Below, in pieces: positions 1-64,000 of a stretch of DNA of 64,000 nt. The notes below the pieces were generated by a model. The model was not told the origin of the DNA. It did no database searches and saw nothing but the letters and a program-made list of their open reading frames with translations. A program made the position numbers and the translations under genes. The stretch is taken from positions 62,001-126,000 of the forward strand of contig NZ_RDSK01000013.1 in assembly GCF_003722075.1 (NCBI RefSeq), given 5' to 3'. Each line of letters starts with the position of its first letter. Position 1 is the stretch's first letter. This stretch comes from Methanohalophilus sp. RSK (GTDB lineage Archaea > Halobacteriota > Methanosarcinia > Methanosarcinales > Methanosarcinaceae).

Positions 1-198
1 CAGCGAAAAAGCAGTCTGGAGGAATATCTGAAACTACTGGAAACCTATGATTTGAACAAAAATGTAAACCTGGCAGCACATTCTGCGTGGTTTACCAGGG
101 GTCTTGCAGGTTCCAGGTCATTCCGCAATTCCATCCAGAACGTAAAGAGTAGTGAGGGTATTATTTCCAGGATGGAAATACTATGCAGGGAGGCCTAA
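1..198 (+). CDS. tRNA-dihydrouridine synthase, C-terminal end (partial)
   Basis: The window opens inside a gene whose last 65 codons are visible, ending in TAA. The segment HSAWFTRGLAGSRSFRNSI matches the helical tail of Dus-family flavoenzymes, which reduce uridine to dihydrouridine in tRNA and carry a similar A-x-WFTRGLPG sequence near their end. The flavin barrel lies outside the window, so the assignment rests on the tail alone. It reads toward the por operon but is separated from it by about 190 bases holding a palindrome, so it is probably a separate transcript. Confidence 0.7.
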   Translation, partial: QRKSSLEEYLKLLETYDLNKNVNLAAHSAWFTRGLAGSRSFRNSIQNVKSSEGIISRMEILCREA

Positions 199-299
199 TT
201 GTTCTTTTGGGTTTTTTAAAATAAATTTCTGTCATTTGTTATCACCGAAAAACTAAATAGGAATTAGTTATTCTACACAATTAAACATTGTATTTATTC

Positions 300-323
300 C
301 AATTACCATCCAAACGGTAATTG
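300..323. promoter_or_regulatory. Palindrome in the porCDAB promoter region
   Basis: CAATTACC (300-307) and GGTAATTG (316-323) form a perfect 8-bp inverted repeat around an 8-base spacer. A TATA-like stretch (TATTTATT, about 291-298) lies just upstream, so the palindrome would overlap the expected transcription start region about 70 bases before porC. That is a typical place for an archaeal repressor operator. The binding protein is unknown. Confidence 0.45.
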
Positions 324-392
324 TTGATGCATGCGGGTTCGTATCCGCTATCTACAATTATATGTTCATTACATTTGTTACGGAGAATACAG

Positions 393-938
393 ATGAAAGA
401 AATAAGAATACATGGTCGAGGCGGACAGGGTTCGGTAACAGCAGCCGAACTACTGGCAGGAGCCGCTTTTGAGGATGGCCAGTTCAGTCAGGCATTCCCG
501 GCCTTTGGTGTCGAAAGACGTGGAGCACCAGTACAGGCATTTACAAGGATCAGCGATGCCCCAATCAGGCTCAGAAGCCAGATATATGAACCGGATTACA
601 TAATTGTTCAGGATCCCACACTTCTTGAGGTAGTGGATATTGCAAGCGGTGCAAAGGATGATGGTATCATAATTATTAATTCTGATTTTGCTCCGGAAGA
701 TTTTGATCTTGACACCAATGCCCGTATAATGACTGTAAATGCAACAAAAATTGCTCTTGATATCATTGGCAGGCCTATTGTCAATACTGTTCTTTTAGGA
801 GCCTTTGCAGGTGCAACGGGCGAGGTCAGGGCCAGTTCCATTGTCAATGCAGTAAAGGGGCGCTTCTCTGGTAAAATAGGAGAGAAAAATGCAGAGGCTG
901 TGCAGAAAGCCTATGACTTGATGGCGGAGGATAAATAA
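393..938 (+). CDS. porC: Pyruvate:ferredoxin oxidoreductase, gamma subunit
   Basis: 181-residue gamma subunit of the four-subunit enzyme that interconverts pyruvate and acetyl-CoA plus CO2 with ferredoxin; in methanogens it mainly makes pyruvate for biosynthesis. The N-terminal [16 protein letters not shown] is the hallmark of 2-oxoacid oxidoreductase gamma chains. A longer frame opens at 321, but ATG 393 follows GGAG (382-385) and begins directly with the family's [13 protein letters not shown], so I chose it. The stop overlaps porD as TAATG. It is the first gene of porCDAB, the usual order in Methanosarcinales. Confidence 0.93.
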
Positions 939-1198
939 TGAGCATACAACTCGGAGGAGTCTGTCAACCCGGTACCACGAGGGCAAACAAGACTGGTAGC
1001 TGGAGAACATTCAGGCCTGTCTATGACTACGATAAATGCATCAAATGTAAATTATGTGAATTGCTCTGTCCTGATATGGCAGTACTACCCAGGGACGACG
1101 GATTCTTTGAATTTGACTACGATTACTGCAAAGGATGCGGAATATGTGCCAATGAATGTCCCAAGGAAGCCATCGATATGGTACTGGAGGAGAAATAA
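938..1198 (+). CDS. porD: Pyruvate:ferredoxin oxidoreductase, delta (ferredoxin) subunit
   Basis: 86-residue polyferredoxin subunit carrying two [4Fe-4S] motifs, CIKCKLCELLCP and CKGCGICANECP, which pass electrons from the catalytic subunits to soluble ferredoxin. Its ATG overlaps the porC stop and its TAA directly abuts the porA ATG, so translation of the three genes is tightly coupled. Length and motif spacing are normal for archaeal PorD. Confidence 0.93.
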   Translation: MSIQLGGVCQPGTTRANKTGSWRTFRPVYDYDKCIKCKLCELLCPDMAVLPRDDGFFEFDYDYCKGCGICANECPKEAIDMVLEEK

Positions 1199-2413
1199 AT
1201 GACAGTTATACGTACCCTTGACAAGGATAAGATGGATGTGGCCGAAGGTTCCTATGCAGTGGCCCATGCTGTGAAGGTATGCAGGCCAAATGTTATTTCT
1301 GCATATCCTATCACCCCACAGACCCATATTGTGGAGGACCTTTCCCAGTTTATGGCCGATGGTGAGATTCCAAACTGTGAATATATAACAGTGGAATCTG
1401 AGTTCTCCGCCCTTTCGGCCCTTGTGGGATCCGCAGCAGCAGGTGCCAGGTGTTATTCGGCCACCACCTCGCAGGGTCTGGAACTGATGCATGAGGTGCT
1501 TTTCAATGTATCAGGAATGCGCCTGCCGGTTGTAATGACCATTGCAAACCGCGCGGTCAGCGCTCCTATTAACATCTGGAACGATCAACAGGATTCAATT
1601 TCCCAGCGGGACACTGGCTGGATTCAGATGTATGCCGAGGATCTGCAGGAAAGCTCGGATATGACTGCCCAGGCTTACAAGGTTGCAGAAGATAAGGACG
1701 TAATGATGCCTGCAATGACCTGTATGGACGGTTTCATCCTGTCTCACGTCTATGAACCTTTGGTCTTGCTGGAACAGGATCTTGTGGATGAATATCTGCC
1801 TGCTTATGAACCGGAATTTACTCTCGATCCTAAAAACCCGCTGACCTTCGGTGCCTTTGCAGATCCAACTGCCTACACTGAATTCAGGTACCTGCAGCAA
1901 CAGGCGATGGATAATGCCCTGCCCAAGATAGAAGAAGCTGCCAATGAGTTCTATGAAATATTTGGAAGGTACTATGGTGGCCTTATCGATGAATATGAAA
2001 CAGAAGATGCTGATATAATCCTCATGGCTATGGGTTCACTTGTGGGTACCATCAGGGATGTCGTGGATAAACTCCGTGCAAAGGGAATTAAGGTCGGCTT
2101 GCTTAAAGTAAGGACTTTCAGGCCATTCCCTGCAGAAGCAATAAAGAATGTTGTAAAGGATGCAAAGGTTGTTGTCGCACTTGACAAGAACATCTCTCTG
2201 GGACTCAATGAAGGATCCCTGTTTACCGAGACCAAGGCAAGCCTGTATAATACTAAGGTTGATGTCCCGATAGTGGGCCGGATGCTTGGACACGGTGGTC
2301 GTGACATACCCGAAAAAACCATTGAGGACATCGTGGAGGAAGCTAAAGGCATAATTTCTTCGGGTATCAATACTGAGAGCAAATATGCTGATCTGAAGGA
2401 GGAATTGTTGTGA
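1199..2413 (+). CDS. porA: Pyruvate:ferredoxin oxidoreductase, alpha subunit
   Basis: 404-residue alpha subunit, with the N-terminal pyrimidine-binding domain of the thiamine diphosphate fold ([15 protein letters not shown] near residue 35, preceding the conserved [17 protein letters not shown] region) followed by the transketolase C-terminal-like domain ([11 protein letters not shown] near residue 270). It pairs with PorB to form the catalytic site. It ends in TGA inside the porB start (GTGA overlap). Confidence 0.93.
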
Positions 2414-3288
2414 AATCATTGTTTACATCAGGACACCGTGGTTGCGCAGGTTGCTGTGATGCAATGGTGGCCAAGTTCACCCTTATGGCTGCAGGGGAGG
2501 ACTGTATTGTAATATCCCCTACCGGCTGTCTGGAAGTTATGAGTACACCTTACCCTGAAACTTCCTGGGAGGTTCCGTGGGTTCATTCCCTCTTCGAGAA
2601 TGCAGGGGCTGTGGCTTCCGGTGTGGAGGCTGCCCTTAAGGCAATGGGTAAGAAAGGTGACACCAAGGTAATCGCTCTGGGAGGAGATGGTGCTACTATT
2701 GATATCGGGATGAGATCCATTTCCGGTGCCTTTGAAAGAGGCCATGATATTACCTATGTATGTATCGATAATGAGGCATACATGAATACCGGTGTGCAGA
2801 GAAGTGGTGCTACACCCTTTGATGCGTCTACCACAACAAGCCCTGCCGGAAAGGTTTCCTATGGAAACCCCAGGCCCAAGAAGAATATGCCTGCAATAAT
2901 GGCAGCTCATGGTTCTCCATACATTGCTACAACTTCCCTGGGTTACCCCAAGGATATGATCAAGAAGATCAAGAAGGCAACCGAGATTGAGGGCCCAACC
3001 TATATTCATGCCCATGCGCCCTGTACCACAGGATGGGGTTTTGACACTTCCAAGACTGTGGAAGTTGCAAAACTGGCAGTACAGACCGGTCTGTGGCCGC
3101 TGTACGAAATGGAGAATGGTGAAGTTACAAAGGTACGCAAGATAGGCAAACAGAAAAAGCCTGTCGAGGATTATCTCAAGATGCAGAAACGGTTCAAGCA
3201 CCTTTTCAAAATGGAAGGCGCAGGGGAACAACTCAAACTGATCCAGGCACTTGCAGATAAAAACATTGAAGATTTCGGGCTTGAATAA
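2410..3288 (+). CDS. porB: Pyruvate:ferredoxin oxidoreductase, beta subunit (TPP-binding)
   Basis: 292-residue beta subunit. The thiamine diphosphate/Mg motif is present as [10 protein letters not shown] followed about 25 residues later by NEAYMNTG. The N-terminal [11 protein letters not shown] supplies cysteines for the proximal iron-sulfur cluster. Start is GTG 2410, overlapping the porA stop. It is the last gene of the operon; the next gene begins 24 bases on and is unrelated in function. Confidence 0.93.
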
Positions 3289-3312
3289 GCCTGAATCTTA
3301 TTCTCTTTTTCT

Positions 3313-3951
3313 ATGACAGCCAGTAATCTTTCTAATTTTCCTCAAATATGGGAACTTCTTAAAAAGGAGTATCCTGATCCACAGCCTGCTCTGCATTTCA
3401 AAACCCCGCTGGAATTGCTGGTTGCGACTATCCTGTCGGCCCAGAGTACGGATGTGCAGGTCAATAAAGTGACACGTGAGTTGTTCAAGAAATACCGTTC
3501 GGTTTTTGATTATGCGGATGCGGACATCAGTGAACTGGAAAAGGATATCTATTCTACCGGGTTCTATCGTAATAAGGCCAAACACCTGCAACAGAGTGCC
3601 AGAGTTATCAGCGAGGAGTTTGATGGTGAAGTTCCGTCCACTATGGAAGACCTGTTAAAACTTCCCGGTGTGGCCCGTAAGACTGCTAATATTGTGCTTG
3701 CAAGAGGTTTTGGTGTAAAAGCGGGTATTGCTGTGGACACCCACGTCAAACGGCTTGCTACAAGACTGGGTTTTACTGAAAATAAGGATCCTGTCAAAAT
3801 TGAAAAGGATCTGATGGAACTTGTTGACAGGAATGAGTGGGATGATTTTTCCCTGACCCTGATATTACATGGCAGGAATGTATGTTTTGCCCGCAAACCT
3901 GCTTGTGGGCAATGTGTTGTACATCATCTCTGTCCTTCAAGTATTGTTTAA
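3313..3951 (+). CDS. nth: Endonuclease III (DNA glycosylase/AP lyase)
   Basis: 212-residue base-excision repair enzyme that removes oxidised pyrimidines and nicks the resulting abasic site. The helix-hairpin-helix LPGVARKTA contains the catalytic lysine (K123) and AVDTHVKRLATRLG holds the catalytic aspartate (D142). The C-terminus has four cysteines spaced C-x6-C-x2-C-x5-C for the [4Fe-4S] cluster. Length is normal and no parts are missing. Confidence 0.93.
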   Translation: MTASNLSNFPQIWELLKKEYPDPQPALHFKTPLELLVATILSAQSTDVQVNKVTRELFKKYRSVFDYADADISELEKDIYSTGFYRNKAKHLQQSARVISEEFDGEVPSTMEDLLKLPGVARKTANIVLARGFGVKAGIAVDTHVKRLATRLGFTENKDPVKIEKDLMELVDRNEWDDFSLTLILHGRNVCFARKPACGQCVVHHLCPSSIV

Positions 3952-4036
3952 CCATCCATATTAATAATTCCTTTTTTGCAATAACTTTTTATATTGAGTG
4001 TACTTTATTCGGTCTGTTACTTTGGATGGAATATGA

Positions 4037-5131
4037 ATGAGTACTAAAAAAATAATTATGGGTATGCTTGCCATCTCGATCCTGGTGTTATCATCAGGAT
4101 GCGTTGGTGGGGATTTAACGGCAGAACAGATAGCAGAACAGTTTGAACAAAAGCAGGATAATATTCAGGATTATTCAGCGACTATTCACATGGCTACTTT
4201 TTTAGAAGGAAATGAAGATAGTACCGTTGCCAGGTATGAAATGAAGAAACCAAATATGATGAGGACAGAAATAATTGAATCCTCGTCATCTGGTAAAATT
4301 ATAACAGTTTCTAACGGGAGTACTACCTGGACCTATAATCCTGATGAAAATACTGTTATGGTCCTTGAATCACTAACAAGTTTCAATGAAAGTGATTTTG
4401 ATTATCTGAATCTGATCCAGGATACAATGGAAAATAACGAGATTTCACTTGAAGGTGAAGAAAAAATCGATGATAGAGATTCTTACATTATTGCTATTAA
4501 TCCCAGAGAAAATGAAAATAATCCGGCAAATACCAGTTATTTTCCAACAAATGTATCCACCCGGATGTGGCTGGATAAGGAAACCTGGTTGCCTTTGAAA
4601 TATGAAATGTATAATGACGGTGAAAAGCTCATGGTCGTAGAATACCGTGACTTGAAAATTAACACCGGAATTGAGGATTCGGAATTTAATTTCAAGATAC
4701 CGGAAGATGCGAAGGTAGTCAGGTATGATGACATCAATGATATGGTGCCTGAAGACCTGACGCTGGAAAAAGCGATGGATGTTTCTGAAAATGAGATCCT
4801 TGTTCCATCCTATCTGCCGGAAGGCTGCGAGTTACAGTATGCTCGTGTAAACAATAATTCGGCTCTTTTCGGAGGACCTGAAAATATTATATCTCTTTAT
4901 TACCAGTCAGGAGATGGATTCCTTCATATTACTGAAACTTTTTATGAAGAAGAACCCTCTCTTCCGCAAAGGGGTGAACCTGTTACCGTCAACGGCAATG
5001 AGGCTCGTCTGACATCCTATCCGGATGGTGGGTCTACTCATCTTTCCTGGAATCGTGGAAAATGCATGGTAACGATCATGGGATCTGTGGATTCTGATGA
5101 AATTGTCAGGATTGCTGAATCCATGGAATGA
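4037..5131 (+). CDS. LolA-like outer-surface lipoprotein
   Basis: 364-residue predicted lipoprotein. A short signal peptide ends in the lipobox LSSGC, with the cysteine at residue 22. The next ~210 residues (QIAEQFEQKQDNIQDYSA onward, with WTYNPDENTVMV) resemble the LolA/LolB-like beta fold found in many archaeal cell-surface proteins, and the last ~110 residues look like the DUF4367-type domain that often follows it (VPSYLPEGCELQYARV). The role in archaea is unknown. The gene stands alone and is followed by a strong hairpin. Confidence 0.7.
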   Translation: MSTKKIIMGMLAISILVLSSGCVGGDLTAEQIAEQFEQKQDNIQDYSATIHMATFLEGNEDSTVARYEMKKPNMMRTEIIESSSSGKIITVSNGSTTWTYNPDENTVMVLESLTSFNESDFDYLNLIQDTMENNEISLEGEEKIDDRDSYIIAINPRENENNPANTSYFPTNVSTRMWLDKETWLPLKYEMYNDGEKLMVVEYRDLKINTGIEDSEFNFKIPEDAKVVRYDDINDMVPEDLTLEKAMDVSENEILVPSYLPEGCELQYARVNNNSALFGGPENIISLYYQSGDGFLHITETFYEEEPSLPQRGEPVTVNGNEARLTSYPDGGSTHLSWNRGKCMVTIMGSVDSDEIVRIAESME

Positions 5132-5151
5132 AAGGTGCATTATGCACCTTT
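5131..5151 (+). terminator. Stem-loop at the end of the lipoprotein gene
   Basis: AAAGGTGCAT and ATGCACCTTT form a near-perfect hairpin that begins at the last base of the stop codon and is followed by a T-rich stretch. It probably ends or stabilises the lipoprotein transcript. Confidence 0.55.
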
Positions 5152-5217
5152 CCTTTATTCAAAAATGGTTTCTCTTTTCCACAAACTATACAAATCTAAA
5201 AAACCTCTCTTTTTATT

Positions 5218-6309
5218 ATGTCACATATTGTTGTCCATGTGGACATGGACTACTTTTATGCTGCTATTGAGGAGCGTGAAGATCCTTCCCTTAAAGGCAG
5301 GCCTGTGGTAGTCTGCATGTATTCGGGTAGGGGGGAGCACGGAGGCTCGGTAAGCACCTCCAATTATACTGCCAGGGAATACGGTATTAAATCCGGCATG
5401 CCTTGTTCCAGGGCCATTAAACTGAATCCGGATGCGGTTTTTCTCCCTGTAAGGAAAGAGTTTTACACAGAAGTATCTGACAGTATCATGGAGATACTGC
5501 GCTCGCATGCGGATAATGATGAATCCTTTGAGCAGATCAGTATAGATGAGGCATTCATCGAAGTTGCGGATAACTGTAACGGTGATTTTGAATGTGCCCG
5601 TAAACTGGGTGAAGGTATTAAGCAAAAGATTCTGGAAAAAGAACATCTGACATGTTCTGTGGGGGTCGGGCCCAACAAACTCATTGCTAAAATGGCATCC
5701 TCGGAAAACAAGCCAGATGGACTTACGGTAATTTCACCCCATGATGTAAAACAATTTCTGGTGGATCGTACTCCCTCTCAACTCTGGGGTGTGGGGGATG
5801 TCACAACCGCCAGGCTTGAACAGATGGGTATAAAAACAGTGGGGCAACTTGCTTCTTCGGATATCGTGTCTCTTATAGATGCTTTTGGTAAAAAGAAAGG
5901 TTCATGGCTCAAAAAGGCTGCACAGGGGATTGATGAGTCTCCTGTCAGGCAACGGGAAGGAAGTGAGCAAATTGGCAGGATAGCCACCTTACCGGAAAAT
6001 TCATCGGATTATCATTTGATCATGCCAGTCCTGGATAACCTTGCCGGTGATGTGATTAGAAAGGTCATCGAAAGAAGTGTTTCTTTCCGTCAGGTTACAC
6101 TGATTGTAATCACATCTGATTTCAAAACCCAAACTCGTAACCATACCCTCCAGAGAGCAGTTGCTGAAAAAGAAATTCTGAGACAACATCTGGATAAATT
6201 ACTAACAATCTTCCTTGAGGAAAACAAAACGGACATTCGCAGGATTGGAGTTAGGGTTGCCGGGTTACAGGAAGTATCGTCTCAGACAACGCTTGCTTCT
6301 TACTTTTGA
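5218..6309 (+). CDS. dinB: DNA polymerase IV (Y-family translesion polymerase)
   Basis: 363-residue Y-family polymerase that copies past damaged bases. The first catalytic motif VHVDMDYFYAAIEERED contains D9, and QISIDEAFIEV near residue 105 carries the Asp-Glu pair of the second metal site; the helix-hairpin-helix thumb and little-finger domains follow. The protein ends QTTLASYF, which fits the PCNA-interaction consensus Q-x-x-[LIM]-x-x-[FY]-[FY], so it should dock on the sliding clamp encoded at the right edge of this window. Confidence 0.94.
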   Translation: MSHIVVHVDMDYFYAAIEEREDPSLKGRPVVVCMYSGRGEHGGSVSTSNYTAREYGIKSGMPCSRAIKLNPDAVFLPVRKEFYTEVSDSIMEILRSHADNDESFEQISIDEAFIEVADNCNGDFECARKLGEGIKQKILEKEHLTCSVGVGPNKLIAKMASSENKPDGLTVISPHDVKQFLVDRTPSQLWGVGDVTTARLEQMGIKTVGQLASSDIVSLIDAFGKKKGSWLKKAAQGIDESPVRQREGSEQIGRIATLPENSSDYHLIMPVLDNLAGDVIRKVIERSVSFRQVTLIVITSDFKTQTRNHTLQRAVAEKEILRQHLDKLLTIFLEENKTDIRRIGVRVAGLQEVSSQTTLASYF

Positions 6310-6314
6310 GTCAG

Positions 6315-6773
6315 TTATAGGAGAGATTCGAATGATTTCGCGCCATCCAGTTTATCAGGACTTATGGTATCGTTTTCCAGAATTTCATTTTTAATATTGA
6401 TTGGAACATCTGCTCGCAGAGCAAGGGCGATACAATCACTGGGTCTTGCATCGAATTCCATTTTAACATCGTTTTTGCTCAAAGTCAGACGGGCGAAAAA
6501 TACTCCTTCTGTCTTTTCGTCAATGAATACGCTTTCCACTTTGCCTTCCATTCTTGAGAGGATGGACATCAAAAGGTCATGGGTCATTGGACGAGGTGTC
6601 GTCTCACTGTTTAATGCATTATTTATGGACAGGGCTTCCAGATGCCCAATATAAATCGGCATTATTTTTCCGCTCGGACCTTCCAGAATGACAGTTGGGG
6701 CTAGTCCCTCTTCCATTTTCATGAGGTAAACTCCCTTTACATTCACCTGGCAGGTTTCGTCTTCCTCTGGCAT
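6315..6773 (-). CDS. DUF151 / bifunctional nuclease-family protein
   Basis: 152-residue protein of the DUF151 family, recognised by PIYIGHLEALSI and by the ARPSDCIALALRADVPI segment typical of its core. Some plant members have been reported to have nuclease activity; the archaeal role is not established. It converges on dinB with only five bases between the stops. No N- or C-terminal extension is present. Confidence 0.8.
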   Translation of the reverse strand: MPEEDETCQVNVKGVYLMKMEEGLAPTVILEGPSGKIMPIYIGHLEALSINNALNSETTPRPMTHDLLMSILSRMEGKVESVFIDEKTEGVFFARLTLSKNDVKMEFDARPSDCIALALRADVPINIKNEILENDTISPDKLDGAKSFESLL

Positions 6774-6834
6774 GCCTTTACCATGAAATTCAATAATATT
6801 AATATCTTATCAATTGATTGCTCTGTTGAAACTG

Positions 6835-6889
6835 AGACCATCAAATTAGCTTTTCACTTTAAAAGCGTAACTATTTATTCATTATCAAC
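6835..6889 (-). repeat. 55-bp dispersed repeat, copy 1 (inverted)
   Basis: Read on the minus strand, this matches 28777-28831 almost base for base through ATAATGAATAAATAGTTACG and the following TTTTAAAGT, and matches 23806-23860 through AAGTGAAAAGCTAATTTGAT. The three copies lie only inside or at the edge of the island. They encode no open frame and have no obvious terminal repeats. Confidence 0.7.
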
Positions 6890-7168
6890 AGGCATTGCAT
6901 GAGCGTAACTTATTTGTCATTTTATAAGCTAGGAAGTATATTAATATGTAAAACATTTATACAATGTTTGAATGGAATTTGTACCAAAGATTCAATTGCT
7001 AGCTATCTGAACCCAGATGGTGTATCAACATAATAGTCACGCTTCCACCGACGTGGCGCATACAAAAAATAAAGTATAAAAAATATCATTAAGTTAGAAT
7101 GGAAGGATTTATGATTTAATTGGATGGTATCTCTATAAGTGTTAACATTTGTTCACACTCTTAATGGT

Positions 7169-7394
7169 TTAATCTCAATTTCATCCTCAATTTTCAGCAG
7201 ATTGTTGATGTCAATCCCGTTCTCCCTATATTTTCCAAAAATTGAGGGGGTCCAGGATTTCGTAAATTTGGTTTACAGCACGGATTAGTTCCAATGGGAA
7301 TATATTCTTGTTAGGTATAGTCTCGTATGTTCTTAGTTTTGTTTGCATTTTTGCCAAATACAGCAAAATTAAGAACACTTTCATTAATTTGGAC
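7169..7394 (-). pseudogene. Transposase remnant (N-terminal part, frameshifted)
   Basis: On the minus strand a frame begins near 7387 and reads LRTYETIPNKNIFPLEL followed by AVNQIYEILDPLNF, then jumps frame to YRENGIDINNLLK. This pattern resembles the start of an archaeal IS4/IS1634-type transposase from memory only. The frame then closes after a short piece and no catalytic region is present. It is best read as an internally deleted IS scar next to the ligase gene. Confidence 0.35.
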
Positions 7395-7407
7395 TGTTCA
7401 AATTTGC

Positions 7408-8547
7408 TTACAAATCTATTCTTTTAATGTTCTTTATTCTTTGATCTAAAGTGGCTCCACATCTGCAGGGTTCATCTATAAGTGTGGCTATGTCACGAGT
7501 TCTATAGCGTATAAGAGGCATGCATTTTCGTCTCAACGTAGTGAATACGAGTTCACCTTCTTCGCCTGGCGGGAGTATTTTCCCTGTTTTTGGATCTATT
7601 ACTTCAACAAGGAAATCTGCATTATTAACATGCATACCATCTTGTTCAGTACATTCGATGGCATTTGCCAGTCCCATCTCAGTCATCCCCCATTGTCTAA
7701 GGGTTTTACATCCCCATATTTCTTCAATCTCTTTTTTCATAAATGCAGTCAGTGGTTCTGAGGAACATATGATTCGTTTTATTCCTAACTCATGAGGATC
7801 TATGCCAAGTTCTTTTATCTGTCTGGATAAGCTGTAAATAAAAGAAGATGTTCCTATAATTACAGTAGTTCCAACCTTTTTCATGGTGGATATTTGACTT
7901 TCTGCATTAAGAGAATCATTTATTACGGAATCCATTCCAGCCAGATCACATGCTTTACTTAAGACAAGACCAGGTTCCCATGTCGCTGTTATAGTAGGAT
8001 ACATTATTTGGAGCGTATCTCCCTCTGAATCCATTCCGGCCATTTTTAAACCGGCCACTACGGAATCTACAATTTCTAGTAGTTCTTCTTGTGTATAAGA
8101 TACTCTTTTTAGGATATTGGTGGTACCTGAAGTGGTAAATTCACGAGCTATGTCTTTTCTTGAAACACACAGAAAATGATAGGGTTTTTCAGCAAGAGCG
8201 ACGGGATCTGTCAATGGTATACTTTCTAAGTCTTCAAGTTTTTGTATGCTGGAAGGGTCAATTCTTTCTTTTTCGTAAAGATCCATATAGTAGGGACTAT
8301 ATTTTGATGCATATTTCAATACTTCACGTAATTTTATAAGTTTATATTTTTCTATATCTTTCCTACTAAGACTATTCGGATTAAGAGTATTTTTCAATTC
8401 ATTGGTTTTTGAGATATCTTTTTTTATTTTGACAATACTCCACTTTTCTAGTGGATTACTGGTATTACTGTCCAATTTTCTGGATTCGAGTTTTCTTTTT
8501 GCGATATTTTGGCGTACAGCATTATTGAATTGCTTTACAATTTGCAT
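7408..8547 (-). CDS. PaaK-type adenylate-forming (acyl-CoA ligase-like) enzyme
   Basis: 379-residue member of the phenylacetate-CoA ligase / coenzyme F390 synthetase family, which activates a carboxylate (or phosphate) as an adenylate. The AMP-binding loop is present as FTTSGTTNILKRV, the adenine motif as RQWGMTEMG, and the hinge region as LIRYRTRDIATL. A strong GGAGGT site precedes ATG 8547. It is the last gene of the minus-strand row with the radical SAM and zinc-ribbon genes, though a terminator-like structure lies between. From memory it resembles the DVU_1553-type ligases found beside similar radical SAM genes in sulfate reducers. The substrate is unknown. Confidence 0.72.
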   Translation of the reverse strand: MQIVKQFNNAVRQNIAKRKLESRKLDSNTSNPLEKWSIVKIKKDISKTNELKNTLNPNSLSRKDIEKYKLIKLREVLKYASKYSPYYMDLYEKERIDPSSIQKLEDLESIPLTDPVALAEKPYHFLCVSRKDIAREFTTSGTTNILKRVSYTQEELLEIVDSVVAGLKMAGMDSEGDTLQIMYPTITATWEPGLVLSKACDLAGMDSVINDSLNAESQISTMKKVGTTVIIGTSSFIYSLSRQIKELGIDPHELGIKRIICSSEPLTAFMKKEIEEIWGCKTLRQWGMTEMGLANAIECTEQDGMHVNNADFLVEVIDPKTGKILPPGEEGELVFTTLRRKCMPLIRYRTRDIATLIDEPCRCGATLDQRIKNIKRIDL

Positions 8548-8620
8548 TACTAAACCTCCAGTTTCATCGAATTGAAGTCAAATGATTGTTGTATTTAAAT
8601 AGATAAAATTGCATTTTAAT

Positions 8621-8685
8621 AAAAAAGGGTGGATATTTAGGTTATTTCTCGGTGATCTGAGGGAAACTGCAGATAATATCCACCC
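8621..8685 (-). terminator. Long stem-loop with T tract between radical SAM and ligase genes
   Basis: On the minus strand an 11-bp perfect stem (GGGTGGATATT against AATATCCACCC, 8675-8685 with 8627-8637) closes a 37-base loop and is followed by six T residues (8626-8621). This has the form of an intrinsic terminator or attenuator. It lies between the stop of the radical SAM gene and the start of the ligase gene, so it could set their relative expression. The long loop could itself fold (TCTC/GAGGGA). Confidence 0.6.
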
Positions 8686-8709
8686 TATAAACGGGAGTTT
8701 ATTAATTGT

Positions 8710-10125
8710 TCATCCTGTATTTCTGTAAAGATATTCACCTTTGCAATTGGTGAGATTGTAGTTGCAGAAGGGAATAAATTTCCCATTCTCGGTCACAACA
8801 TGTATACAACAATTCTCTACCCTTTCTCTCTCGTATGACCAGACATCCTGAAATGCCATCATGGAGATTGTGAGATAGTTATCCTTGCTCATCTCTATAA
8901 AGTCTGCCCAGCCTCCTTCCGAATTGGAGCATGAGGTATCAAGTGAGGTTACATCAATCTGTTTTTCACAGCATGAACCTTTGGCAATAATCTCACCACA
9001 GCATGAACTGTCATCATCTTCCTTTTCTTTCTCAGAACCTTTCCATCTGCCCATAATTGAGTTTTTTGTCTTGCTTGCCACATCGAAGGCTGATTTTGCG
9101 GCTCCAAGAGAAGTATTTGTCAGTGGTATGAATTCCCCATTGTTGACCAGTGTAAGGCAGGTAGTTCCACAATGAGCTGTCGGCATAAGCGAGGGGGTGA
9201 AGTTCTCAACTTTGAGTTGTCCATTTGTCTGATCTTCAATCGCTTCAAGGAGTTCAACTATGGTTATTTTTCCCTCCAGCATCGAAGGAGACCGTCCCGA
9301 ATAAAAGACAGGCTGGAAGTGTACACCTCTGACTGTGGGTACCTTGTTGCTTGCAAATTTTATGATCTTACCAGTTTCATGAAGATTATAATTCTTAGCA
9401 ACCAGAGGCACCAGGACTACACCAATATCGGCTTTTTCACATCTGTTGATAACTTCGGATTTTACATCGAACAGCTTTTTTCCGGTCCTCTGCATATAAA
9501 CATCATCCGATACGCCATCAAATCCAAGATAGATCGAATCAATACCTGCAGAAGCAATCTTATCAAAATATTCCTGATCCTTAGCAATTCTGCGTCCGTT
9601 TGTATTCAGTTCTATATGATCGATTCCCATCTCCCTTCCCATCTTTATGATTTCAGGTAGATCGTCCCTGAGAGTTGGTTCTCCTCCAGAGATTTGGATA
9701 CATGTGGGATCGTTCTGACATTTCTTGACCGTCTCAAACATCTTTCTTATTGTTTCCATGTCAGGATCAAGGCTCTTATCCATAGAAGAATTGGCAAAAC
9801 AATATGTACAGTCCAGGTCACATCTGTCAGTTACCTCTACAACTGCCAGACATGTATCCTGTTTATGGGAGGGGCAAATACCACAATCGAAAGGACAGCC
9901 TTTATCCACATCTGTCAAGGGCGCCTTTACCCTTTTCCGATCTACATCGAAACATTCTTCCATCTTACGGTAATGATCCACATCATTAGAAATAAGAGCT
10001 GTGAAACTTCCGTGGTCATCGCACTCTTTTTTAATGAATACTTTACCGTCCTCAACGTATTTTACACCCTCAATCTTCCTGAGACACTCAGGACAAAGGC
10101 TTTCGACTTTATTTATGATATCCAA
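8710..10125 (-). CDS. Tes/TrsS-like radical SAM protein
   Basis: About 471 residues. The N-terminus has the LCPECL zinc/iron motif and a CDDHGSF segment, then CPFDCGICPSHKQ, then the radical SAM cluster motif CDLDCTYC (C-x3-C-x2-C), followed by ISGGEPTLRDDLPE. The order matches the MJ0619/tetraether-synthase (Tes) and TrsS families. The C-terminal half carries extra cysteines (DDDSSCCGE, GSCCEK) and ends CCIHVV...PFCNYNLTNC. A longer frame begins at TTG 10140, but GGGAGGG at 10132-10138 favours TTG 10125. The neighbours (adenylating ligase, zinc ribbon, UroD methyltransferase) favour a TrsS-like role over lipid synthesis. The reaction is unknown. Confidence 0.72.
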   Translation of the reverse strand: MDIINKVESLCPECLRKIEGVKYVEDGKVFIKKECDDHGSFTALISNDVDHYRKMEECFDVDRKRVKAPLTDVDKGCPFDCGICPSHKQDTCLAVVEVTDRCDLDCTYCFANSSMDKSLDPDMETIRKMFETVKKCQNDPTCIQISGGEPTLRDDLPEIIKMGREMGIDHIELNTNGRRIAKDQEYFDKIASAGIDSIYLGFDGVSDDVYMQRTGKKLFDVKSEVINRCEKADIGVVLVPLVAKNYNLHETGKIIKFASNKVPTVRGVHFQPVFYSGRSPSMLEGKITIVELLEAIEDQTNGQLKVENFTPSLMPTAHCGTTCLTLVNNGEFIPLTNTSLGAAKSAFDVASKTKNSIMGRWKGSEKEKEDDDSSCCGEIIAKGSCCEKQIDVTSLDTSCSNSEGGWADFIEMSKDNYLTISMMAFQDVWSYERERVENCCIHVVTENGKFIPFCNYNLTNCKGEYLYRNTG

Positions 10126-10175
10126 TAGGCTCCCTCCCAAATATTAAATTTTTTACAAATCCCTATCAGCTATTT

Positions 10176-10646
10176 TTATGCTCTCTTCTCTTCCAGGATA
10201 GATTCAGCGGTCTTGAGTGTTTTTGCCACACCATCTGAAACATAGAACTCCTGGCACTTGGGGCATACAATAGCAGGCCCGGCTCTTGTGACTCCCATGT
10301 AGGACATGTCGACATTCCTTTCAAGTGCGGTCTCATTACACTTCTGGCAGATCCACTCACTTTGGTCATCATTTTCAACTTCATGAAGTTCTCCACCGGT
10401 TAGACCATCGATATGCATTTTGTGAGAATAGACATTGTTTAGGTTAATCCCCTCTCCTGATATTGTGTAAACAGCATAGGTGGTCAGATTTTCAGAATCG
10501 TCTTTGGCAATAAAAGTGTCCTCACTCTTATGCTTGAGTTTCTTTCCGTTTGACTCTGCTTTTTCGATGATTTCCTGGATCTCTTCTTTCTTGAATCCTT
10601 CATCTTTTAATAAATTTTGCACTTCTTCTGTCATATTTATATCCAT
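10176..10646 (-). CDS. Small two-CxxC zinc-ribbon/redox protein
   Basis: 156 residues. The N-terminal ~85 residues form a small domain (LLKDEGFKKEEIQEIIEKAE, then YAVYTISGEG), and the C-terminal part is a ribbon with WICQKC and VCPKCQEFYV. From memory this matches the DVU_1557-type proteins that accompany TrsS-like radical SAM genes. It sits between the methyltransferase (49 bases) and the radical SAM gene (about 50 bases), all on the same strand. Start ATG 10646 follows a GAGG site. It could hold a metal or shuttle electrons; function unknown. Confidence 0.6.
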   Translation of the reverse strand: MDINMTEEVQNLLKDEGFKKEEIQEIIEKAESNGKKLKHKSEDTFIAKDDSENLTTYAVYTISGEGINLNNVYSHKMHIDGLTGGELHEVENDDQSEWICQKCNETALERNVDMSYMGVTRAGPAIVCPKCQEFYVSDGVAKTLKTAESILEEKRA

Positions 10647-10695
10647 GAGAATACCTCTTTAATTTGCTATAATTATGTCGCAATGATTTTTCTGC

Positions 10696-11808
10696 TTAGA
10701 ACTTTTCGTATTTTCCGTGGTCTTTTGCAGCTTTTACAATTGCGTGAACATTTGCTGGAGGAGCGTTTGTTGGGCATTCACAAGCAGTTCCTAAAATGAA
10801 ACCTCTGGGACTATCTTTACCTGCAAGGACTTGTTGCTTTGCCTGCTCATAAACCTGTGCGGGTGTACCACGGTCAACTAGTTTTGTATCAACAGTTCCG
10901 AAACATGTACAACGGTCTCCAAAATTTTCCACAAGTTTTGAAGTAGGGAATATTTCTTTTCCATCATACCCAATTTGTACAATAGTGAATGGGCTCATTG
11001 GGGCATCTTTCCACAAATCAAAATCATCACTATGATTTCCACAAAGATGATAATAGATTCCAGGGCCAGCGCCTTCATTTAGAACCTTTCTAACAGCTTT
11101 TGATACAGGATTATAACTGAACCTCTTAATCTGTTCTCTGTCCATCAAATCTCCACTAGCTACCACTGATCCGGTTATCATTACATTGGCTCCATACCTA
11201 TCGGCGGTAACCTTACTCGCATTTACCATATGATCTACAGCTTTTGAACATAGTTTGTCAACTAAATCAGGATCTGTTATCATCCACATGAACACATCTT
11301 CAATAGCCGCCCAATTTGTAGCTAGTTCCATGGTACCAGCTAACTGGGTGATAGGAGCAAACATTTGTGGATATTCTTCTTTACAGGTATCCAATGCCCG
11401 GAAATGTCTTGTAAAACTCGGACCTTTGGCAAGTTCTTCAGGACTTAAGACTTCGAAGTTGTCAACATCCTCTGGAGTTGTGATTGGACGTTTTTGCATA
11501 CCTGGTGGTGCACTTTCTTGAAATTTTAATTCTCCTCCGTAGTCCTCTCCCCAGTAATCTGCATACAGATAGTGTCCCACTGGAGTAACATCGTACAATT
11601 CGCAGGTATGACAGACCATCCTTACAGCTTCTTCTGGATTTTTATAGAAATATCCTGGACTCTTCCTGAACATGCTTGCGGCATGGGATAGGATGATGGG
11701 ATCTACTGTTACTCTTTCTGAAGGCGTATCTGCCCATGGGGTTGTCCATAAATTCCCTGCTTTTTCTAGCCAATCTTGATTTATTGGTGCATAATCTTCT
11801 GCTGGCAT
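10696..11808 (-). CDS. UroD-family cobamide-dependent methyltransferase
   Basis: 370-residue protein of the uroporphyrinogen decarboxylase / MtaA-CmuA superfamily, whose methanogen members move methyl groups between corrinoid proteins and thiols using zinc. Likely zinc ligands are seen in YYHLCGNH (His and Cys) and in GTACECPTN near residue 340. It is longer than typical MtaA (about 340) and its central segment ([18 protein letters not shown]) is more like the broad UroD-type methyltransferases of anaerobic bacteria. AGGTGAT precedes the ATG. It may take the methyl group from, or give it to, the corrinoid protein at 29.3 kb. The substrate cannot be read from sequence. Confidence 0.75.
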
Positions 11809-12242
11809 TTTATCACCTGATATTTAGGGAATGCTAGTAAAGATCTTAATTTTTAGACACTTACTACCATCCATATTTACAAAATTTATCTACGTCCAAT
11901 AGCACATGATTTTGTTTTGCATTATTGAACACAAACTCTATCCAAATAAAAGAATATATAATAAACCTTAATTATTTATCAATAAACGTATTATTATCAA
12001 CCGTTAATTCAATGTTCATCAAATGGATATATTTACGATATAGCCCAGTGGCAATATAAGAAAAATAACTTCATTGTAACAATAATAAACATCTTTGATA
12101 TTATCAAATACATGAATATATGCTACAAATTCTGCTACAAAAAAAGCATTATGAGGCTGAAGGGCTATGTTTGGAATTGTGTTCAATAACTACAAACAAG
12201 CAGCTTTTGAGAATTTAGGGGATACTTGTATTTTCAACTAAC
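11809..12242. other. A/T-rich leader upstream of the UroD methyltransferase
   Basis: 434 bases with no gene on either strand. It would hold the promoter and a long 5' leader of the minus-strand methyltransferase gene; long leaders are known for methyltransferase genes in Methanosarcina. A 14-base stretch GTTCAATAACTACA (about 12180-12193) recurs near 29073 before the corrinoid gene. Confidence 0.4.
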
Positions 12243-12554
12243 TTAGCGAAATTCACTTTCTCCAAAAGTGTCGTAGTAACGTTTTACTACGGAACCAAGG
12301 TAGTTGGATGTTCTTCTTGAATCAAATTTGGACATGATGTTGTTCAGAGGGAACTCAGTGTCACAGTAAACACATCGAGCCAATTCACATCCGGTAACTG
12401 ATTTTGGACAACCAGTACAGACTTTTGCCCTTGAGTAGAAAAGATTAAATGAATTTCCACATGAAGGACAGGTTACAGGTCTATTTGAATCAAAAAGATT
12501 CTTGTTTACACCGTATCTTTTCATTTCACTTGTCAATCTCTCTTCACGCTTCAT
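12243..12554 (-). CDS. Small cysteine-rich zinc-ribbon protein
   Basis: 103 residues from ATG 12554. Cysteines occur as CPSCG, CTGC with a following C, and CVYCD, giving two likely zinc or iron-sulfur knuckles. No family is recognised. The frame can be opened at TTG 12566, but that codon lies in the end of the inserted IS element, so ATG 12554 is the better start. The gene points into the methyltransferase row and its natural promoter has probably been displaced by the IS. Confidence 0.55.
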   Translation of the reverse strand: MKREERLTSEMKRYGVNKNLFDSNRPVTCPSCGNSFNLFYSRAKVCTGCPKSVTGCELARCVYCDTEFPLNNIMSKFDSRRTSNYLGSVVKRYYDTFGESEFR

Positions 12555-12564
12555 GTCAAAAATC

Positions 12565-13510
12565 AATGGCTCTTAATTACTTAAACTTTATCGATACAGC
12601 TATGTCTGTAGCTGGAAGATCTCATCTTCTAATCTACAGTTGTAAGTATTCCAAACGAAAATATACCCAACATCAGTTACTGGCATTGGTATTGATCAAA
12701 GAGTATATGAATACGGACTATAGAGACGTTGTTGAACTTGTTGATTTAATGGAAGGGGTCCAATCCAAGATTGGTATAAAGCACGTACCTCACTTCACAA
12801 CATTACACAAATTTATCAATAGACTATCTTCATTCTATTTCAATAGCTTACTATACCAAACTCTGAAACTCTTCTATTCACACGGTGAAAAAATACCTCT
12901 GGTTGCTATTGATTCAAGTGGATTTACAGGAGGACATTGTAGTTACTATTATTCTGTGAGAACAGGAAAGAAAAGACGGTCGTATCTGAAAACAAGTATA
13001 ACCGTTGACGTTGAGAAGTTCATTGTAACTGGTTTTAAGATTTCAGGTAAGCCTGTGCATGATGCAAAGCATGCATCGACATTACTTAGACAATGTCACA
13101 AAAGGAGAAAAGCTGAGTGTTATCTGATGGATAAAGGATATGATTCTGAGAAGATACATACTCTAATCAATGAAGAATTGAAAGCAGAAGCCATCATACC
13201 TGTAAGATGCAGAAAAAGGAAAAGAATCAAGGGAAAATGTTCCAGATTGAATATCTGGAACTCCCATTAAATCTGTGATTTAATGGTATACCGTCGAAAA
13301 ATGAGAGATGAATTTGATGAAGATATCTACCATTATAGAAACCTGGTAGAGACGATGTTTTCTGTTTTGAAAAGGAAATATAGAGAAGAACTGAGAGCAA
13401 CAAAATACAGAAATCAGAAAAGAGGTCAAGTTCAAATTATTAATTCATAATATAGACAGGGCAATCTCTGTTTCAATAATTATTCAAATGAGGATTTCTA
13501 CAGAGCCATT
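12565..13510 (+). mobile_element. IS5/IS4-like insertion sequence (interrupted copy)
   Basis: A 946-bp unit bounded by the 9-bp inverted repeats AATGGCTCT (12565-12573) and AGAGCCATT (13502-13510). It contains one DDE transposase frame that is broken twice. No clear target duplication flanks it. A decayed relative lies at 31062-31288. It sits 11 bases upstream of the zinc-ribbon gene's ATG. Confidence 0.6.
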
Positions 13511-13519
13511 AGTAAAATG
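12566..13519 (+). pseudogene. DDE transposase, interrupted by a 51-nt insert and a frameshift
   Basis: From ATG 12566 the frame reads a DDE transposase with VAIDSSGFTGGH (first Asp) and YLMDKGYDSEKI (second Asp). After KRIKGK, 51 bases (13238-13288) with TAA at 13268-13270 intervene, and the same frame resumes at YRRKMRDEFDED and continues to the glutamate motif YHYRNLVETMFSVLKRKY. Near 13424 the frame slips by one, after which [18 protein letters not shown] completes the usual tail. Without readthrough it cannot make an active enzyme. Confidence 0.75.
13238..13288 (+). repeat. Double-hairpin element, copy A, inside the transposase
   Basis: Two adjacent perfect hairpins: TTCCAGAT-TGAAT-ATCTGGAA (13240-13260) and CCATTAAATC-TGT-GATTTAATGG (13264-13286). 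The 51-nt length keeps the transposase frame on both sides. A second copy with about five changes is at 31240-31288 on the other strand. Confidence 0.7.
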
Positions 13520-13673
13520 ATAGCAAATTCATATTTCCTTCCCCTTTCCAAGATTCCTTTTGATGATCTTTTCGATGTACTGTGAACACATGGCATATGT
13601 ATTACAAGATTCATAATTTGGACTGAAATCATCTTGTTGATAATAATATTAACGTCGATTAATTACTTAAAGT

Positions 13674-13684
13674 TATTATAAATA
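13674..13684 (+). promoter_or_regulatory. TATA-like box before the BioB-like operon
   Basis: TTATTATAAATA lies about 95 bases upstream of the BioB-like gene in an otherwise gene-free 250-base spacer. It is the best archaeal TATA match there, and the following operon has no other obvious promoter. Confidence 0.35.
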
Positions 13685-13777
13685 CTTCCAGTCGAATTTT
13701 GATATAGAGACATTTAAGGGCTTGTATTGTAAGCTGAATAGGGAACATAAATCTTAATGTAAAAAAAGGTGAGTGTT

Positions 13778-14767
13778 TTGTCAAATACAGATTTTATTAT
13801 GGATGCAAAAGAAAGAGCGCTAAATGGCCAAAAACTGGACAGGGAGAGTATTATAGGCCTGCTTGAGATAGATCCTGATTCCCGGGATGCGGAATTACTT
13901 GGGAAAGCTGCAAGGGAGGTTGCTGGATATGTGACCGGGAATCGGGCCAGTGTATGGGCATCTATAGGAGTTGACTATAGGAAATGTGCCATGAGCTGCA
14001 ATTTTTGTTCATTCGGGCAGAAATGGGGATTAGTGGAACAGGAAAGTGAAAGGAGCACAGAAGAGATAATAGGCCTAATCGATAATTTTGTATCCCGGGG
14101 TGCAAGATGGGTAACATTGCGCACAACTCAGTTCTATGGATTCGACAAGCTCATCCAGCTGATACGGGATATCCGTTCATCTGTTTCTGGAGACTATGAG
14201 ATCGTTGTTAATACCGGTGAGTTTGATGATGAAAAAGCAATGACCCTTGCAGATGCCCGGGCTCAGATGGTCTATCACACACTTAGGCTACGCGAAGGTA
14301 CGGATACGAAGTTCAAACCTGAAGAAAGACTTGCAACATTAGGCTGTGTCAAGTTGTCACCTCTGGGTCTTGCCCATCTGGTCGAACCTGTAGGCATCGA
14401 ACATACGAATGAGGAGATTGCGGATGTTTTCATGAAAGGAATGGAACATAATGCCATTCTCTCCGGTGTCATGGCAAGGGTGCCTTTGCCAGGCACTCCT
14501 CTTGCCGACCGTGCCCAAATATCTGAAAAGAGACTGGCTCAGATAGTGGCAGTGACACGTCTGGCATCCGGCCACCAGGCACCTAATATCTGTGTACATC
14601 CACCTTCACCACTTGCAATACAATGGGGCGCCAATATTGTTGTTGTTGAGACGGGTGCAATTCCAAGGGACACCGGGGACTGTGATCGTGAGTGGCATGA
14701 ATTCGATATGAACACCGCAAAAGACCGGTTCACGAGTGCAGGCTATACCTTTTTCTCAGGGGAGTGA
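13778..14767 (+). CDS. BioB-like radical SAM protein
   Basis: 329 residues from TTG 13778, chosen because AGGTGA lies just upstream; GTG 13769 overlaps that site. The cluster motif CAMSCNFC (C-x3-C-x2-C) and overall length place it with biotin-synthase-like radical SAM enzymes (BioB, HydE, PylB, HmdB group), but I cannot assign one: PylB has a different cluster region and substrate loop. The stop overlaps the next gene as ATGA-type coupling, so it is co-translated with an ABC importer. The pairing suggests the enzyme makes or modifies a small molecule related to what the importer brings in. Substrate unknown. Confidence 0.65.
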   Translation: MSNTDFIMDAKERALNGQKLDRESIIGLLEIDPDSRDAELLGKAAREVAGYVTGNRASVWASIGVDYRKCAMSCNFCSFGQKWGLVEQESERSTEEIIGLIDNFVSRGARWVTLRTTQFYGFDKLIQLIRDIRSSVSGDYEIVVNTGEFDDEKAMTLADARAQMVYHTLRLREGTDTKFKPEERLATLGCVKLSPLGLAHLVEPVGIEHTNEEIADVFMKGMEHNAILSGVMARVPLPGTPLADRAQISEKRLAQIVAVTRLASGHQAPNICVHPPSPLAIQWGANIVVVETGAIPRDTGDCDREWHEFDMNTAKDRFTSAGYTFFSGE

Positions 14768-15744
14768 CATGGATGAACAAACTATTTTTTGTACTGTGCA
14801 TATTTCTGGTGCTGGTCATTTCAGGCTGTACAGGTGATGCCCCTGAGCAAAGTCAGACATCCACAGTAGGAACCTGGAAGACAGCGCAAACTATACAGCC
14901 ATTCCTATATCAGGACTATATCACAGATGACCACTTTGTAGAGGTTCTTCCTTTCACCAATCCGGGAGACCAGAAATCAGCTCTGCTTGCAGGGGACCTT
15001 GAAATGACCGGCACAACCATAGCCCTTGCGATAACAGCTGCATCAAGGGGTGAACCTGTTGTCGTTGTGAGTGCTCTTTGCAACAAATGTTCGGCTATTG
15101 TGGTAAGAGAAGATTCGGATATCCTGGAACCTGCTGACCTGAAAGGAAAGACTATCGCATATGTACCTGGAACCATGCATCATGTACTTCTTCTTGAAAC
15201 ACTGAAGAATGCAGGACTTGACCCTGAAAAAGATGTAACTCTTCAGAGGATTGATTTCTTTGATATGGGACAGGCACTTTCGCAGGGTAAGGTAGATGCT
15301 TTCTGCAGTGGTGAACCATATCCTTCCCTGGCAATAGCAGATGGCTATGGACGGGTACTAAGTTATCCGTATTACAAAGAGGGTGTCGGAACGATCAATG
15401 CAGGAATGTTGACCACAAAAGACCAGATCGAGAACAACAGGGAAGAGATACAGGAACTGGTTACAGCCCATGCAAGGGCCACAGAATATTTGAAAGATAA
15501 TCCGGAGGAATGGCTCAGCATGTCATCCGAATTTGGTACAGACCCGCAGGTCCTGGATATTGCTTCGGGTAATATGGAACTTGCATGGAACATGGACGAG
15601 GACTATGTTCAACAAGCAGAAAACCTGGCAAAGAGGATGAAAGAACTGGGAATGATAGAAGAGGTCCCGGACATGGATACTTTATTTGACCTGAGTTTTG
15701 TGGAACAGGCACGTAAAGATCTGGATGAAAGTGAGAATGTATAA
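14764..15744 (+). CDS. ABC importer substrate-binding lipoprotein (TauA/THI5-like)
   Basis: 326 residues with a signal peptide ending in the lipobox VISGC. The mature part follows the NMT1/THI5/TauA fold: a ligand-side TGTTIAL segment, DLKGKTIAYVPGTMHHVLL, and a hinge near GKVDAFCSGEPYPSLA. Such proteins bind sulfonates, nitrate, pyrimidine precursors or other small anions. It overlaps the BioB-like gene by 4 bases and the permease frame by at least 8. The ligand is unknown; a thiamine-pyrimidine precursor is one possibility. Confidence 0.72.
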   Translation: MTWMNKLFFVLCIFLVLVISGCTGDAPEQSQTSTVGTWKTAQTIQPFLYQDYITDDHFVEVLPFTNPGDQKSALLAGDLEMTGTTIALAITAASRGEPVVVVSALCNKCSAIVVREDSDILEPADLKGKTIAYVPGTMHHVLLLETLKNAGLDPEKDVTLQRIDFFDMGQALSQGKVDAFCSGEPYPSLAIADGYGRVLSYPYYKEGVGTINAGMLTTKDQIENNREEIQELVTAHARATEYLKDNPEEWLSMSSEFGTDPQVLDIASGNMELAWNMDEDYVQQAENLAKRMKELGMIEEVPDMDTLFDLSFVEQARKDLDESENV

Positions 15745-16531
15745 GCATATCGATAAACTGGAGATTGCAGGTTTCATACTCCCTGTAACATTGTTCACTG
15801 TATGGTATGTTGCAACAATGGAGGATGCTGTACCTGCATATCTGCTCCCTTCTCCCTGGGACCTGATACGCACCGCCATCGATTTTGCCATTGCAAGTGA
15901 GGGCCTGACACCCTATTCAGGGGAGCTTCTCGTGCATTCCATAGCCAGCATAGGGAGGGTGGTAACAGGTTTTGGACTGGCTGCAGCGATTGGCCTCCCA
16001 CTCGGCTTTCTTTCAGGGCGCATAGCTCTGGCGAAGAGTTCTCTGGATCCGACTGTGCATCTCATTCGTATAGTGCCTGGAATAGGCTGGCTTCCCCTTG
16101 CAATGGTATGGTTCGGGGTAGGGGAGAGTACAACCTTATTTCTCATTTCCCTTGCATCTTTTTTCCCCATCTATGTCAATGCTGCCCAGGGTGCATCATC
16201 AGTATCCCCAATGCTTGTACGTGCTGGAAGAATGCTGGGAGCAAGTGAACTGAGAATATTCACTACGGTTATAATTCCGGCAGCGATGCCCTCAACTGTA
16301 GCCGGGCTTCGACTGGGTTTAGGATTATCATGGGCGTATCTGGTATTGGGTGAGCTAACAGGAGTGACACATGGACTGGGTGCGGTCATGATGGATGCAC
16401 GTATGTTAGGTAATGTTGAGATGATACTTGTCTCGATGATCTTCATCGGATTGTTCGGTCGCATAAGTGACCTGTTACTACTGGGTTCCTTCAGGAGATT
16501 GAATCTATTAAAAGGGAGCTATGAAGAATGA
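15737..16531 (+). CDS. ABC importer permease (TauC/SsuC-like)
   Basis: 264 residues from ATG 15737; ATG 15725 is an alternative and the frame is open to 15698. About six membrane helices are visible, beginning with AGFILPVTLFTVWYV. The coupling-loop sequence GASELRIFTTVIIPAAMPS is typical of BPD_transp_1 permeases. It is flanked in an overlapping row by the binding protein and the ATPase. Confidence 0.78.
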   Translation: MYKHIDKLEIAGFILPVTLFTVWYVATMEDAVPAYLLPSPWDLIRTAIDFAIASEGLTPYSGELLVHSIASIGRVVTGFGLAAAIGLPLGFLSGRIALAKSSLDPTVHLIRIVPGIGWLPLAMVWFGVGESTTLFLISLASFFPIYVNAAQGASSVSPMLVRAGRMLGASELRIFTTVIIPAAMPSTVAGLRLGLGLSWAYLVLGELTGVTHGLGAVMMDARMLGNVEMILVSMIFIGLFGRISDLLLLGSFRRLNLLKGSYEE

Positions 16532-17292
16532 GAAAAGCAAAACTATCAGTAAGTGATATCAATAAGAGTTTTTACATGCCTGGTGAAAATATTTCTCTTC
16601 AGGTGTTAGAGAAAATAGATTTTGAGATTCAGGAAGGTGAGTTCGTAAGTATTCTGGGTCCAAGTGGATGTGGCAAATCGACCTTTTTGAACATACTTGC
16701 CGGTTTTGAAAATGTGGACTGTGGAAATGCGGTATGCTGTGGGGAATCAATAACAGGTCCTTCCCCGGAAAGAGCAGTGGTCTTCCAATCTCCGGTCCTG
16801 TTCCCATGGCTTGATGTAAAGGAAAATATCATGTACGGCCTGAAACAAGTGGGCAAAAGAAAAAAGGATGCAGAACAACTTGCTTCAGAATATCTAAAGG
16901 CTGTCGGGCTTGAGGGTTTCGGCAACTATTATCCTTCCCAGTTATCGGGGGGTATGCAACAAAGGGTTTCCCTTATCCGCTCACTGGTACTGGGTCCCAA
17001 GGTCCTGTTGATGGATGAACCCTTTGCAGCACTGGATGCCCAGACACGTTACAGTATGCAGCAATTGTTGCTCCAGCTCTGGGAGAACAACAGGCAGACC
17101 ATCGTTTTCATTACACATGATGTTGAAGAGGCCCTTTTGTTATCAGATCGTATCTGTATCATGAGTAGGCGACCCGGTAGAATTATCGAGGAGATATCAG
17201 TTCCTTTTGAACGTCCACGCACTATCTCACTTGCCGGATCAGAGGACTTCTCAATTCTAAAAAGTCGTATACTCGGCAAATTACTGACATGA
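16528..17292 (+). CDS. ABC importer ATPase (TauB/SsuB-like)
   Basis: 254 residues with Walker A GPSGCGKST, signature LSGGMQQRVSLIRS, Walker B VLLMDEPFAALD and switch histidine FITHDVEEAL. Starts within the permease stop (ATGA overlap). It energises the importer; family is nitrate/sulfonate/bicarbonate type. Confidence 0.85.
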   Translation: MRKAKLSVSDINKSFYMPGENISLQVLEKIDFEIQEGEFVSILGPSGCGKSTFLNILAGFENVDCGNAVCCGESITGPSPERAVVFQSPVLFPWLDVKENIMYGLKQVGKRKKDAEQLASEYLKAVGLEGFGNYYPSQLSGGMQQRVSLIRSLVLGPKVLLMDEPFAALDAQTRYSMQQLLLQLWENNRQTIVFITHDVEEALLLSDRICIMSRRPGRIIEEISVPFERPRTISLAGSEDFSILKSRILGKLLT

Positions 17293-17487
17293 ACTGGAAT
17301 TTATCTTTTTTTATCCCCTGTATCGGCAATTGCTTTCAATGTTCTGGAGATCGCCCAGTTTGGCATGAGAAAATCTACAGATTCCTCTATTTGAATATAT
17401 CGGATTACGTTTCTAAAGAGCCATCCGTTTATTTAATTAATAATATGAAAGAATATCACTTGATAATAGTTAGGTGAGGACTGCTTA

Positions 17488-19656
17488 ATGAATGATGAAA
17501 AATTGTTTGAGTCAACTAATATTGGTAAATGTAACTTAAATAACCGCATAGTAATGGCTCCGATTGGAAATATTAACATGGCAGATCCCACAGGTAGGCC
17601 CACAGACAAAATGATTGATTTTTTTGTAGAAAGAGCACAAGGTGGAACAGGTCTTTTGATTACTGGATTGGTTCCTGTTTCTTTTGGTATTGATCCAACA
17701 CTTGATGCAGAATGTAACAATACATATTTCCCTCGTATTGATGGTGCATCAAGGACACGCCTTTCTGGATGGAGAGATCTCTGCTCAGCAGTACGGCCCT
17801 ATGGCTCAAAGATATTTATCCAGTTATCTGCAGGACTTGGACGGGTTGGATCTCCTGAAGTTGCTTTGAAAGGGAAGGTACCCAAGTCTTCTTCCTTGAA
17901 TTGGAATTTTTATATTCCTCAAGTTCCTCATTTGCCTCTTTCTGATCGCAAAATCAAAAAGATTGTGAAGAATTTCGGTCAATGTGCAATCAATGCAAAG
18001 GTGTCAGGGTTTGACGGTATACATCTGCATGGTCATGAAGGGTATCTGATGGATCAATTGACATCTTATCCCTGGAATAGAAGGAAATTTGGGAGATATA
18101 AAAACAGATTCCAATTCGGAATAGATGTTGTAAAGGAAATTAAAGAAAGATGTGGTGAAAATTTTCCCGTTATTTACAGGATTGATTTAACTCAGGGACT
18201 TCAGGAAAGTTATGGGGATTATATATTCAAAAAAAAATTTAAAAACAAAGAAAGAAAAATAGAAGAAGGGTTGATGTTTTGTAAGGCTTTATATGAAGCT
18301 GGTGTTGATGCATTTGATGTCGATAAAGGTTGCTATGATAACTGGTTTTGGCCTCATCCTCCTTCCTATTTCGATGACATTGTGTATGTGGAAGAAATAG
18401 CAGGAAGGGTAAAGAAATTTTTCAATGATGAAAGTATTTCTGCTCCTGTGATCGCAGTGGGGAAAATAGGGAAACCTGAAAAGGCGAAAGAAATTCTTGC
18501 TAATGGATGGGCTGATCTCATTATGCTTGGAAGGCCTCTTTTAGCAGATCCACACTGGCCCTCAAAGGTAAAGGCACGTAGGGATAAGGAAATAATTCAT
18601 TGTATTGGTGACCATGAAGGTTGCATTGAATCTTTCAAAAAAGGGGGACATCCTTGTTGCTCAGTAAATCCTTACACTGGTTTTGAGGATCGAAAGAAAT
18701 TATTAATAGCTGACATTTCTAAGAGAGTTGCTATTATAGGTGCAGGGCCCGCAGGATGTGAGGCTGCAATAACTGCTCATAACAGAGGGCATAAAGTAAT
18801 CCTTTTTGAAAAAACGGCTAATATTGGTGGTCAACTCCATCTGGCAGCTAAAATGGCTATAAAACACGATATTAAACGATATTTAGACAACCTTAAACAT
18901 CGTCTTAATTTACTTCAAGCAGAAGGTCTCGAAATCAGACTAAATACTGAAATAAATAATGATCACATAAAAAATGATTTTGATGTTATTATATGTTGCA
19001 ATGGATCAAAACCCACACTTCCTTCTATAGAGGGAATGGAATCAACAAATTATTCAGAAGCTAGAGATTTCTTAGCACGTGACATGCAATTACCTGATAA
19101 TGTAAAGAATGTACTTATCATTGGAGGTGGTTCCATCGGTTGTGAAATTGGTTATACCCTGTCCCTTGAAAAAAACTTGAATGTTACAATTGTGGGTAAA
19201 AACAAAGAACTTATGCCTTCTACCTCTCTACCTAACAGGTCGCAAATGTTGTGGCTGATGATGGGAAAAGGGTCTTGTTCGGGCAAAAAAGAAGATGTCA
19301 TCAAAAAGCCAATTCGTGCCTATACTTCTTCCAAAATTCTAAACATCTCAGGAAAATTGGTCCGTATAGCAGCGAATAAGGATAGAGAGGGTCCTTATAC
19401 ACCCTGGAAAAGTTTGATCCCTGAAAATATATCCAATCCTTTTGAGAAAAACTTAAAGAAAACGAATACAGAGATAATAAAAACATATGCTGATTATATT
19501 ATTTTTGCTACCGGTGGAGAAGCAGATGATTTTCTATATAGGAGACTTGCAGAGAAAAATATATCTGCTAATGTATATTGTGTAGGTGACTCAAAAGAGA
19601 TTGGAGGGGTTTGGGAAGCGGTTACTTCTTCAAATGAAATAGCTCGTAACATTTGA
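17488..19656 (+). CDS. NADH:flavin oxidoreductase of the 2,4-dienoyl-CoA reductase / BaiCD type
   Basis: 722 residues. Residues 1-~365 are an old-yellow-enzyme barrel (NNRIVMAPIGNIN at the FMN site, GFDGIHLHGHEGYLMDQL catalytic region). A [4Fe-4S] set follows (C372, C379, C390/C391), and then FAD/NAD domains with GAGPAGCEAAIT and IIGGGSIGCEIGY. Such enzymes reduce activated C=C bonds. ATG 17488 follows GGTGAGG. The next genes, a membrane protein, aldehyde dehydrogenase and SDR, read the same way and may form one pathway. Relatives are mostly bacterial, so transfer is plausible. Confidence 0.78.
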   Translation: MNDEKLFESTNIGKCNLNNRIVMAPIGNINMADPTGRPTDKMIDFFVERAQGGTGLLITGLVPVSFGIDPTLDAECNNTYFPRIDGASRTRLSGWRDLCSAVRPYGSKIFIQLSAGLGRVGSPEVALKGKVPKSSSLNWNFYIPQVPHLPLSDRKIKKIVKNFGQCAINAKVSGFDGIHLHGHEGYLMDQLTSYPWNRRKFGRYKNRFQFGIDVVKEIKERCGENFPVIYRIDLTQGLQESYGDYIFKKKFKNKERKIEEGLMFCKALYEAGVDAFDVDKGCYDNWFWPHPPSYFDDIVYVEEIAGRVKKFFNDESISAPVIAVGKIGKPEKAKEILANGWADLIMLGRPLLADPHWPSKVKARRDKEIIHCIGDHEGCIESFKKGGHPCCSVNPYTGFEDRKKLLIADISKRVAIIGAGPAGCEAAITAHNRGHKVILFEKTANIGGQLHLAAKMAIKHDIKRYLDNLKHRLNLLQAEGLEIRLNTEINNDHIKNDFDVIICCNGSKPTLPSIEGMESTNYSEARDFLARDMQLPDNVKNVLIIGGGSIGCEIGYTLSLEKNLNVTIVGKNKELMPSTSLPNRSQMLWLMMGKGSCSGKKEDVIKKPIRAYTSSKILNISGKLVRIAANKDREGPYTPWKSLIPENISNPFEKNLKKTNTEIIKTYADYIIFATGGEADDFLYRRLAEKNISANVYCVGDSKEIGGVWEAVTSSNEIARNI

Positions 19657-19827
19657 ATTTGCAATATTATTACTAATACAAAATTTCCAATTTACAGGAC
19701 ATCAATAAAATCCTTCCACCTTTTTTGATAAGAATGCCGTGATTATCGTCTTCATTGTTTTTGTCAGTTACATTGATGATTATATATGCATAGCTATAAT
19801 ACCAAATATTCTGCATATTTTTGAGTT

Positions 19828-20637
19828 ATGCTAAATCAAGAGACTCTCCCTCCAACGACTTTAAAGTTAATAGTTGAAAACAAAAGTAAAGCATTGATCA
19901 ACAATATTTGGTATTTTTTCTTTTTCATGCTTTTTGTAATCATAGGTATATTATTGTTCTACAGGTGGGCAATGGATGAAATATTGCCTTTAACAATACT
20001 CTCATTTTTGTGGATAATGTTCTGGAGTAACAGTGAACGAAAGGGACAAATTCTTCTTATAATTGCTTCTGTTTTCGGGTATTTTCATGAATTATTAGGA
20101 GTGATATATGGATATTTCACCTATCTTGGGGGTGTAATCGGCAATGTTCCAATATGGATCTTGCCAGGTTATGGTGCAATCTTCTGGTCTTCTTATAACC
20201 TTTGGCATGTATTTGAACTTAGGTATTCAAAGTCACAATGGTTTCCTGTTGTCAATTATTTCATTCCTGTAAGCCTTACTATTTTGTTAGTTTTTGATTT
20301 CTTTTTTTTTGATTTAGCACAAAATCCAATTGCAATAATGGTTAAGTTTTCCCTTGCATTCTTACTATTCAAAAATTTCAAAGAGTTGAGACTTGCATAT
20401 TTTGTGGGTTTTTTTACAGTACTTACTGAATTCAGTGGAGAAATTCTGGGAACATGGTATCATCCAGATTTTTCTCTCCTTTCTCTAATGACCGGCTATG
20501 TCTTTTTGTTGTGGATTTGCATCACTATAGCAGACAGTATCGATGGGGTAAAAAAATGGGGAGTTGTGGAAGTTATAGCTGCTTCTTTACTCACTTTATA
20601 TTACATTGTATCAATGGCAGGGATATTTTCTATATAA
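19828..20637 (+). CDS. Polytopic membrane protein of unknown function
   Basis: 269 residues with about seven or eight hydrophobic helices, including YFFFFMLFVIIGILLFY, FIPVSLTILLVFDFFFFD and a C-terminal VIAASLLTLYYIVSM. Conserved-looking loop motifs are GYGAIFWSSYNLWH and GEILGTWYHPDF. I recognise no family. No clear ribosome site precedes it, so it may be leaderless. Its position among redox enzymes of lipid-like substrates suggests a membrane-linked or isoprenoid role, but that is inference. Confidence 0.6.
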   Translation: MLNQETLPPTTLKLIVENKSKALINNIWYFFFFMLFVIIGILLFYRWAMDEILPLTILSFLWIMFWSNSERKGQILLIIASVFGYFHELLGVIYGYFTYLGGVIGNVPIWILPGYGAIFWSSYNLWHVFELRYSKSQWFPVVNYFIPVSLTILLVFDFFFFDLAQNPIAIMVKFSLAFLLFKNFKELRLAYFVGFFTVLTEFSGEILGTWYHPDFSLLSLMTGYVFLLWICITIADSIDGVKKWGVVEVIAASLLTLYYIVSMAGIFSI

Positions 20638-20674
20638 ATTAATATAATTTAAAAATTACTAAAAGTCGATATAT

Positions 20675-22096
20675 ATGAACCAAAGTATACAACAGGAAAT
20701 TCAAAGAATATTTAAGATCCAACAAAGTGGTTCTTCAAAAATAAATCACACTAATGAGGAAGAACGCATTGAACTTCTGATGCGCATAGATAAATATCTT
20801 AATAATTCACACAATCGGCAAAATCTCTATGGTGCCCTATATAGAGATCTTCATAAGCCAGAAGTAGAAGCAATAGCAACTGAAATAGGAATTGTTCAAT
20901 CCCACATATCATATGTTTGCAGGCAGCTGAAAAACTGGATGAAACCTAAATATGTGCCTTCTCCACTTCCTCTGGTAGGTACAAAATCATCTATTCATTA
21001 TGAGTCGAGAGGTGTTGTGCTTATAATTTCTCCATGGAACTATCCTTTCAATCTCTCCATAGTACCCCTGATCTATGCTATTGCAGCTGGCAACTCAGTA
21101 ATAATCAAGCCAAGTGAAATTTCTATCAATACATCATCATATATAAAGCATATGATATCTAATATTTTTGATGAAAGTGAAGTAGCAGTATTTGAAGGAG
21201 ATAGCAAAGTCGCCCAAGAATTACTGGATAAACCTTTTAATCATATATTTTTCACGGGTAGTCCTGAGGTTGGAAAAATAGTTATGTCCAAGGCTGCCCA
21301 ACACCTTACAAGTGTAACATTGGAACTTGGAGGTAAATCTCCTGCAATTGTAGATGAAACAGCTGATGTTAAAAAAATCGCTAGAAAGGCTGCATGGGCT
21401 AAATCAATAAATAATGGACAAACATGTATATCTCCTGATTATCTCATTTTGCAGGAATCCATTTTTGATGAATTCATAGACGAATACAGAAAAGCAATCA
21501 AAGAATTTTATGATACCGATGGATCTGGAATTGCAAAATCCCCTGACTATTGCCGTATAATTAACAAGCAGCATTTTCAAAGACTCAACAATCTTTTCGA
21601 TGATGCACTCGACAAGGGTGCTCTTGTCCTATTAGGGGGTGAATTTGATGAAAATGATAGATATGTATCCCCAACGCTTCTTTATAACATGTCTGAGGAA
21701 ATGAATATTATGAACGAGGAAGTGTTTGGTCCCCTCCTTCCAGTTTTGGCATACCGAGATAAAAGCCAAGCAGTGGAAATAATCAGAAAAAGACCAAAAC
21801 CACTCACACTTTACATTGCAAGTAATAGTTCATTGAGTATAGATTATTTCATAAAGGAAACCTCAGCAGGAGGGACAGTTATCAATGATTACATGCTAGG
21901 GTATAGCAATCCAAACTTGCCTTTTGGGGGGGTAAATAACAGTGGGATAGGTAAATCCTTTGGCTTCAGGGGTTTCAGGGAATTTTCCAATGAGCGCAGT
22001 GTTATACATCGCAGGTGGGGTTCCTTAAGTTTATTGTATCCACCGTATTCAAAAAAAACATTGTGGGTTATACAAAAAATGTATAGGTTTTTTTGA
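20675..22096 (+). CDS. Aldehyde dehydrogenase (fatty-aldehyde/class 3 type)
   Basis: 473 residues. The NAD-binding loop (FFTGSPEVGKIVM), the catalytic glutamate in TLELGGKSP (E217) and the catalytic cysteine in NNGQTCISP (C251) are all present, so it should oxidise aldehydes to acids. The hydrophobic, aromatic C-terminal tail (LYPPYSKKTLWVI) is reminiscent of membrane-associated class 3 enzymes that act on long-chain aldehydes. It lies between the membrane protein and the SDR gene on the same strand. Confidence 0.82.
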   Translation: MNQSIQQEIQRIFKIQQSGSSKINHTNEEERIELLMRIDKYLNNSHNRQNLYGALYRDLHKPEVEAIATEIGIVQSHISYVCRQLKNWMKPKYVPSPLPLVGTKSSIHYESRGVVLIISPWNYPFNLSIVPLIYAIAAGNSVIIKPSEISINTSSYIKHMISNIFDESEVAVFEGDSKVAQELLDKPFNHIFFTGSPEVGKIVMSKAAQHLTSVTLELGGKSPAIVDETADVKKIARKAAWAKSINNGQTCISPDYLILQESIFDEFIDEYRKAIKEFYDTDGSGIAKSPDYCRIINKQHFQRLNNLFDDALDKGALVLLGGEFDENDRYVSPTLLYNMSEEMNIMNEEVFGPLLPVLAYRDKSQAVEIIRKRPKPLTLYIASNSSLSIDYFIKETSAGGTVINDYMLGYSNPNLPFGGVNNSGIGKSFGFRGFREFSNERSVIHRRWGSLSLLYPPYSKKTLWVIQKMYRFF

Positions 22097-22117
22097 AATA
22101 TATGAGGTTTGGTGCCA

Positions 22118-22924
22118 ATGATTCAAAATGAACAAAAAACTGTGATTATAACTGGGGGTTCCAGTGGAATTGGGCTAGAGCTAGCCAAATTATTTGCAAT
22201 GGATGGTTACAGATTGATACTAGTAGCTCAACCACGAGTAGAACTTGAGAATGCTAGAACATATTTACAGAGATTATATCCAAAATCGGAGATTTTATTG
22301 AAGCAAATTGACCTTGCAAAGCCCCTTGCTGCAAATGAAGTTTATGCTTTTACTCAGGAAAGAGGGCTATTTGTAGATGTGTTGGTAAACTGTGCAGGTT
22401 TTGGTACTTTTGGTTTTGTTAATGAGATTGGTTTAGAAAAAGAACTTTCGATGTTACAACTTCATGTTTGTACCTTATACCATATCACACGTCTTTATTT
22501 GTCTGATATGGTGAAAAATGACATGGGTTATATAATAAATCTATCCTCTATATCTGCCTTCCAACCCAACCCAAATATGGCAACTTACGGAGCGAGTAAA
22601 AGTTTTGTATTAAATTTCAGCCGTGCTTTAAACTACGAACTCAATGAACGCAAATCCAGTGTAAAAATCCTTGCAGTATGCCCTACGGCAGTTAAAGGAA
22701 CGGCTTTTAAAAAAACTGCAAATATGGAAGGCACCAACACATTCAATACATGGATGACTACAACGGCAAATGTTGTGGCCCAGGATACTTACAAAGCAAT
22801 GTTATGTGGCAAAGAGATACTAATTCCAATGAGAAGGTTTTTTATTATTCATAAAATAATAAACATGTTGCCTACAAAATGGTTAATGAATATTGCCAGA
22901 GGTCAATTAAAGGAAAAATGCTGA
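22118..22924 (+). CDS. Short-chain dehydrogenase/reductase (classical SDR)
   Basis: 268 residues from ATG 22118 (GTG 22112 is also possible after the GAGG at 22103). The cofactor motif is TGGSSGIGLELA and the catalytic set is S (INLSSISAF) plus YGASK. It resembles 3-ketoacyl/retinol-type SDRs. It closes the reductase-dehydrogenase cassette, where one might expect alcohol, aldehyde and enoyl chemistry on the same compound. Confidence 0.78.
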   Translation: MIQNEQKTVIITGGSSGIGLELAKLFAMDGYRLILVAQPRVELENARTYLQRLYPKSEILLKQIDLAKPLAANEVYAFTQERGLFVDVLVNCAGFGTFGFVNEIGLEKELSMLQLHVCTLYHITRLYLSDMVKNDMGYIINLSSISAFQPNPNMATYGASKSFVLNFSRALNYELNERKSSVKILAVCPTAVKGTAFKKTANMEGTNTFNTWMTTTANVVAQDTYKAMLCGKEILIPMRRFFIIHKIINMLPTKWLMNIARGQLKEKC

Positions 22925-23028
22925 GTTTATGAATCGTTAAAGTTTAATTATGAGAATTCTTATATGGTGGGTTTATCATAGAGAAAGACAAATCGGGGCC
23001 ATCGAAAACTTACACCAATTCAATTGGT

Positions 23029-23715
23029 ATGAAATTTGTATTGATTCCTGCTGGTGAATTTTATATGGGTTCATTATCAGTAGATAACAAATGGTACAGG
23101 AACGAAAAGTCTGTGCATAAAGTGAACATAAAAAATCCTTTTTATCTTGGTAAATACTTGGTTACACAAAAGCAATGGATCAATTTAATGGACAAAAATC
23201 CATCCAAATTCATTGGTCATGACAGACCTGTAGAAAAAGTTTCATGGGATGATATACAGAATTTCATCGAGAAATTAAATGAAATGGAAGATACTGTTAA
23301 ATATCGTCTTCCGTCTGAGGCTGAATGGGAGTATGCCTGTAGAGCAGGTACCAGCACAAGATATTCTTTTGGTAACGACGAATCAAAGCTTGATAAATAT
23401 GGCTATTATGGCAGTTTAAATTTTGGTGCTCAACCTGTTGGCCAAAAATAGCCAAATCCTATGGGCTTGTACGACATGCACGGAAATGTTTGGGAATGGG
23501 TTCAGGATCTATATGTAGATAACTATGATCAATCTTCAGTAAATGGCAATGTCCGGCAGGAAAATGACCATACTAATAAATTAATGAGGGTCCTTCGTGG
23601 TGGTAGTTGGCAAACATCTGCTGCAGGATGTCGATGTGCAAGTCGTTCTTATTATCCACAAATTTCCTGTCGCAACAGCAGTCGCATAGGTTTACGTCTG
23701 TTAAAGGAGATATAA
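23029..23715 (+). CDS. Formylglycine-generating-enzyme-like protein with in-frame TAG
   Basis: 228 residues if TAG (23449-23451, residue 141) is read. The first part has MKFVLIPAGEFYMGS and RLPSEAEWEYACRAGTSTRY; after the TAG the same frame continues PNPMGLYDMHGNVWEWVQ and ends with the family core VLRGGSW and RIGLRL. The family usually reads GQKKPNPWGLYDMHGN, so the TAG replaces a lysine. The cysteine region is GCRCASRS. Upstream codons (YTNSIG) also belong to the family but no good start is found; ATA 22978 after GGTGG stands where a methionine is expected. It is either a pyrrolysine protein or a decaying gene. Confidence 0.65.
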
Positions 23716-23805
23716 TACCTTTCACTAACTATAATAGGGAAACCCAGGTTTGACATTCAAAGTGGGGATATAACATAATGTATGAACGTAAATCATGTCA
23801 TGTTC

Positions 23806-23860
23806 ATTGTTAATAAAATAAGAGTTACCTTTTTGAAGTGAAAAGCTAATTTGATGATTG
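23806..23860 (+). repeat. 55-bp dispersed repeat, copy 2
   Basis: Shares AAGTGAAAAGCTAATTTGAT exactly with copy 1 (6835-6889, opposite strand) and is more diverged in its first half. It lies in the 200-base gap between the FGE-like gene and the end of the Msr-type regulator. Confidence 0.6.
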
Positions 23861-23915
23861 CATATGAGTTAATCATAACTACTGTAAGTTCAAATTCATA
23901 ATGCGTTAATTTGTT

Positions 23916-24701
23916 TTAATCAACAAGTTCTGCTTTTTCTTTATAGTGAGAAAACAATTCTAATCCCCACTGTTTTGCACTTTCTTCAAAACTAATTACT
24001 TTTTTATGATCAAATACCCCACCTTTGCTGAAGAAAGCAAGAAGCAATAAGTCATCAGTTACTGAAAGAGCTCCCTGTTTCACGTCATTGTCATCATATA
24101 TATATAAATTTGAATTTTTTGAGTTTTTCACTATATTATATTGCTCTGCAAATTCGTCTTTGAATCTTTCATAAACGGCTCTTGTGAGCATTAGGTCAAA
24201 TTTCACTCCTCTATCTGCCAGATATTTGTAGTTGCAAGGGCAAGATGGACAAAAATATGAGTAAAAAGTATGCACATGTGTGGTTTTATTAAAACTGGTC
24301 AAAAGTTCTTCAGGAGGTTCAAATAAATGACTTAAATCAGGCTCATGTATAGTTACGTCTCCAAGTTCCCCTATTCTGTCAAGTAGTCTTTCAGGTATCG
24401 AACTTAAATCCCTGTTTTCCCAATAATCTTTATTTTCTTCTACAACATTCAATGTTTCTACAAGGGGTCTTATTTTTTTAAGTATAATTTTTCCGATATA
24501 TGTTAGTTTATATTCGTCATCTATTTGTTCAATAAGACCTTGCTCAAGAAGGATTTTTATCTGAGCCATAATTGCACTAGTAGTCCCTGTAAGTGAATCT
24601 TTAATGTCATCAATAGAAGTAGGCCCATTACTCACTAACATCAAAAGAATACTTTTTCTTTTTTCAGACAAAAAGACCGTTCCTATCAATTCATTTGTCA
24701 T
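23916..24701 (-). CDS. Msr-type winged-helix transcriptional regulator
   Basis: 261 residues. The N-terminal ~80 residues form a winged helix (KRKSILLMLVSNGPTSIDDI, LLEQGLIEQIDDEYKLT). The remainder matches the DUF1724/FilR1-type domain of methanogen regulators: ERLLDRIGELGDV and KFDLMLTRAVYERF. In Methanosarcina, Msr proteins of this type activate genes for methanol and methylthiol methyltransferases. It is the third gene of a same-strand row behind the activase and the sensor kinase, 58 bases from the latter. The CPSCPC insertion (near residue 157) could bind metal and is unusual. Confidence 0.8.
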   Translation of the reverse strand: MTNELIGTVFLSEKRKSILLMLVSNGPTSIDDIKDSLTGTTSAIMAQIKILLEQGLIEQIDDEYKLTYIGKIILKKIRPLVETLNVVEENKDYWENRDLSSIPERLLDRIGELGDVTIHEPDLSHLFEPPEELLTSFNKTTHVHTFYSYFCPSCPCNYKYLADRGVKFDLMLTRAVYERFKDEFAEQYNIVKNSKNSNLYIYDDNDVKQGALSVTDDLLLLAFFSKGGVFDHKKVISFEESAKQWGLELFSHYKEKAELVD

Positions 24702-24759
24702 AATATTCTCCTTTGTTTACTTATGGTCATCAGCAACATCTATACTAATAAAAATGGAT

Positions 24760-26412
24760 TTATATATCACGTTTCGGCAATTTTAAATGCACTTTTGTTC
24801 CTTTATTTTCTTCACTTTCTATATTGATAGTTCCATCATGTGCTTCAATTATACTTCTTGATATATAAAAATCTGCTTTTAGTTCCTCATAAATCTTGTT
24901 GGAAGCAGAATTTTCTATAGCATCTTCTATGTTGTAGAACCTCATAAATAAGTTCGATGTGACAGATTCAGGAATACCCGTACCATTATCTTCAAGTTCA
25001 AAGTGAACATGATCTGTGTCTTCATAAACACTAATCTTCATAGTACCACAGGTTTCCAAAAATTTAATTGAACTTCCAATTATCCTCGTAAATGTATCTT
25101 TTATTTTATTATAATCTCCTGTTATGTTGGAAACCACTTTGGGTATATTTCGAATAATTTTTATGTTCTTTTCATCTATCCTTAAACTAACATCCAGTAA
25201 TGATTTGTCCATTAATTCAAGTATATCTACGTTAGACATATTGTATTGGTTCTGTCCGGCGTGCTCTCTACTCATATAAAGCAAAAAATCAACAACACTC
25301 TTCATTTTTTCAGATTCTCGGATAGTTGCTTCTACAGCTTTATCTCGTTGTTGATTTAAGGATGCAAGTGTATCCTGATTTATAACGTTTTCATTATTAT
25401 TGGAAGCATAGCTAGAATCCTTTAACCTTAAAAATTCCTTCTTAATACCATTTATTGATTTAAGTTCATTTTCAGCTTTACCAAATTCTTCAGAAAACAT
25501 CTCAAGAGAATGTTCTATTTGCTTACGTTGTATTATTTTCCACATTCCTTCCATTAGAAGCTGTAGTTGTTTTAAATCTGTTTCATTGTAATCTGATTTC
25601 TTGTTCCCTACACTTGCAATAGCTACTACTTTATTGCCTTCTAAAATGGGCACGCTCAGATAACGAATTACTTCTACATCTTCCTATTGATAACATTTCT
25701 TCGGGGAGTTAGACATATATTCATTGGTAATTATTGATTCCTTTCTTTTGATAACTTCTCCCCAGGGGCTAGCTTCTTCCACAGGGTAAAGGTGTTGTTC
25801 TTCTTCAACATTATGATTTTTCATTGAATGCTCTGAACTTGCATGTATGGTAAAGGCAGTTTCAGATTGATTCAAAAAACCGAGGTGTCCAATATCACTT
25901 TTTGTAAGCTTTATACCCTCTTCCAGAGCAAAGTTCATAATTTGTCTAACTGACTGGTTACTCATTTGGTTTAACTCTAATAATGTAGTAAGACGCTTTT
26001 TGTTTATCTGTAATAGTTCCTCAACTTTCTTATTTTCTGTAATATCAAAGATTATCCCCTGATAATGGGTAGTTTTTCCTTCTTTGTTTCTTCTAACAAG
26101 AGTCCTTTCATCGACCCAATGAATATCTCCAACTTTTGTTAAGATTCTGTACTGCTGGGAGAATCCCTTATATTTATTTTCGTGCATGTATAAATTTAAA
26201 TTTTTTTCTACCATTTCCTTATCATCTGGATGAATAATGTCTGCATATTCTAAATAACCATCCAAGAATTCATCTGGACTATAACCAAACTGGCTTATAT
26301 TGTCAGATACAAAATCAACAGGCCAATTATATTCTGCTTTCCAAAGGAAAATAATAGCAGGGCTGCTGTTTAGTATATTTTTTATTTGTTCACTTGCTCG
26401 TTTTTCTTTCAT
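24760..26412 (-). CDS. MsmS-like PAS/GAF sensor kinase with in-frame TAG
   Basis: 550 residues if TAG at 25684-25686 (residue 243) is read. Before it: a PAS domain (residues ~8-130, ending GIIFDITENK) and the start of a GAF domain. After it, in the same frame: the rest of GAF (EVIRYLSVPILEG, IASVGNKKSDY), a helical linker and an ATPase domain with DNGTGIP. No H-box histidine is seen and the N-box asparagine is replaced (RIIGSSIKF). Methanogen GAF kinases usually read KKGYPEGHVEV where this has KKCYQ-TAG-EDVEV. The arrangement kinase plus Msr regulator matches MsmS-type pairs in Methanosarcina. Stopping at TAG would leave only the sensor half. Confidence 0.72.
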
Positions 26413-26524
26413 GCATCCCTCACTTCGATTTACTATTTTTGCTTCTGTGCGAACATACTTTTGTATTTGCCAAATTCAATATGAAGATACATATAGATTA
26501 TAGATGCCAGAGTTTTTGGTATCT

Positions 26525-28150
26525 TCACATTGCAAGGACCTTTATGTCTCTGTATCTTATTGCTCTTACAGGACAAACATCTACGCATCTTTTACAGCTC
26601 ATACCGAGACATCGATGTGCAACATAATCTGCATATATGTTCCCATTTTTGTTAGTATTGACTATAGCTTTTTCGGGGCATTCTCTCTCGCATCTATGGC
26701 ATTCAATACATCCCTTTGTCTCCTCTTCAATAATTATATTAATGTTTCCTACAATTTCTACACCGCCATAACCACTATCTTCAATGTCCTTTGTTGCTCT
26801 TTTTTCAATAATAGGAGCAATTTCAAGTGGAGGTATTTTTGGCAATTTATAATACTGCATGAACATGTCGTAATCTTCTTCAGGCATTCCTTCTGTCCAG
26901 TACGCTAATTCACAAGTATAAATTTCTTTGAATGTTCCGCTGGATGCCATCATGTGGTGATCAGCTTTTATTCTATGTGCAAGTTTACGTACATTTTGCA
27001 ACTCTATATCTCCTAGAAGGACATCCTTTGCAAGTGCAAGGGATGTGTTTCCGAATTGGACAATATTTTTTACAAATCCTGGTGACAAACCTATTTTTCT
27101 TGCTTTATCAGCATTTACATAAGTACCTGAAGCGCCACACATATACATGTACTCTAGTTCTCCATAATCCACACCGGCTTCAATTAGAAGTGTAAGATGT
27201 GCAGCTCTAATTGCACCAATTGCCTTTCCTGCTTCTTTAATATCTTTATCATTTACCTCTATTGCTTCCCCCAAAAAAAGTTTTCCATTTGGCAAATTAG
27301 GAAGATTTTTAATGAGGCCGGTACTTAAGGCCAGACATATCACAGAAACTATACCTGTGCCGGTTATTCCCAAGGGCTGAATGTCACCTTGTTCAAGAAT
27401 GTCACCAGTGACTGGATTGATAAGTGGTCCTTTCGATTCCAGCATATTTTGGTCAAGTACAGCAATTCTCCAGTAGTCCCCTTCTTGGTTCACATCGCAT
27501 ATGGATCCAGGACTTGCAAGCATACCGCATTTAATTCCCTGACCTTCAATGGCTGGTCCTGCTGCCGCACTACCAGTGATTATTCGATCACCAACCTTCA
27601 GTGCCATTTCTGCATTTGTACCATAATCTGTCACAAGGGCAGGTTTTTTTTGCTTAAGGAAATCTGTTTTGATCATCATAGCAAGCGCATCTGCGCCAAT
27701 TTCATGCTTTATAGATGGCAGAACTATAATTTCACATTTATGCAATTGTGGCGACGATACAAATATATCCTTGCCATAATATATGTTTAAATTTCTTTCT
27801 ATATCTTCAACTCCCAGGCGTTTTTGCATGTTTTTGCCTGCATATGCGAGATCTCTGATTTCGATATTTTGAAAGAGAGATAATTGAATCGGGTTCCCAC
27901 ACACCACAATTTTATTAATTTTTTCAGATTTTATTGGTAATTTACGTATCATATATTCAATAGTTTTAATCATAATATCATTTGCAATATCTTCTCCTAC
28001 CCGAATTGCAAAATCAAGGTGATCAGTCACATTTCCTCCGGGAAGAGGGTGGCGGGTAGTTATTACAGTTTTTACAATATCTTTGTTTTCCATATCTATA
28101 AGTTGTAAACGAAATCCGCTGGTCCCTAGGTCCAATGCAATTCCATACAT
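26525..28150 (-). CDS. RamA-like corrinoid protein reductive activase
   Basis: 541 residues, the usual length of RamA. An ASKHA ATPase core starts MYGIALDLGTSGFRLQL and includes VTDYGTNAEMAL and GITGTGIVSVICLAL. The C-terminus carries two [4Fe-4S] motifs, CIECHRCERECP and CLGMSCKRCVDVCP. RamA uses ATP and low-potential electrons to return inactive Co(II) corrinoid proteins to Co(I). AGGAGG precedes the ATG. It opens the row activase-kinase-regulator and lies divergent from the corrinoid protein at 29.3 kb, its likely client. Confidence 0.88.
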   Translation of the reverse strand: MYGIALDLGTSGFRLQLIDMENKDIVKTVITTRHPLPGGNVTDHLDFAIRVGEDIANDIMIKTIEYMIRKLPIKSEKINKIVVCGNPIQLSLFQNIEIRDLAYAGKNMQKRLGVEDIERNLNIYYGKDIFVSSPQLHKCEIIVLPSIKHEIGADALAMMIKTDFLKQKKPALVTDYGTNAEMALKVGDRIITGSAAAGPAIEGQGIKCGMLASPGSICDVNQEGDYWRIAVLDQNMLESKGPLINPVTGDILEQGDIQPLGITGTGIVSVICLALSTGLIKNLPNLPNGKLFLGEAIEVNDKDIKEAGKAIGAIRAAHLTLLIEAGVDYGELEYMYMCGASGTYVNADKARKIGLSPGFVKNIVQFGNTSLALAKDVLLGDIELQNVRKLAHRIKADHHMMASSGTFKEIYTCELAYWTEGMPEEDYDMFMQYYKLPKIPPLEIAPIIEKRATKDIEDSGYGGVEIVGNINIIIEEETKGCIECHRCERECPEKAIVNTNKNGNIYADYVAHRCLGMSCKRCVDVCPVRAIRYRDIKVLAM

Positions 28151-29257
28151 GAAGTTCCTCCTATTATTACATTAATGGTCTGAAAAATTTCAGACGATAG
28201 AATCCTAGAAGGGAATATCTAGTTTATATCTATAAATAACGAATTCAAATGAATTACTTTATATGAATTCAATATCAAGGCAAGCGCTATATCCAACGCC
28301 TTTGTTCAAATCGACTATATTGATTAGATTGATCATTTTGTTTTTTATAGAGGTGTAGAAATTTTTGAATATCCTTCCTATAAACCCTCATCTTCTATGT
28401 TCTTATTTCTCAGATACATCCGGCCTGCCTTTTCCTTCCATTCTCATTGAGCAGGCGAAGTTTATTCTCCTACTTCATATGAATCTATCCACCAATTATT
28501 CATATCTTATTGACCCGGTGATCAATTCTTTTCATCCTGTTCTTATTATGGACCTTAAAATCAGAAGAATATGCAATGACAGGTTTTGTCTCCAATTTAT
28601 ACTATGCATCTGCATGGTTTTTGAACGAATAATATTCTCCATCCATTGCATAAATATCAAAGTCTACCTCCACTTATTAGCTATCGATTCTGCCTAAATA
28701 TTATGATAATTTTCAATATTTTGGCGCATTTTTCAATATATAAACATAATGCATGGACTACGCTACTTAATCGTTCATTGATAATGAATAAATAGTTACG
28801 TTTTTAAAGTAAAAATCTAATTTAATGGTCTAACAATAACTAGGACCATTGTCATATTTCCAAGATACATGAGTTGTTGTAACTCAAATCCTTGATTATA
28901 TCAAAGGTGTTACTTCTCTTTTTACTATAGTTTTCTTAGCACTCGTTAGATTTGGGGGTCCATAGTTGTTTTGTCTACGGGTTGAACTGCAAAACCCTCA
29001 TTGATTATATTCTTTTTCTTGATTAATTATTATGAGTTATTATATATCCCTTAAAGTGAAAACTAGATATTGTTCAATAACTACAGACCAAGAACAATGT
29101 TTGCATCTGATATGGTTTTCAATTTATGCTACTAATAATGGATGGAGGCATTGTTCTGTGTAGCATATTGGAAATCTTTAGTGAATTGTATGGAGATCGG
29201 AAATGTACGTAAATATTGCGGATCCTGTCTTTATACTAAAAAATGTGGAGGCATTCT
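28151..29257. other. 1.1-kb spacer between activase and corrinoid genes
   Basis: No credible gene is present; the longest frame (28365-28697, plus) is low-complexity and hydrophobic. It holds the divergent promoters, the best-preserved 55-bp repeat (28777-28831), a partial fourth copy (about 29034-29070), and the 14-base GTTCAATAACTACA also found near 12180. Long untranslated leaders are typical of methyltransferase genes in this family, so much of 28.9-29.25 kb may be transcribed leader. Confidence 0.5.
28777..28831 (+). repeat. 55-bp dispersed repeat, copy 3
   Basis: Nearly identical to the reverse strand of 6835-6889, including ATAATGAATAAATAGTTACG and TTTTAAAGT. It is 22 kb from copy 1 and in opposite orientation, so recombination between them would invert the island core. 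A partial fourth copy is suggested at 29034-29070 (CTTAAAGTGAAAACTA). Confidence 0.65.
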
Positions 29258-29929
29258 ATGGAAGAAAATGAATTAATCCAAGGATTGACGGACGCAGTGG
29301 TAAGCGGACAAAAAGACAAAGCTATTGAATTGTCTGAAAAAGCTTTGGAAGAAGGTATCGATCCCTATAAAGCCGTCATTGAGGGTCTGGCAAAGGGAAT
29401 GGAAATAATGAGCGACAAATATGACAAAAAGGAAGCGTTCATGCCCCATCTTTTAATGGCTTCCAATGCCATGTATGGTGGAATGGAAAAGCTCACTCCT
29501 CATTTGAAAGTGGATGGTGCAGATAAACCAGCTGTCGTAGTCATTGGTTCGGTTGAGGGAGATGTACATGACATCGGGAAAAATCTGGTAAAGACTATGA
29601 TGAGCGCTATGGGATTCGATGTTGTTGACCTTGGAAAAGATGTGCCTATAGATGATTTTGTTAATGCTACAACTCAGAACAAGGCAGATATTGTATCCAT
29701 GAGCACGTTGATGACATCCACAATGGACAGTATGGAAAAAACAGTTAAAGCCCTTGAATCCAGTGGAACACGAGATAATATAAAATTAATTATAGGTGGT
29801 GCTCCTGTAACCGAATCCTTTGCAATGGATATAGGTGCAGATGCTACCAAAGAAGATGCAATGGAAGCTGCTAAATGGGCAAAATCTATTGTGAGTGAAT
29901 TATCTCCCACTGAAGAAAGATGGGGATAA
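29258..29929 (+). CDS. Corrinoid methyl-carrier protein (MtbC/MttC-like)
   Basis: 223 residues from ATG 29258, which follows GGAGG. A helical cap domain (residues 1-~90) precedes a B12-binding domain with the base-off motif EGDVHDIGKNLV (the His replaces the lower cobalt ligand), SMSTLMTS and IIGGAPV. It should carry a methyl group between a substrate-specific methyltransferase and a zinc methyltransferase. Unlike standard clusters, no MttB/MtbB/MtmB/MtaB-type partner is next to it. The UroD-type enzyme at 10.7 kb is the only methyltransferase in the window. Confidence 0.88.
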   Translation: MEENELIQGLTDAVVSGQKDKAIELSEKALEEGIDPYKAVIEGLAKGMEIMSDKYDKKEAFMPHLLMASNAMYGGMEKLTPHLKVDGADKPAVVVIGSVEGDVHDIGKNLVKTMMSAMGFDVVDLGKDVPIDDFVNATTQNKADIVSMSTLMTSTMDSMEKTVKALESSGTRDNIKLIIGGAPVTESFAMDIGADATKEDAMEAAKWAKSIVSELSPTEERWG

Positions 29930-30003
29930 TATACTAATTCGATTCAGCATAGACTCATCACCTTGAAGGAAATGCATCAAATTCGATTCCGAATTTTTTG
30001 CAA

Positions 30004-30042
30004 GAAATTTATGTATGTGGCATGTAGGCATGCATAAATTTC
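30004..30042 (+). terminator. 15-bp hairpin after the corrinoid gene
   Basis: GAAATTTATGTATGT pairs with GCATGCATAAATTTC (two G-T pairs) around a nine-base loop, about 75 bases after the corrinoid stop. It may mark or protect the 3' end of that message; there is no T tract, so termination itself is not certain. Confidence 0.4.
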
Positions 30043-30167
30043 ACAACCTCCTCTAAATATATAGTCATTAGCTTACATCCCATGAAATAATGTATAAAGG
30101 AAAGTGATTGATTATGCAAAAATGAATCTGTCCAAAAACTCCTAATAAATATAGTTCTTTCATTTTT

Positions 30168-30206
30168 GAAGTTAACAATCTCGGCACAGGGTCTAATGTT
30201 AACTTC
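30168..30206. promoter_or_regulatory. Inverted repeat upstream of the DUF5714 gene
   Basis: GAAGTTAAC (30168-30176) and GTTAACTTC (30198-30206) form a perfect 9-bp inverted repeat spaced by 21 bases, about 125 bases before the DUF5714 start. It could be an operator for a dimeric regulator such as the Msr protein nearby, or simply RNA structure. Confidence 0.35.
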
Positions 30207-30330
30207 TACACTCCTTCCTTCTTAAATTTGATAAATGTAATTGGCTAACACATAATGTTCATTGTATGGGATTCGATTTTGTTTTTCATAATTCAATATA
30301 TAGTTTTGCTATTTGTTAATAGGCGATAAA

Positions 30331-31056
30331 ATGAATGTTTCATCGAAAGAAAATTTATCTAATAAGGTTGATTGTCTTGTTTGTGGATCTGAAATAAGAT
30401 ACCTGAATTATTCAACTGATTTTAAATGCTATTATTGTGGATTAGAAGAGAAAGAAGCGCATTTTTGTTGTATGGAAGGTCATTATGTATGCGACACATG
30501 CCATACCAACGATGCATTAAAATTAATTGAAAGTGTATCTGTTGCTACTGATTCAGGTAGTCCTTTCTTAATTGCAGAAAGATTGATGAAACATCCTAGT
30601 GTCCATATGCATGGACCGGAACACCATGCTCTAGTTCCTGCAGTTTTAGTAGCCGCTTATCAAAACTATATGGGCTACGAGAACGAAAGTACTATCTCAG
30701 AAGCTATCAAACGAGGAAAAAAGATTCCTGGTGGCTATTGTGGTCTTTACGGGGCATGTGGTGGGGGGATTGGTGTAGGTATCGCAGTCAGTATTTTACT
30801 TGATGCTACACCACTAACACCGCAACCCAGATCTCATGCGAACTGGGCAACGTCATGTGCTCTTAGTTCGATTGCCGATGCAGGGGGGGCTAGATGCTGC
30901 AAAAAATCAGTAAGAGTGGCTCTGAAAGAAGGTGTGATATACCTGTCCAATTTATTTGGTTTGAGTTGGGGCGATGAAATAGACTTTTCGGTAAAGTGTA
31001 ACTATGGCACCTATAACAGGGAATGTGACAAGAACTGTGAATATAATGACAATTAA
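30331..31056 (+). CDS. DUF5714 cysteine-rich protein
   Basis: 241 residues from ATG 30331. The N-terminal part is a double cysteine knuckle (CLVCGSEI, CYYCGL, CDTCH). The C-terminal domain has GPEHHALVPAVLVAAY, GYCGLYGACGGGIGVG, ARCCKK and CNYGTYNRECDKNCEY, which matches DUF5714 as I recall it. Proteins of this type are found near TrsS-like radical SAM and corrinoid genes in anaerobes. Conserved cysteines and glycine-rich loop suggest metal or cofactor binding. It supports joining the left and right arms of the island into one system. Function unknown. Confidence 0.65.
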   Translation: MNVSSKENLSNKVDCLVCGSEIRYLNYSTDFKCYYCGLEEKEAHFCCMEGHYVCDTCHTNDALKLIESVSVATDSGSPFLIAERLMKHPSVHMHGPEHHALVPAVLVAAYQNYMGYENESTISEAIKRGKKIPGGYCGLYGACGGGIGVGIAVSILLDATPLTPQPRSHANWATSCALSSIADAGGARCCKKSVRVALKEGVIYLSNLFGLSWGDEIDFSVKCNYGTYNRECDKNCEYNDN

Positions 31057-31061
31057 AGCAC

Positions 31062-31288
31062 ACTTATCAATAGACTATTTTCATATTATCTCCATAGCTT
31101 ACTACAGCAAATTACGAAACGTTTTATTCACTCTGTATAAGTAATCCTAATATAGATTAATTCAGGTGTAAATTGGAAGATGAAACTCTTCAGTTTTAGT
31201 CATAGTTGTATCAATAAAGTTTAATTAATTGTCAGACATGCAATTAAGTCACAGATTTAATCGGAGTTCCAGATATCCAATCTGGAAC
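31062..31288. pseudogene. Rearranged remnant of the 12.6-kb IS family
   Basis: 31062-31134 (plus) matches the internal transposase region at about 12808-12885 (ATCAATAGACTAT, AATAGCTTACTA-like). 31163-31230, read on the minus strand, matches the transposase start at about 12574-12641 (TTAAACTTTAT, GATACA, TCATCTTC). 31240-31288 is the second double-hairpin element. The pieces are in opposite orientations, so this is an old, reshuffled IS scar at the right edge of the island. Confidence 0.6.
31240..31288 (-). repeat. Double-hairpin element, copy B
   Basis: On the minus strand it reads GTTCCAGAT-TGG-ATATCTGGAAC then ATTAAATC-TGT-GACTTAAT, the same two hairpins as 13238-13288. One change in the second stem gives a C-A mismatch (or a G-T pair on the other strand). 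It lies beside, not inside, transposase sequence here. Confidence 0.65.
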
Positions 31289-31400
31289 AAAAAGCATTTA
31301 CCTCCTTTTTTCATCCAAAATCATACTGGGGATTTTTTTCTTATAGAAATGCTGATTTATTAGGTAAAGACATATGAAAGGAATTCTACAGAGAATGATT

Positions 31401-31940
31401 TCATTTATGCAAATAATGCAGGGGGTTCAGGAGGCCCGGAGGTTTTTTGGACTCGAACCAGTTGCCTCCCAGGTACAATTTATGATCTGTAACAGGGTAT
31501 TTTTCCCATATTTCAAGATGCAACATGGCAGGGTTTTTTCCTTTGAGTGCCTGGATGTATCGGGGTGATGTGCTATCTATCATCGCAGGGTTGAGTACCT
31601 GTCCGACTTCTCCAATCCGGTCATATTTTTTGACCCTTGAACCTTTTTCCGGAATGGTAATGCACATCTCTCCGTATTTGTAATATGTCCCGGAATTTCC
31701 CCGTACTATTAGATGGTAGGTTTCATTCCAGTACTCTATCATTGAGGAAGAGGTCATGATTTCAATTTCTACAACTTCCCCTTCCTCTATGGCAAAAACC
31801 GGGGTTCCTTTTTCTGCATAAAGGTCAATGCCACAGTGGTGGCGGTCTTTTCTGTCTTCCCAGAAACAACCCGCTTCACCATCATCTGGTATATGTACCG
31901 ATACTGGTAGGGGGCAGTTTTTTTCATTCTCTGCTTCCAT
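31401..31940 (-). CDS. M23-family peptidase-like protein
   Basis: 179 residues resembling the LytM/M23 zinc peptidase fold: HHCGIDLYAEKGTPVFA carries the first His and Asp ligands, the glycine-rich GNSGTYYKYGEM strand follows, and AMLHLEIW may give a later ligand although the second His of the usual H-x-H is replaced (LHLE). Methanosarcinaceae lack murein, so the target is unclear, and reduced metal ligands raise the chance that it is non-catalytic. Its start overlaps the end of the hydantoinase gene by 17 bases, so both are probably one transcript. Confidence 0.6.
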   Translation of the reverse strand: MEAENEKNCPLPVSVHIPDDGEAGCFWEDRKDRHHCGIDLYAEKGTPVFAIEEGEVVEIEIMTSSSMIEYWNETYHLIVRGNSGTYYKYGEMCITIPEKGSRVKKYDRIGEVGQVLNPAMIDSTSPRYIQALKGKNPAMLHLEIWEKYPVTDHKLYLGGNWFESKKPPGLLNPLHYLHK

Positions 31941-34900
31941 AGCCTCCTCCTCCGGGAGTTTTAATCACGAATACATCTCCCTTTTCCACCTCTACTTCAT
32001 CAGCGGCTGTAAGTTCAATAGTTTTCCCACTTTTCTTTTTTAAGATATTTTCGCCGGTGCTTGCAGCTTCCCCTCCTGCCATTCCCTTTGGCGGGTATTT
32101 CCTGTGGCTTGAAAGAATTGCTGCCTTCATTTTTTTGAGAAAACGTATCTTTCTGACCACGCCGTTGCCTCCCCGGAATTTCCCCCCTCCTGCGGTACCA
32201 CTCCTAATATTGAATTCCTCTATTCTGACAGGAAAACGTAATTCCATGATTTCGGGGTCTGTGATCAGGGAATTAGTCATGTGTGTCTGAACCGCATCTT
32301 CTCCATCAAAACCATTGCCTGCTCCCGCTCCTCCGCAGATGGTCTCATAATACTGGAATCTGTCATTGCCGAATGTGAAATTATTCATTGTTCCCTGGGA
32401 CGGTGCAAGTATATCGAGGGCTCCGTAAAGGCAATCTACAATGTATTGGGAAGTTTCGACATTGCCGGCCACAACAGCTGCAGGATATGAAGGATTAAGC
32501 ATCGAATTTTCGGGAATGATTATAGTAATAGGCCTGAGGCAGCCCGAGTTGAGCGGGATATCATCCTGCACAAGTGTCCTGAATACGTAAAGTACCGCCG
32601 CTTTGCAGACTGCAGACGGTGCATTGAAATTGCTTTCCGTTTGAGGTGAAGTGTTTGTAAAATCGATGATTGCTTTTGTGTTTTCCCTGTCAATTCTTAC
32701 CCTTACTGCAATTTTACTGTCATCATCCAGTCTGTACTCGAAGTCTCCATCTTCTAAAATATCAATCACTCTTTCCACTGCCATTTCAGCATTATCCTGT
32801 ACGTGTTGCATGTATGCAGTAATGGTTTTCAGGGAATATGTATCAACAAGCTTGCGGAGTTCTTCTATTCCTTTCTGGTTGGCAGCAATTTGTGCTTTGA
32901 GATCTGCGATGTTCTGGTCGGGGTTTCGAGGGGGGTATGTTGCCTGATTGAAAAGTTCAACCAATTCTTCTTCCCGAAAAATTTCTTGCTCTGTAAGTTT
33001 GAATTCTTCAATAAGAACTCCTTCTTCCTCGATCCTTTTGCTTAATGGTGGCATGGAACCCGGAGTAATCCCGCCGATATCTGCATGGTGGCCTCTGGAT
33101 GCAACATAAAATTGTGATTTTCCGTTGCTAATAAGCGGGGAAACTGCGGTGATATCAGGGAGGTGGGTCCCTCCATGATAAGGGGAATTGAGAATGTAGG
33201 TATCACCTTTGCTGAAATCATTTTCATGATTGCGGATTACCTCTTTTACTGCATCTTCCATGGAGCCCAGATGTACCGGGATGTGGGGCGCATTTGCAAC
33301 AAGGTTACCGTTGCCATCAAAGATTGCACAGGAGAAGTCCAGTCTCTCCTTTATATTCACCGAATGGGCTGCATTGCGCAACCTGTATCCCATCTGCTCG
33401 GCGACTGACATGAAACGGTTATTGAAAATCTCAAGCATGACGGGATCAACTTCAGTACCAATATCCGGCTTGGGTTTTGTTATCTTTTTTTCCAGCAGCA
33501 AATGATTGTGTTCTGTTACGCAAGCCTGCCATTCTTTTTCCAGTACAATGGTAGTTGTATCTTCCATGATTAAGGCAGGACCGGTGATCCGATTGCCGGG
33601 TTTGAGACCATCCCTTGTGAACAAAGGTATCCGGTGCCATCTCCCTTCCATGTAAACTTCCTTTGAAGATGCAGGTTTAGGGCTTTTATCTGTCAATAAA
33701 TGGGTAGTTTCCGCAGGTGTCTGGTTTCTGCCGATAATTTCCACATAAACAGAATCCACTACCAGTTTTCTATTTTCGCTTACAAAACCAAAACGTTCTA
33801 TGTGCAGGTTGTGAAAAGCTTTTGTCATTTCGTCTATAGGGCCACATGGCACATCAAAAGTGGTTTCAGTACCTTCATATTTCAGGCGGACCCTTTCCAA
33901 GGTTTCAATGTCAATATTCCTGTCACCTGTTGCAAGCATGCGTTCCATTCCTTTTTCAGAAAGGCCTTTTGTAACACGTGCCAGTTCTTTTTCCACTCCT
34001 TCTTTAAGATACTTTTCCAGGGCCTTCTCCTCGATTATCCGTCTGTCTGCAAGTCCCATCCCGTACGCTGACAGTACTCCTGCAAAGGGATGAATCAGTA
34101 TTTTTCCAATACCCAGAGAATCAGCTACAAGGCCCGCATGCTGGGCTCCCGCGCCTCCGAAACAACAGAGAATGTAATCTTCAAGATGATATCCTCTTTT
34201 CACCGAAATATGCTTGATGGCATTAGCCATATTTTCCACTGCCACTTTCAGGAAACCTTCTGCCACTTCTTCCGGTTTCATGCTTTTGCCGGTTTGCAGT
34301 TTTATTTCTTCTGCAAGTTCACGGAATTTTTCCACAACAATGTCCCTGTCAAGAGGTAAATCCGCATTCTCACCGAAAATTTGGGGGAAATTCTGTGGGT
34401 TTATCTTGCCCAGCATTACGTTACAGTCAGTAACGGTAAGTGGTCCTCCTTTCCTGTAGCAGGCGGGTCCGGGATCGGCGGCCGCAGAATCAGGTCCTGC
34501 CTGGAACCTGCCATCTTCAAAATGCAGGATGGATCCACCGCCTGCGGCAACAGTATGTATGTTCAGCATGGGGGTGTGCAGGTGTGTTCCCGAGACAGTT
34601 GATTCAAGGGTTCGTTCCATTTCTCCCCTGTAATGGGCTACATCGGTGGATGTTCCTCCCATATCAAAACTGATTACCCGGTCAAACCCTGCCATCCTGC
34701 AGACTTCTGCCGATCCTACGATACCGCCGGCAGGACCCGAGAGAATACTGTCTTTGCCCCTGAAACTGTCTCCGTCTACAAGTCCGCCGCTGGATTGCAT
34801 GAAGAAAAGATCAGTCGGGTTTTTCTGGTCATTGAGTTTATTGCGTACCAGATTTACATAATGTTCCAGCACAGGGGACAGGTATGCATCCACAACTGTT

Positions 34901-35532
34901 GTTTCTGCCCGGGCAACCAGTTTGCTTAACGGGCTTGTGCGATGGGAGAGGGATATATTGGTATATCCTACAACATGTGCAATCTTTTCTATTTGCTCTT
35001 CGTGAGCAGGATAGCGAAACGAATGCATAAGGGCAACTGCGACCGAGCGATAACCCTTATTATAATATTCCATAAGTTTTTCTTTGATGTCCTCACAGTC
35101 CAGAGGAGTTACTATTGTTCCGTCAGAGTTGTACCTTTCCCTGGCTTCAATAACTTTCTCACAGAGGACTTCAGGTTTTTTGATTTCAAGTGCAAATATG
35201 GAGGGGCGGTTCTGGTATCCTATTTTCAGGATATCCCTGAACCCTTCCGTTATTACAAGTACCGTAGGTTCTCCCCTGCGCTCAAGCAGTGCATTTGTTC
35301 CTACGGTGGTTCCCATACGGATAGATGTAATTTTTTCTGCGGGAAGGGTTTCATCTTTTCCAAGATTCAGGACCTGTCGGATTCCTTCTATAGCAGCATC
35401 TTCGTATTGTTCAGGATTGTCTGAGAGGAGTTTGTGTGTCAGGAGCTCCCCATCCGGTTTTAGGGCCACTATATCGGTGAAGGTACCTCCTCTATCAATC
35501 CAGAAGTCCCAGGAATTTGAATTATTTTGCAT
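31924..35532 (-). CDS. Fused hydantoinase / 5-oxoprolinase (HyuA-HyuB)
   Basis: 1202 residues from ATG 35532 (a TTG start at 35556 would add eight). The first ~690 residues are HyuA (FWIDRGGTFTDIVALKPDG at the start, SGPAGGIVGSAEV and ISFDMGGTSTDVA near 270-300), an ATP-dependent ASKHA fold. The second half is HyuB, starting near DPVMLEIFNNRF and including APHIPVHLGSM, SRGHHADIGGITPG and GGGKFRGGNG. Fused forms hydrolyse 5-oxoproline or hydantoins with ATP. The exact substrate is not predictable. Confidence 0.85.
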   Translation of the reverse strand: MQNNSNSWDFWIDRGGTFTDIVALKPDGELLTHKLLSDNPEQYEDAAIEGIRQVLNLGKDETLPAEKITSIRMGTTVGTNALLERRGEPTVLVITEGFRDILKIGYQNRPSIFALEIKKPEVLCEKVIEARERYNSDGTIVTPLDCEDIKEKLMEYYNKGYRSVAVALMHSFRYPAHEEQIEKIAHVVGYTNISLSHRTSPLSKLVARAETTVVDAYLSPVLEHYVNLVRNKLNDQKNPTDLFFMQSSGGLVDGDSFRGKDSILSGPAGGIVGSAEVCRMAGFDRVISFDMGGTSTDVAHYRGEMERTLESTVSGTHLHTPMLNIHTVAAGGGSILHFEDGRFQAGPDSAAADPGPACYRKGGPLTVTDCNVMLGKINPQNFPQIFGENADLPLDRDIVVEKFRELAEEIKLQTGKSMKPEEVAEGFLKVAVENMANAIKHISVKRGYHLEDYILCCFGGAGAQHAGLVADSLGIGKILIHPFAGVLSAYGMGLADRRIIEEKALEKYLKEGVEKELARVTKGLSEKGMERMLATGDRNIDIETLERVRLKYEGTETTFDVPCGPIDEMTKAFHNLHIERFGFVSENRKLVVDSVYVEIIGRNQTPAETTHLLTDKSPKPASSKEVYMEGRWHRIPLFTRDGLKPGNRITGPALIMEDTTTIVLEKEWQACVTEHNHLLLEKKITKPKPDIGTEVDPVMLEIFNNRFMSVAEQMGYRLRNAAHSVNIKERLDFSCAIFDGNGNLVANAPHIPVHLGSMEDAVKEVIRNHENDFSKGDTYILNSPYHGGTHLPDITAVSPLISNGKSQFYVASRGHHADIGGITPGSMPPLSKRIEEEGVLIEEFKLTEQEIFREEELVELFNQATYPPRNPDQNIADLKAQIAANQKGIEELRKLVDTYSLKTITAYMQHVQDNAEMAVERVIDILEDGDFEYRLDDDSKIAVRVRIDRENTKAIIDFTNTSPQTESNFNAPSAVCKAAVLYVFRTLVQDDIPLNSGCLRPITIIIPENSMLNPSYPAAVVAGNVETSQYIVDCLYGALDILAPSQGTMNNFTFGNDRFQYYETICGGAGAGNGFDGEDAVQTHMTNSLITDPEIMELRFPVRIEEFNIRSGTAGGGKFRGGNGVVRKIRFLKKMKAAILSSHRKYPPKGMAGGEAASTGENILKKKSGKTIELTAADEVEVEKGDVFVIKTPGGGGYGSRE

Positions 35533-35658
35533 GTTTTCACAGCTATTATTCTGCAAAAATGTTTATATGTGGTTTACAATCTTCTTTCAATGCCATTTTA
35601 GGAATTTGATTTACAATTATTTCATTACATAAATTCCATTCAGGCTCTTGATTTTATA

Positions 35659-36105
35659 ATGGTTCCCCTGACAATAGCGGGAAACCTGTTTATATGGTTG
35701 TTAATCGCTGCATTTCTATATATATTTAAAGGTAAACCCTGTGCAGCCTACTACTTGACGCTTTTGTTTGCGGTTTGGGCGGTAGTTTTTGTGCTGAAAT
35801 CATTGTTCATGGTTCCCAGGCCAGAAACAGGACGTATCCTTGTGGATGCAGCAGGCTATTCTTTTCCCAGCAGTCACACAGCACTAGCTTTTGGAACTGC
35901 CAGTTTTTTGCATCCGGTTTCAGGCAAATCAAGTTATTTGTTCTGGATATTTGCCATAATGATGGGAATCAGCCGGATTGCAGTAGGTGTGCATTATCCT
36001 TCGGATGTTATAGCAGGTGCAATAGCAGGTTTTATTCTGGGTTATGCAGGTTTGCTTTTGTATCCTGCATTAGTAAGAAAAGTAAAAAGGTTTAGAATTG
36101 ATTAA
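35659..36105 (+). CDS. PAP2-family membrane phosphatase
   Basis: 148 residues with about four helices. The three PAP2 signatures are present: KSLFMVPRPETGR (K-x6-RP), FPSSHTALAFG (PSGH-like), and SRIAVGVHYPSDV (SR-x5-H-x3-D). It probably removes phosphate from polyprenyl or lipid diphosphates at the membrane. It converges with purF with 14 bases of overlap. Confidence 0.8.
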   Translation: MVPLTIAGNLFIWLLIAAFLYIFKGKPCAAYYLTLLFAVWAVVFVLKSLFMVPRPETGRILVDAAGYSFPSSHTALAFGTASFLHPVSGKSSYLFWIFAIMMGISRIAVGVHYPSDVIAGAIAGFILGYAGLLLYPALVRKVKRFRID

Positions 36106-37504
36106 GCCGGGTTTGCCTGCACTGGCATTTTTCCCCGGGAATTTCCAGTGGATATACTTCTGTCAGACATCCCATACAGAGATCTTCTTTGTCAAGACCT
36201 ATGGCTTTGACCAGTCCATCGACACTTAGATAGCCCAGGGAATCTGCGTTTATGGTGTTACAAATATTCTCCACTTTGTTGTTGGCCGCAATTAATTCCT
36301 CACGTGTGGCCATATCAATTCCCATATAGCAGGGGGCAATTATAGCGGGGCTTCCGATTCTGGCGTGTACTTCTCTGGCGCCAGCATCTTTTATCATATT
36401 GACGATTTTCCGGGAAGTAGTTCCCCTTACAACACTGTCATCGATGAGTACTATCCTTTTGTTCTCTATGTTTTCTGTAATAGTGTTCATCTTGAGCCTG
36501 ACAGCTGTTTCCCTCATTTCCTGGCCCGGAAGAATAAAGGTCCTGCCAATATAGCGGTTTTTCATCAAACCCTCCTGATACTGGATGCCGGATTCCCGGG
36601 TATATCCGACAGCAGAAGTAATGCCCGAATCTGGTACCGGGGAAATAATATCAGCTTCAATTGGATGTTCTTTTGCAAGTTCTCTGCCAATACGTTCCCT
36701 TACTTTGTAGACAAGCTGGCCATCAATTACAGAGTCGGGTCTTGCAAAATAGATATATTCAAAAACACAATGTGCCGCATGCGTGGTATTATAAACCTGA
36801 TGGCTTTCCACTTCACCATCTTTTAATACAACAACCTCGCCGGGTTTTACATCCCGGATAAGTTTGCCGTTTAATGTATCAATGGCCACACTTTCGGATG
36901 CTACTACCAATCCAAGGTCTGTTTTTCCTATACAGAGAGGTTTGATTCCAAGCGGATCCCGGGCGGCTATCAGGAGGTCATCGATCATTATGGCCAGTGA
37001 ATATGACCCCTCAAGCCTGTTCATCACACTTTTAATAGATTCTACAGGTCCGTGTTTTAGCAGTTCCTTTACCAGAAGGTGGGCAATAACTTCGGTGTCA
37101 GAATCGGTAATGAAAATCCTGCCTTCTGATTCCAGTTCGTCCCTCAGGTCACTGCCGTTTACCAGATTGCCGTTGTGGGCAATAGCTACAGTACCACTTT
37201 TGTAATTCACAATAAGGGGCTGGCAATTTTCTATGCGCGACTGGCCTGTTGTGGAATAGCGGACATGGCCGATTCCCACATGGCCTACAAGTTTTGCAAT
37301 GTCTTCCCTTGCATAAACTTCCGGGACAAGTCCCATCCCTTTCAGTGAATGGGTTGAGCCGCCATTATAAACTGTAATGCCGGTGGATTCCTGTCCCCTG
37401 TGCTGTAGTGCATAGAGAGAATAGTAAATCTGAAGTGCGGCGGTTTTTGATTGGGATTTTGTATCATCCAGCAAAATCCCTACAACACCGCATTCTTCCT
37501 TCAT
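36092..37504 (-). CDS. purF: Amidophosphoribosyltransferase
   Basis: 470 residues; catalyses the first step of purine synthesis from PRPP and glutamine. The N-terminal nucleophile cysteine is C5 of MKEECGVVG, so a short propeptide would be removed. The PRPP loop is VVLIDDSVVRGTT, and C-terminal cysteines (MGCLTEV, KCQCRQ) fit the iron-sulfur type enzyme. ATG 37504 follows GAGGTG; GTG 37510 is an alternative. It is the third gene of the LSm-L37e-purF row. Confidence 0.92.
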   Translation of the reverse strand: MKEECGVVGILLDDTKSQSKTAALQIYYSLYALQHRGQESTGITVYNGGSTHSLKGMGLVPEVYAREDIAKLVGHVGIGHVRYSTTGQSRIENCQPLIVNYKSGTVAIAHNGNLVNGSDLRDELESEGRIFITDSDTEVIAHLLVKELLKHGPVESIKSVMNRLEGSYSLAIMIDDLLIAARDPLGIKPLCIGKTDLGLVVASESVAIDTLNGKLIRDVKPGEVVVLKDGEVESHQVYNTTHAAHCVFEYIYFARPDSVIDGQLVYKVRERIGRELAKEHPIEADIISPVPDSGITSAVGYTRESGIQYQEGLMKNRYIGRTFILPGQEMRETAVRLKMNTITENIENKRIVLIDDSVVRGTTSRKIVNMIKDAGAREVHARIGSPAIIAPCYMGIDMATREELIAANNKVENICNTINADSLGYLSVDGLVKAIGLDKEDLCMGCLTEVYPLEIPGEKCQCRQTRLNQF

Positions 37505-37531
37505 TTGCACCTCAGCAAAAGAATAGAGTGA

Positions 37532-37702
37532 TCAGTATTTGCACTTGCGCTGCCACTTGTAACTTCTCATACGTGAGGTCTTACCAAATCCGCAGGATGT
37601 GCACTGTTTGGTGTGGATATTAAGAGATACGCTACCGCAACGTCTGCATTTAGCATGTGTACGTTTCTGTCTTTTTCCTCTTGAGGGAGTACCTTTTGAC
37701 AT
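37532..37702 (-). CDS. rpl37e: 50S ribosomal protein L37e
   Basis: 56 residues: [20 protein letters not shown] then [20 protein letters not shown] and a basic tail KWQRKCKY. The C-x2-C / C-x2-C zinc ribbon and length identify L37e. It is located between the LSm gene and purF on the same strand, a gene order common in methanogenic archaea. Confidence 0.92.
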
Positions 37703-37781
37703 TATTTATCACCTTGTAATATGGATAGTAGTAATCAGTATTCTGAAGGGTACCATTGATTGCCCTGATTATTCTTATAGG

Positions 37782-38000
37782 TTACGGAGATACATATACA
37801 ACATTATCGCCACGGACAACAACGCTGCCAATCTTGCGGACTATTTCTCCTTCCTTGATTTCTTCAGCTTCATCCAGTACCAGATTCATGTGAACGTCAT
37901 ATCCCTGAAGTGTTCCACGAAATTCTCGTGCACCTTTCAATCTTACGATTACGGCTGTGCTTAATGCGTTGTTCAGTATATCCAGAGGTCTGTTTCCCAT
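37782..38000 (-). CDS. Sm-like (LSm/SmAP) RNA-binding protein
   Basis: 72 residues with both Sm motifs: [22 protein letters not shown] (Sm1 region) and [13 protein letters not shown] (Sm2). Archaeal SmAPs form heptameric rings that bind U-rich RNA. It opens the LSm-L37e-purF transcript. A TATA-like AAATATTTAAATTTAAG lies upstream, near 38020. Confidence 0.92.
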
Positions 38001-38165
38001 ATTGAATTGCCCCGTAGGTATAAATATTTAAATTTAAGTTACCCAAACGAATTTAATTGGGTGTTTGCATGTAATAATGTAAATCTCTCATGGTGCAAAT
38101 ACTATATATAAAGCTATCGCAGATATTCTGCATCAGTCAAAGAAATTATCATCAGGTGAAATTAT

Positions 38166-39494
38166 ATGAGCAATACAAAGGTAGCCCTTACGATAGCAGG
38201 TTCGGATTCCGGCGGCGGTGCCGGCATAGAAGCAGACATTCGTACCTTTTCGGCACTGGGGATGCATCCCACATGCGCCGTTACATGCATCACCTCCCAG
38301 AACACAATGGGACTGCAGGATTCAACGGAGGTGCCTCTATCCCATATATCCTCTCAGATTTATGCGGTATGTACGGATATGGATGTAAAGTGGGCAAAAA
38401 CAGGAATGCTTTCTTCTCCTGAAATTATCGATGTGGTTGCATCTGAGGTAAAGAAGCATCGTCTTAAACTGGTTGTGGATCCTGTAATGACTGCCGAGGC
38501 AGGGGGCACATTGCTTGCAGAATCTGCGCTTAGTATCCTGAAAGAAAAATTGTTGCCTCTGGCTTTTGTTGTAACTCCCAACATATATGAGGCAAAAGCC
38601 CTGTCAGGAGTTACGATAAACACCTGGGAAGATGGGCAGAAAGCAGCTCGCAGGATAGCAAAACTCGGTGTGGATAATGTAATAATCACAGGAGGTCATT
38701 TTGATGCTTCGGATCTTGTCTATGAATCCCACAATGACACATTTACAACAATATCAAGCCGATTTGTTGAAGGGGGAACTCATGGTTCTGGGTGTACCTA
38801 TTCAGCGGCTTTGCTTGTTTATCTCTCAAATGAATTGAGAGTACCCGAGGCTGCAAGGTGTGCCAAAAGATTTGTAGAAAATGCCATTTCTAAAAGTACC
38901 GATGTTGGAATGGGTGTATCCCCTGTAGATCCGCTTGCTTTTCTGCGTAATTCAGCTGCAAAATACCATACTTTAGTGAATACTACCGAGGCCCTGGATA
39001 TCCTGCTTTCGGAAAAGGCTTTTTCAAAACTTATCCCCGAGGTAGGATGCAATGTTGCTATGGCGACTCCTGAGGCTGCAACAATATCAGATGTAGCCGG
39101 TGTACATGGTCGTATAACCCTTTCAAAAGACAAGCCTGTGGCATCAGGTTGTGTTGGGTTTGGTGCCAGTAAACATGTAGGGAGTGTGGTTCTTGCTGCT
39201 ATTCATTCCAATCCTGATACCAGGGCATGCCTGAATGTGAAATATAGCAAGGAGATACTTGCTGCCTGCAGCCAGATGGGTTTTGGCATAGCTTCTTTTG
39301 AACGTAAGGACGAGCCTTCCGATATGAGTACAATGGATTGGGGCACGGCTTATGCAATAGAAAAATACGGCAAGGTTCCGGAAGTCATATATGATGAAGG
39401 CGATGTCGGGAAAGAACCCATGATAAGGCTGCTTGGCAAGAGTGCGACAGATGTTGTGGAGATGGCCCTGCGAATAGTTGAAAGAATTAACTGA
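38166..39494 (+). CDS. ThiD-ThiN fusion: HMP(-P) kinase / thiamine phosphate synthase
   Basis: 442 residues. Residues 1-~260 are ThiD (TIAGSDSGGGAGIEADI, MTAEAGGTLL, GGTHGSGCTYSAAL), which phosphorylates hydroxymethylpyrimidine twice. The last ~170 residues are ThiN (CNVAMATPEAATISDVAGV and AACSQMGFGIASF), the archaeal thiamine phosphate synthase. Such fusions are standard in archaea. It is divergent from the LSm row. I see no TPP riboswitch in the 165-base gap. Confidence 0.9.
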   Translation: MSNTKVALTIAGSDSGGGAGIEADIRTFSALGMHPTCAVTCITSQNTMGLQDSTEVPLSHISSQIYAVCTDMDVKWAKTGMLSSPEIIDVVASEVKKHRLKLVVDPVMTAEAGGTLLAESALSILKEKLLPLAFVVTPNIYEAKALSGVTINTWEDGQKAARRIAKLGVDNVIITGGHFDASDLVYESHNDTFTTISSRFVEGGTHGSGCTYSAALLVYLSNELRVPEAARCAKRFVENAISKSTDVGMGVSPVDPLAFLRNSAAKYHTLVNTTEALDILLSEKAFSKLIPEVGCNVAMATPEAATISDVAGVHGRITLSKDKPVASGCVGFGASKHVGSVVLAAIHSNPDTRACLNVKYSKEILAACSQMGFGIASFERKDEPSDMSTMDWGTAYAIEKYGKVPEVIYDEGDVGKEPMIRLLGKSATDVVEMALRIVERIN

Positions 39495-39588
39495 TAGATT
39501 TTGGGTATAGGTATAAGTATGTACAGATTTATACCTAATATTTGTTATTTCCAGTATTAAATGGAGGAATATTGTATCGCAGTAGGGG

Positions 39589-40842
39589 GTGGATGATTTT
39601 TATTTGACGATAGTCATAGTTATATTGACATCGCTGGTGATCCTGCTGCTCCAGTATCTTTTTAAAAAATCTTTGATTTTTAAGGGTGACACTTTCATAA
39701 GGAATCTTGTCTTTACCCTTATAACATTCCTGGGTATGATGCTGGTTATATTTTCCCTGCCGATATCCAGTGATTCAAAACAGATCATTGTAAGTGCGAT
39801 AGGTATTATTGTTGGTGCTACGGTAGCTCTTTCTTCTACCACTTTTGTTTCAAATGGAATGTCCGGTATAATGGTTCGGCTCATCAAGCCATTCTATGTG
39901 GGGATTACATAAGAAGTGGTGATATTTTTGGCAGGGTGACGGACAAAACTATACTCTATACACGAATCCAATCAGAAGATCGTGACCTGATCACCGTGCC
40001 AAACCTGAAACTAATGTCCAATCCCCTGATTACCATCCGCTCTTCGGGGACTATAATCTCTACCAATGTTTCACTGGCTTATGATATATGCAGGCAGGAT
40101 ATTGAAACCGCCTTACTCAAGGCGGCTGATGAGGCAGGCCTGGAGGATTCTTTCGTACATGTTCTTGAGCTAGGGGATTTCTCTGTTACCTACAAGGTGG
40201 GGGGGTCTGTTGAAAGAGACTAAAGCCTTGCTAACTGACCGTTCTAATTTTAAGAAGGAAGTGCTGGATTCCCTTCACAGGATGGATATTGAAATTGTAT
40301 CTCCTACCTTCATGAACCAGAGGGTAATGAAGAATGGCAAAAGATTCATTCCTCCTCTGCGGGAAAGTAGGGAAAATGAGGAGGAATGCCGGCCTGATAG
40401 GAACTACATTCCTGAGATATTTACCGAAGAAATAATTTTTGGTAAGGCTATAGAGGCCGAAATGCTGGGAAAAGCCCGAAAAACGCTTGAATATTTCGAT
40501 AATAAAAAGGCAAAAGTGGAAAAACAAATTTCCTGCCTTCCCGCAGAACCTGCCGAAATCCAGCAGAATCGGTGGTCGTCTATAAAGGATCGATTGGGCG
40601 ACATAGAGCAGATTGTTACGGCATTGGAAAAGGCTCCGGAACCGGGAGAAATGGAATCATCTCCCGAAGGCCTGCTTCGCTCCAAGGTGCTTGAACACCT
40701 CCGCTCTATAATGGACAGCATTCTTGATGATTATAACCAAATGGTGGAAATAATGGAATCGGAATCCTGTGACATTGAGGACAAAAAATCCTACGGTTTA
40801 TCAGAAAGTAAAGAATCTGTCAGTGAAAACGATGTTAATTAA
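39589..40842 (+). pseudogene. MscS-type mechanosensitive channel, frameshifted at two G runs
   Basis: GTG 39589 opens a protein with three helices (LTIVIVILTSLVILLL, FIRNLVFTLITFLGMM, IIVSAIGIIVGATVA) that is MscS-like through RLIKPFYVG. At 39901 a GGGG run is one base short: adding one G gives DYIRSGDIFGRVTDK and continues the MscS beta domain. At 40200 a seven-G run is one base long: with six it continues VGGLLKETKALL into a cytoplasmic helical tail. The two errors are opposite and restore the original frame. It may be a sequencing error, a true pseudogene, or slippage-controlled. The intact protein would be about 417 residues. Confidence 0.72.
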
Positions 40843-40893
40843 CTAACTTATTTAGGATCACTTTTAAATACCAGATTGCTATAGTGGCGGGAT

Positions 40894-41535
40894 ATGGACG
40901 TTGTATCATTTTTTATCTACTCTTTTGTTAGCATCCTCGTTATCGTGAGTCCTATCGGAGTAGTCGTGACGTTCATCTCACTAACAAGCAGCATGACACA
41001 GGAAGAAAAAAACAGTATAGCAACCCGTGCAACCCTTCTTGCCTGCGTGATATGCATTTTCTTTGCACTTACCGGTCATGGCATCCTCAATGTTTTCGGG
41101 ATTAGCGTAGATTCCCTGAGGGTGGCTGGTGGAATATTGCTGTTCAAGGTAGCCTTTGACATGCTGCTCTCAAAAGTATCCGGTGAAAGCGTAACTGAAG
41201 AAGAAATTCATGAATCCCTCAGCCGTGATGATGTCTGGATATTTCCCATTGCCCTTCCATTGATGACAGGGCCTGCTACCATCACAACCGTAGTGGTGCT
41301 TTCAGGTACGTCTCCTTTAATTTCTTATAAACTAGTGGTATTGCTGTCAATCCTGCTGACGTTTGGCATATGTTTTGTGACTCTATATTATTCCCGTCGT
41401 ATCTATAAATTAATAGGATATACCGGAGCTCATGTTATCACAAGGCTGCCCGGGCTTTTCCTTGCAGCTCTTGCGGTGGATTTTGTAACTCATGGTGTGT
41501 GGAATATATACAGTAACCTTGCAGGATTCACCTGA
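40894..41535 (+). CDS. MarC-family integral membrane protein
   Basis: 213 residues with six helices. The conserved IVSPIGVVVTFISLT, GGILLFKVAFDML and ALPLMTGPATITTVVV segments identify MarC/UPF0056. The function is not established despite the historical name. Its end overlaps the UspA gene by 8 bases on the opposite strand. Confidence 0.85.
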   Translation: MDVVSFFIYSFVSILVIVSPIGVVVTFISLTSSMTQEEKNSIATRATLLACVICIFFALTGHGILNVFGISVDSLRVAGGILLFKVAFDMLLSKVSGESVTEEEIHESLSRDDVWIFPIALPLMTGPATITTVVVLSGTSPLISYKLVVLLSILLTFGICFVTLYYSRRIYKLIGYTGAHVITRLPGLFLAALAVDFVTHGVWNIYSNLAGFT

Positions 41536-42049
41536 CTGACATTACATCACAGCCGGCATTATGGATTACTCTTTCTGCTACACGTCCCAGGCGGAATGTT
41601 CCGTCAGAACCCATGCCCAATGTGCCCATTACAATCAGGTCTACGTTCTTATCGGAGGCAAAATCAAGGATTTCATTTGCCGGTTTGCCTTCGATATGTA
41701 CTTTTTCGACATCTACACCCTTATTTTTCCCGAGTTCCTCGACGTAGGAAAGAACATTTTCTGCTTTTTCCTCGAGATGCTTCTTGCGCTCTATCTTCCA
41801 GTTCTCGTCGGCAATCTTTGCAAATGTACGCCATTGGGCCGGAGAAATATGTTCTGGAAGTGACACTTTCATTGCCGTTTTCCAGTCCCTGTGTATTGCT
41901 TCCTTTGTAAGGCCTCCGGGATCCAGTTCCATTACATAAAGTGCATAGACCTTTGAACCACATGCACTTGCTAAATCTATTCCCGATTGCACTGCTTTTC
42001 GGGCATTTTCGGAACCGTCAGTAGTTATTAATATAGTATTATATACCAT
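41528..42049 (-). CDS. Universal stress protein, UspA family
   Basis: 173 residues from ATG 42049, chosen because GGGGGAG lies just ahead and MVYNTILITTDGSENA is the normal family start; the frame is open to 42085. The C-terminal GTLGMGSDGTFRLGRVAERV fits the ATP-binding G-x2-G-x9-G(S/T)-like motif. A central insertion of charged residues (HLEEKAENVLSYVEELGKNK) makes it slightly longer than usual. Confidence 0.88.
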   Translation of the reverse strand: MVYNTILITTDGSENARKAVQSGIDLASACGSKVYALYVMELDPGGLTKEAIHRDWKTAMKVSLPEHISPAQWRTFAKIADENWKIERKKHLEEKAENVLSYVEELGKNKGVDVEKVHIEGKPANEILDFASDKNVDLIVMGTLGMGSDGTFRLGRVAERVIHNAGCDVMSVR

Positions 42050-42101
42050 TGGTACTCCCCCATAGGAACAAGGGGAGTACTCCAATAAATAAATAGCGAA
42101 A

Positions 42102-44699
42102 TCAGCGCAATATTACGGCCATTACATCGCTGACCTCAAGGACGTCTACAGTCCTGCCCGCAGACGTGACTTCCTTTATTATTTCCACACTTTCAGGTTC
42201 CAGACTTATTTTTTCTCCATCAACTTCAATATCAATGGATCCAGACTCCTTCATCTGTGCAACCCTGGATGCATCCATGTTATTCAGGGTGGAGATTATA
42301 CTACCAGCCTGTTTGCGGAATTTTGGTCCGATGATTCCCATGTTGGGTTTCACATCCACAGGCACATGTTCAAATTCGGGTTTTCCTTCTATAACTTCCA
42401 CTGCAGAGTTTGTAGCTCCCTCAAGGTCTGTAACATCATCCATTACAGAATATATCTCGATCTTCTTTAAGGGAGCATTCAGAGCCATCCCACAATCTGA
42501 TTTATATCTGCGTATACTGCTTGCGAGGTCTTTTATTATTTCACCCTGCTTCTCAGCAGTTTCATCGATTATTTCCCTGTTTGCAGAGGGCCATTTTTTT
42601 TGGTGGACGCTGCCTGTAGAAATATGAGAATAAACTTCCTCTGCAAAGAAAGGCGCAAAGGGTGCAAGCATGCGGGTCAGAGTTTCCAGGGTTGTGTGGA
42701 GGGTGTAGCGGGCTGCTTTCTTTGAAGTTTCATCCTCTCCATATAGTCTGGCTTTAACAAGTTCGATGTAATTGTCCGCAAGGGTTTCCCAGGCAAATCC
42801 GCGTATGGATTTGCAGGCTTCGTCGAACTGGTAGTTATCCATATTTTCGGTTACTGAAATTATCAGCCTGTTGAGTTTGCTGAGTAGCCAGCGATCTACT
42901 GTGCCCAGGCTGGATGTGGCAACTTCAGGGATTTCGGGTAGTACTTCTTCCAGATGGGACACTGAAAAGCGGAATATACTCCACATTTTGTTAAAGTATC
43001 TGGATCCTGATACTACATCTTTCCATCTAAACATTACATCAGAACCCGTAGAACCTCCGATTGCAGCCCACTGGCGGAAAGCATCAGAGCTGTACTGGTC
43101 AACGACCTCTTCCGGAGATATAATGTTGCCCCGGGATTTGCTCATCTTGTGTCCGTCTTCTCCGAGTACCATACCATTTATCATGATAGAGTCCCAGGGT
43201 TTGGAATCCTGAAGAGCTTTGGAGCGCAGTATGCTGTAAAATGCCCACGTGCGGATAATATCGTGGCCCTGGGGTCGCAGCTGTGCAGGTGATCTCATTT
43301 CATGATCTGTAAGCCAGCCTGTAACATGCAGGGCTGTCAGGGATGAGTCCATCCAGGTATCCAGTACATCTTCTTCAGCTTCAAAATCAGTCGAACCACA
43401 TTCACAGGGTATTGGAGGTTTTGTCTGTGTGGGATCAAGAGGCAACCAGTCCTCTTCTGCAATCAGGGATTTTCCACACTTTTTGCAGTACCACACAGGT
43501 ATGGGGGTGGCAAAAATACGCTGTCTGGATATGCACCAATCCCATTCCATGGTGTTTGTCCAGTTCTCCAGACGTATCTTCATGTAGTCGGGAATCCAGT
43601 TGATCTCATTTGCAGTCTCAAGGATTTTATCATTTTCTATTTTGACAAACCATTGCCTTTCAGAAAGGATCTCTATCGGTGTGTTGCACCGCCAGCACAT
43701 TCCCACATTCTGGTCAAGGCTGTCCTGATCGTACAGGTAACCCTGCTCTTTGAGATCTCCAATGATTGCATCCTTGCATTCTGAAGATTTCATTCCTTCA
43801 TACTTGCCGGCAATATCTGTCATAAAGCCATTCCGGTCAATTGCCTTGCGCAGGGGCAGGTTATGCTCGATCCACCAGCGTACATCCTGTTTGTCACCGA
43901 AGGTACATATCATTACCACGCCTGTACCGAATTCCGAATCGACCTCTTTGTCTGCGATTACAGGCACCTCATGCTCAAATAAAGGTACTTTTACATTTTC
44001 ACCAATGTTTTCCTTATACCTTTCATCTTCGGGATTGATTGCCACAGCCACACAGGCAGCAAGGAGTTCGGGTCGGGTGGTGGCGATCTTGACTTTATCA
44101 AAGTTCAGGTAATTCAGTTTTGTGTCCCTTGCTTCATATTCGACTTCTGCAAAGGCAATAGCTGTTTCACAGCGCGGACACCAGTTCACCGGATGATCGG
44201 CCTGATAGATACGTCCCTGTTTTTGCATCTGGACAAAGGAGTGCTGTGTTTTTACGAAATACTCCGGCTTCATTGTGATGAATTCGTTACTCCAATCCAC
44301 CGAAAAACCCAGCATGCGCATTGTCTGGCGCATTTTCTCTATATTTCCGATTGTAAGTTCTTCACAGAGTTTCCTGAATTCAGCTCTTGGAACTTGATTT
44401 TTTGTGATGCCATGTATTTCTTCTACCTTCACCTCAGTGGGAAGGCCATGACAGTCCCATCCCTGTGGGAACATAACATTGAATCCCTGCATGCGTTTGT
44501 ATCTTGCAACAAAATCGATATAACACCAATTTAGGGAATTTCCTATATGGAAATTGCCCGTAGGATAGGGAGGGGGGGTATCTATTATATACTGGGGTTT
44601 ATTCTCATCTTCCCAATCAAAATGGTACATTGACATGTCCCAGGCATTCTGCCATCTTTTTTCCACTTCTTGGGGGTTATATTCTTTAGGGATCGTCAT
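42102..44699 (-). CDS. valS: Valyl-tRNA synthetase
   Basis: 865 residues from ATG 44699 ([17 protein letters not shown]); the upstream extension to 44774 lacks family resemblance. Class I motifs are [13 protein letters not shown] (HIGH) and [10 protein letters not shown] (KMSKS). A zinc knuckle is formed by CKKCGKS and CECGS, and the editing domain is complete. No C-terminal coiled coil typical of bacterial ValRS is present, as expected for archaea. Confidence 0.93.
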
Positions 44700-44883
44700 C
44701 AGGACACTCCGATAATTATGATAAATAAGTTTGATATTCAGTACCGGATGGCATAATGTATGTATATCCGGCAAATCTCGAACAACATCTTGTCTAATCT
44801 TATATTAAAGGTTTGCTTATGTGTGAAATGCCTTCTATAGAATAGCATGGTCACAGAATATGGTTTGGTGAACTCAATTTAAG

Positions 44884-45138
44884 TTATGCAATGAGTGAAA
44901 CAAAGGTACCAGCTATGATTATTGCCACGATTGATGCGGATAAAAAAAGACTGGAGTAAAATATAAGATCTCTGTCATGTTCCTGCACTCCGTACATCAG
45001 GCCAAAAATGGTTATAAATATTCCGCCAACAGCTATAGCTATCAGATCACGGTATGCCGTATACAGAAAAAGAATTGTAATGATATAGAGTACTGCTATA
45101 AGATAGGGGTTGCGATATAATGATCTTTCTTTTTTCAT
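44884..45138 (-). CDS. Small membrane protein
   Basis: 84 residues with three predicted helices (IAVLYIITILFLYTAY, LIAIAVGGIFITIFGLM, FLSASIVAIIIAGTFVSLI) after a basic N-terminus MKKERSLYRNP. No family recognised. It lies between valS and a response-regulator gene on the same strand. Confidence 0.6.
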   Translation of the reverse strand: MKKERSLYRNPYLIAVLYIITILFLYTAYRDLIAIAVGGIFITIFGLMYGVQEHDRDLIFYSSLFLSASIVAIIIAGTFVSLIA

Positions 45139-45273
45139 CCTGTCACCTGGGTACTTTTTTATCAGACATGGCCTGCAACTTGGTGCGGTTACCAGAGTTT
45201 TTAAAATTAATGTTTTTGATGGTTGTAATTATAATATTCAAATTACAAAAGCTACAAAAGGAAAGTTTAGTAA

Positions 45274-46341
45274 TTATTCCCTCTCTTCGGGAGGTTTCCA
45301 GCCAAAACGTTTCATAACCATCTTTATACGGGCATTAACTTCCCTTTTGTCAAAGGGTTTTGAAATATAATCATCAATACCCAGTTCCATTCCCTTTAGT
45401 TTGTCATCTACTTTTGTTTTGGCTGTAATCATGATAATTGCAATGTCTCTTGTGTCCCTTTTCTTTTTCAGGGTCTCAACGACCTCATAACCGTCCATAT
45501 CCGGCATCATTATATCCAGTAATATAAGATCGGGAAGTTCTTCTCTTGCAATTTCGATAGCATCTTTCCCGTTATATGCAACTAAAAAATCGTAGGGTTC
45601 ATCTTTAAGGGACAATTTCAAAAGATCGGGAATATCGGGTTCATCATCTACAATAAGTATTTTTAGTCTTTCTTTTTTGATCTTTTTCTGGATATAGTAT
45701 AGATTGATTTTTCCCTTGTCCACTACGTATTTCACATCAAGACTTTTCAGTCCCATTTCAACATGCATCTCTCCGGTATCCGAGGCATCTATTACAACAT
45801 CGAAAAAGGATACCAAAGTTCCTTCTTTTTCACCAGCAGAACCTTTATTGAGCATTGAAACAGCGCTTCCTTCATGCTGGTGGACATTTGACATAACGTA
45901 TTTCAGGAAATTTTCAACGACCTGGAGATTATCCTTTGAAAGGATATTCATGTCATCAATGACCATTATTGATCCGGGCATTTCAGAAAATAGTTTAGAG
46001 GTATGTGACCCGATTTTCATATAATCGGTCTGGGAAGAATAGTAAAGGGTATTTTCTTTTTTCTCTTTTGAAGGATCTTCAATATCTATAAACCACATTC
46101 TATCCAGATAGTTTCCAATTCCCATCTCATAATCTCTAAAATTAGCTATTATCCTGTCTCTTGAGTTTTTCAGACAGAGCCATATTATACTCTTTTGATC
46201 ATCATTTTCGAGTATGGAATGAATATAAAAATAGATTAACCTTTCACTGGATACACTTGCAGGAGCCAGAAAAACAGTAGTTTTGTCGGCAAGTCCTTCA
46301 CGAAATGTATCCATAATCTCTGCGGTATCTTCGCCGGACAT
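45274..46341 (-). CDS. Response regulator with unusual N-terminal domain
   Basis: 355 residues. The last ~130 are a receiver domain: DDEPDIP, phospho-acceptor aspartate in LILLDIMMPDMDGYE, MITAKT, and ISKPFD. The first ~220 residues (TTVFLAPASVSSERLIYFY, MVIDDMNILSKDNLQVVEN) look like a RecA/KaiC-type fold that has lost the P-loop, as in several archaeal sensory proteins; I cannot name the family. AGGAGG precedes the ATG. It has no adjacent kinase. Confidence 0.68.
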   Translation of the reverse strand: MSGEDTAEIMDTFREGLADKTTVFLAPASVSSERLIYFYIHSILENDDQKSIIWLCLKNSRDRIIANFRDYEMGIGNYLDRMWFIDIEDPSKEKKENTLYYSSQTDYMKIGSHTSKLFSEMPGSIMVIDDMNILSKDNLQVVENFLKYVMSNVHQHEGSAVSMLNKGSAGEKEGTLVSFFDVVIDASDTGEMHVEMGLKSLDVKYVVDKGKINLYYIQKKIKKERLKILIVDDEPDIPDLLKLSLKDEPYDFLVAYNGKDAIEIAREELPDLILLDIMMPDMDGYEVVETLKKKRDTRDIAIIMITAKTKVDDKLKGMELGIDDYISKPFDKREVNARIKMVMKRFGWKPPEERE

Positions 46342-46436
46342 TTCCCTCTACTCCTCCTGATATCTCTATTTGGCGTTTTAGAATATTAATGTTTGGGACT
46401 TCTGTTCACAATGTAATAAGTCCCATACATTTTTTA

Positions 46437-49211
46437 TTAATCCCCGAGTTGCTTTTCTACCATCCGGCGACCCAGTGCAAGACCTTCGTCAATCTTTGAA
46501 CTATCCTAGCCTCCACCACGTGCCATTGAAGGTTTACCTCCTCCACCTCCACCGGTTAGACTTGCTATTTCACGTACGATGTTTCCTACGTTAACCCCTT
46601 TTGAAACTGCACTGTCACCCGCAGCAGCTGCGATCTTGACACCTTCATGATCACTTAAGAGTAATGCAACAATATCGTCACTTGAAGCAAATTCTCCTGC
46701 CATTCGGGTAAGTTCATCGGCATCTGCACCGTCTACTCTTGAACTTATAAAGCGAATCTCCTTTATCTGTTCAGTATTTTCGATTAAATGGTTTACGCGG
46801 GATTCTGCCAGTTCTTTCTTGAGCCGGATGTTTTCTTTCTTAAATTCTTTCCATTCAGTGAAGAAGCGTTCAATGGTTGACGGTAGTTGCTCGGGAGCTA
46901 CCCTCAAAGTTTCTGCAGAACTTCTGAGAAGTTTATCCCTTGTCTGGAAAGCTACAACAGCAGCTTCGCCTGCTGCATATTCAATACGTTCTACTCCATC
47001 CTGTATCCGTTCTGTCTTCAGAATCTTGATGGGGCCTACCTGTCCTGTAAAGGTGCAGTGGGTCCCTGCACAGGCTTCAATATCGTTTCCTACATGCAAT
47101 ACGCGAATGCGGTCTCCTGGGGGTACTCCGCCCTGGTAAAGGCAAAATCCATATCTTTTTTCGGCGGTACTGCGATCCATCCACTCACTGATCACTCGCT
47201 TATTCTCCATTACCATCTGGTTTGCAATCATCTCTATCTCATTGATTTCCTCAGGAGCAATCCTTTTGTAATGAGAAATATCGAGCCTGGCACGATCGGC
47301 GAATTTCTGTGCGCCTGCCTGCCATATATGTTCTCCCAGCACCTGCCGCGCTGCATCATTTATTATATGGGTTGCAGTATGATTTCTTGCATGCGCCATA
47401 CGACGCTTTTCATCCACTTTACCCGTAACCATATCTCCTTTTCGAATATGGAGTTCATCTTCGATTTCTTCTATGGTATGGATGACCACGCCGTCAAATA
47501 TCTGGACATCGATCACTTTGAGTAAGGAATCATCTACCATGAATGTGCCATGGTCAGGTGGCTGTCCCCCTCCTTCCGGATAGAGAAGTGTGCTGTCGAG
47601 CACTATATTATTGTCAAAAACATCAAGAACAACAGCTTCGAATTCCATTCTTTTTGGCTCATCGTAGAAAAGCCGTTTTGTAGGAGGGAGTTTCTTGAGA
47701 CGACCTGCATGGGGGATTTCTTTTTCTTCTTCCTGTACGGATCTGCTGTGACGCTCAGCGACAAGGGAGTAAAAATTATCTGGTAGTTCGACTTCCACTC
47801 CAACTTCAGAGGCAGCTTCTTTGGATATCTCAGCCGGTATGCCATGACTGTCATACATGTCTATAACAGTGTCAAGAGGCATTTTTTCTCCCTTCTTCTT
47901 GTAGTGCTTTGCAGATTTTTGTATGAGTTTCTTCCCGCGCTGCAGGGTTTCCTGGAATTTCTTTTCTTCATTATCCAGTATGTCGTTTATTACATCAAAT
48001 CTGTCGGCGAATTCAGGATATTCAGGGAGATGGTTGATGTGCATCTGTATAATGTCAGATAGCGGGATTGTGATGCCAAGGTCCTGCATCATTTTCATTG
48101 TACGTCTGATCACAAGTCTTGCAAGATATCCTGCTTTGACATTTGAAGGTATTATTCCGTCACCCATCATAAATGTTATACAACGGGCATGGTCTGCAAT
48201 GGCATATGCCGTTTCAACGGGCTCCATTATGGTGCCCAGTTTATCAGCAGTAATTCCTATGTTTGAAGCTACCTGTTTGCGCAATTCCAGCAGGTTTGCC
48301 TTTTCGCTCACATCCATCAGGCCTGCAAGCCGGGCGTTCTGGGATAAAATATTTGCATAATCCTTATCTTCCAGCCGATGCTCCACTCCTGCCAATTCCA
48401 TGAGTTCCCCCACAACTTCCGGGAATATGGCATCGTATACAGTAGGGGTGCCCTGGGACGCCCATACCAGCCTTTCCAATCCGTACCCTGTGTCCACTAT
48501 GTAATTGTCCATTTTCCTGTAGGTATCACCTTTGATCACGATATCTCCGTCTTTGGATTGCCGGAGATTCATAAACACAAGGGTTGCCACTTCCAGGCCG
48601 CCTATGAGAACTTCAACACAGGCACCGGCGTTTCCGCCACCTGCCCAGGGTTCCTCCTTGTAGGTTACAGCAAAAGGATCTACTCCAAGTTCGTTGAGCA
48701 GGCCGTCGCAAAGTTGTAATGTCTGGTCTTTCCAGTAGATCTCATTATCCTTTTTGTTGAATGCGTGGTGTGCCATCATCTCAAAGGTAGTCAGATGTCG
48801 GCCACTTCTTCCTACTGCATCCAGGTCAGAAAGACGAATGCATGGTTGGGATATGGTGAGTGGGTTTGCAGGGGGTGCAACCTGTCCGGACGTTACAAAG
48901 GGCTGGAAATCTGCTATGGAGGCGATAGTAAGATAGATATCATTTCTCCAGCGTGCTATCACAGGGTATCTTTCAATACGTGTGTGTCCATTTTTCTCAA
49001 AGTAACTAAGATAAAACTCCCTCATCTGTGCAAGATTAAACTTTTTCTTGAAGACGGGGTTGCCGATGAATGAATATGGGTCACAGGGTGCATCTCCGCA
49101 TGTATCCCTGTCTCTGTCACGGGTCCAGAAATAACTGCCACATTTTTGGCACTGTTTTCTGATAAAACCGTTTTCGTAGAAGAAATTTATATCGTATTCC
49201 TCTTCAAGCAT
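46437..49211 (-). CDS. alaS: Alanyl-tRNA synthetase with in-frame TAG
   Basis: 924 residues if TAG at 46506-46508 (residue 902) is read through, ending in TAA at 46437. Archaeal AlaRS features are HARNHTATHIINDAAR and CAGTHC (editing zinc site), and class II motifs near residues 60-250. After GGGGGGKPSMARGGG the frame meets TAG and then continues DSSKIDEGLALGRRMVEKQL, which is the expected C-terminal tail of archaeal AlaRS. Ending at the TAG would remove 22 residues of this conserved tail. The upstream frame to 49244 is not family-like, so ATG 49211 (MLEEEYDINFFYENGF) is used. Confidence 0.9.
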
Positions 49212-49457
49212 AATAATCCCAAATTGAATAGTTAATCGTAACAATAGAACCTTAGATTCTTATGCCTAATGCCCCCATGTTTAAAAATATTTCTCATATA
49301 TACACTTCTCAATGAGTTATTATTTGATATTTATATTTATTATACCATATTTTTTGAACACACACAGTCATTAATACGCTCTTTTTCGACCAATTTGTGT
49401 ACATTTGGATTATATGAATGTCCATAAGTAGTTTCTCTTATTGAGGAGATGATATTA

Positions 49458-49733
49458 ATGCAGACTATTAATTACATGTCAATGGTTTTCAGGGGTGCAG
49501 TAGAAGATTATGAAAAAACCGGTGTTCATCCTTCGGTATTCCTTGATTCAAATGGTGAGCTCCAAATATATCTCTGTGATCCTGTTGCAGCGGAAGAAGA
49601 ATTTGAAACTACGTATGGAATGGGTGACTATGAAGTTAACGGAGCCCAGTTTGTGGGTGACATTTCCGAAAATGAAAATATTCACGAAGTGAATTATGCA
49701 AAGTTAGTAACTCCCTTTTCCCTGAATGATTGA
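49458..49733 (+). CDS. Small acidic protein of unknown function
   Basis: 91 residues from ATG 49458, which lies at good distance from GAGGAG (49443-49448); ATG 49449 is too close to it. The sequence is acidic (DPVAAEEEFETTYGMGDYEV) with no cysteines or membrane segments. No family recognised. It is preceded by about 200 A/T-rich bases shared with the alaS promoter region. Confidence 0.55.
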   Translation: MQTINYMSMVFRGAVEDYEKTGVHPSVFLDSNGELQIYLCDPVAAEEEFETTYGMGDYEVNGAQFVGDISENENIHEVNYAKLVTPFSLND

Positions 49734-49835
49734 ATTCTTTTATCCTTTCCTCCTTTTTATATGAATCAGTAAATATATAATCAAAACTCTTTTGTAATTT
49801 GTCTCTGTGCCATTACCTTATAGGTAGGAGGCAAC

Positions 49836-51434
49836 ATGCAGATAAAGGCAAGTCCCGGGTTTCAGTTAAATCCTCATGTTTTTTATGTATCGGCAGTTCT
49901 GGTATTGTTTTTTGTGTTTATGGGGGTTTTTTTCACAAAAACATTGTCTGAAATTTTTGGAACATTACAAGATGCGATTGTAGTAAATTTTGGCTGGTTC
50001 TATATTCTCTCTGTTGCATTTTTTCTCATATTTGTTGTATGGCTGTATTTCAGTCCTTATGGGACCATAAGATTGGGCAAGGATTCGGATCGGCCGGAAT
50101 ATAAGGATACCACCTGGTTTGCAATGCTTTTCAGTGCAGGTATGGGCATAGGGCTGCTTTTTTATAGTGTTGCTGAACCAATTCTTCATCTCGCTTCCCC
50201 GCGGGATGCTGCACCCGGCACAATTGAGGCGGCAGTTGAAGCGATGAATCTCACTTTTTTCCATTGGGGACTCCATGCCTGGGCAATATATATTGTGGTG
50301 GGTCTTTCCCTTGCATATTTTTCCTACAGGCATGATATGCCGCTAACCATTCGCTCTACAATGTATCCGTTGTTTGGTAATAAGATATATGGAATACGTG
50401 GAAATATTGTGGAAGTACTGGCTATCTTTGGTACATTGTTTGGTGTTGCCACTTCGCTGGGCCTGGGTGTGATGCAGATAAATGCAGGAATGGATTATCT
50501 TGGGCTGATGTCGGTGTCCATAAATAACCAGATTTTGCTGATTGGATTCATAACTCTTGCAGCCACTACTTCCGTGATGTCGGGCCTGAACAGGGGTATA
50601 CGCATATTGAGTCAGGTCAACATCCTGCTGGGTCTTACCCTTGTTATATTCGTCTTTATCGTAGGTCCCTCTGTTTTTCTTTTGAGTTCATATGTACAAA
50701 GTATAGGTTACTATTTGCAAAACATTGTTTATCTTACTTTCCAGACCGATGCGTTCACCGGCCTAGAATGGCAGAAAATGTGGGCCATGTTCTACTGGGG
50801 CTGGTGGATCTCCTGGTCACCCTTTGTTGGCATGTTCATTGCACGTGTGTCCCGGGGGCGCACAATCAGGGAATTTATCAGGGGAGTACTGCTTGCTCCT
50901 GCAATTGTAACTTTCATCTGGATAATCGTCTTTGGTAACACAGCAATTCATATGGAGGTTTTTGGCAACGGTGGTATTATAAATGCCGTCCAGACAAGTA
51001 TTCCCACTGCCCTTTATGTCCTGTTAGATAAATTACCGGGTTCACTGGTGAGTTCTGCCCTTGCAACGATTGTCGTAATGACCTTTTTTGTCACATCTTC
51101 TGATTCGGGATCCCTTGTCATCTCCATCCTTTCTTCCGGGGGAGATCCCAAACCTGCGAAACCCCTGAGATTGTTCTGGTCTCTGCTTCAGGGTGCTGTT
51201 GCAGCTGTTCTCCTGTTGACCGGGGGACTTGTGGGGTTGCAGACAGCTGCTCTTACCACGGCTCTGCCTTTCTGTGTAGTTTTAATTCTGATGTGTTACA
51301 GCATATCGAAGGGACTAAAAGCTGAGTCTGATGGTTATAGGATCATAAATTCGGAGAAAAAACCGCCGGAAAATACATCAGATAATAGAGCTAAGCAATT
51401 GGTAGGAGAACTATTCGGGGGAGGGTCCAAATGA
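49836..51434 (+). CDS. BCCT-family (betaine/choline/carnitine) transporter
   Basis: 532 residues with 12 helices. The BCCT signature lies in FYWGWWISWSPFVGMF followed by ARVSRGRTIREFI. Such carriers take up glycine betaine with sodium or protons, either for osmoprotection or, in some methylotrophic methanogens, as substrate. It overlaps the next gene by 4 bases. Osmolyte uptake fits a halophilic host. Confidence 0.9.
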   Translation: MQIKASPGFQLNPHVFYVSAVLVLFFVFMGVFFTKTLSEIFGTLQDAIVVNFGWFYILSVAFFLIFVVWLYFSPYGTIRLGKDSDRPEYKDTTWFAMLFSAGMGIGLLFYSVAEPILHLASPRDAAPGTIEAAVEAMNLTFFHWGLHAWAIYIVVGLSLAYFSYRHDMPLTIRSTMYPLFGNKIYGIRGNIVEVLAIFGTLFGVATSLGLGVMQINAGMDYLGLMSVSINNQILLIGFITLAATTSVMSGLNRGIRILSQVNILLGLTLVIFVFIVGPSVFLLSSYVQSIGYYLQNIVYLTFQTDAFTGLEWQKMWAMFYWGWWISWSPFVGMFIARVSRGRTIREFIRGVLLAPAIVTFIWIIVFGNTAIHMEVFGNGGIINAVQTSIPTALYVLLDKLPGSLVSSALATIVVMTFFVTSSDSGSLVISILSSGGDPKPAKPLRLFWSLLQGAVAAVLLLTGGLVGLQTAALTTALPFCVVLILMCYSISKGLKAESDGYRIINSEKKPPENTSDNRAKQLVGELFGGGSK

Positions 51435-51910
51435 ATATGTGGGAACAAAAACTGCGGGATATTTTCCAGACGGAAAAGAAAAATTCCGGGGAAAGGAGTA
51501 TGCAGGAAATGAATGTCAGGTTTGCAGAACTCAATATGAGGGATTTTTTCAAACATGTGGTATTTCCTGCTTATGACGGCCTGAAAAAGGAAATTGAAAA
51601 ATATGGCAGAACTGTTAAGGTTAATGTGGATGGTACCGGAATGAATTCTGCCTCTCTGACCGTTTATGCTCCTCCCGACAAAAAGCCTGATGAACAGGTT
51701 GAGGAGTTCTATTTTGAGATAAGAGGGAGGGCCTACCAAAAGGCCGGTTTTGCTTTTCCGCAACATGCAGATGAAGAGCAGCCACGTATCCGTAAGGTGG
51801 AAATATTACTTCGCCATGGTCCAATCCATGAATATGATATAGAGAACCTGACCCGGGAAGATATCATCGAATGCTTTGTCGCAGAATATTCCAAGTGGAT
51901 CAATTACTGA
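51431..51910 (+). CDS. Partner protein of the BCCT transporter, unknown function
   Basis: 159 residues, soluble, rich in charged residues (MREFF-like start NMRDFFKHVVFPAYDGL, RTVKVNVDGTGMNSASLTVY). It starts within the transporter stop (ATGA), so the two are translationally coupled. It lacks recognisable domains. Coupling suggests an accessory or regulatory role in transport. Confidence 0.6.
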   Translation: MNMWEQKLRDIFQTEKKNSGERSMQEMNVRFAELNMRDFFKHVVFPAYDGLKKEIEKYGRTVKVNVDGTGMNSASLTVYAPPDKKPDEQVEEFYFEIRGRAYQKAGFAFPQHADEEQPRIRKVEILLRHGPIHEYDIENLTREDIIECFVAEYSKWINY

Positions 51911-51959
51911 TTTATTCAATTCATTACCTTTAAAACCCTTAAGGTTAATCTGGCTTTTC

Positions 51960-52748
51960 ATGTCGAAAAAAATTCTGCTTACCAACGATGATGGTGTTTA
52001 TTCAGCTGGTATACGTGCTGCTTACAAAAGTGTGGATTCACTGGGTGATGTGACGATTGCTGCACCGGCTTTCCAGCAGAGCGGTGTAGGGCGGTCAATT
52101 TCTATTTTTGAGCCTCTGCGGATGAACCGTACAAAGATAAATGGTGTAGAGGCTTATGCAATAGGAGGCACTCCTACGGATTCTGTGATACTGGGGATAT
52201 TTTCGGTTATGAAGGAAAAACCCGATCTTATTGTATCGGGCTTTAATATCGGGGAAAATATCAGTACTGATACCGCCACTACATCAGGAACCGTGGGTGC
52301 AGCTCTGGAAGGTGCAAGTTATGGTATCCCGGCAATTGCGGTTTCCATTCAGGTCATAGAACAGGGACTCAAGTTCGATGATCTGCGGGATTATGAACAT
52401 GATTTTGAGGTTGGTATCAAGGTAGTAAACCGGATCGCAAAAAAAGTTCTGGAATATGGAATGCCTGAAAATGTGGATGTTTTGAATGTGAACCTGCCGC
52501 ATGATGTGGAAGAAGATACCGAGATCGAGATCACCCGTCTTGCAAGGAAGTTTTTCAATATGGAAGTGGAGGAGCGTCATGATCCCAGGGGCAGGCCATA
52601 TTACTGGCTGGCAGGTGACCTTATGCCACAGGGTGAAGAAGGTACCGATGTGCATGCAGTTATCCAGAAGGGGCACATATCTATAACACCTCTGAGTCTG
52701 GATTCAACTTCCCGGGTGGACAACTCGGAAATAGAAAAATTACTTTGA
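51960..52748 (+). CDS. surE: 5'/3'-nucleotidase SurE
   Basis: 262 residues from ATG 51960. The metal site motif is LLTNDDGVYSAG with the Asp pair, followed by APAFQQSGVGRSIS, GTPTDSVILG and GFNIGENISTDT. SurE removes phosphate from nucleoside monophosphates. An upstream in-frame stretch to 51876 overlaps the previous gene and is not family-like. Normal length. Confidence 0.9.
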   Translation: MSKKILLTNDDGVYSAGIRAAYKSVDSLGDVTIAAPAFQQSGVGRSISIFEPLRMNRTKINGVEAYAIGGTPTDSVILGIFSVMKEKPDLIVSGFNIGENISTDTATTSGTVGAALEGASYGIPAIAVSIQVIEQGLKFDDLRDYEHDFEVGIKVVNRIAKKVLEYGMPENVDVLNVNLPHDVEEDTEIEITRLARKFFNMEVEERHDPRGRPYYWLAGDLMPQGEEGTDVHAVIQKGHISITPLSLDSTSRVDNSEIEKLL

Positions 52749-52898
52749 TTACTTTTTGATATGGATGTCGATCTCTTTCCAGGTCGGGTCGACACCATGC
52801 AGACTTTCTGCAGAAGCTGCAGCAGTTTTTCCCAGGAATTGCTGAACAAAATCGTTTATTTCTATATTTTCACCATCAACATTGAGTTCGACTTTCAT
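52749..52898 (-). CDS. Small protein converging on surE
   Basis: 49 residues, too short for most gene callers: MKVELNVDGENIEINDFVQQ then FLGKTAAASAESLHGVD and TWKEIDIHIKK, ending TAA at 52749, directly after the surE stop. GGAAGTG precedes the ATG. The alternating VELNVDGENIEIN strand and C-terminal strand with helical middle look like a real small fold. No family named. Confidence 0.6.
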   Translation of the reverse strand: MKVELNVDGENIEINDFVQQFLGKTAAASAESLHGVDPTWKEIDIHIKK

Positions 52899-53085
52899 TT
52901 TTGACACTTCCTTTTTTGTACATATAGAATGGATTCCAATATTTATTTTCCTTTGTATCCTTCTATTTCTGCATTAAATATTCTAATTTGAACCTGATGT
53001 CCGGAAGTTGATTTAATATTTATGCTTCAATTTTTCTTCATGCAGAATCTTTTTAACAAATCAACATGTTTTTTAATCTGAACAT

Positions 53086-54375
53086 ATGGATTTCCTCAAG
53101 AAACTATTTGGTAAGGGCAAGGATGAGCCTGAAGAATTGCATCTGGAATTTGAAAATCTCTATGAATGGAGTAAAACCAGATATGAAAGGGAGGCTAACT
53201 CTGCAAAACCCCTTATAAGCGATCTTTATTCCGCAATTGACAATAAACTTGATCAGCTCAGGGTCGATAAAAATTCCTTTCTGGATACCACACCGATTGA
53301 ATCAGCTGATATGAAAATGAGTAAGATCGCAGATTCAAACCGGGATGTTATTGTTGATAACCTGGGAATACTTGATGAGAAAATCACTGTCCCGCATGAC
53401 AATTCCATAGGGGGAGCTCATGCCTTCTATATTGAATCGCTTTCCCATATGGATAGTTTTCTGGACAATACCCGAAAAAGCATGCTTTATGCAAAAAGTC
53501 TCTATCCAGCTGAATATAACAAAATAAACGGCGACCTTGCAAACCTGAACCATGCTTTAAGTGATTTATTTTCGACAATTGAAGGTCCCTGGAATAAGCT
53601 GGAAATGATCAGCAATATATTCGAAGACATTGAAGATATCCATAATCTGGAATCTGAAATAATAGATTGTCGAAATAAAATTCAGGAATTGGAGAATAAG
53701 TATACCTCTCTGGATGAAAATCTGCAGGATGCAAAATCAGATCTTGAGAAGTTGATTAATGGCTCTGAATATCCACGCGCAGAAGCAATTAACAGTGAAA
53801 TTGACGATGTCAGGCAACAGGTCCTGGATGTAGAAGCTGATCTTAAAAGAATGTTCACCCCATTGTCCAAGGCATTATCCAGAATGAAAAAACAGGATGA
53901 AAACGGAATTCATACCCTATCGCCACAAGTGCGTAATATACTTGGTATTGTCATGAAAGATCCTGTCTCTGCACTGGATTACGATCTGGATCCGTTATAT
54001 GATGAATTAATTCTGAGACTTCAAAGCGATTCACTTGGCCTGAAAGATAAGAAGAAAGATAAAACCCTTGAACAGGTGCATTTAATAAAAACCTCTTCTT
54101 CTCTTAATTCCTTGTGTGAGGATAAAAAGAAATACGATAACAGGCTCGAGCAGTCAAGGGACCAATTGGACAGGATGGATGTGTATCATCAGAAAACCTC
54201 CATGGAAAAAGACATTTCAAAAAAGCAAGAGGCTTTGGTTTCCACACAGGATAAACTAAAAGATGAAACAAAACGGCTACAATCCCTGAAAGAGCAGCTG
54301 GAAAATACAAAATCGAAATTGAGCTCAGATGTGAATGATGCATTTGAGGAGAATATCGAGATAAATTTCAGGTAA
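53086..54375 (+). CDS. Long coiled-coil protein, unknown function
   Basis: 429 residues, highly charged. Heptad-rich segments cover about 180-250 (ESEIIDCRNKIQELENKY, LDENLQDAKSDLEKL) and 350-420 (KKKYDNRLEQSRDQLDRM, KDETKRLQSLKEQLENTK). There is no signal peptide or membrane helix. It starts MDFLKKLFGKGKD, a short basic amphipathic end that could touch a membrane. No close family recognised. Confidence 0.6.
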   Translation: MDFLKKLFGKGKDEPEELHLEFENLYEWSKTRYEREANSAKPLISDLYSAIDNKLDQLRVDKNSFLDTTPIESADMKMSKIADSNRDVIVDNLGILDEKITVPHDNSIGGAHAFYIESLSHMDSFLDNTRKSMLYAKSLYPAEYNKINGDLANLNHALSDLFSTIEGPWNKLEMISNIFEDIEDIHNLESEIIDCRNKIQELENKYTSLDENLQDAKSDLEKLINGSEYPRAEAINSEIDDVRQQVLDVEADLKRMFTPLSKALSRMKKQDENGIHTLSPQVRNILGIVMKDPVSALDYDLDPLYDELILRLQSDSLGLKDKKKDKTLEQVHLIKTSSSLNSLCEDKKKYDNRLEQSRDQLDRMDVYHQKTSMEKDISKKQEALVSTQDKLKDETKRLQSLKEQLENTKSKLSSDVNDAFEENIEINFR

Positions 54376-54387
54376 CAATCTTACCTG
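54369..54387. terminator. Bidirectional hairpin between convergent genes
   Basis: CAGGTAA-CAATC-TTACCTG spans the coiled-coil gene stop and sits directly against the moaA stop, so one hairpin can serve both transcripts. Confidence 0.5.
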
Positions 54388-55308
54388 TTAGTACTCCGTG
54401 ATATTTTCTTTGAAAAAAGGTACCCTTTTTTTCACAACTTCCTCCAGCAACCGTGGAATATCTTCTGAATTTGCGCCCTTTGTACCCACAAGATTATCAT
54501 TAACCAACAGGCATGGTTTGAGTTTCCCGTCGGCTGTCACACGCAACCGGTTGCAATTGGCACAGAATTCAGTATTGTCGATGGGTCTTACTACTTCAAC
54601 TTCAGCACCGTCGATGATGTACTTTTTGCGGCGGTGCATTTTACGTACATGGATTTCATCGGCCCTTTCTTCAAGTTGCTTTTCAATTCCTTGCACGTCA
54701 ACCTGGTATTCTACAACATCCTGGAAATCCATTAGCTGTATGAGTTGTAGTATGATGTTGCCTTTGTGTTTACGGACAAATTCAAGCATCTGGTCTATTT
54801 TGTCTTCATTGATCCCTTTGAGCATTACCATGTTCAATTTTACAGGGGTAAGGCCAACTTCGATTGCTTTTTCGATTCCCCTGAGTACTTTATGTACATC
54901 ACCCGGATTTGCTGCAGTAATTAAGCTGTAGTTTTTGTCATCAATACTATCCAAACTTACATTTATCCGGTCCAATCCTGCTTCCTTGAGGCTCCGGGCT
55001 CTCTCTTCCAGCAGTATCCCGTTGGTAGTTGCAGATACATCCTTCAATGGGGGCAGGCTCTTTAGTATATCCTCGAAATCCCTGCGGACAAGCGGCTCTC
55101 CGCCGGAGAATTTCACCCTGTCCACTCCATACAGGCTGGCTGCCCTGATGATATCAGATATTTTCCGGGCTGACATTTCATCTGCCACTTTCATATTCCC
55201 TTCATTGTGGCAATAAATACAATTGAGATTACACCTATCAGTAATCGATATCCTGAGGCTCTTTATAGTGCGTCCGTAGGAATCTGTGAGATGTTTTTCA
55301 GGAGTCAT
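54388..55308 (-). CDS. moaA: GTP 3',8-cyclase (molybdenum cofactor synthesis)
   Basis: 306 residues. The radical SAM cluster is CNLNCIYC and the second C-terminal cluster motif is FCANCNRLRVTADGKLKPC. It converts GTP to the first intermediate of molybdopterin. No other moa gene is present in the window. It is divergent from the CbiA/CfbB gene with a TATA-like region between. Confidence 0.9.
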   Translation of the reverse strand: MTPEKHLTDSYGRTIKSLRISITDRCNLNCIYCHNEGNMKVADEMSARKISDIIRAASLYGVDRVKFSGGEPLVRRDFEDILKSLPPLKDVSATTNGILLEERARSLKEAGLDRINVSLDSIDDKNYSLITAANPGDVHKVLRGIEKAIEVGLTPVKLNMVMLKGINEDKIDQMLEFVRKHKGNIILQLIQLMDFQDVVEYQVDVQGIEKQLEERADEIHVRKMHRRKKYIIDGAEVEVVRPIDNTEFCANCNRLRVTADGKLKPCLLVNDNLVGTKGANSEDIPRLLEEVVKKRVPFFKENITEY

Positions 55309-55430
55309 GCTATATCGGTAATTGGTGTTTTATTTGGAATGGTGAAAGGAGTATATAAACTTAAGTTTATCCGGTAACAGTGAAGCTTACCGCCCCATAT
55401 TTTAAATACCAAATCAAACCAACTTGTGCC

Positions 55431-56744
55431 ATGAAAAAATCAATAGTTATTGCAGGCACACACAGTGGAGTCGGTAAAACAACCGTTTCCATGGGTATCA
55501 TGGCTGCCCTGACCCGTAGGGGAATGCACGTCCAGCCCTATAAGGTAGGGCCGGATTACATCGATCCCACCCATCATACCGCAATCTGCGGCAGACCTTC
55601 AAGGAACCTTGATACGTTCATGATGGGAGAGGAAGGTGTCAGGCAGAGTTTTCATTGCAGTTATAATGATGCGGATATAGGGGTCGTTGAAGGTGTCATG
55701 GGTCTTTTTGACGGAATGAATTCCTCAGATCTTGCAAGTTCGGCTCATGTGGCTAAATCCCTGGGTGCCCCTGTGATCCTGGTAGTCAATGTGCACGGCA
55801 TGTCCAGAAGTGCTGCGGCCCTCATCAAAGGCTACTCTGAATTTGACAGTGATGTACATATCGATGGTGTGGTTCTCAACCGTGTGGGCAGTCCCAGACA
55901 TGCTCAAATGATCAGGGATGTCCTGGATGTGCCGGTAGTTGGTGCCCTGCCCCGTAACCAGGACCTGACCGTCCCTTCCCGCCACCTTGGTTTGCACATG
56001 GCTGATGAACGGGATTATGATCTGGAAAAACTGGGTAACTTCATCGAGGAAAACGTTGATCTGGATGGTGTGCTATCTCTGGCAAACGAACCTCGCCCGG
56101 CTGCCCCTGAGGAATGCATCGCCAACAGGGAGGCTGATGTGACAATAGGCGTTGCAATGGACAGTGCATTTTGTTTCTACTATCAGGATATGCTGGACTC
56201 TTTTTGCAGGTGCGGGGCTGAAATCAAATTCTTCAGTCCGCTTGAAGGTGAAATTCCTGATGTGGACGGCATGTACTTCGGAGGGGGTTATCCAGAGCTC
56301 CACATAGCAGAACTTGAAAAGTCGCGGACAACCCACAAACTAAAGGACCTTTCAGCAGACGGAATGCCAATCTACGGGGAATGTGGCGGACTGCAATATC
56401 TCTGTACTTCTTACGAGATTGAGGATAGGGTCTATAAACTGGCTGACCTTTTCCCCGCCGAGACCGTCATGACGAAAAAATTGCAGGCACTGGGCTACAC
56501 TAAAGGGCATGCCCATTCCCCCATATTCAGGGGAGAAGTACGAGGTCATGAATTCCATTACTCTGTAACAGATTGTGCGTCTGACAGCCGTCTGGCTTAC
56601 ACTATGGAGCGTGGCAAAGGAATTGTTAACGGTATGGATGGTATCTATGAACACAATTCTGTGGCAAGTTATATGCATGCCCACCCCGACTCATTCCCAG
56701 TGGATGATTTTGTGAACAGCTGTCGCAAGTACAAACAACGCTGA
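55431..56744 (+). CDS. Cobyrinate or Ni-sirohydrochlorin a,c-diamide synthase (CbiA/CfbB)
   Basis: 437 residues from ATG 55431 (the frame is open to 55380). The N-terminal ATPase loop is GTHSGVGKTTVSM, and the C-terminal glutaminase-like domain has YGECGGLQYL with the catalytic cysteine. CbiA amidates the corrin of B12; its paralog CfbB does the same for coenzyme F430. Sequence alone does not let me choose between them. It stands alone, convergent with larE. Confidence 0.82.
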   Translation: MKKSIVIAGTHSGVGKTTVSMGIMAALTRRGMHVQPYKVGPDYIDPTHHTAICGRPSRNLDTFMMGEEGVRQSFHCSYNDADIGVVEGVMGLFDGMNSSDLASSAHVAKSLGAPVILVVNVHGMSRSAAALIKGYSEFDSDVHIDGVVLNRVGSPRHAQMIRDVLDVPVVGALPRNQDLTVPSRHLGLHMADERDYDLEKLGNFIEENVDLDGVLSLANEPRPAAPEECIANREADVTIGVAMDSAFCFYYQDMLDSFCRCGAEIKFFSPLEGEIPDVDGMYFGGGYPELHIAELEKSRTTHKLKDLSADGMPIYGECGGLQYLCTSYEIEDRVYKLADLFPAETVMTKKLQALGYTKGHAHSPIFRGEVRGHEFHYSVTDCASDSRLAYTMERGKGIVNGMDGIYEHNSVASYMHAHPDSFPVDDFVNSCRKYKQR

Positions 56745-56746
56745 TC

Positions 56747-57553
56747 TCAAATCTCATCCATGCTGCCGCTTCTGTAACCTTCGAGATCCAGGCAGACATG
56801 GGTGATACCTGTAGCTTTCAGTTGCCGGATCATTTCATCCTTTTTCAGGACAGCCGTCGGTATTTGTTCAGCGGGGACTTCTATACGGGCAAGGGTTCCC
56901 CCGTCATGCAATCTCATCCGGCATTGCAAAAATCCCATTCTGTGCAGAATGTCCTCTCCCTCTTCGGCCCTTTTGAGTTTCTCGGCGTCCAGCATTTCGC
57001 CATAGGGTATACGTGAGGCCAGACAGGCAGAAGAGGGCAGGTCCCAGAAGTCGCAATCTTTTTGTTTTGCTATCTGCCTGATATCTGCTTTGGTGATATT
57101 TTTGGACACGAAAGGGTGAAGTATCCCCTCTTCCCGGCTGGCGGCAAGCCCGGGTCGCAATGTCTGTGTATCCGAGACGTTGGTACCATCAGCAATAACC
57201 GTATAACCCAGGGAGGCAGCATATTTCCTTGCAACTTCTATTACTTTCTTCTTACAGTGATAGCAGCGATCCCTCGGGTTCATTCTTATATTTTCATATT
57301 CAAGGGGATCTATATCCAGTATATGCAGCTTTAATCCGTATTCATGGGCAGTTTGTTTTGCCCTGCGTACCGCATATTCGGGTATGAGCGGGGAATTCAA
57401 CAGGATACAAATATGTTTATCTCCATGTATTTCCCTGGAGACAACCGAAAGCAGGCTGCTGTCCACACCTCCTGAAAAAAGAATTGCAATTGGGCCGGTG
57501 GATTGTATGAAATTTTCCAGTTGTTTCAATTTGTTATTTGTCATGTTTTTCAT
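56747..57553 (-). CDS. LarE-like sulfur-transfer PP-loop enzyme
   Basis: 268 residues. The PP-loop AILFSGGVDSSLLSV binds ATP. Three cysteines lie where cluster-type LarE proteins hold theirs: RDRCYHCKK (two) and SSACLASR (one), pointing to a [4Fe-4S] sulfur carrier rather than sacrificial single-cysteine chemistry. It directly follows a ThiF-like gene (1 base), so they are one transcript. No lactate racemase LarA or LarB/C genes are nearby; another sulfur acceptor is likely. Confidence 0.78.
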   Translation of the reverse strand: MKNMTNNKLKQLENFIQSTGPIAILFSGGVDSSLLSVVSREIHGDKHICILLNSPLIPEYAVRRAKQTAHEYGLKLHILDIDPLEYENIRMNPRDRCYHCKKKVIEVARKYAASLGYTVIADGTNVSDTQTLRPGLAASREEGILHPFVSKNITKADIRQIAKQKDCDFWDLPSSACLASRIPYGEMLDAEKLKRAEEGEDILHRMGFLQCRMRLHDGGTLARIEVPAEQIPTAVLKKDEMIRQLKATGITHVCLDLEGYRSGSMDEI

Positions 57554-57554
57554 A

Positions 57555-58280
57555 TTATAAATGGCCGCACTCTGGGCAGTCCATCCTGCGGCATATTTTC
57601 ATCCTGTCTAACGTTCCGCTCCTGCCGTCCCACATTACAATATGACCGGCATGTAAATCTTCCCAGCCAAGCAGGTACTTGATCACCTCATTTGCCTGCA
57701 TGGTTCCCACGACACCTGCGGTGCAACCGATGATTGGAAATACCTCTTTCGGGGGTTTTTCAGGGATCAGACATTCTATGCAGGGTGTTTTGCCCGGGAT
57801 GATTGTAGTGAGCTGGCCGTGGAACCCGTGAACGGCACCGTGGACCAGGGGTACGGATTGCCGGATTACGGCCCTGTTGAGCAACATTCGTGTTTCATAG
57901 TTATCCAGCGCATCTACGATTATGTCTGCTCCCTGTATCAATTCATCTATGTTTTCAGCATTGATTTCCGTATTGAAGGCTTCCAGTTCGATGTTGGGAT
58001 TGAGTTCTGCAAGTTTTTCTTCAGCAGACTGGCTTTTGGCTTTTCCGATATCCTGATGCCAGTGCAGTATTTGTCGGTTGAGATTACTCCGTTCAACAGT
58101 ATCCTTATCGACAAACCGGATGTGCCCAATCCCGGCAACAGCAAGGTAATGCATAATTGGTGATCCCAGGCCGCCACAGCCGGCTACCAGTACGGTTGCG
58201 CTTTTAAGTTTCTCCTGGCCTTCTTCACCGACCATCATTATCTGGCGGTTATAGAGTTCTTTTTCGGTAGCATCAAGCAT
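57555..58280 (-). CDS. ThiF/MoeB/HesA-family adenylyltransferase
   Basis: 241 residues. The nucleotide-binding loop [14 protein letters not shown] is present, followed by the SNLNRQILH motif and zinc cysteines (CIECLIPEK and CPECGHL). Such enzymes adenylate the C-terminus of ubiquitin-like sulfur carriers. It overlaps the truncated cysteine desulfurase by 8 bases. No carrier protein gene is beside it. Confidence 0.85.
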
Positions 58281-58671
58281 CGGTTTTCTCCTTCAAGGGC
58301 TCAAAGCCCTGTTTTTCCAGCCACTGGCATGTATGCAATACAACATGATGTTCTATGGAGGTGGTGATTATATGGTTGCCCTTTTTCCTGTTGGCAAAGG
58401 CAACGCCCTTAATGGCCCAGTTGTCAGACTCGGTCCCTCCGCTTGTGAAATAGATCTCATCTGTATCTGCATTGATGGCGGTGGCCACCTGCTGTCGGGC
58501 ACTGTCAACCGCTTTTCTGGATACGTTTGCAATATTGTAGGGTGAAGAGGGGTTGCCGAAATTTTCGGTGAAATATGGCATCATCGTCTCCAGTACCTTC
58601 GGATCAGTAAAGGTGGTGGCTGCATGGTCCAGATAAATGATATTTCCTGTATTTTCCATGTTGGTGTTCAT
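58273..58671 (-). pseudogene. Cysteine desulfurase (NifS/IscS), N-terminal third only
   Basis: 132 residues against about 390 for the family. [51 protein letters not shown] and [20 protein letters not shown] are all normal; the frame then ends at PLKEKTDA and a TGA overlapping the thiF-like start. The PLP lysine and the catalytic cysteine are missing, so it cannot desulfurate cysteine. The strong AGGAGGT site is intact. This is a 3' deletion that kept the operon start. Confidence 0.82.
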
Positions 58672-58820
58672 TGTGACCTCCTTTATTTATTTTAATATCT
58701 TATTGTTTTTTAATTCTTATCATGCTGTGTCACAAATGTGAACATATTATTTTTTTATACCTTTAAGTTTTTGCACGTATATTCAGTAGAAAGCACCAAC
58801 CACCATTCACAATAGTGATA

Positions 58821-58845
58821 TACTTGTAGGTCAATATCTACAGTA
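58821..58845. promoter_or_regulatory. Inverted repeat before the HTH regulator
   Basis: TAC-T-TGTAG (58821-58829) and CTACA-GTA (58838-58845) are inverted around eight bases, just ahead of the regulator start. It could be an autoregulatory operator and would also affect the divergent sulfur cluster less than 200 bases away. Confidence 0.4.
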
Positions 58846-58861
58846 AATGAGGCATGAGAAT

Positions 58862-59182
58862 ATGAAAACTGAAACTCCGTGTCAGGTTGTGGTATGGGAT
58901 GTACTGCCTGCTATCAGGGCTGCCCTTGCAAAAGAATTGGTGGATAACGGTGTAACACAACAGGAAGTGGCTAAGCTTTTCGGGATGGCTCCTTCTGCGG
59001 TTTCCCAGTATCTTACCAAAAAACGGGGATACAGGATTGAATTTGATGATGAAATAAAAGTTTCCATCGTTAGTCTGGCGGTCGATATCCAGGATGGTAG
59101 AGTAGATGATCTGTCACACAGGTTTTGTGATATTTGTCGCCAGCTGAGGGCAGATGAAGCCTGTCCTGCGGATGATGATTAA
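58862..59182 (+). CDS. XRE/HTH transcriptional regulator with C-terminal cysteines
   Basis: 106 residues from ATG 58862 (GAGG nine bases upstream; ATG 58847 overlaps that site). The helix-turn-helix is TQQEVAKLFGMAPSAVSQYL. The tail contains CDICRQLRADEAC, three cysteines able to bind a metal or sense redox state. It is divergent from the NifS-ThiF-LarE cluster, so it may control sulfur transfer genes and itself. Confidence 0.75.
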   Translation: MKTETPCQVVVWDVLPAIRAALAKELVDNGVTQQEVAKLFGMAPSAVSQYLTKKRGYRIEFDDEIKVSIVSLAVDIQDGRVDDLSHRFCDICRQLRADEACPADDD

Positions 59183-59268
59183 CTTTTTTCCGGTTTCCCA
59201 ACATATATATAATAGTAAAAACTATCCCCAATTGTCATTTCACGATTGTGAATTGTCTGCTACATATC

Positions 59269-59339
59269 GGCTGGATGGCAGAGTGGTTATGTAACCGACT
59301 GCAGATCGGTGTAGGTGAGTTCGATTCTCACTCCGGCCT
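59269..59339 (+). tRNA. tRNA-Cys (anticodon GCA)
   Basis: Acceptor GGCTGGA pairs with TCCGGCC (one G-T pair); the anticodon stem CCGA/TCGG encloses CTGCAGA with anticodon GCA; the T arm is GTGAG-TTCGATT-CTCAC. Discriminator T, and CCA is not encoded. No intron. A purine-rich AAGGAGG follows directly. Confidence 0.93.
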
Positions 59340-62395
<3,056 letters not shown>

Positions 62396-62419
62396 GACGA
62401 GTGCTGTGATTTATACCGG

Positions 62420-63475
62420 TTACTCTGTCCCTTTCTTTTCTTTTGTATTTGCAGGCTTTTTGAATTTCTTCTTATACCACATTTTCCTGCGGTAATAGTT
62501 CAGGGGATGGTTGATTCTCTTGCAGAGGTCATCGGTCCCATGACAGTTGCCGTAGGTCTTCATGGTGCTGCATGAGGGAGGAGTATATTTTGTACCTGAG
62601 GATCCGGCAATATGTTCAATCTGGTAGCGTGTTTTTTCTTCATCAAAATCCGGGGATACATTGAACATGTTGATTATATCATCCACAGTCATGCCAATAC
62701 CTGTCAAAAAGGAAGTCATTGCAAAACGCATTGAATGAGCAAGGTTTACCCCTGTACGAACATTATTGATGGCATAATTGATGCAGGGAGGGAACAGTTT
62801 ACTGTCTACTTCTCCTGTCTGTCCATTTTCAATATCACCTTTCTTTTGCTGGAGTAGTTCCTTCAATCTTGATAGTGCGCCTGAACAATCTGTACAGGTT
62901 TTTTCGGGAACTTTGAGGGGCAGGCCTTCATGAATATTTTTTTTTATTGCTTCCTGCAACAATCGGGCAAAATCTTTTCTTTCAACAAAAACGTTGCCAT
63001 GTACCATTCTCTGGTTTATCAGTTTCCACTCAATTGCTTTGAGGGTTGTGGAATATTTCAAGAAATCCGCAAAATGTAAATGGAAGCCTCTTTCGTGCTG
63101 CTTGGCATGGATTCCGAATTCTTCTCCTATTTCCCTGAGAAAAAAATCTTCTCTCTCTAACAGCAGGGAATATGCAGCTTCGGCTTCAGCATGAGAATAT
63201 TTACGGTTAAGGTAGGGATCGTTCAGGCAGGATACGAGTATTCTTGCATAAGGGTAGGAAAGAAGTTCTGTGAGTACCCGTCCCTCATCTGTATTTGTAA
63301 GGGAGGGTTTACTGATGCCCGAGGTAAGAGACTGGATTAATCTTTCCTCACCCCTGAGTCTGGCTGATTGGAACGCCCTTGAATTTATAAGGCGGTCCAG
63401 ATCAAAATCCAGTTCTCCGACATATTGCGAAGCGGCGGATGTAAAGGGGTACAGTGCAAGTTCTGCCCTTTCCAT
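62420..63475 (-). CDS. priL: DNA primase large subunit
   Basis: 351 residues. The C-terminal iron-sulfur domain keeps CINYAI, PPSCSTMKTYGNC and DDLCKRINHPLNYY. PriL helps PriS start and hand over RNA primers. It lies 3 bases behind the sliding clamp gene in the same direction, so they are co-transcribed. Confidence 0.92.
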   Translation of the reverse strand: MERAELALYPFTSAASQYVGELDFDLDRLINSRAFQSARLRGEERLIQSLTSGISKPSLTNTDEGRVLTELLSYPYARILVSCLNDPYLNRKYSHAEAEAAYSLLLEREDFFLREIGEEFGIHAKQHERGFHLHFADFLKYSTTLKAIEWKLINQRMVHGNVFVERKDFARLLQEAIKKNIHEGLPLKVPEKTCTDCSGALSRLKELLQQKKGDIENGQTGEVDSKLFPPCINYAINNVRTGVNLAHSMRFAMTSFLTGIGMTVDDIINMFNVSPDFDEEKTRYQIEHIAGSSGTKYTPPSCSTMKTYGNCHGTDDLCKRINHPLNYYRRKMWYKKKFKKPANTKEKKGTE

Positions 63476-63478
63476 AAT

Positions 63479-64000
63479 TTACTCAGACTCTATTCTGGGG
63501 GCCAGCAGATATCCGACCTTACCCCTTCCACCTGCAATTTCAAAATTGATCTTGATAGGGAAATCATTACCTATCTGGAGGGTTACCTCATTGGATTTTG
63601 AGGCAGGTTTTGCGATGTCAGAAAGGTAATCCAGGGAAAATAATGATCGTGCAGGTCCCGGAGTGATGCTTATCAGTTCATCACGGGGCATTTCCTGACG
63701 CATACGATCCGTGTCGCCTTCTGCTTCCAGGAAGAAGGTTTCTCCTTCAACTCCCATTGACATATGGTCACTTATTTTCTCGGCTGCTTTTATGGTCCTG
63801 CTGAATCCTTTACCGTTCACAACGATCTCTGCAGGCAGTTCAAGCTGGGGGATCCTGGGTTCTGCGCGGATTGTAGATGGGTCAAGCAATGTAAGTGTAT
63901 ATGATATTCCGCCAATGCTTATGGAGAGTTTCCTGGAATCCTCTTCCAGTTTCATCCTCACTTTGTCCGTTTTTTCTGCGACACCCAATATGTCCAGTAC
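63479..64000 (-). CDS. pcn: DNA polymerase sliding clamp PCNA (partial)
   Basis: 174 residues are visible and the frame continues past the right edge. VLDILGVAEKTDKVRMKL, LELPAEIVVNGKGFSRTIKA and the C-terminal GKVGYLLAPRIESE fit PCNA. The ring tethers polymerases; the PIP-like tail of the polymerase IV at 5.2 kb should dock on it. A start at 63988 would cut into the conserved fold, so the true start is outside the window. Confidence 0.9.
   Translation of the reverse strand, partial: VLDILGVAEKTDKVRMKLEEDSRKLSISIGGISYTLTLLDPSTIRAEPRIPQLELPAEIVVNGKGFSRTIKAAEKISDHMSMGVEGETFFLEAEGDTDRMRQEMPRDELISITPGPARSLFSLDYLSDIAKPASKSNEVTLQIGNDFPIKINFEIAGGRGKVGYLLAPRIESE

Follow-up and report, generated by a model that had tools for sequence, protein, structure and literature searches.

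A Conserved Operon Encoding a UroD-Type Methyltransferase, a TrsS-Like Radical SAM Protein, and a Lidless Ligase in a Candidate Corrinoid Methyl-Transfer Island of Methanosarcinaceae

Introduction

Methylated sulfur compounds are a source of methane in marine and brackish sediment. The window considered here, a 64,000-nucleotide stretch of the genome of Methanohalophilus sp. RSK, raises the question of which substrate is handled by a row of four genes that combine methyl transfer, radical chemistry, and carboxylate activation. A preliminary description of this DNA had claimed four open reading frames on a single strand at 7408–11808, had likened three of the products to DVU_1553, TrsS, and DVU_1557, and had pictured them, with genes farther to the right, as a corrinoid-dependent system. 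All four reading frames are present at these coordinates, and their names are backed by profiles:

10696..11808, minus strand: divergent UroD-superfamily zinc methyltransferase, 370 aa; proposed substrate:corrinoid methyltransferase, MT1-like
10176..10646, minus strand: two-domain zinc-ribbon protein, DVU_1557-like (Pfam and NCBIfam); proposed electron-transfer or docking partner
8710..10140, minus strand: TrsS-like radical SAM enzyme, 476 aa, TTG start (NCBIfam, alignment, and tree)
7408..8547, minus strand: DVU_1553-like, PaaK-type adenylate-forming ligase lacking the C-terminal lid, 379 aa (NCBIfam and alignment)

We propose that this operon may supply the central enzymes of an accessory corrinoid methyl-transfer island that acts on a methylated sulfur compound, a reading to which we give a nearly even chance.

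Composition of the Four-Gene Operon

The genes are transcribed in the order methyltransferase, zinc ribbon, radical SAM protein, and ligase, with intergenic gaps of 49, 35, and 162 bases, respectively. Pfam matches were obtained for every product, namely URO-D (118 bits) for the methyltransferase, DUF7479 (62 bits) for the zinc ribbon, Radical_SAM (88 bits) together with an HMPTM zinc ribbon (63 bits) for the radical SAM protein, and AMP-binding (51 bits) for the ligase. The methyltransferase, a distant relative of MtaA/CmuA, reached 74 bits with the MtaA/MtbA/CmuA model (TIGR01463), below its cut-off of 235 bits. For the other three proteins, the kinship named in the preliminary description proved right, but the scores stayed just under the curated cut-offs: 286 against 300 bits for the ligase (NF045666; 261–277 bits in other Methanosarcinaceae), 36 against 60 bits for the zinc ribbon (NF045645; 24–44 bits in the others), and 481.3 against 490 bits for the radical SAM protein (NF045646; 474–486 bits in other Methanosarcinaceae). 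By these scores, the Methanosarcinaceae proteins form a consistent branch just outside each curated DVU/TrsS model. Two TrsS orthologs from Hadesarchaea, at 547 and 541 bits, exceed the TrsS cut-off of 490 bits.

In the zinc-ribbon protein, the N-terminal region of about 80 aa resembles the C-terminus of a companion family, NF045663 (diclust_near_Sec), and the C-terminal part is the CxxC-CxxC ribbon of DVU_1557/DUF7479, with C100, C103, C128, and C131 invariant. The adenylation domain of the ligase could be aligned with PaaK (4R1L), whereas the PaaK-type lid with its catalytic Lys is missing, as the protein ends past the hinge in all complete members among 25 sequences. In such ligases the lid domain normally bears the catalytic Lys for adenylation. 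Activity as a CoA ligase in the strict sense is doubtful, because the lid is absent from every complete copy; the enzyme may instead need a partner to form an adenylate, or it may, like LuxE, load an acyl group onto a protein.

Distribution of the Operon and Composition of the Larger Island

A survey of 112 Methanosarcinaceae genomes found a TrsS ortholog in 24, of which 23 also carried the UroD gene, and UroD without TrsS was found in none. In the sole TrsS-positive genome counted as lacking UroD, the UroD gene is cut by the contig; in a 25th genome, G076, TrsS is truncated at a contig edge. Contig ends permitting, the four-gene order was unchanged in 24/24 positive genomes, and because of this uniform order the grouping is beyond chance. 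The trait is patchy, since only one of eight genomes in the window's own genus is positive; named carriers are Methanolobus and Methanococcoides seepicolus. Two Hadesarchaea hold TrsS orthologs at 43–44% identity, and zinc ribbons, UroD, and ligase likewise occur in Hadesarchaea. Outside Methanosarcinaceae, the UroD family occurred in a single genome among 393 drawn from the phylum, and a scan of genome contigs with one protein as query returned matches in archaea only. TrsS-like matches on plasmids consisted of a radical SAM and SAM-methyltransferase pair, beside which neither a UroD nor a corrinoid gene was found, and a plasmid tblastn search with the ligase gave ordinary PaaK matches.

The window holds further genes of the same island at 12243–31056:

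12243..12566, minus strand: small zinc-ribbon protein, 107 aa, assigned from island neighbourhoods
13769..14767, plus strand: PylB/BioB-like radical SAM protein; in several genomes its gene comes directly after the one for the ligase or MduS
14764..17292, plus strand: ABC importer (SsuA/NMT1-type binding protein, permease, and ATPase), operon-linked in about 9 genomes
17488..19656, plus strand: OYE-family flavin/iron-sulfur/pyridine-nucleotide oxidoreductase, 722 aa
19828..20637, plus strand: membrane protein of unknown family, assigned by co-occurrence with TrsS
20675..22096, plus strand: class-3 aldehyde dehydrogenase (ALDH3)
22109..22924, plus strand: short-chain alcohol dehydrogenase (SDR)
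23029..23715, plus strand: FGE-sulfatase-domain protein, with one in-frame TAG at 23449
23916..24701, minus strand: FilR1/Msr-type transcriptional regulator
26525..28150, minus strand: RamA corrinoid reductive activase (TIGR04270, 715 bits, above the cut-off of 500)
29243..29929, plus strand: corrinoid protein of the MtsD/MtsF/MtsH/MtpC (methyl-sulfur) clade
30313..31056, plus strand: DUF5714 Cys-rich protein, a relative of MbdU

The corrinoid protein, RamA-like activase, and DUF5714 protein that the preliminary description had placed on the right arm are thus all real. In the neighbourhoods of all positives, a FilR1-type regulator gene usually precedes the operon. Behind the operon stands a gene for aquaporin, one for an MduS-like SAM methyltransferase, or an ABC importer that may or may not be accompanied by the PylB-like radical SAM gene. 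A second module begins with the 12243-family zinc ribbon divergent from OYE and continues with corrinoid, MtbA, membrane protein, ALDH3, SDR, and DUF5714 genes, and RamA and the FGE-domain gene lie close to it where seen. In Hadesarchaea, the 12243-family gene adjoins the zinc ribbon and UroD instead. The genes for corrinoid protein, MtbA, membrane protein, ALDH, SDR, and DUF5714 form this second operon, complete or almost so, in at least 13 genomes, and FGE also lies within the islands of G070, G076, and G077. The window has every island gene but MtbA, MduS, and aquaporin. An MtbA-type gene, inside the island in at least 13 relatives, is located elsewhere in this genome. The GC content of the island (0.34–0.43) is lower than that of its flanks (0.44).

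The preliminary description had named separate occurrence of the families as a refutation of its reading; in fact, the families of the operon travel together, and they do so also with the corrinoid protein, DUF5714, and further right-arm genes of the positive genomes. The notion of a corrinoid-dependent system is well supported. DUF5714 was present in 24/24 TrsS-positive and 6/88 negative genomes, and the membrane protein of 19828 in 24/24 and 3/88, respectively (Fisher p of about 1e-19 to 1e-21 for these co-occurrences, with shared ancestry ignored). AlphaFold models of these two proteins were too poor for use, with a mean pLDDT of 50 for DUF5714 and 47 for the membrane protein.

The Methyltransferase and the Island Corrinoid Protein

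The zinc ligands H254, C256, and C343 of the UroD protein are invariant in 24/24 sequences and are the same as those of MtbA/MtaA (H-x-C ... C). A UroD homolog with 40% identity in G144 directly adjoins a corrinoid gene, whose product is basal to the island corrinoid clade. The island corrinoid proteins group with MtsD, MtsF, MtsH, and MtpC in one clade (support 100/99), and the methylamine and methanol types (MtmC, MtbC, MttC, and MtaC) stand apart. Forcing the island proteins to group with the amine or methanol corrinoids cost 11 log-likelihood units, with borderline AU p values of 0.051 and 0.049. Scores with the window protein agreed in rank, at 261–283 bits for MtsD-type domains, up to 165 bits for methylamine types, and up to 119 bits for methanol types. 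Free-standing orthologs above 300 bits occurred only in island-positive genomes, and the nearest relatives beyond these were the corrinoid domains of fused proteins of about 640 residues. In G092, which is probably M. acetivorans, such fused proteins correspond to MtsD, MtsF, and MtsH. The same genome has a locus that matches mtpCAP-msrH, in which UroD, MFS, and regulator genes come after a free-standing corrinoid gene; what MtsDFH and MtpCAP do is described in PMC7374477. FilR1-type regulators lie near mtsF, mtsH, and mtpCAP in M. acetivorans, and likewise in the island.

On the strength of the corrinoid phylogeny and the regulator type, the methoxylated, methylthiolated, and aromatic substrates considered in the preliminary description can be narrowed towards methylated sulfur. 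The UroD protein, however, scores only 15–35 bits with the Mts, Mtp, and MtbA types, which speaks against the methyl-sulfur reading: being distant from the methyl-sulfur methyltransferases, it need not have a substrate that follows the ancestry of the corrinoid protein. Further points count against this reading. The AU tests are borderline, MtbA is a coenzyme M methyltransferase of the methylamine type, the hosts of the bacterial TrsS/DVU group are non-methanogens, and, to our knowledge, neither a radical SAM protein nor a ligase is required in known methyl-sulfur systems.

The TrsS-Like Protein Compared with Tetraether Synthase

The closest solved structure to TrsS in the PDB is that of Tes, or GDGT-MAS (7TOL, MJ0619; 315 bits), which holds a rubredoxin-like iron and three [4Fe-4S] clusters, with a labile Met439 (PMC9433317). 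All four metallocofactor motifs are common to the two proteins. The rubredoxin motif C-x2-C-x20-C-x2-H, the N-cluster ligands C73/C77/C80/His, and the C-cluster with Met439 are kept in 25–26 of 26 TrsS rows, and the radical SAM CX3CX2C motif is visible in the alignment. TrsS retains the machinery with which Tes makes a carbon-sulfur intermediate at the C-terminal cluster, and it might use this cluster to form or cleave a C-S or C-C bond. The reading frame of the window gene is not interrupted by a Sec codon.

TrsS differs from Tes in several respects. Tyr459 of Tes, strictly conserved across 1,000 archaeal homologs (PMC9433317), is replaced by Val in 26/26 TrsS sequences and is present in every Tes paralog examined. 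In TrsS, a loop that is short or Cys-rich stands in place of the segment after the barrel, which in Tes forms part of the lipid-binding region; we read this unconserved segment as the second lipid pocket of Tes. The gene partners also differ. In the tree, TrsS forms its own clade of 26 rows apart from Tes (support 99/97), and the window protein matches the TrsS model better than the Tes model (481 versus 386 bits, the latter below the Tes cut-off of 450). The genome encodes a separate Tes paralog in which the Tyr is retained. With Tyr459 lost, the loop replaced, and a Tes paralog of its own in the genome, TrsS is not a tetraether synthase. A lipid-synthesis role, which the preliminary description had set against its own reading, was not borne out, TrsS being without the strictly conserved Tyr of tetraether synthases; we reject it on account of Val at this position, the model score, and the separate paralog.

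A Possible Pathway and Its Rivals

The island probably serves a methylated substrate not recognised before, most likely a methyl-sulfur compound, which it may activate or demethylate. In the pathway that we favour, an importer (ABC here, and aquaporin or ABC in relatives) and the FilR1/Msr-type regulators would handle an exogenous compound R-S-CH3. SDR and ALDH3 would turn its alcohol end into an aldehyde and then an acid, for example methionol to methional to methylthiopropionate, or a similar compound. The UroD protein would use its zinc-bound thiolate to transfer the S-methyl group to the Co(I) form of corrinoid protein 29243, which RamA would hold reduced, and the MtbA-type enzyme would hand the methyl group to coenzyme M for methane formation; the direction of this transfer, like the sulfur in the substrate, is a presumption. 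The lidless ligase might convert the carboxylate into an activated form, either an adenylate or an acyl group bound to a protein. TrsS might take hydrogen from an unactivated skeleton carbon, with formation or cleavage of a C-S or C-C bond at the C-terminal cluster of the enzyme. The zinc ribbon, OYE, and DUF5714 could serve as redox or sulfur partners of this TrsS/ligase step.

In the main rival, the product of the island is a small sulfur-containing cofactor or secondary metabolite, with UroD placing a corrinoid-borne methyl group on its thiol; TrsS, ligase, and zinc ribbon would then act as in the bacterial TrsS/DVU_1553/DVU_1557 group, and UroD would replace the SAM-dependent methyltransferase of the bacterial clusters. 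In haloarchaea and Mycolicibacterium, TrsS-like genes do have a SAM methyltransferase gene directly 3' of them, the ligase in some island copies adjoins a SAM methyltransferase of the MduS-like kind, and the Hadesarchaeal core is without an adjacent corrinoid gene. We nevertheless consider biosynthesis unlikely, as importers, MtbA, ALDH, SDR, regulators, and a patchy spread look more like the peripheral use of a substrate than like cofactor synthesis. A methylated arsenic or selenium compound could also be the substrate, with the aquaporin as a metalloid channel and the MbdU-like DUF5714 protein as a metal binder. The aquaporin gene directly 3' of the ligase in many genomes, the MduS-like and MbdU-like relatives (metal-binding double selenoprotein), and the demethylation of dimethylarsenate by methylotrophic methanogens (PMC10579292) fit this proposal, which is quite improbable all the same: the scanned island genes yielded no recognisable arsenic marker (arsM above cut-off, arsB, or acr3), and ALDH, SDR, and ligase would be left without a role.

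Demethylation of a quaternary amine or methoxy-aromatic compound, in which choline-like or vanillyl-like alcohols would be the substrates of SDR and ALDH, would agree with the MtbA-type MT2, the methylamine kind of RamA, and the known O-demethylases within the UroD superfamily (PMC10418091); the position of the corrinoid protein in the methyl-sulfur clade makes it very unlikely. Least probable, and only a slight chance in our estimation, is the modification of membrane lipids by a second Tes-like enzyme, with lipids as the target of ligase, membrane protein, and ALDH3 (of the fatty aldehyde type) as well. Tes is the closest PDB match of TrsS, and relatives of ALDH3 oxidise fatty aldehydes, but the differences from Tes described above oppose a lipid substrate, and corrinoid protein, MtbA, and RamA would have no role.

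Comparison with Known Systems

The MtpCAP-MsrH and MtsD/MtsF/MtsH systems of Methanosarcina acetivorans (PMC7374477) share with the island the corrinoid clade, a UroD-type zinc methyltransferase, a FilR1/Msr-type regulator, and a nearby transporter. In contrast to them, the island has a UroD protein of another, divergent family, as well as an extra radical SAM protein, ligase, zinc ribbons, OYE, ALDH, SDR, and DUF5714, and a search of M. acetivorans (G092) gave no such island. Like the island, the type 1 mlp gene clusters combine UroD-type Mlps with a corrinoid protein and a Ram activase, and a methyl-sulfur/selenide role has been proposed for them; their component families are others, and the text of the report names no radical SAM or ligase partners (PMC10418091). 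The MtoABCD methoxy-aromatic system of Methermicoccus has the corrinoid protein, activase, and MT1 logic in common with the island, but MtoA gives the methyl group to H4MPT and the system is without radical SAM protein or ligase (PMC8630106). As for the TrsS/DVU_1553/DVU_1557 group (NF045646, NF045666, and NF045645), three of the four operon proteins match its models, whereas the DVU families named in the preliminary description include neither UroD nor a corrinoid partner. TrsS is attributed to Haft and Tolstoy 2025 (review PMC13188914), and a literature search on the gene function of DVU1551–1558 yielded no papers.

Both the TrsS/DVU families and systems for corrinoid methyl transfer were known before, and no description of their combination was found in the literature. 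That the island amounts to an unrecognised methanogenesis route, in which TrsS and the lidless ligase act on a methyl-sulfur compound and a new UroD family demethylates it to a dedicated corrinoid protein, is a tentative suggestion, possible but on balance doubtful. If true, this route would be the first pathway for the TrsS/DVU group and could supply the missing methyltransferase of DMS-using Methanolobus without MtsA/MtsB; members of Methanolobus degrade DMS with genomes devoid of mtsA/mtsB, which leaves room for other methylsulfide methyltransferases (PMC10762971). DMS as the substrate is uncertain, since the island also occurs in Methanococcoides. The island nonetheless represents an unstudied candidate methylsulfide system with a defined gene list. 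It connects corrinoid methyl transfer with three uncharacterised families, TrsS, DVU_1553, and DVU_1557, whose function thereby becomes directly testable in cultivable methanogens.

The zinc-ribbon protein of the operon (window 10176-10646) was found to combine an NF045663 C-terminal domain, from the companion family of the DVU group, and DVU_1557 in one chain, and this joining suggested that the bacterial NF045663 and DVU_1557 proteins interact. Further along the island, the insertion of an IS5-type transposase (12449-13270) separates the operon side from the ABC side, and the transposase overlaps the small zinc-ribbon ORF at 12243 at the 5' end of that ORF. The ORF of the FGE-domain gene (23029-23715) is split by one in-frame TAG at 23449-23451 (context VGQK-TAG-PNPMG), which in this pyrrolysine-using family may be a Pyl codon or a nonsense mutation.

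Single island genes were observed in genomes without a TrsS ortholog, namely an 89-residue match to the Cys-rich DUF5714 protein (G080:C1:765506-765772) and a solitary gene of the 19828 membrane protein family (G057:C14:31256-31930), both perhaps leftovers of a lost island. On haloarchaeal and Mycolicibacterium plasmids (L087, L088, and L090), a TrsS-like radical SAM protein is paired with a SAM-methyltransferase, with peroxiredoxin-, deiodinase-, DsrE-, AhpD-, or TauE-like neighbours.

A second UroD-corrinoid gene pair, accompanied by a FilR1 regulator, occurs on contig 15 of the window's own genome (L189 5704-7440) and resembles mtpCA. In Hadarchaeum (L133 6252-8009), an N-terminal MtbA-like domain and a C-terminal corrinoid domain are fused in a single protein, an order opposite to that of MtsD.
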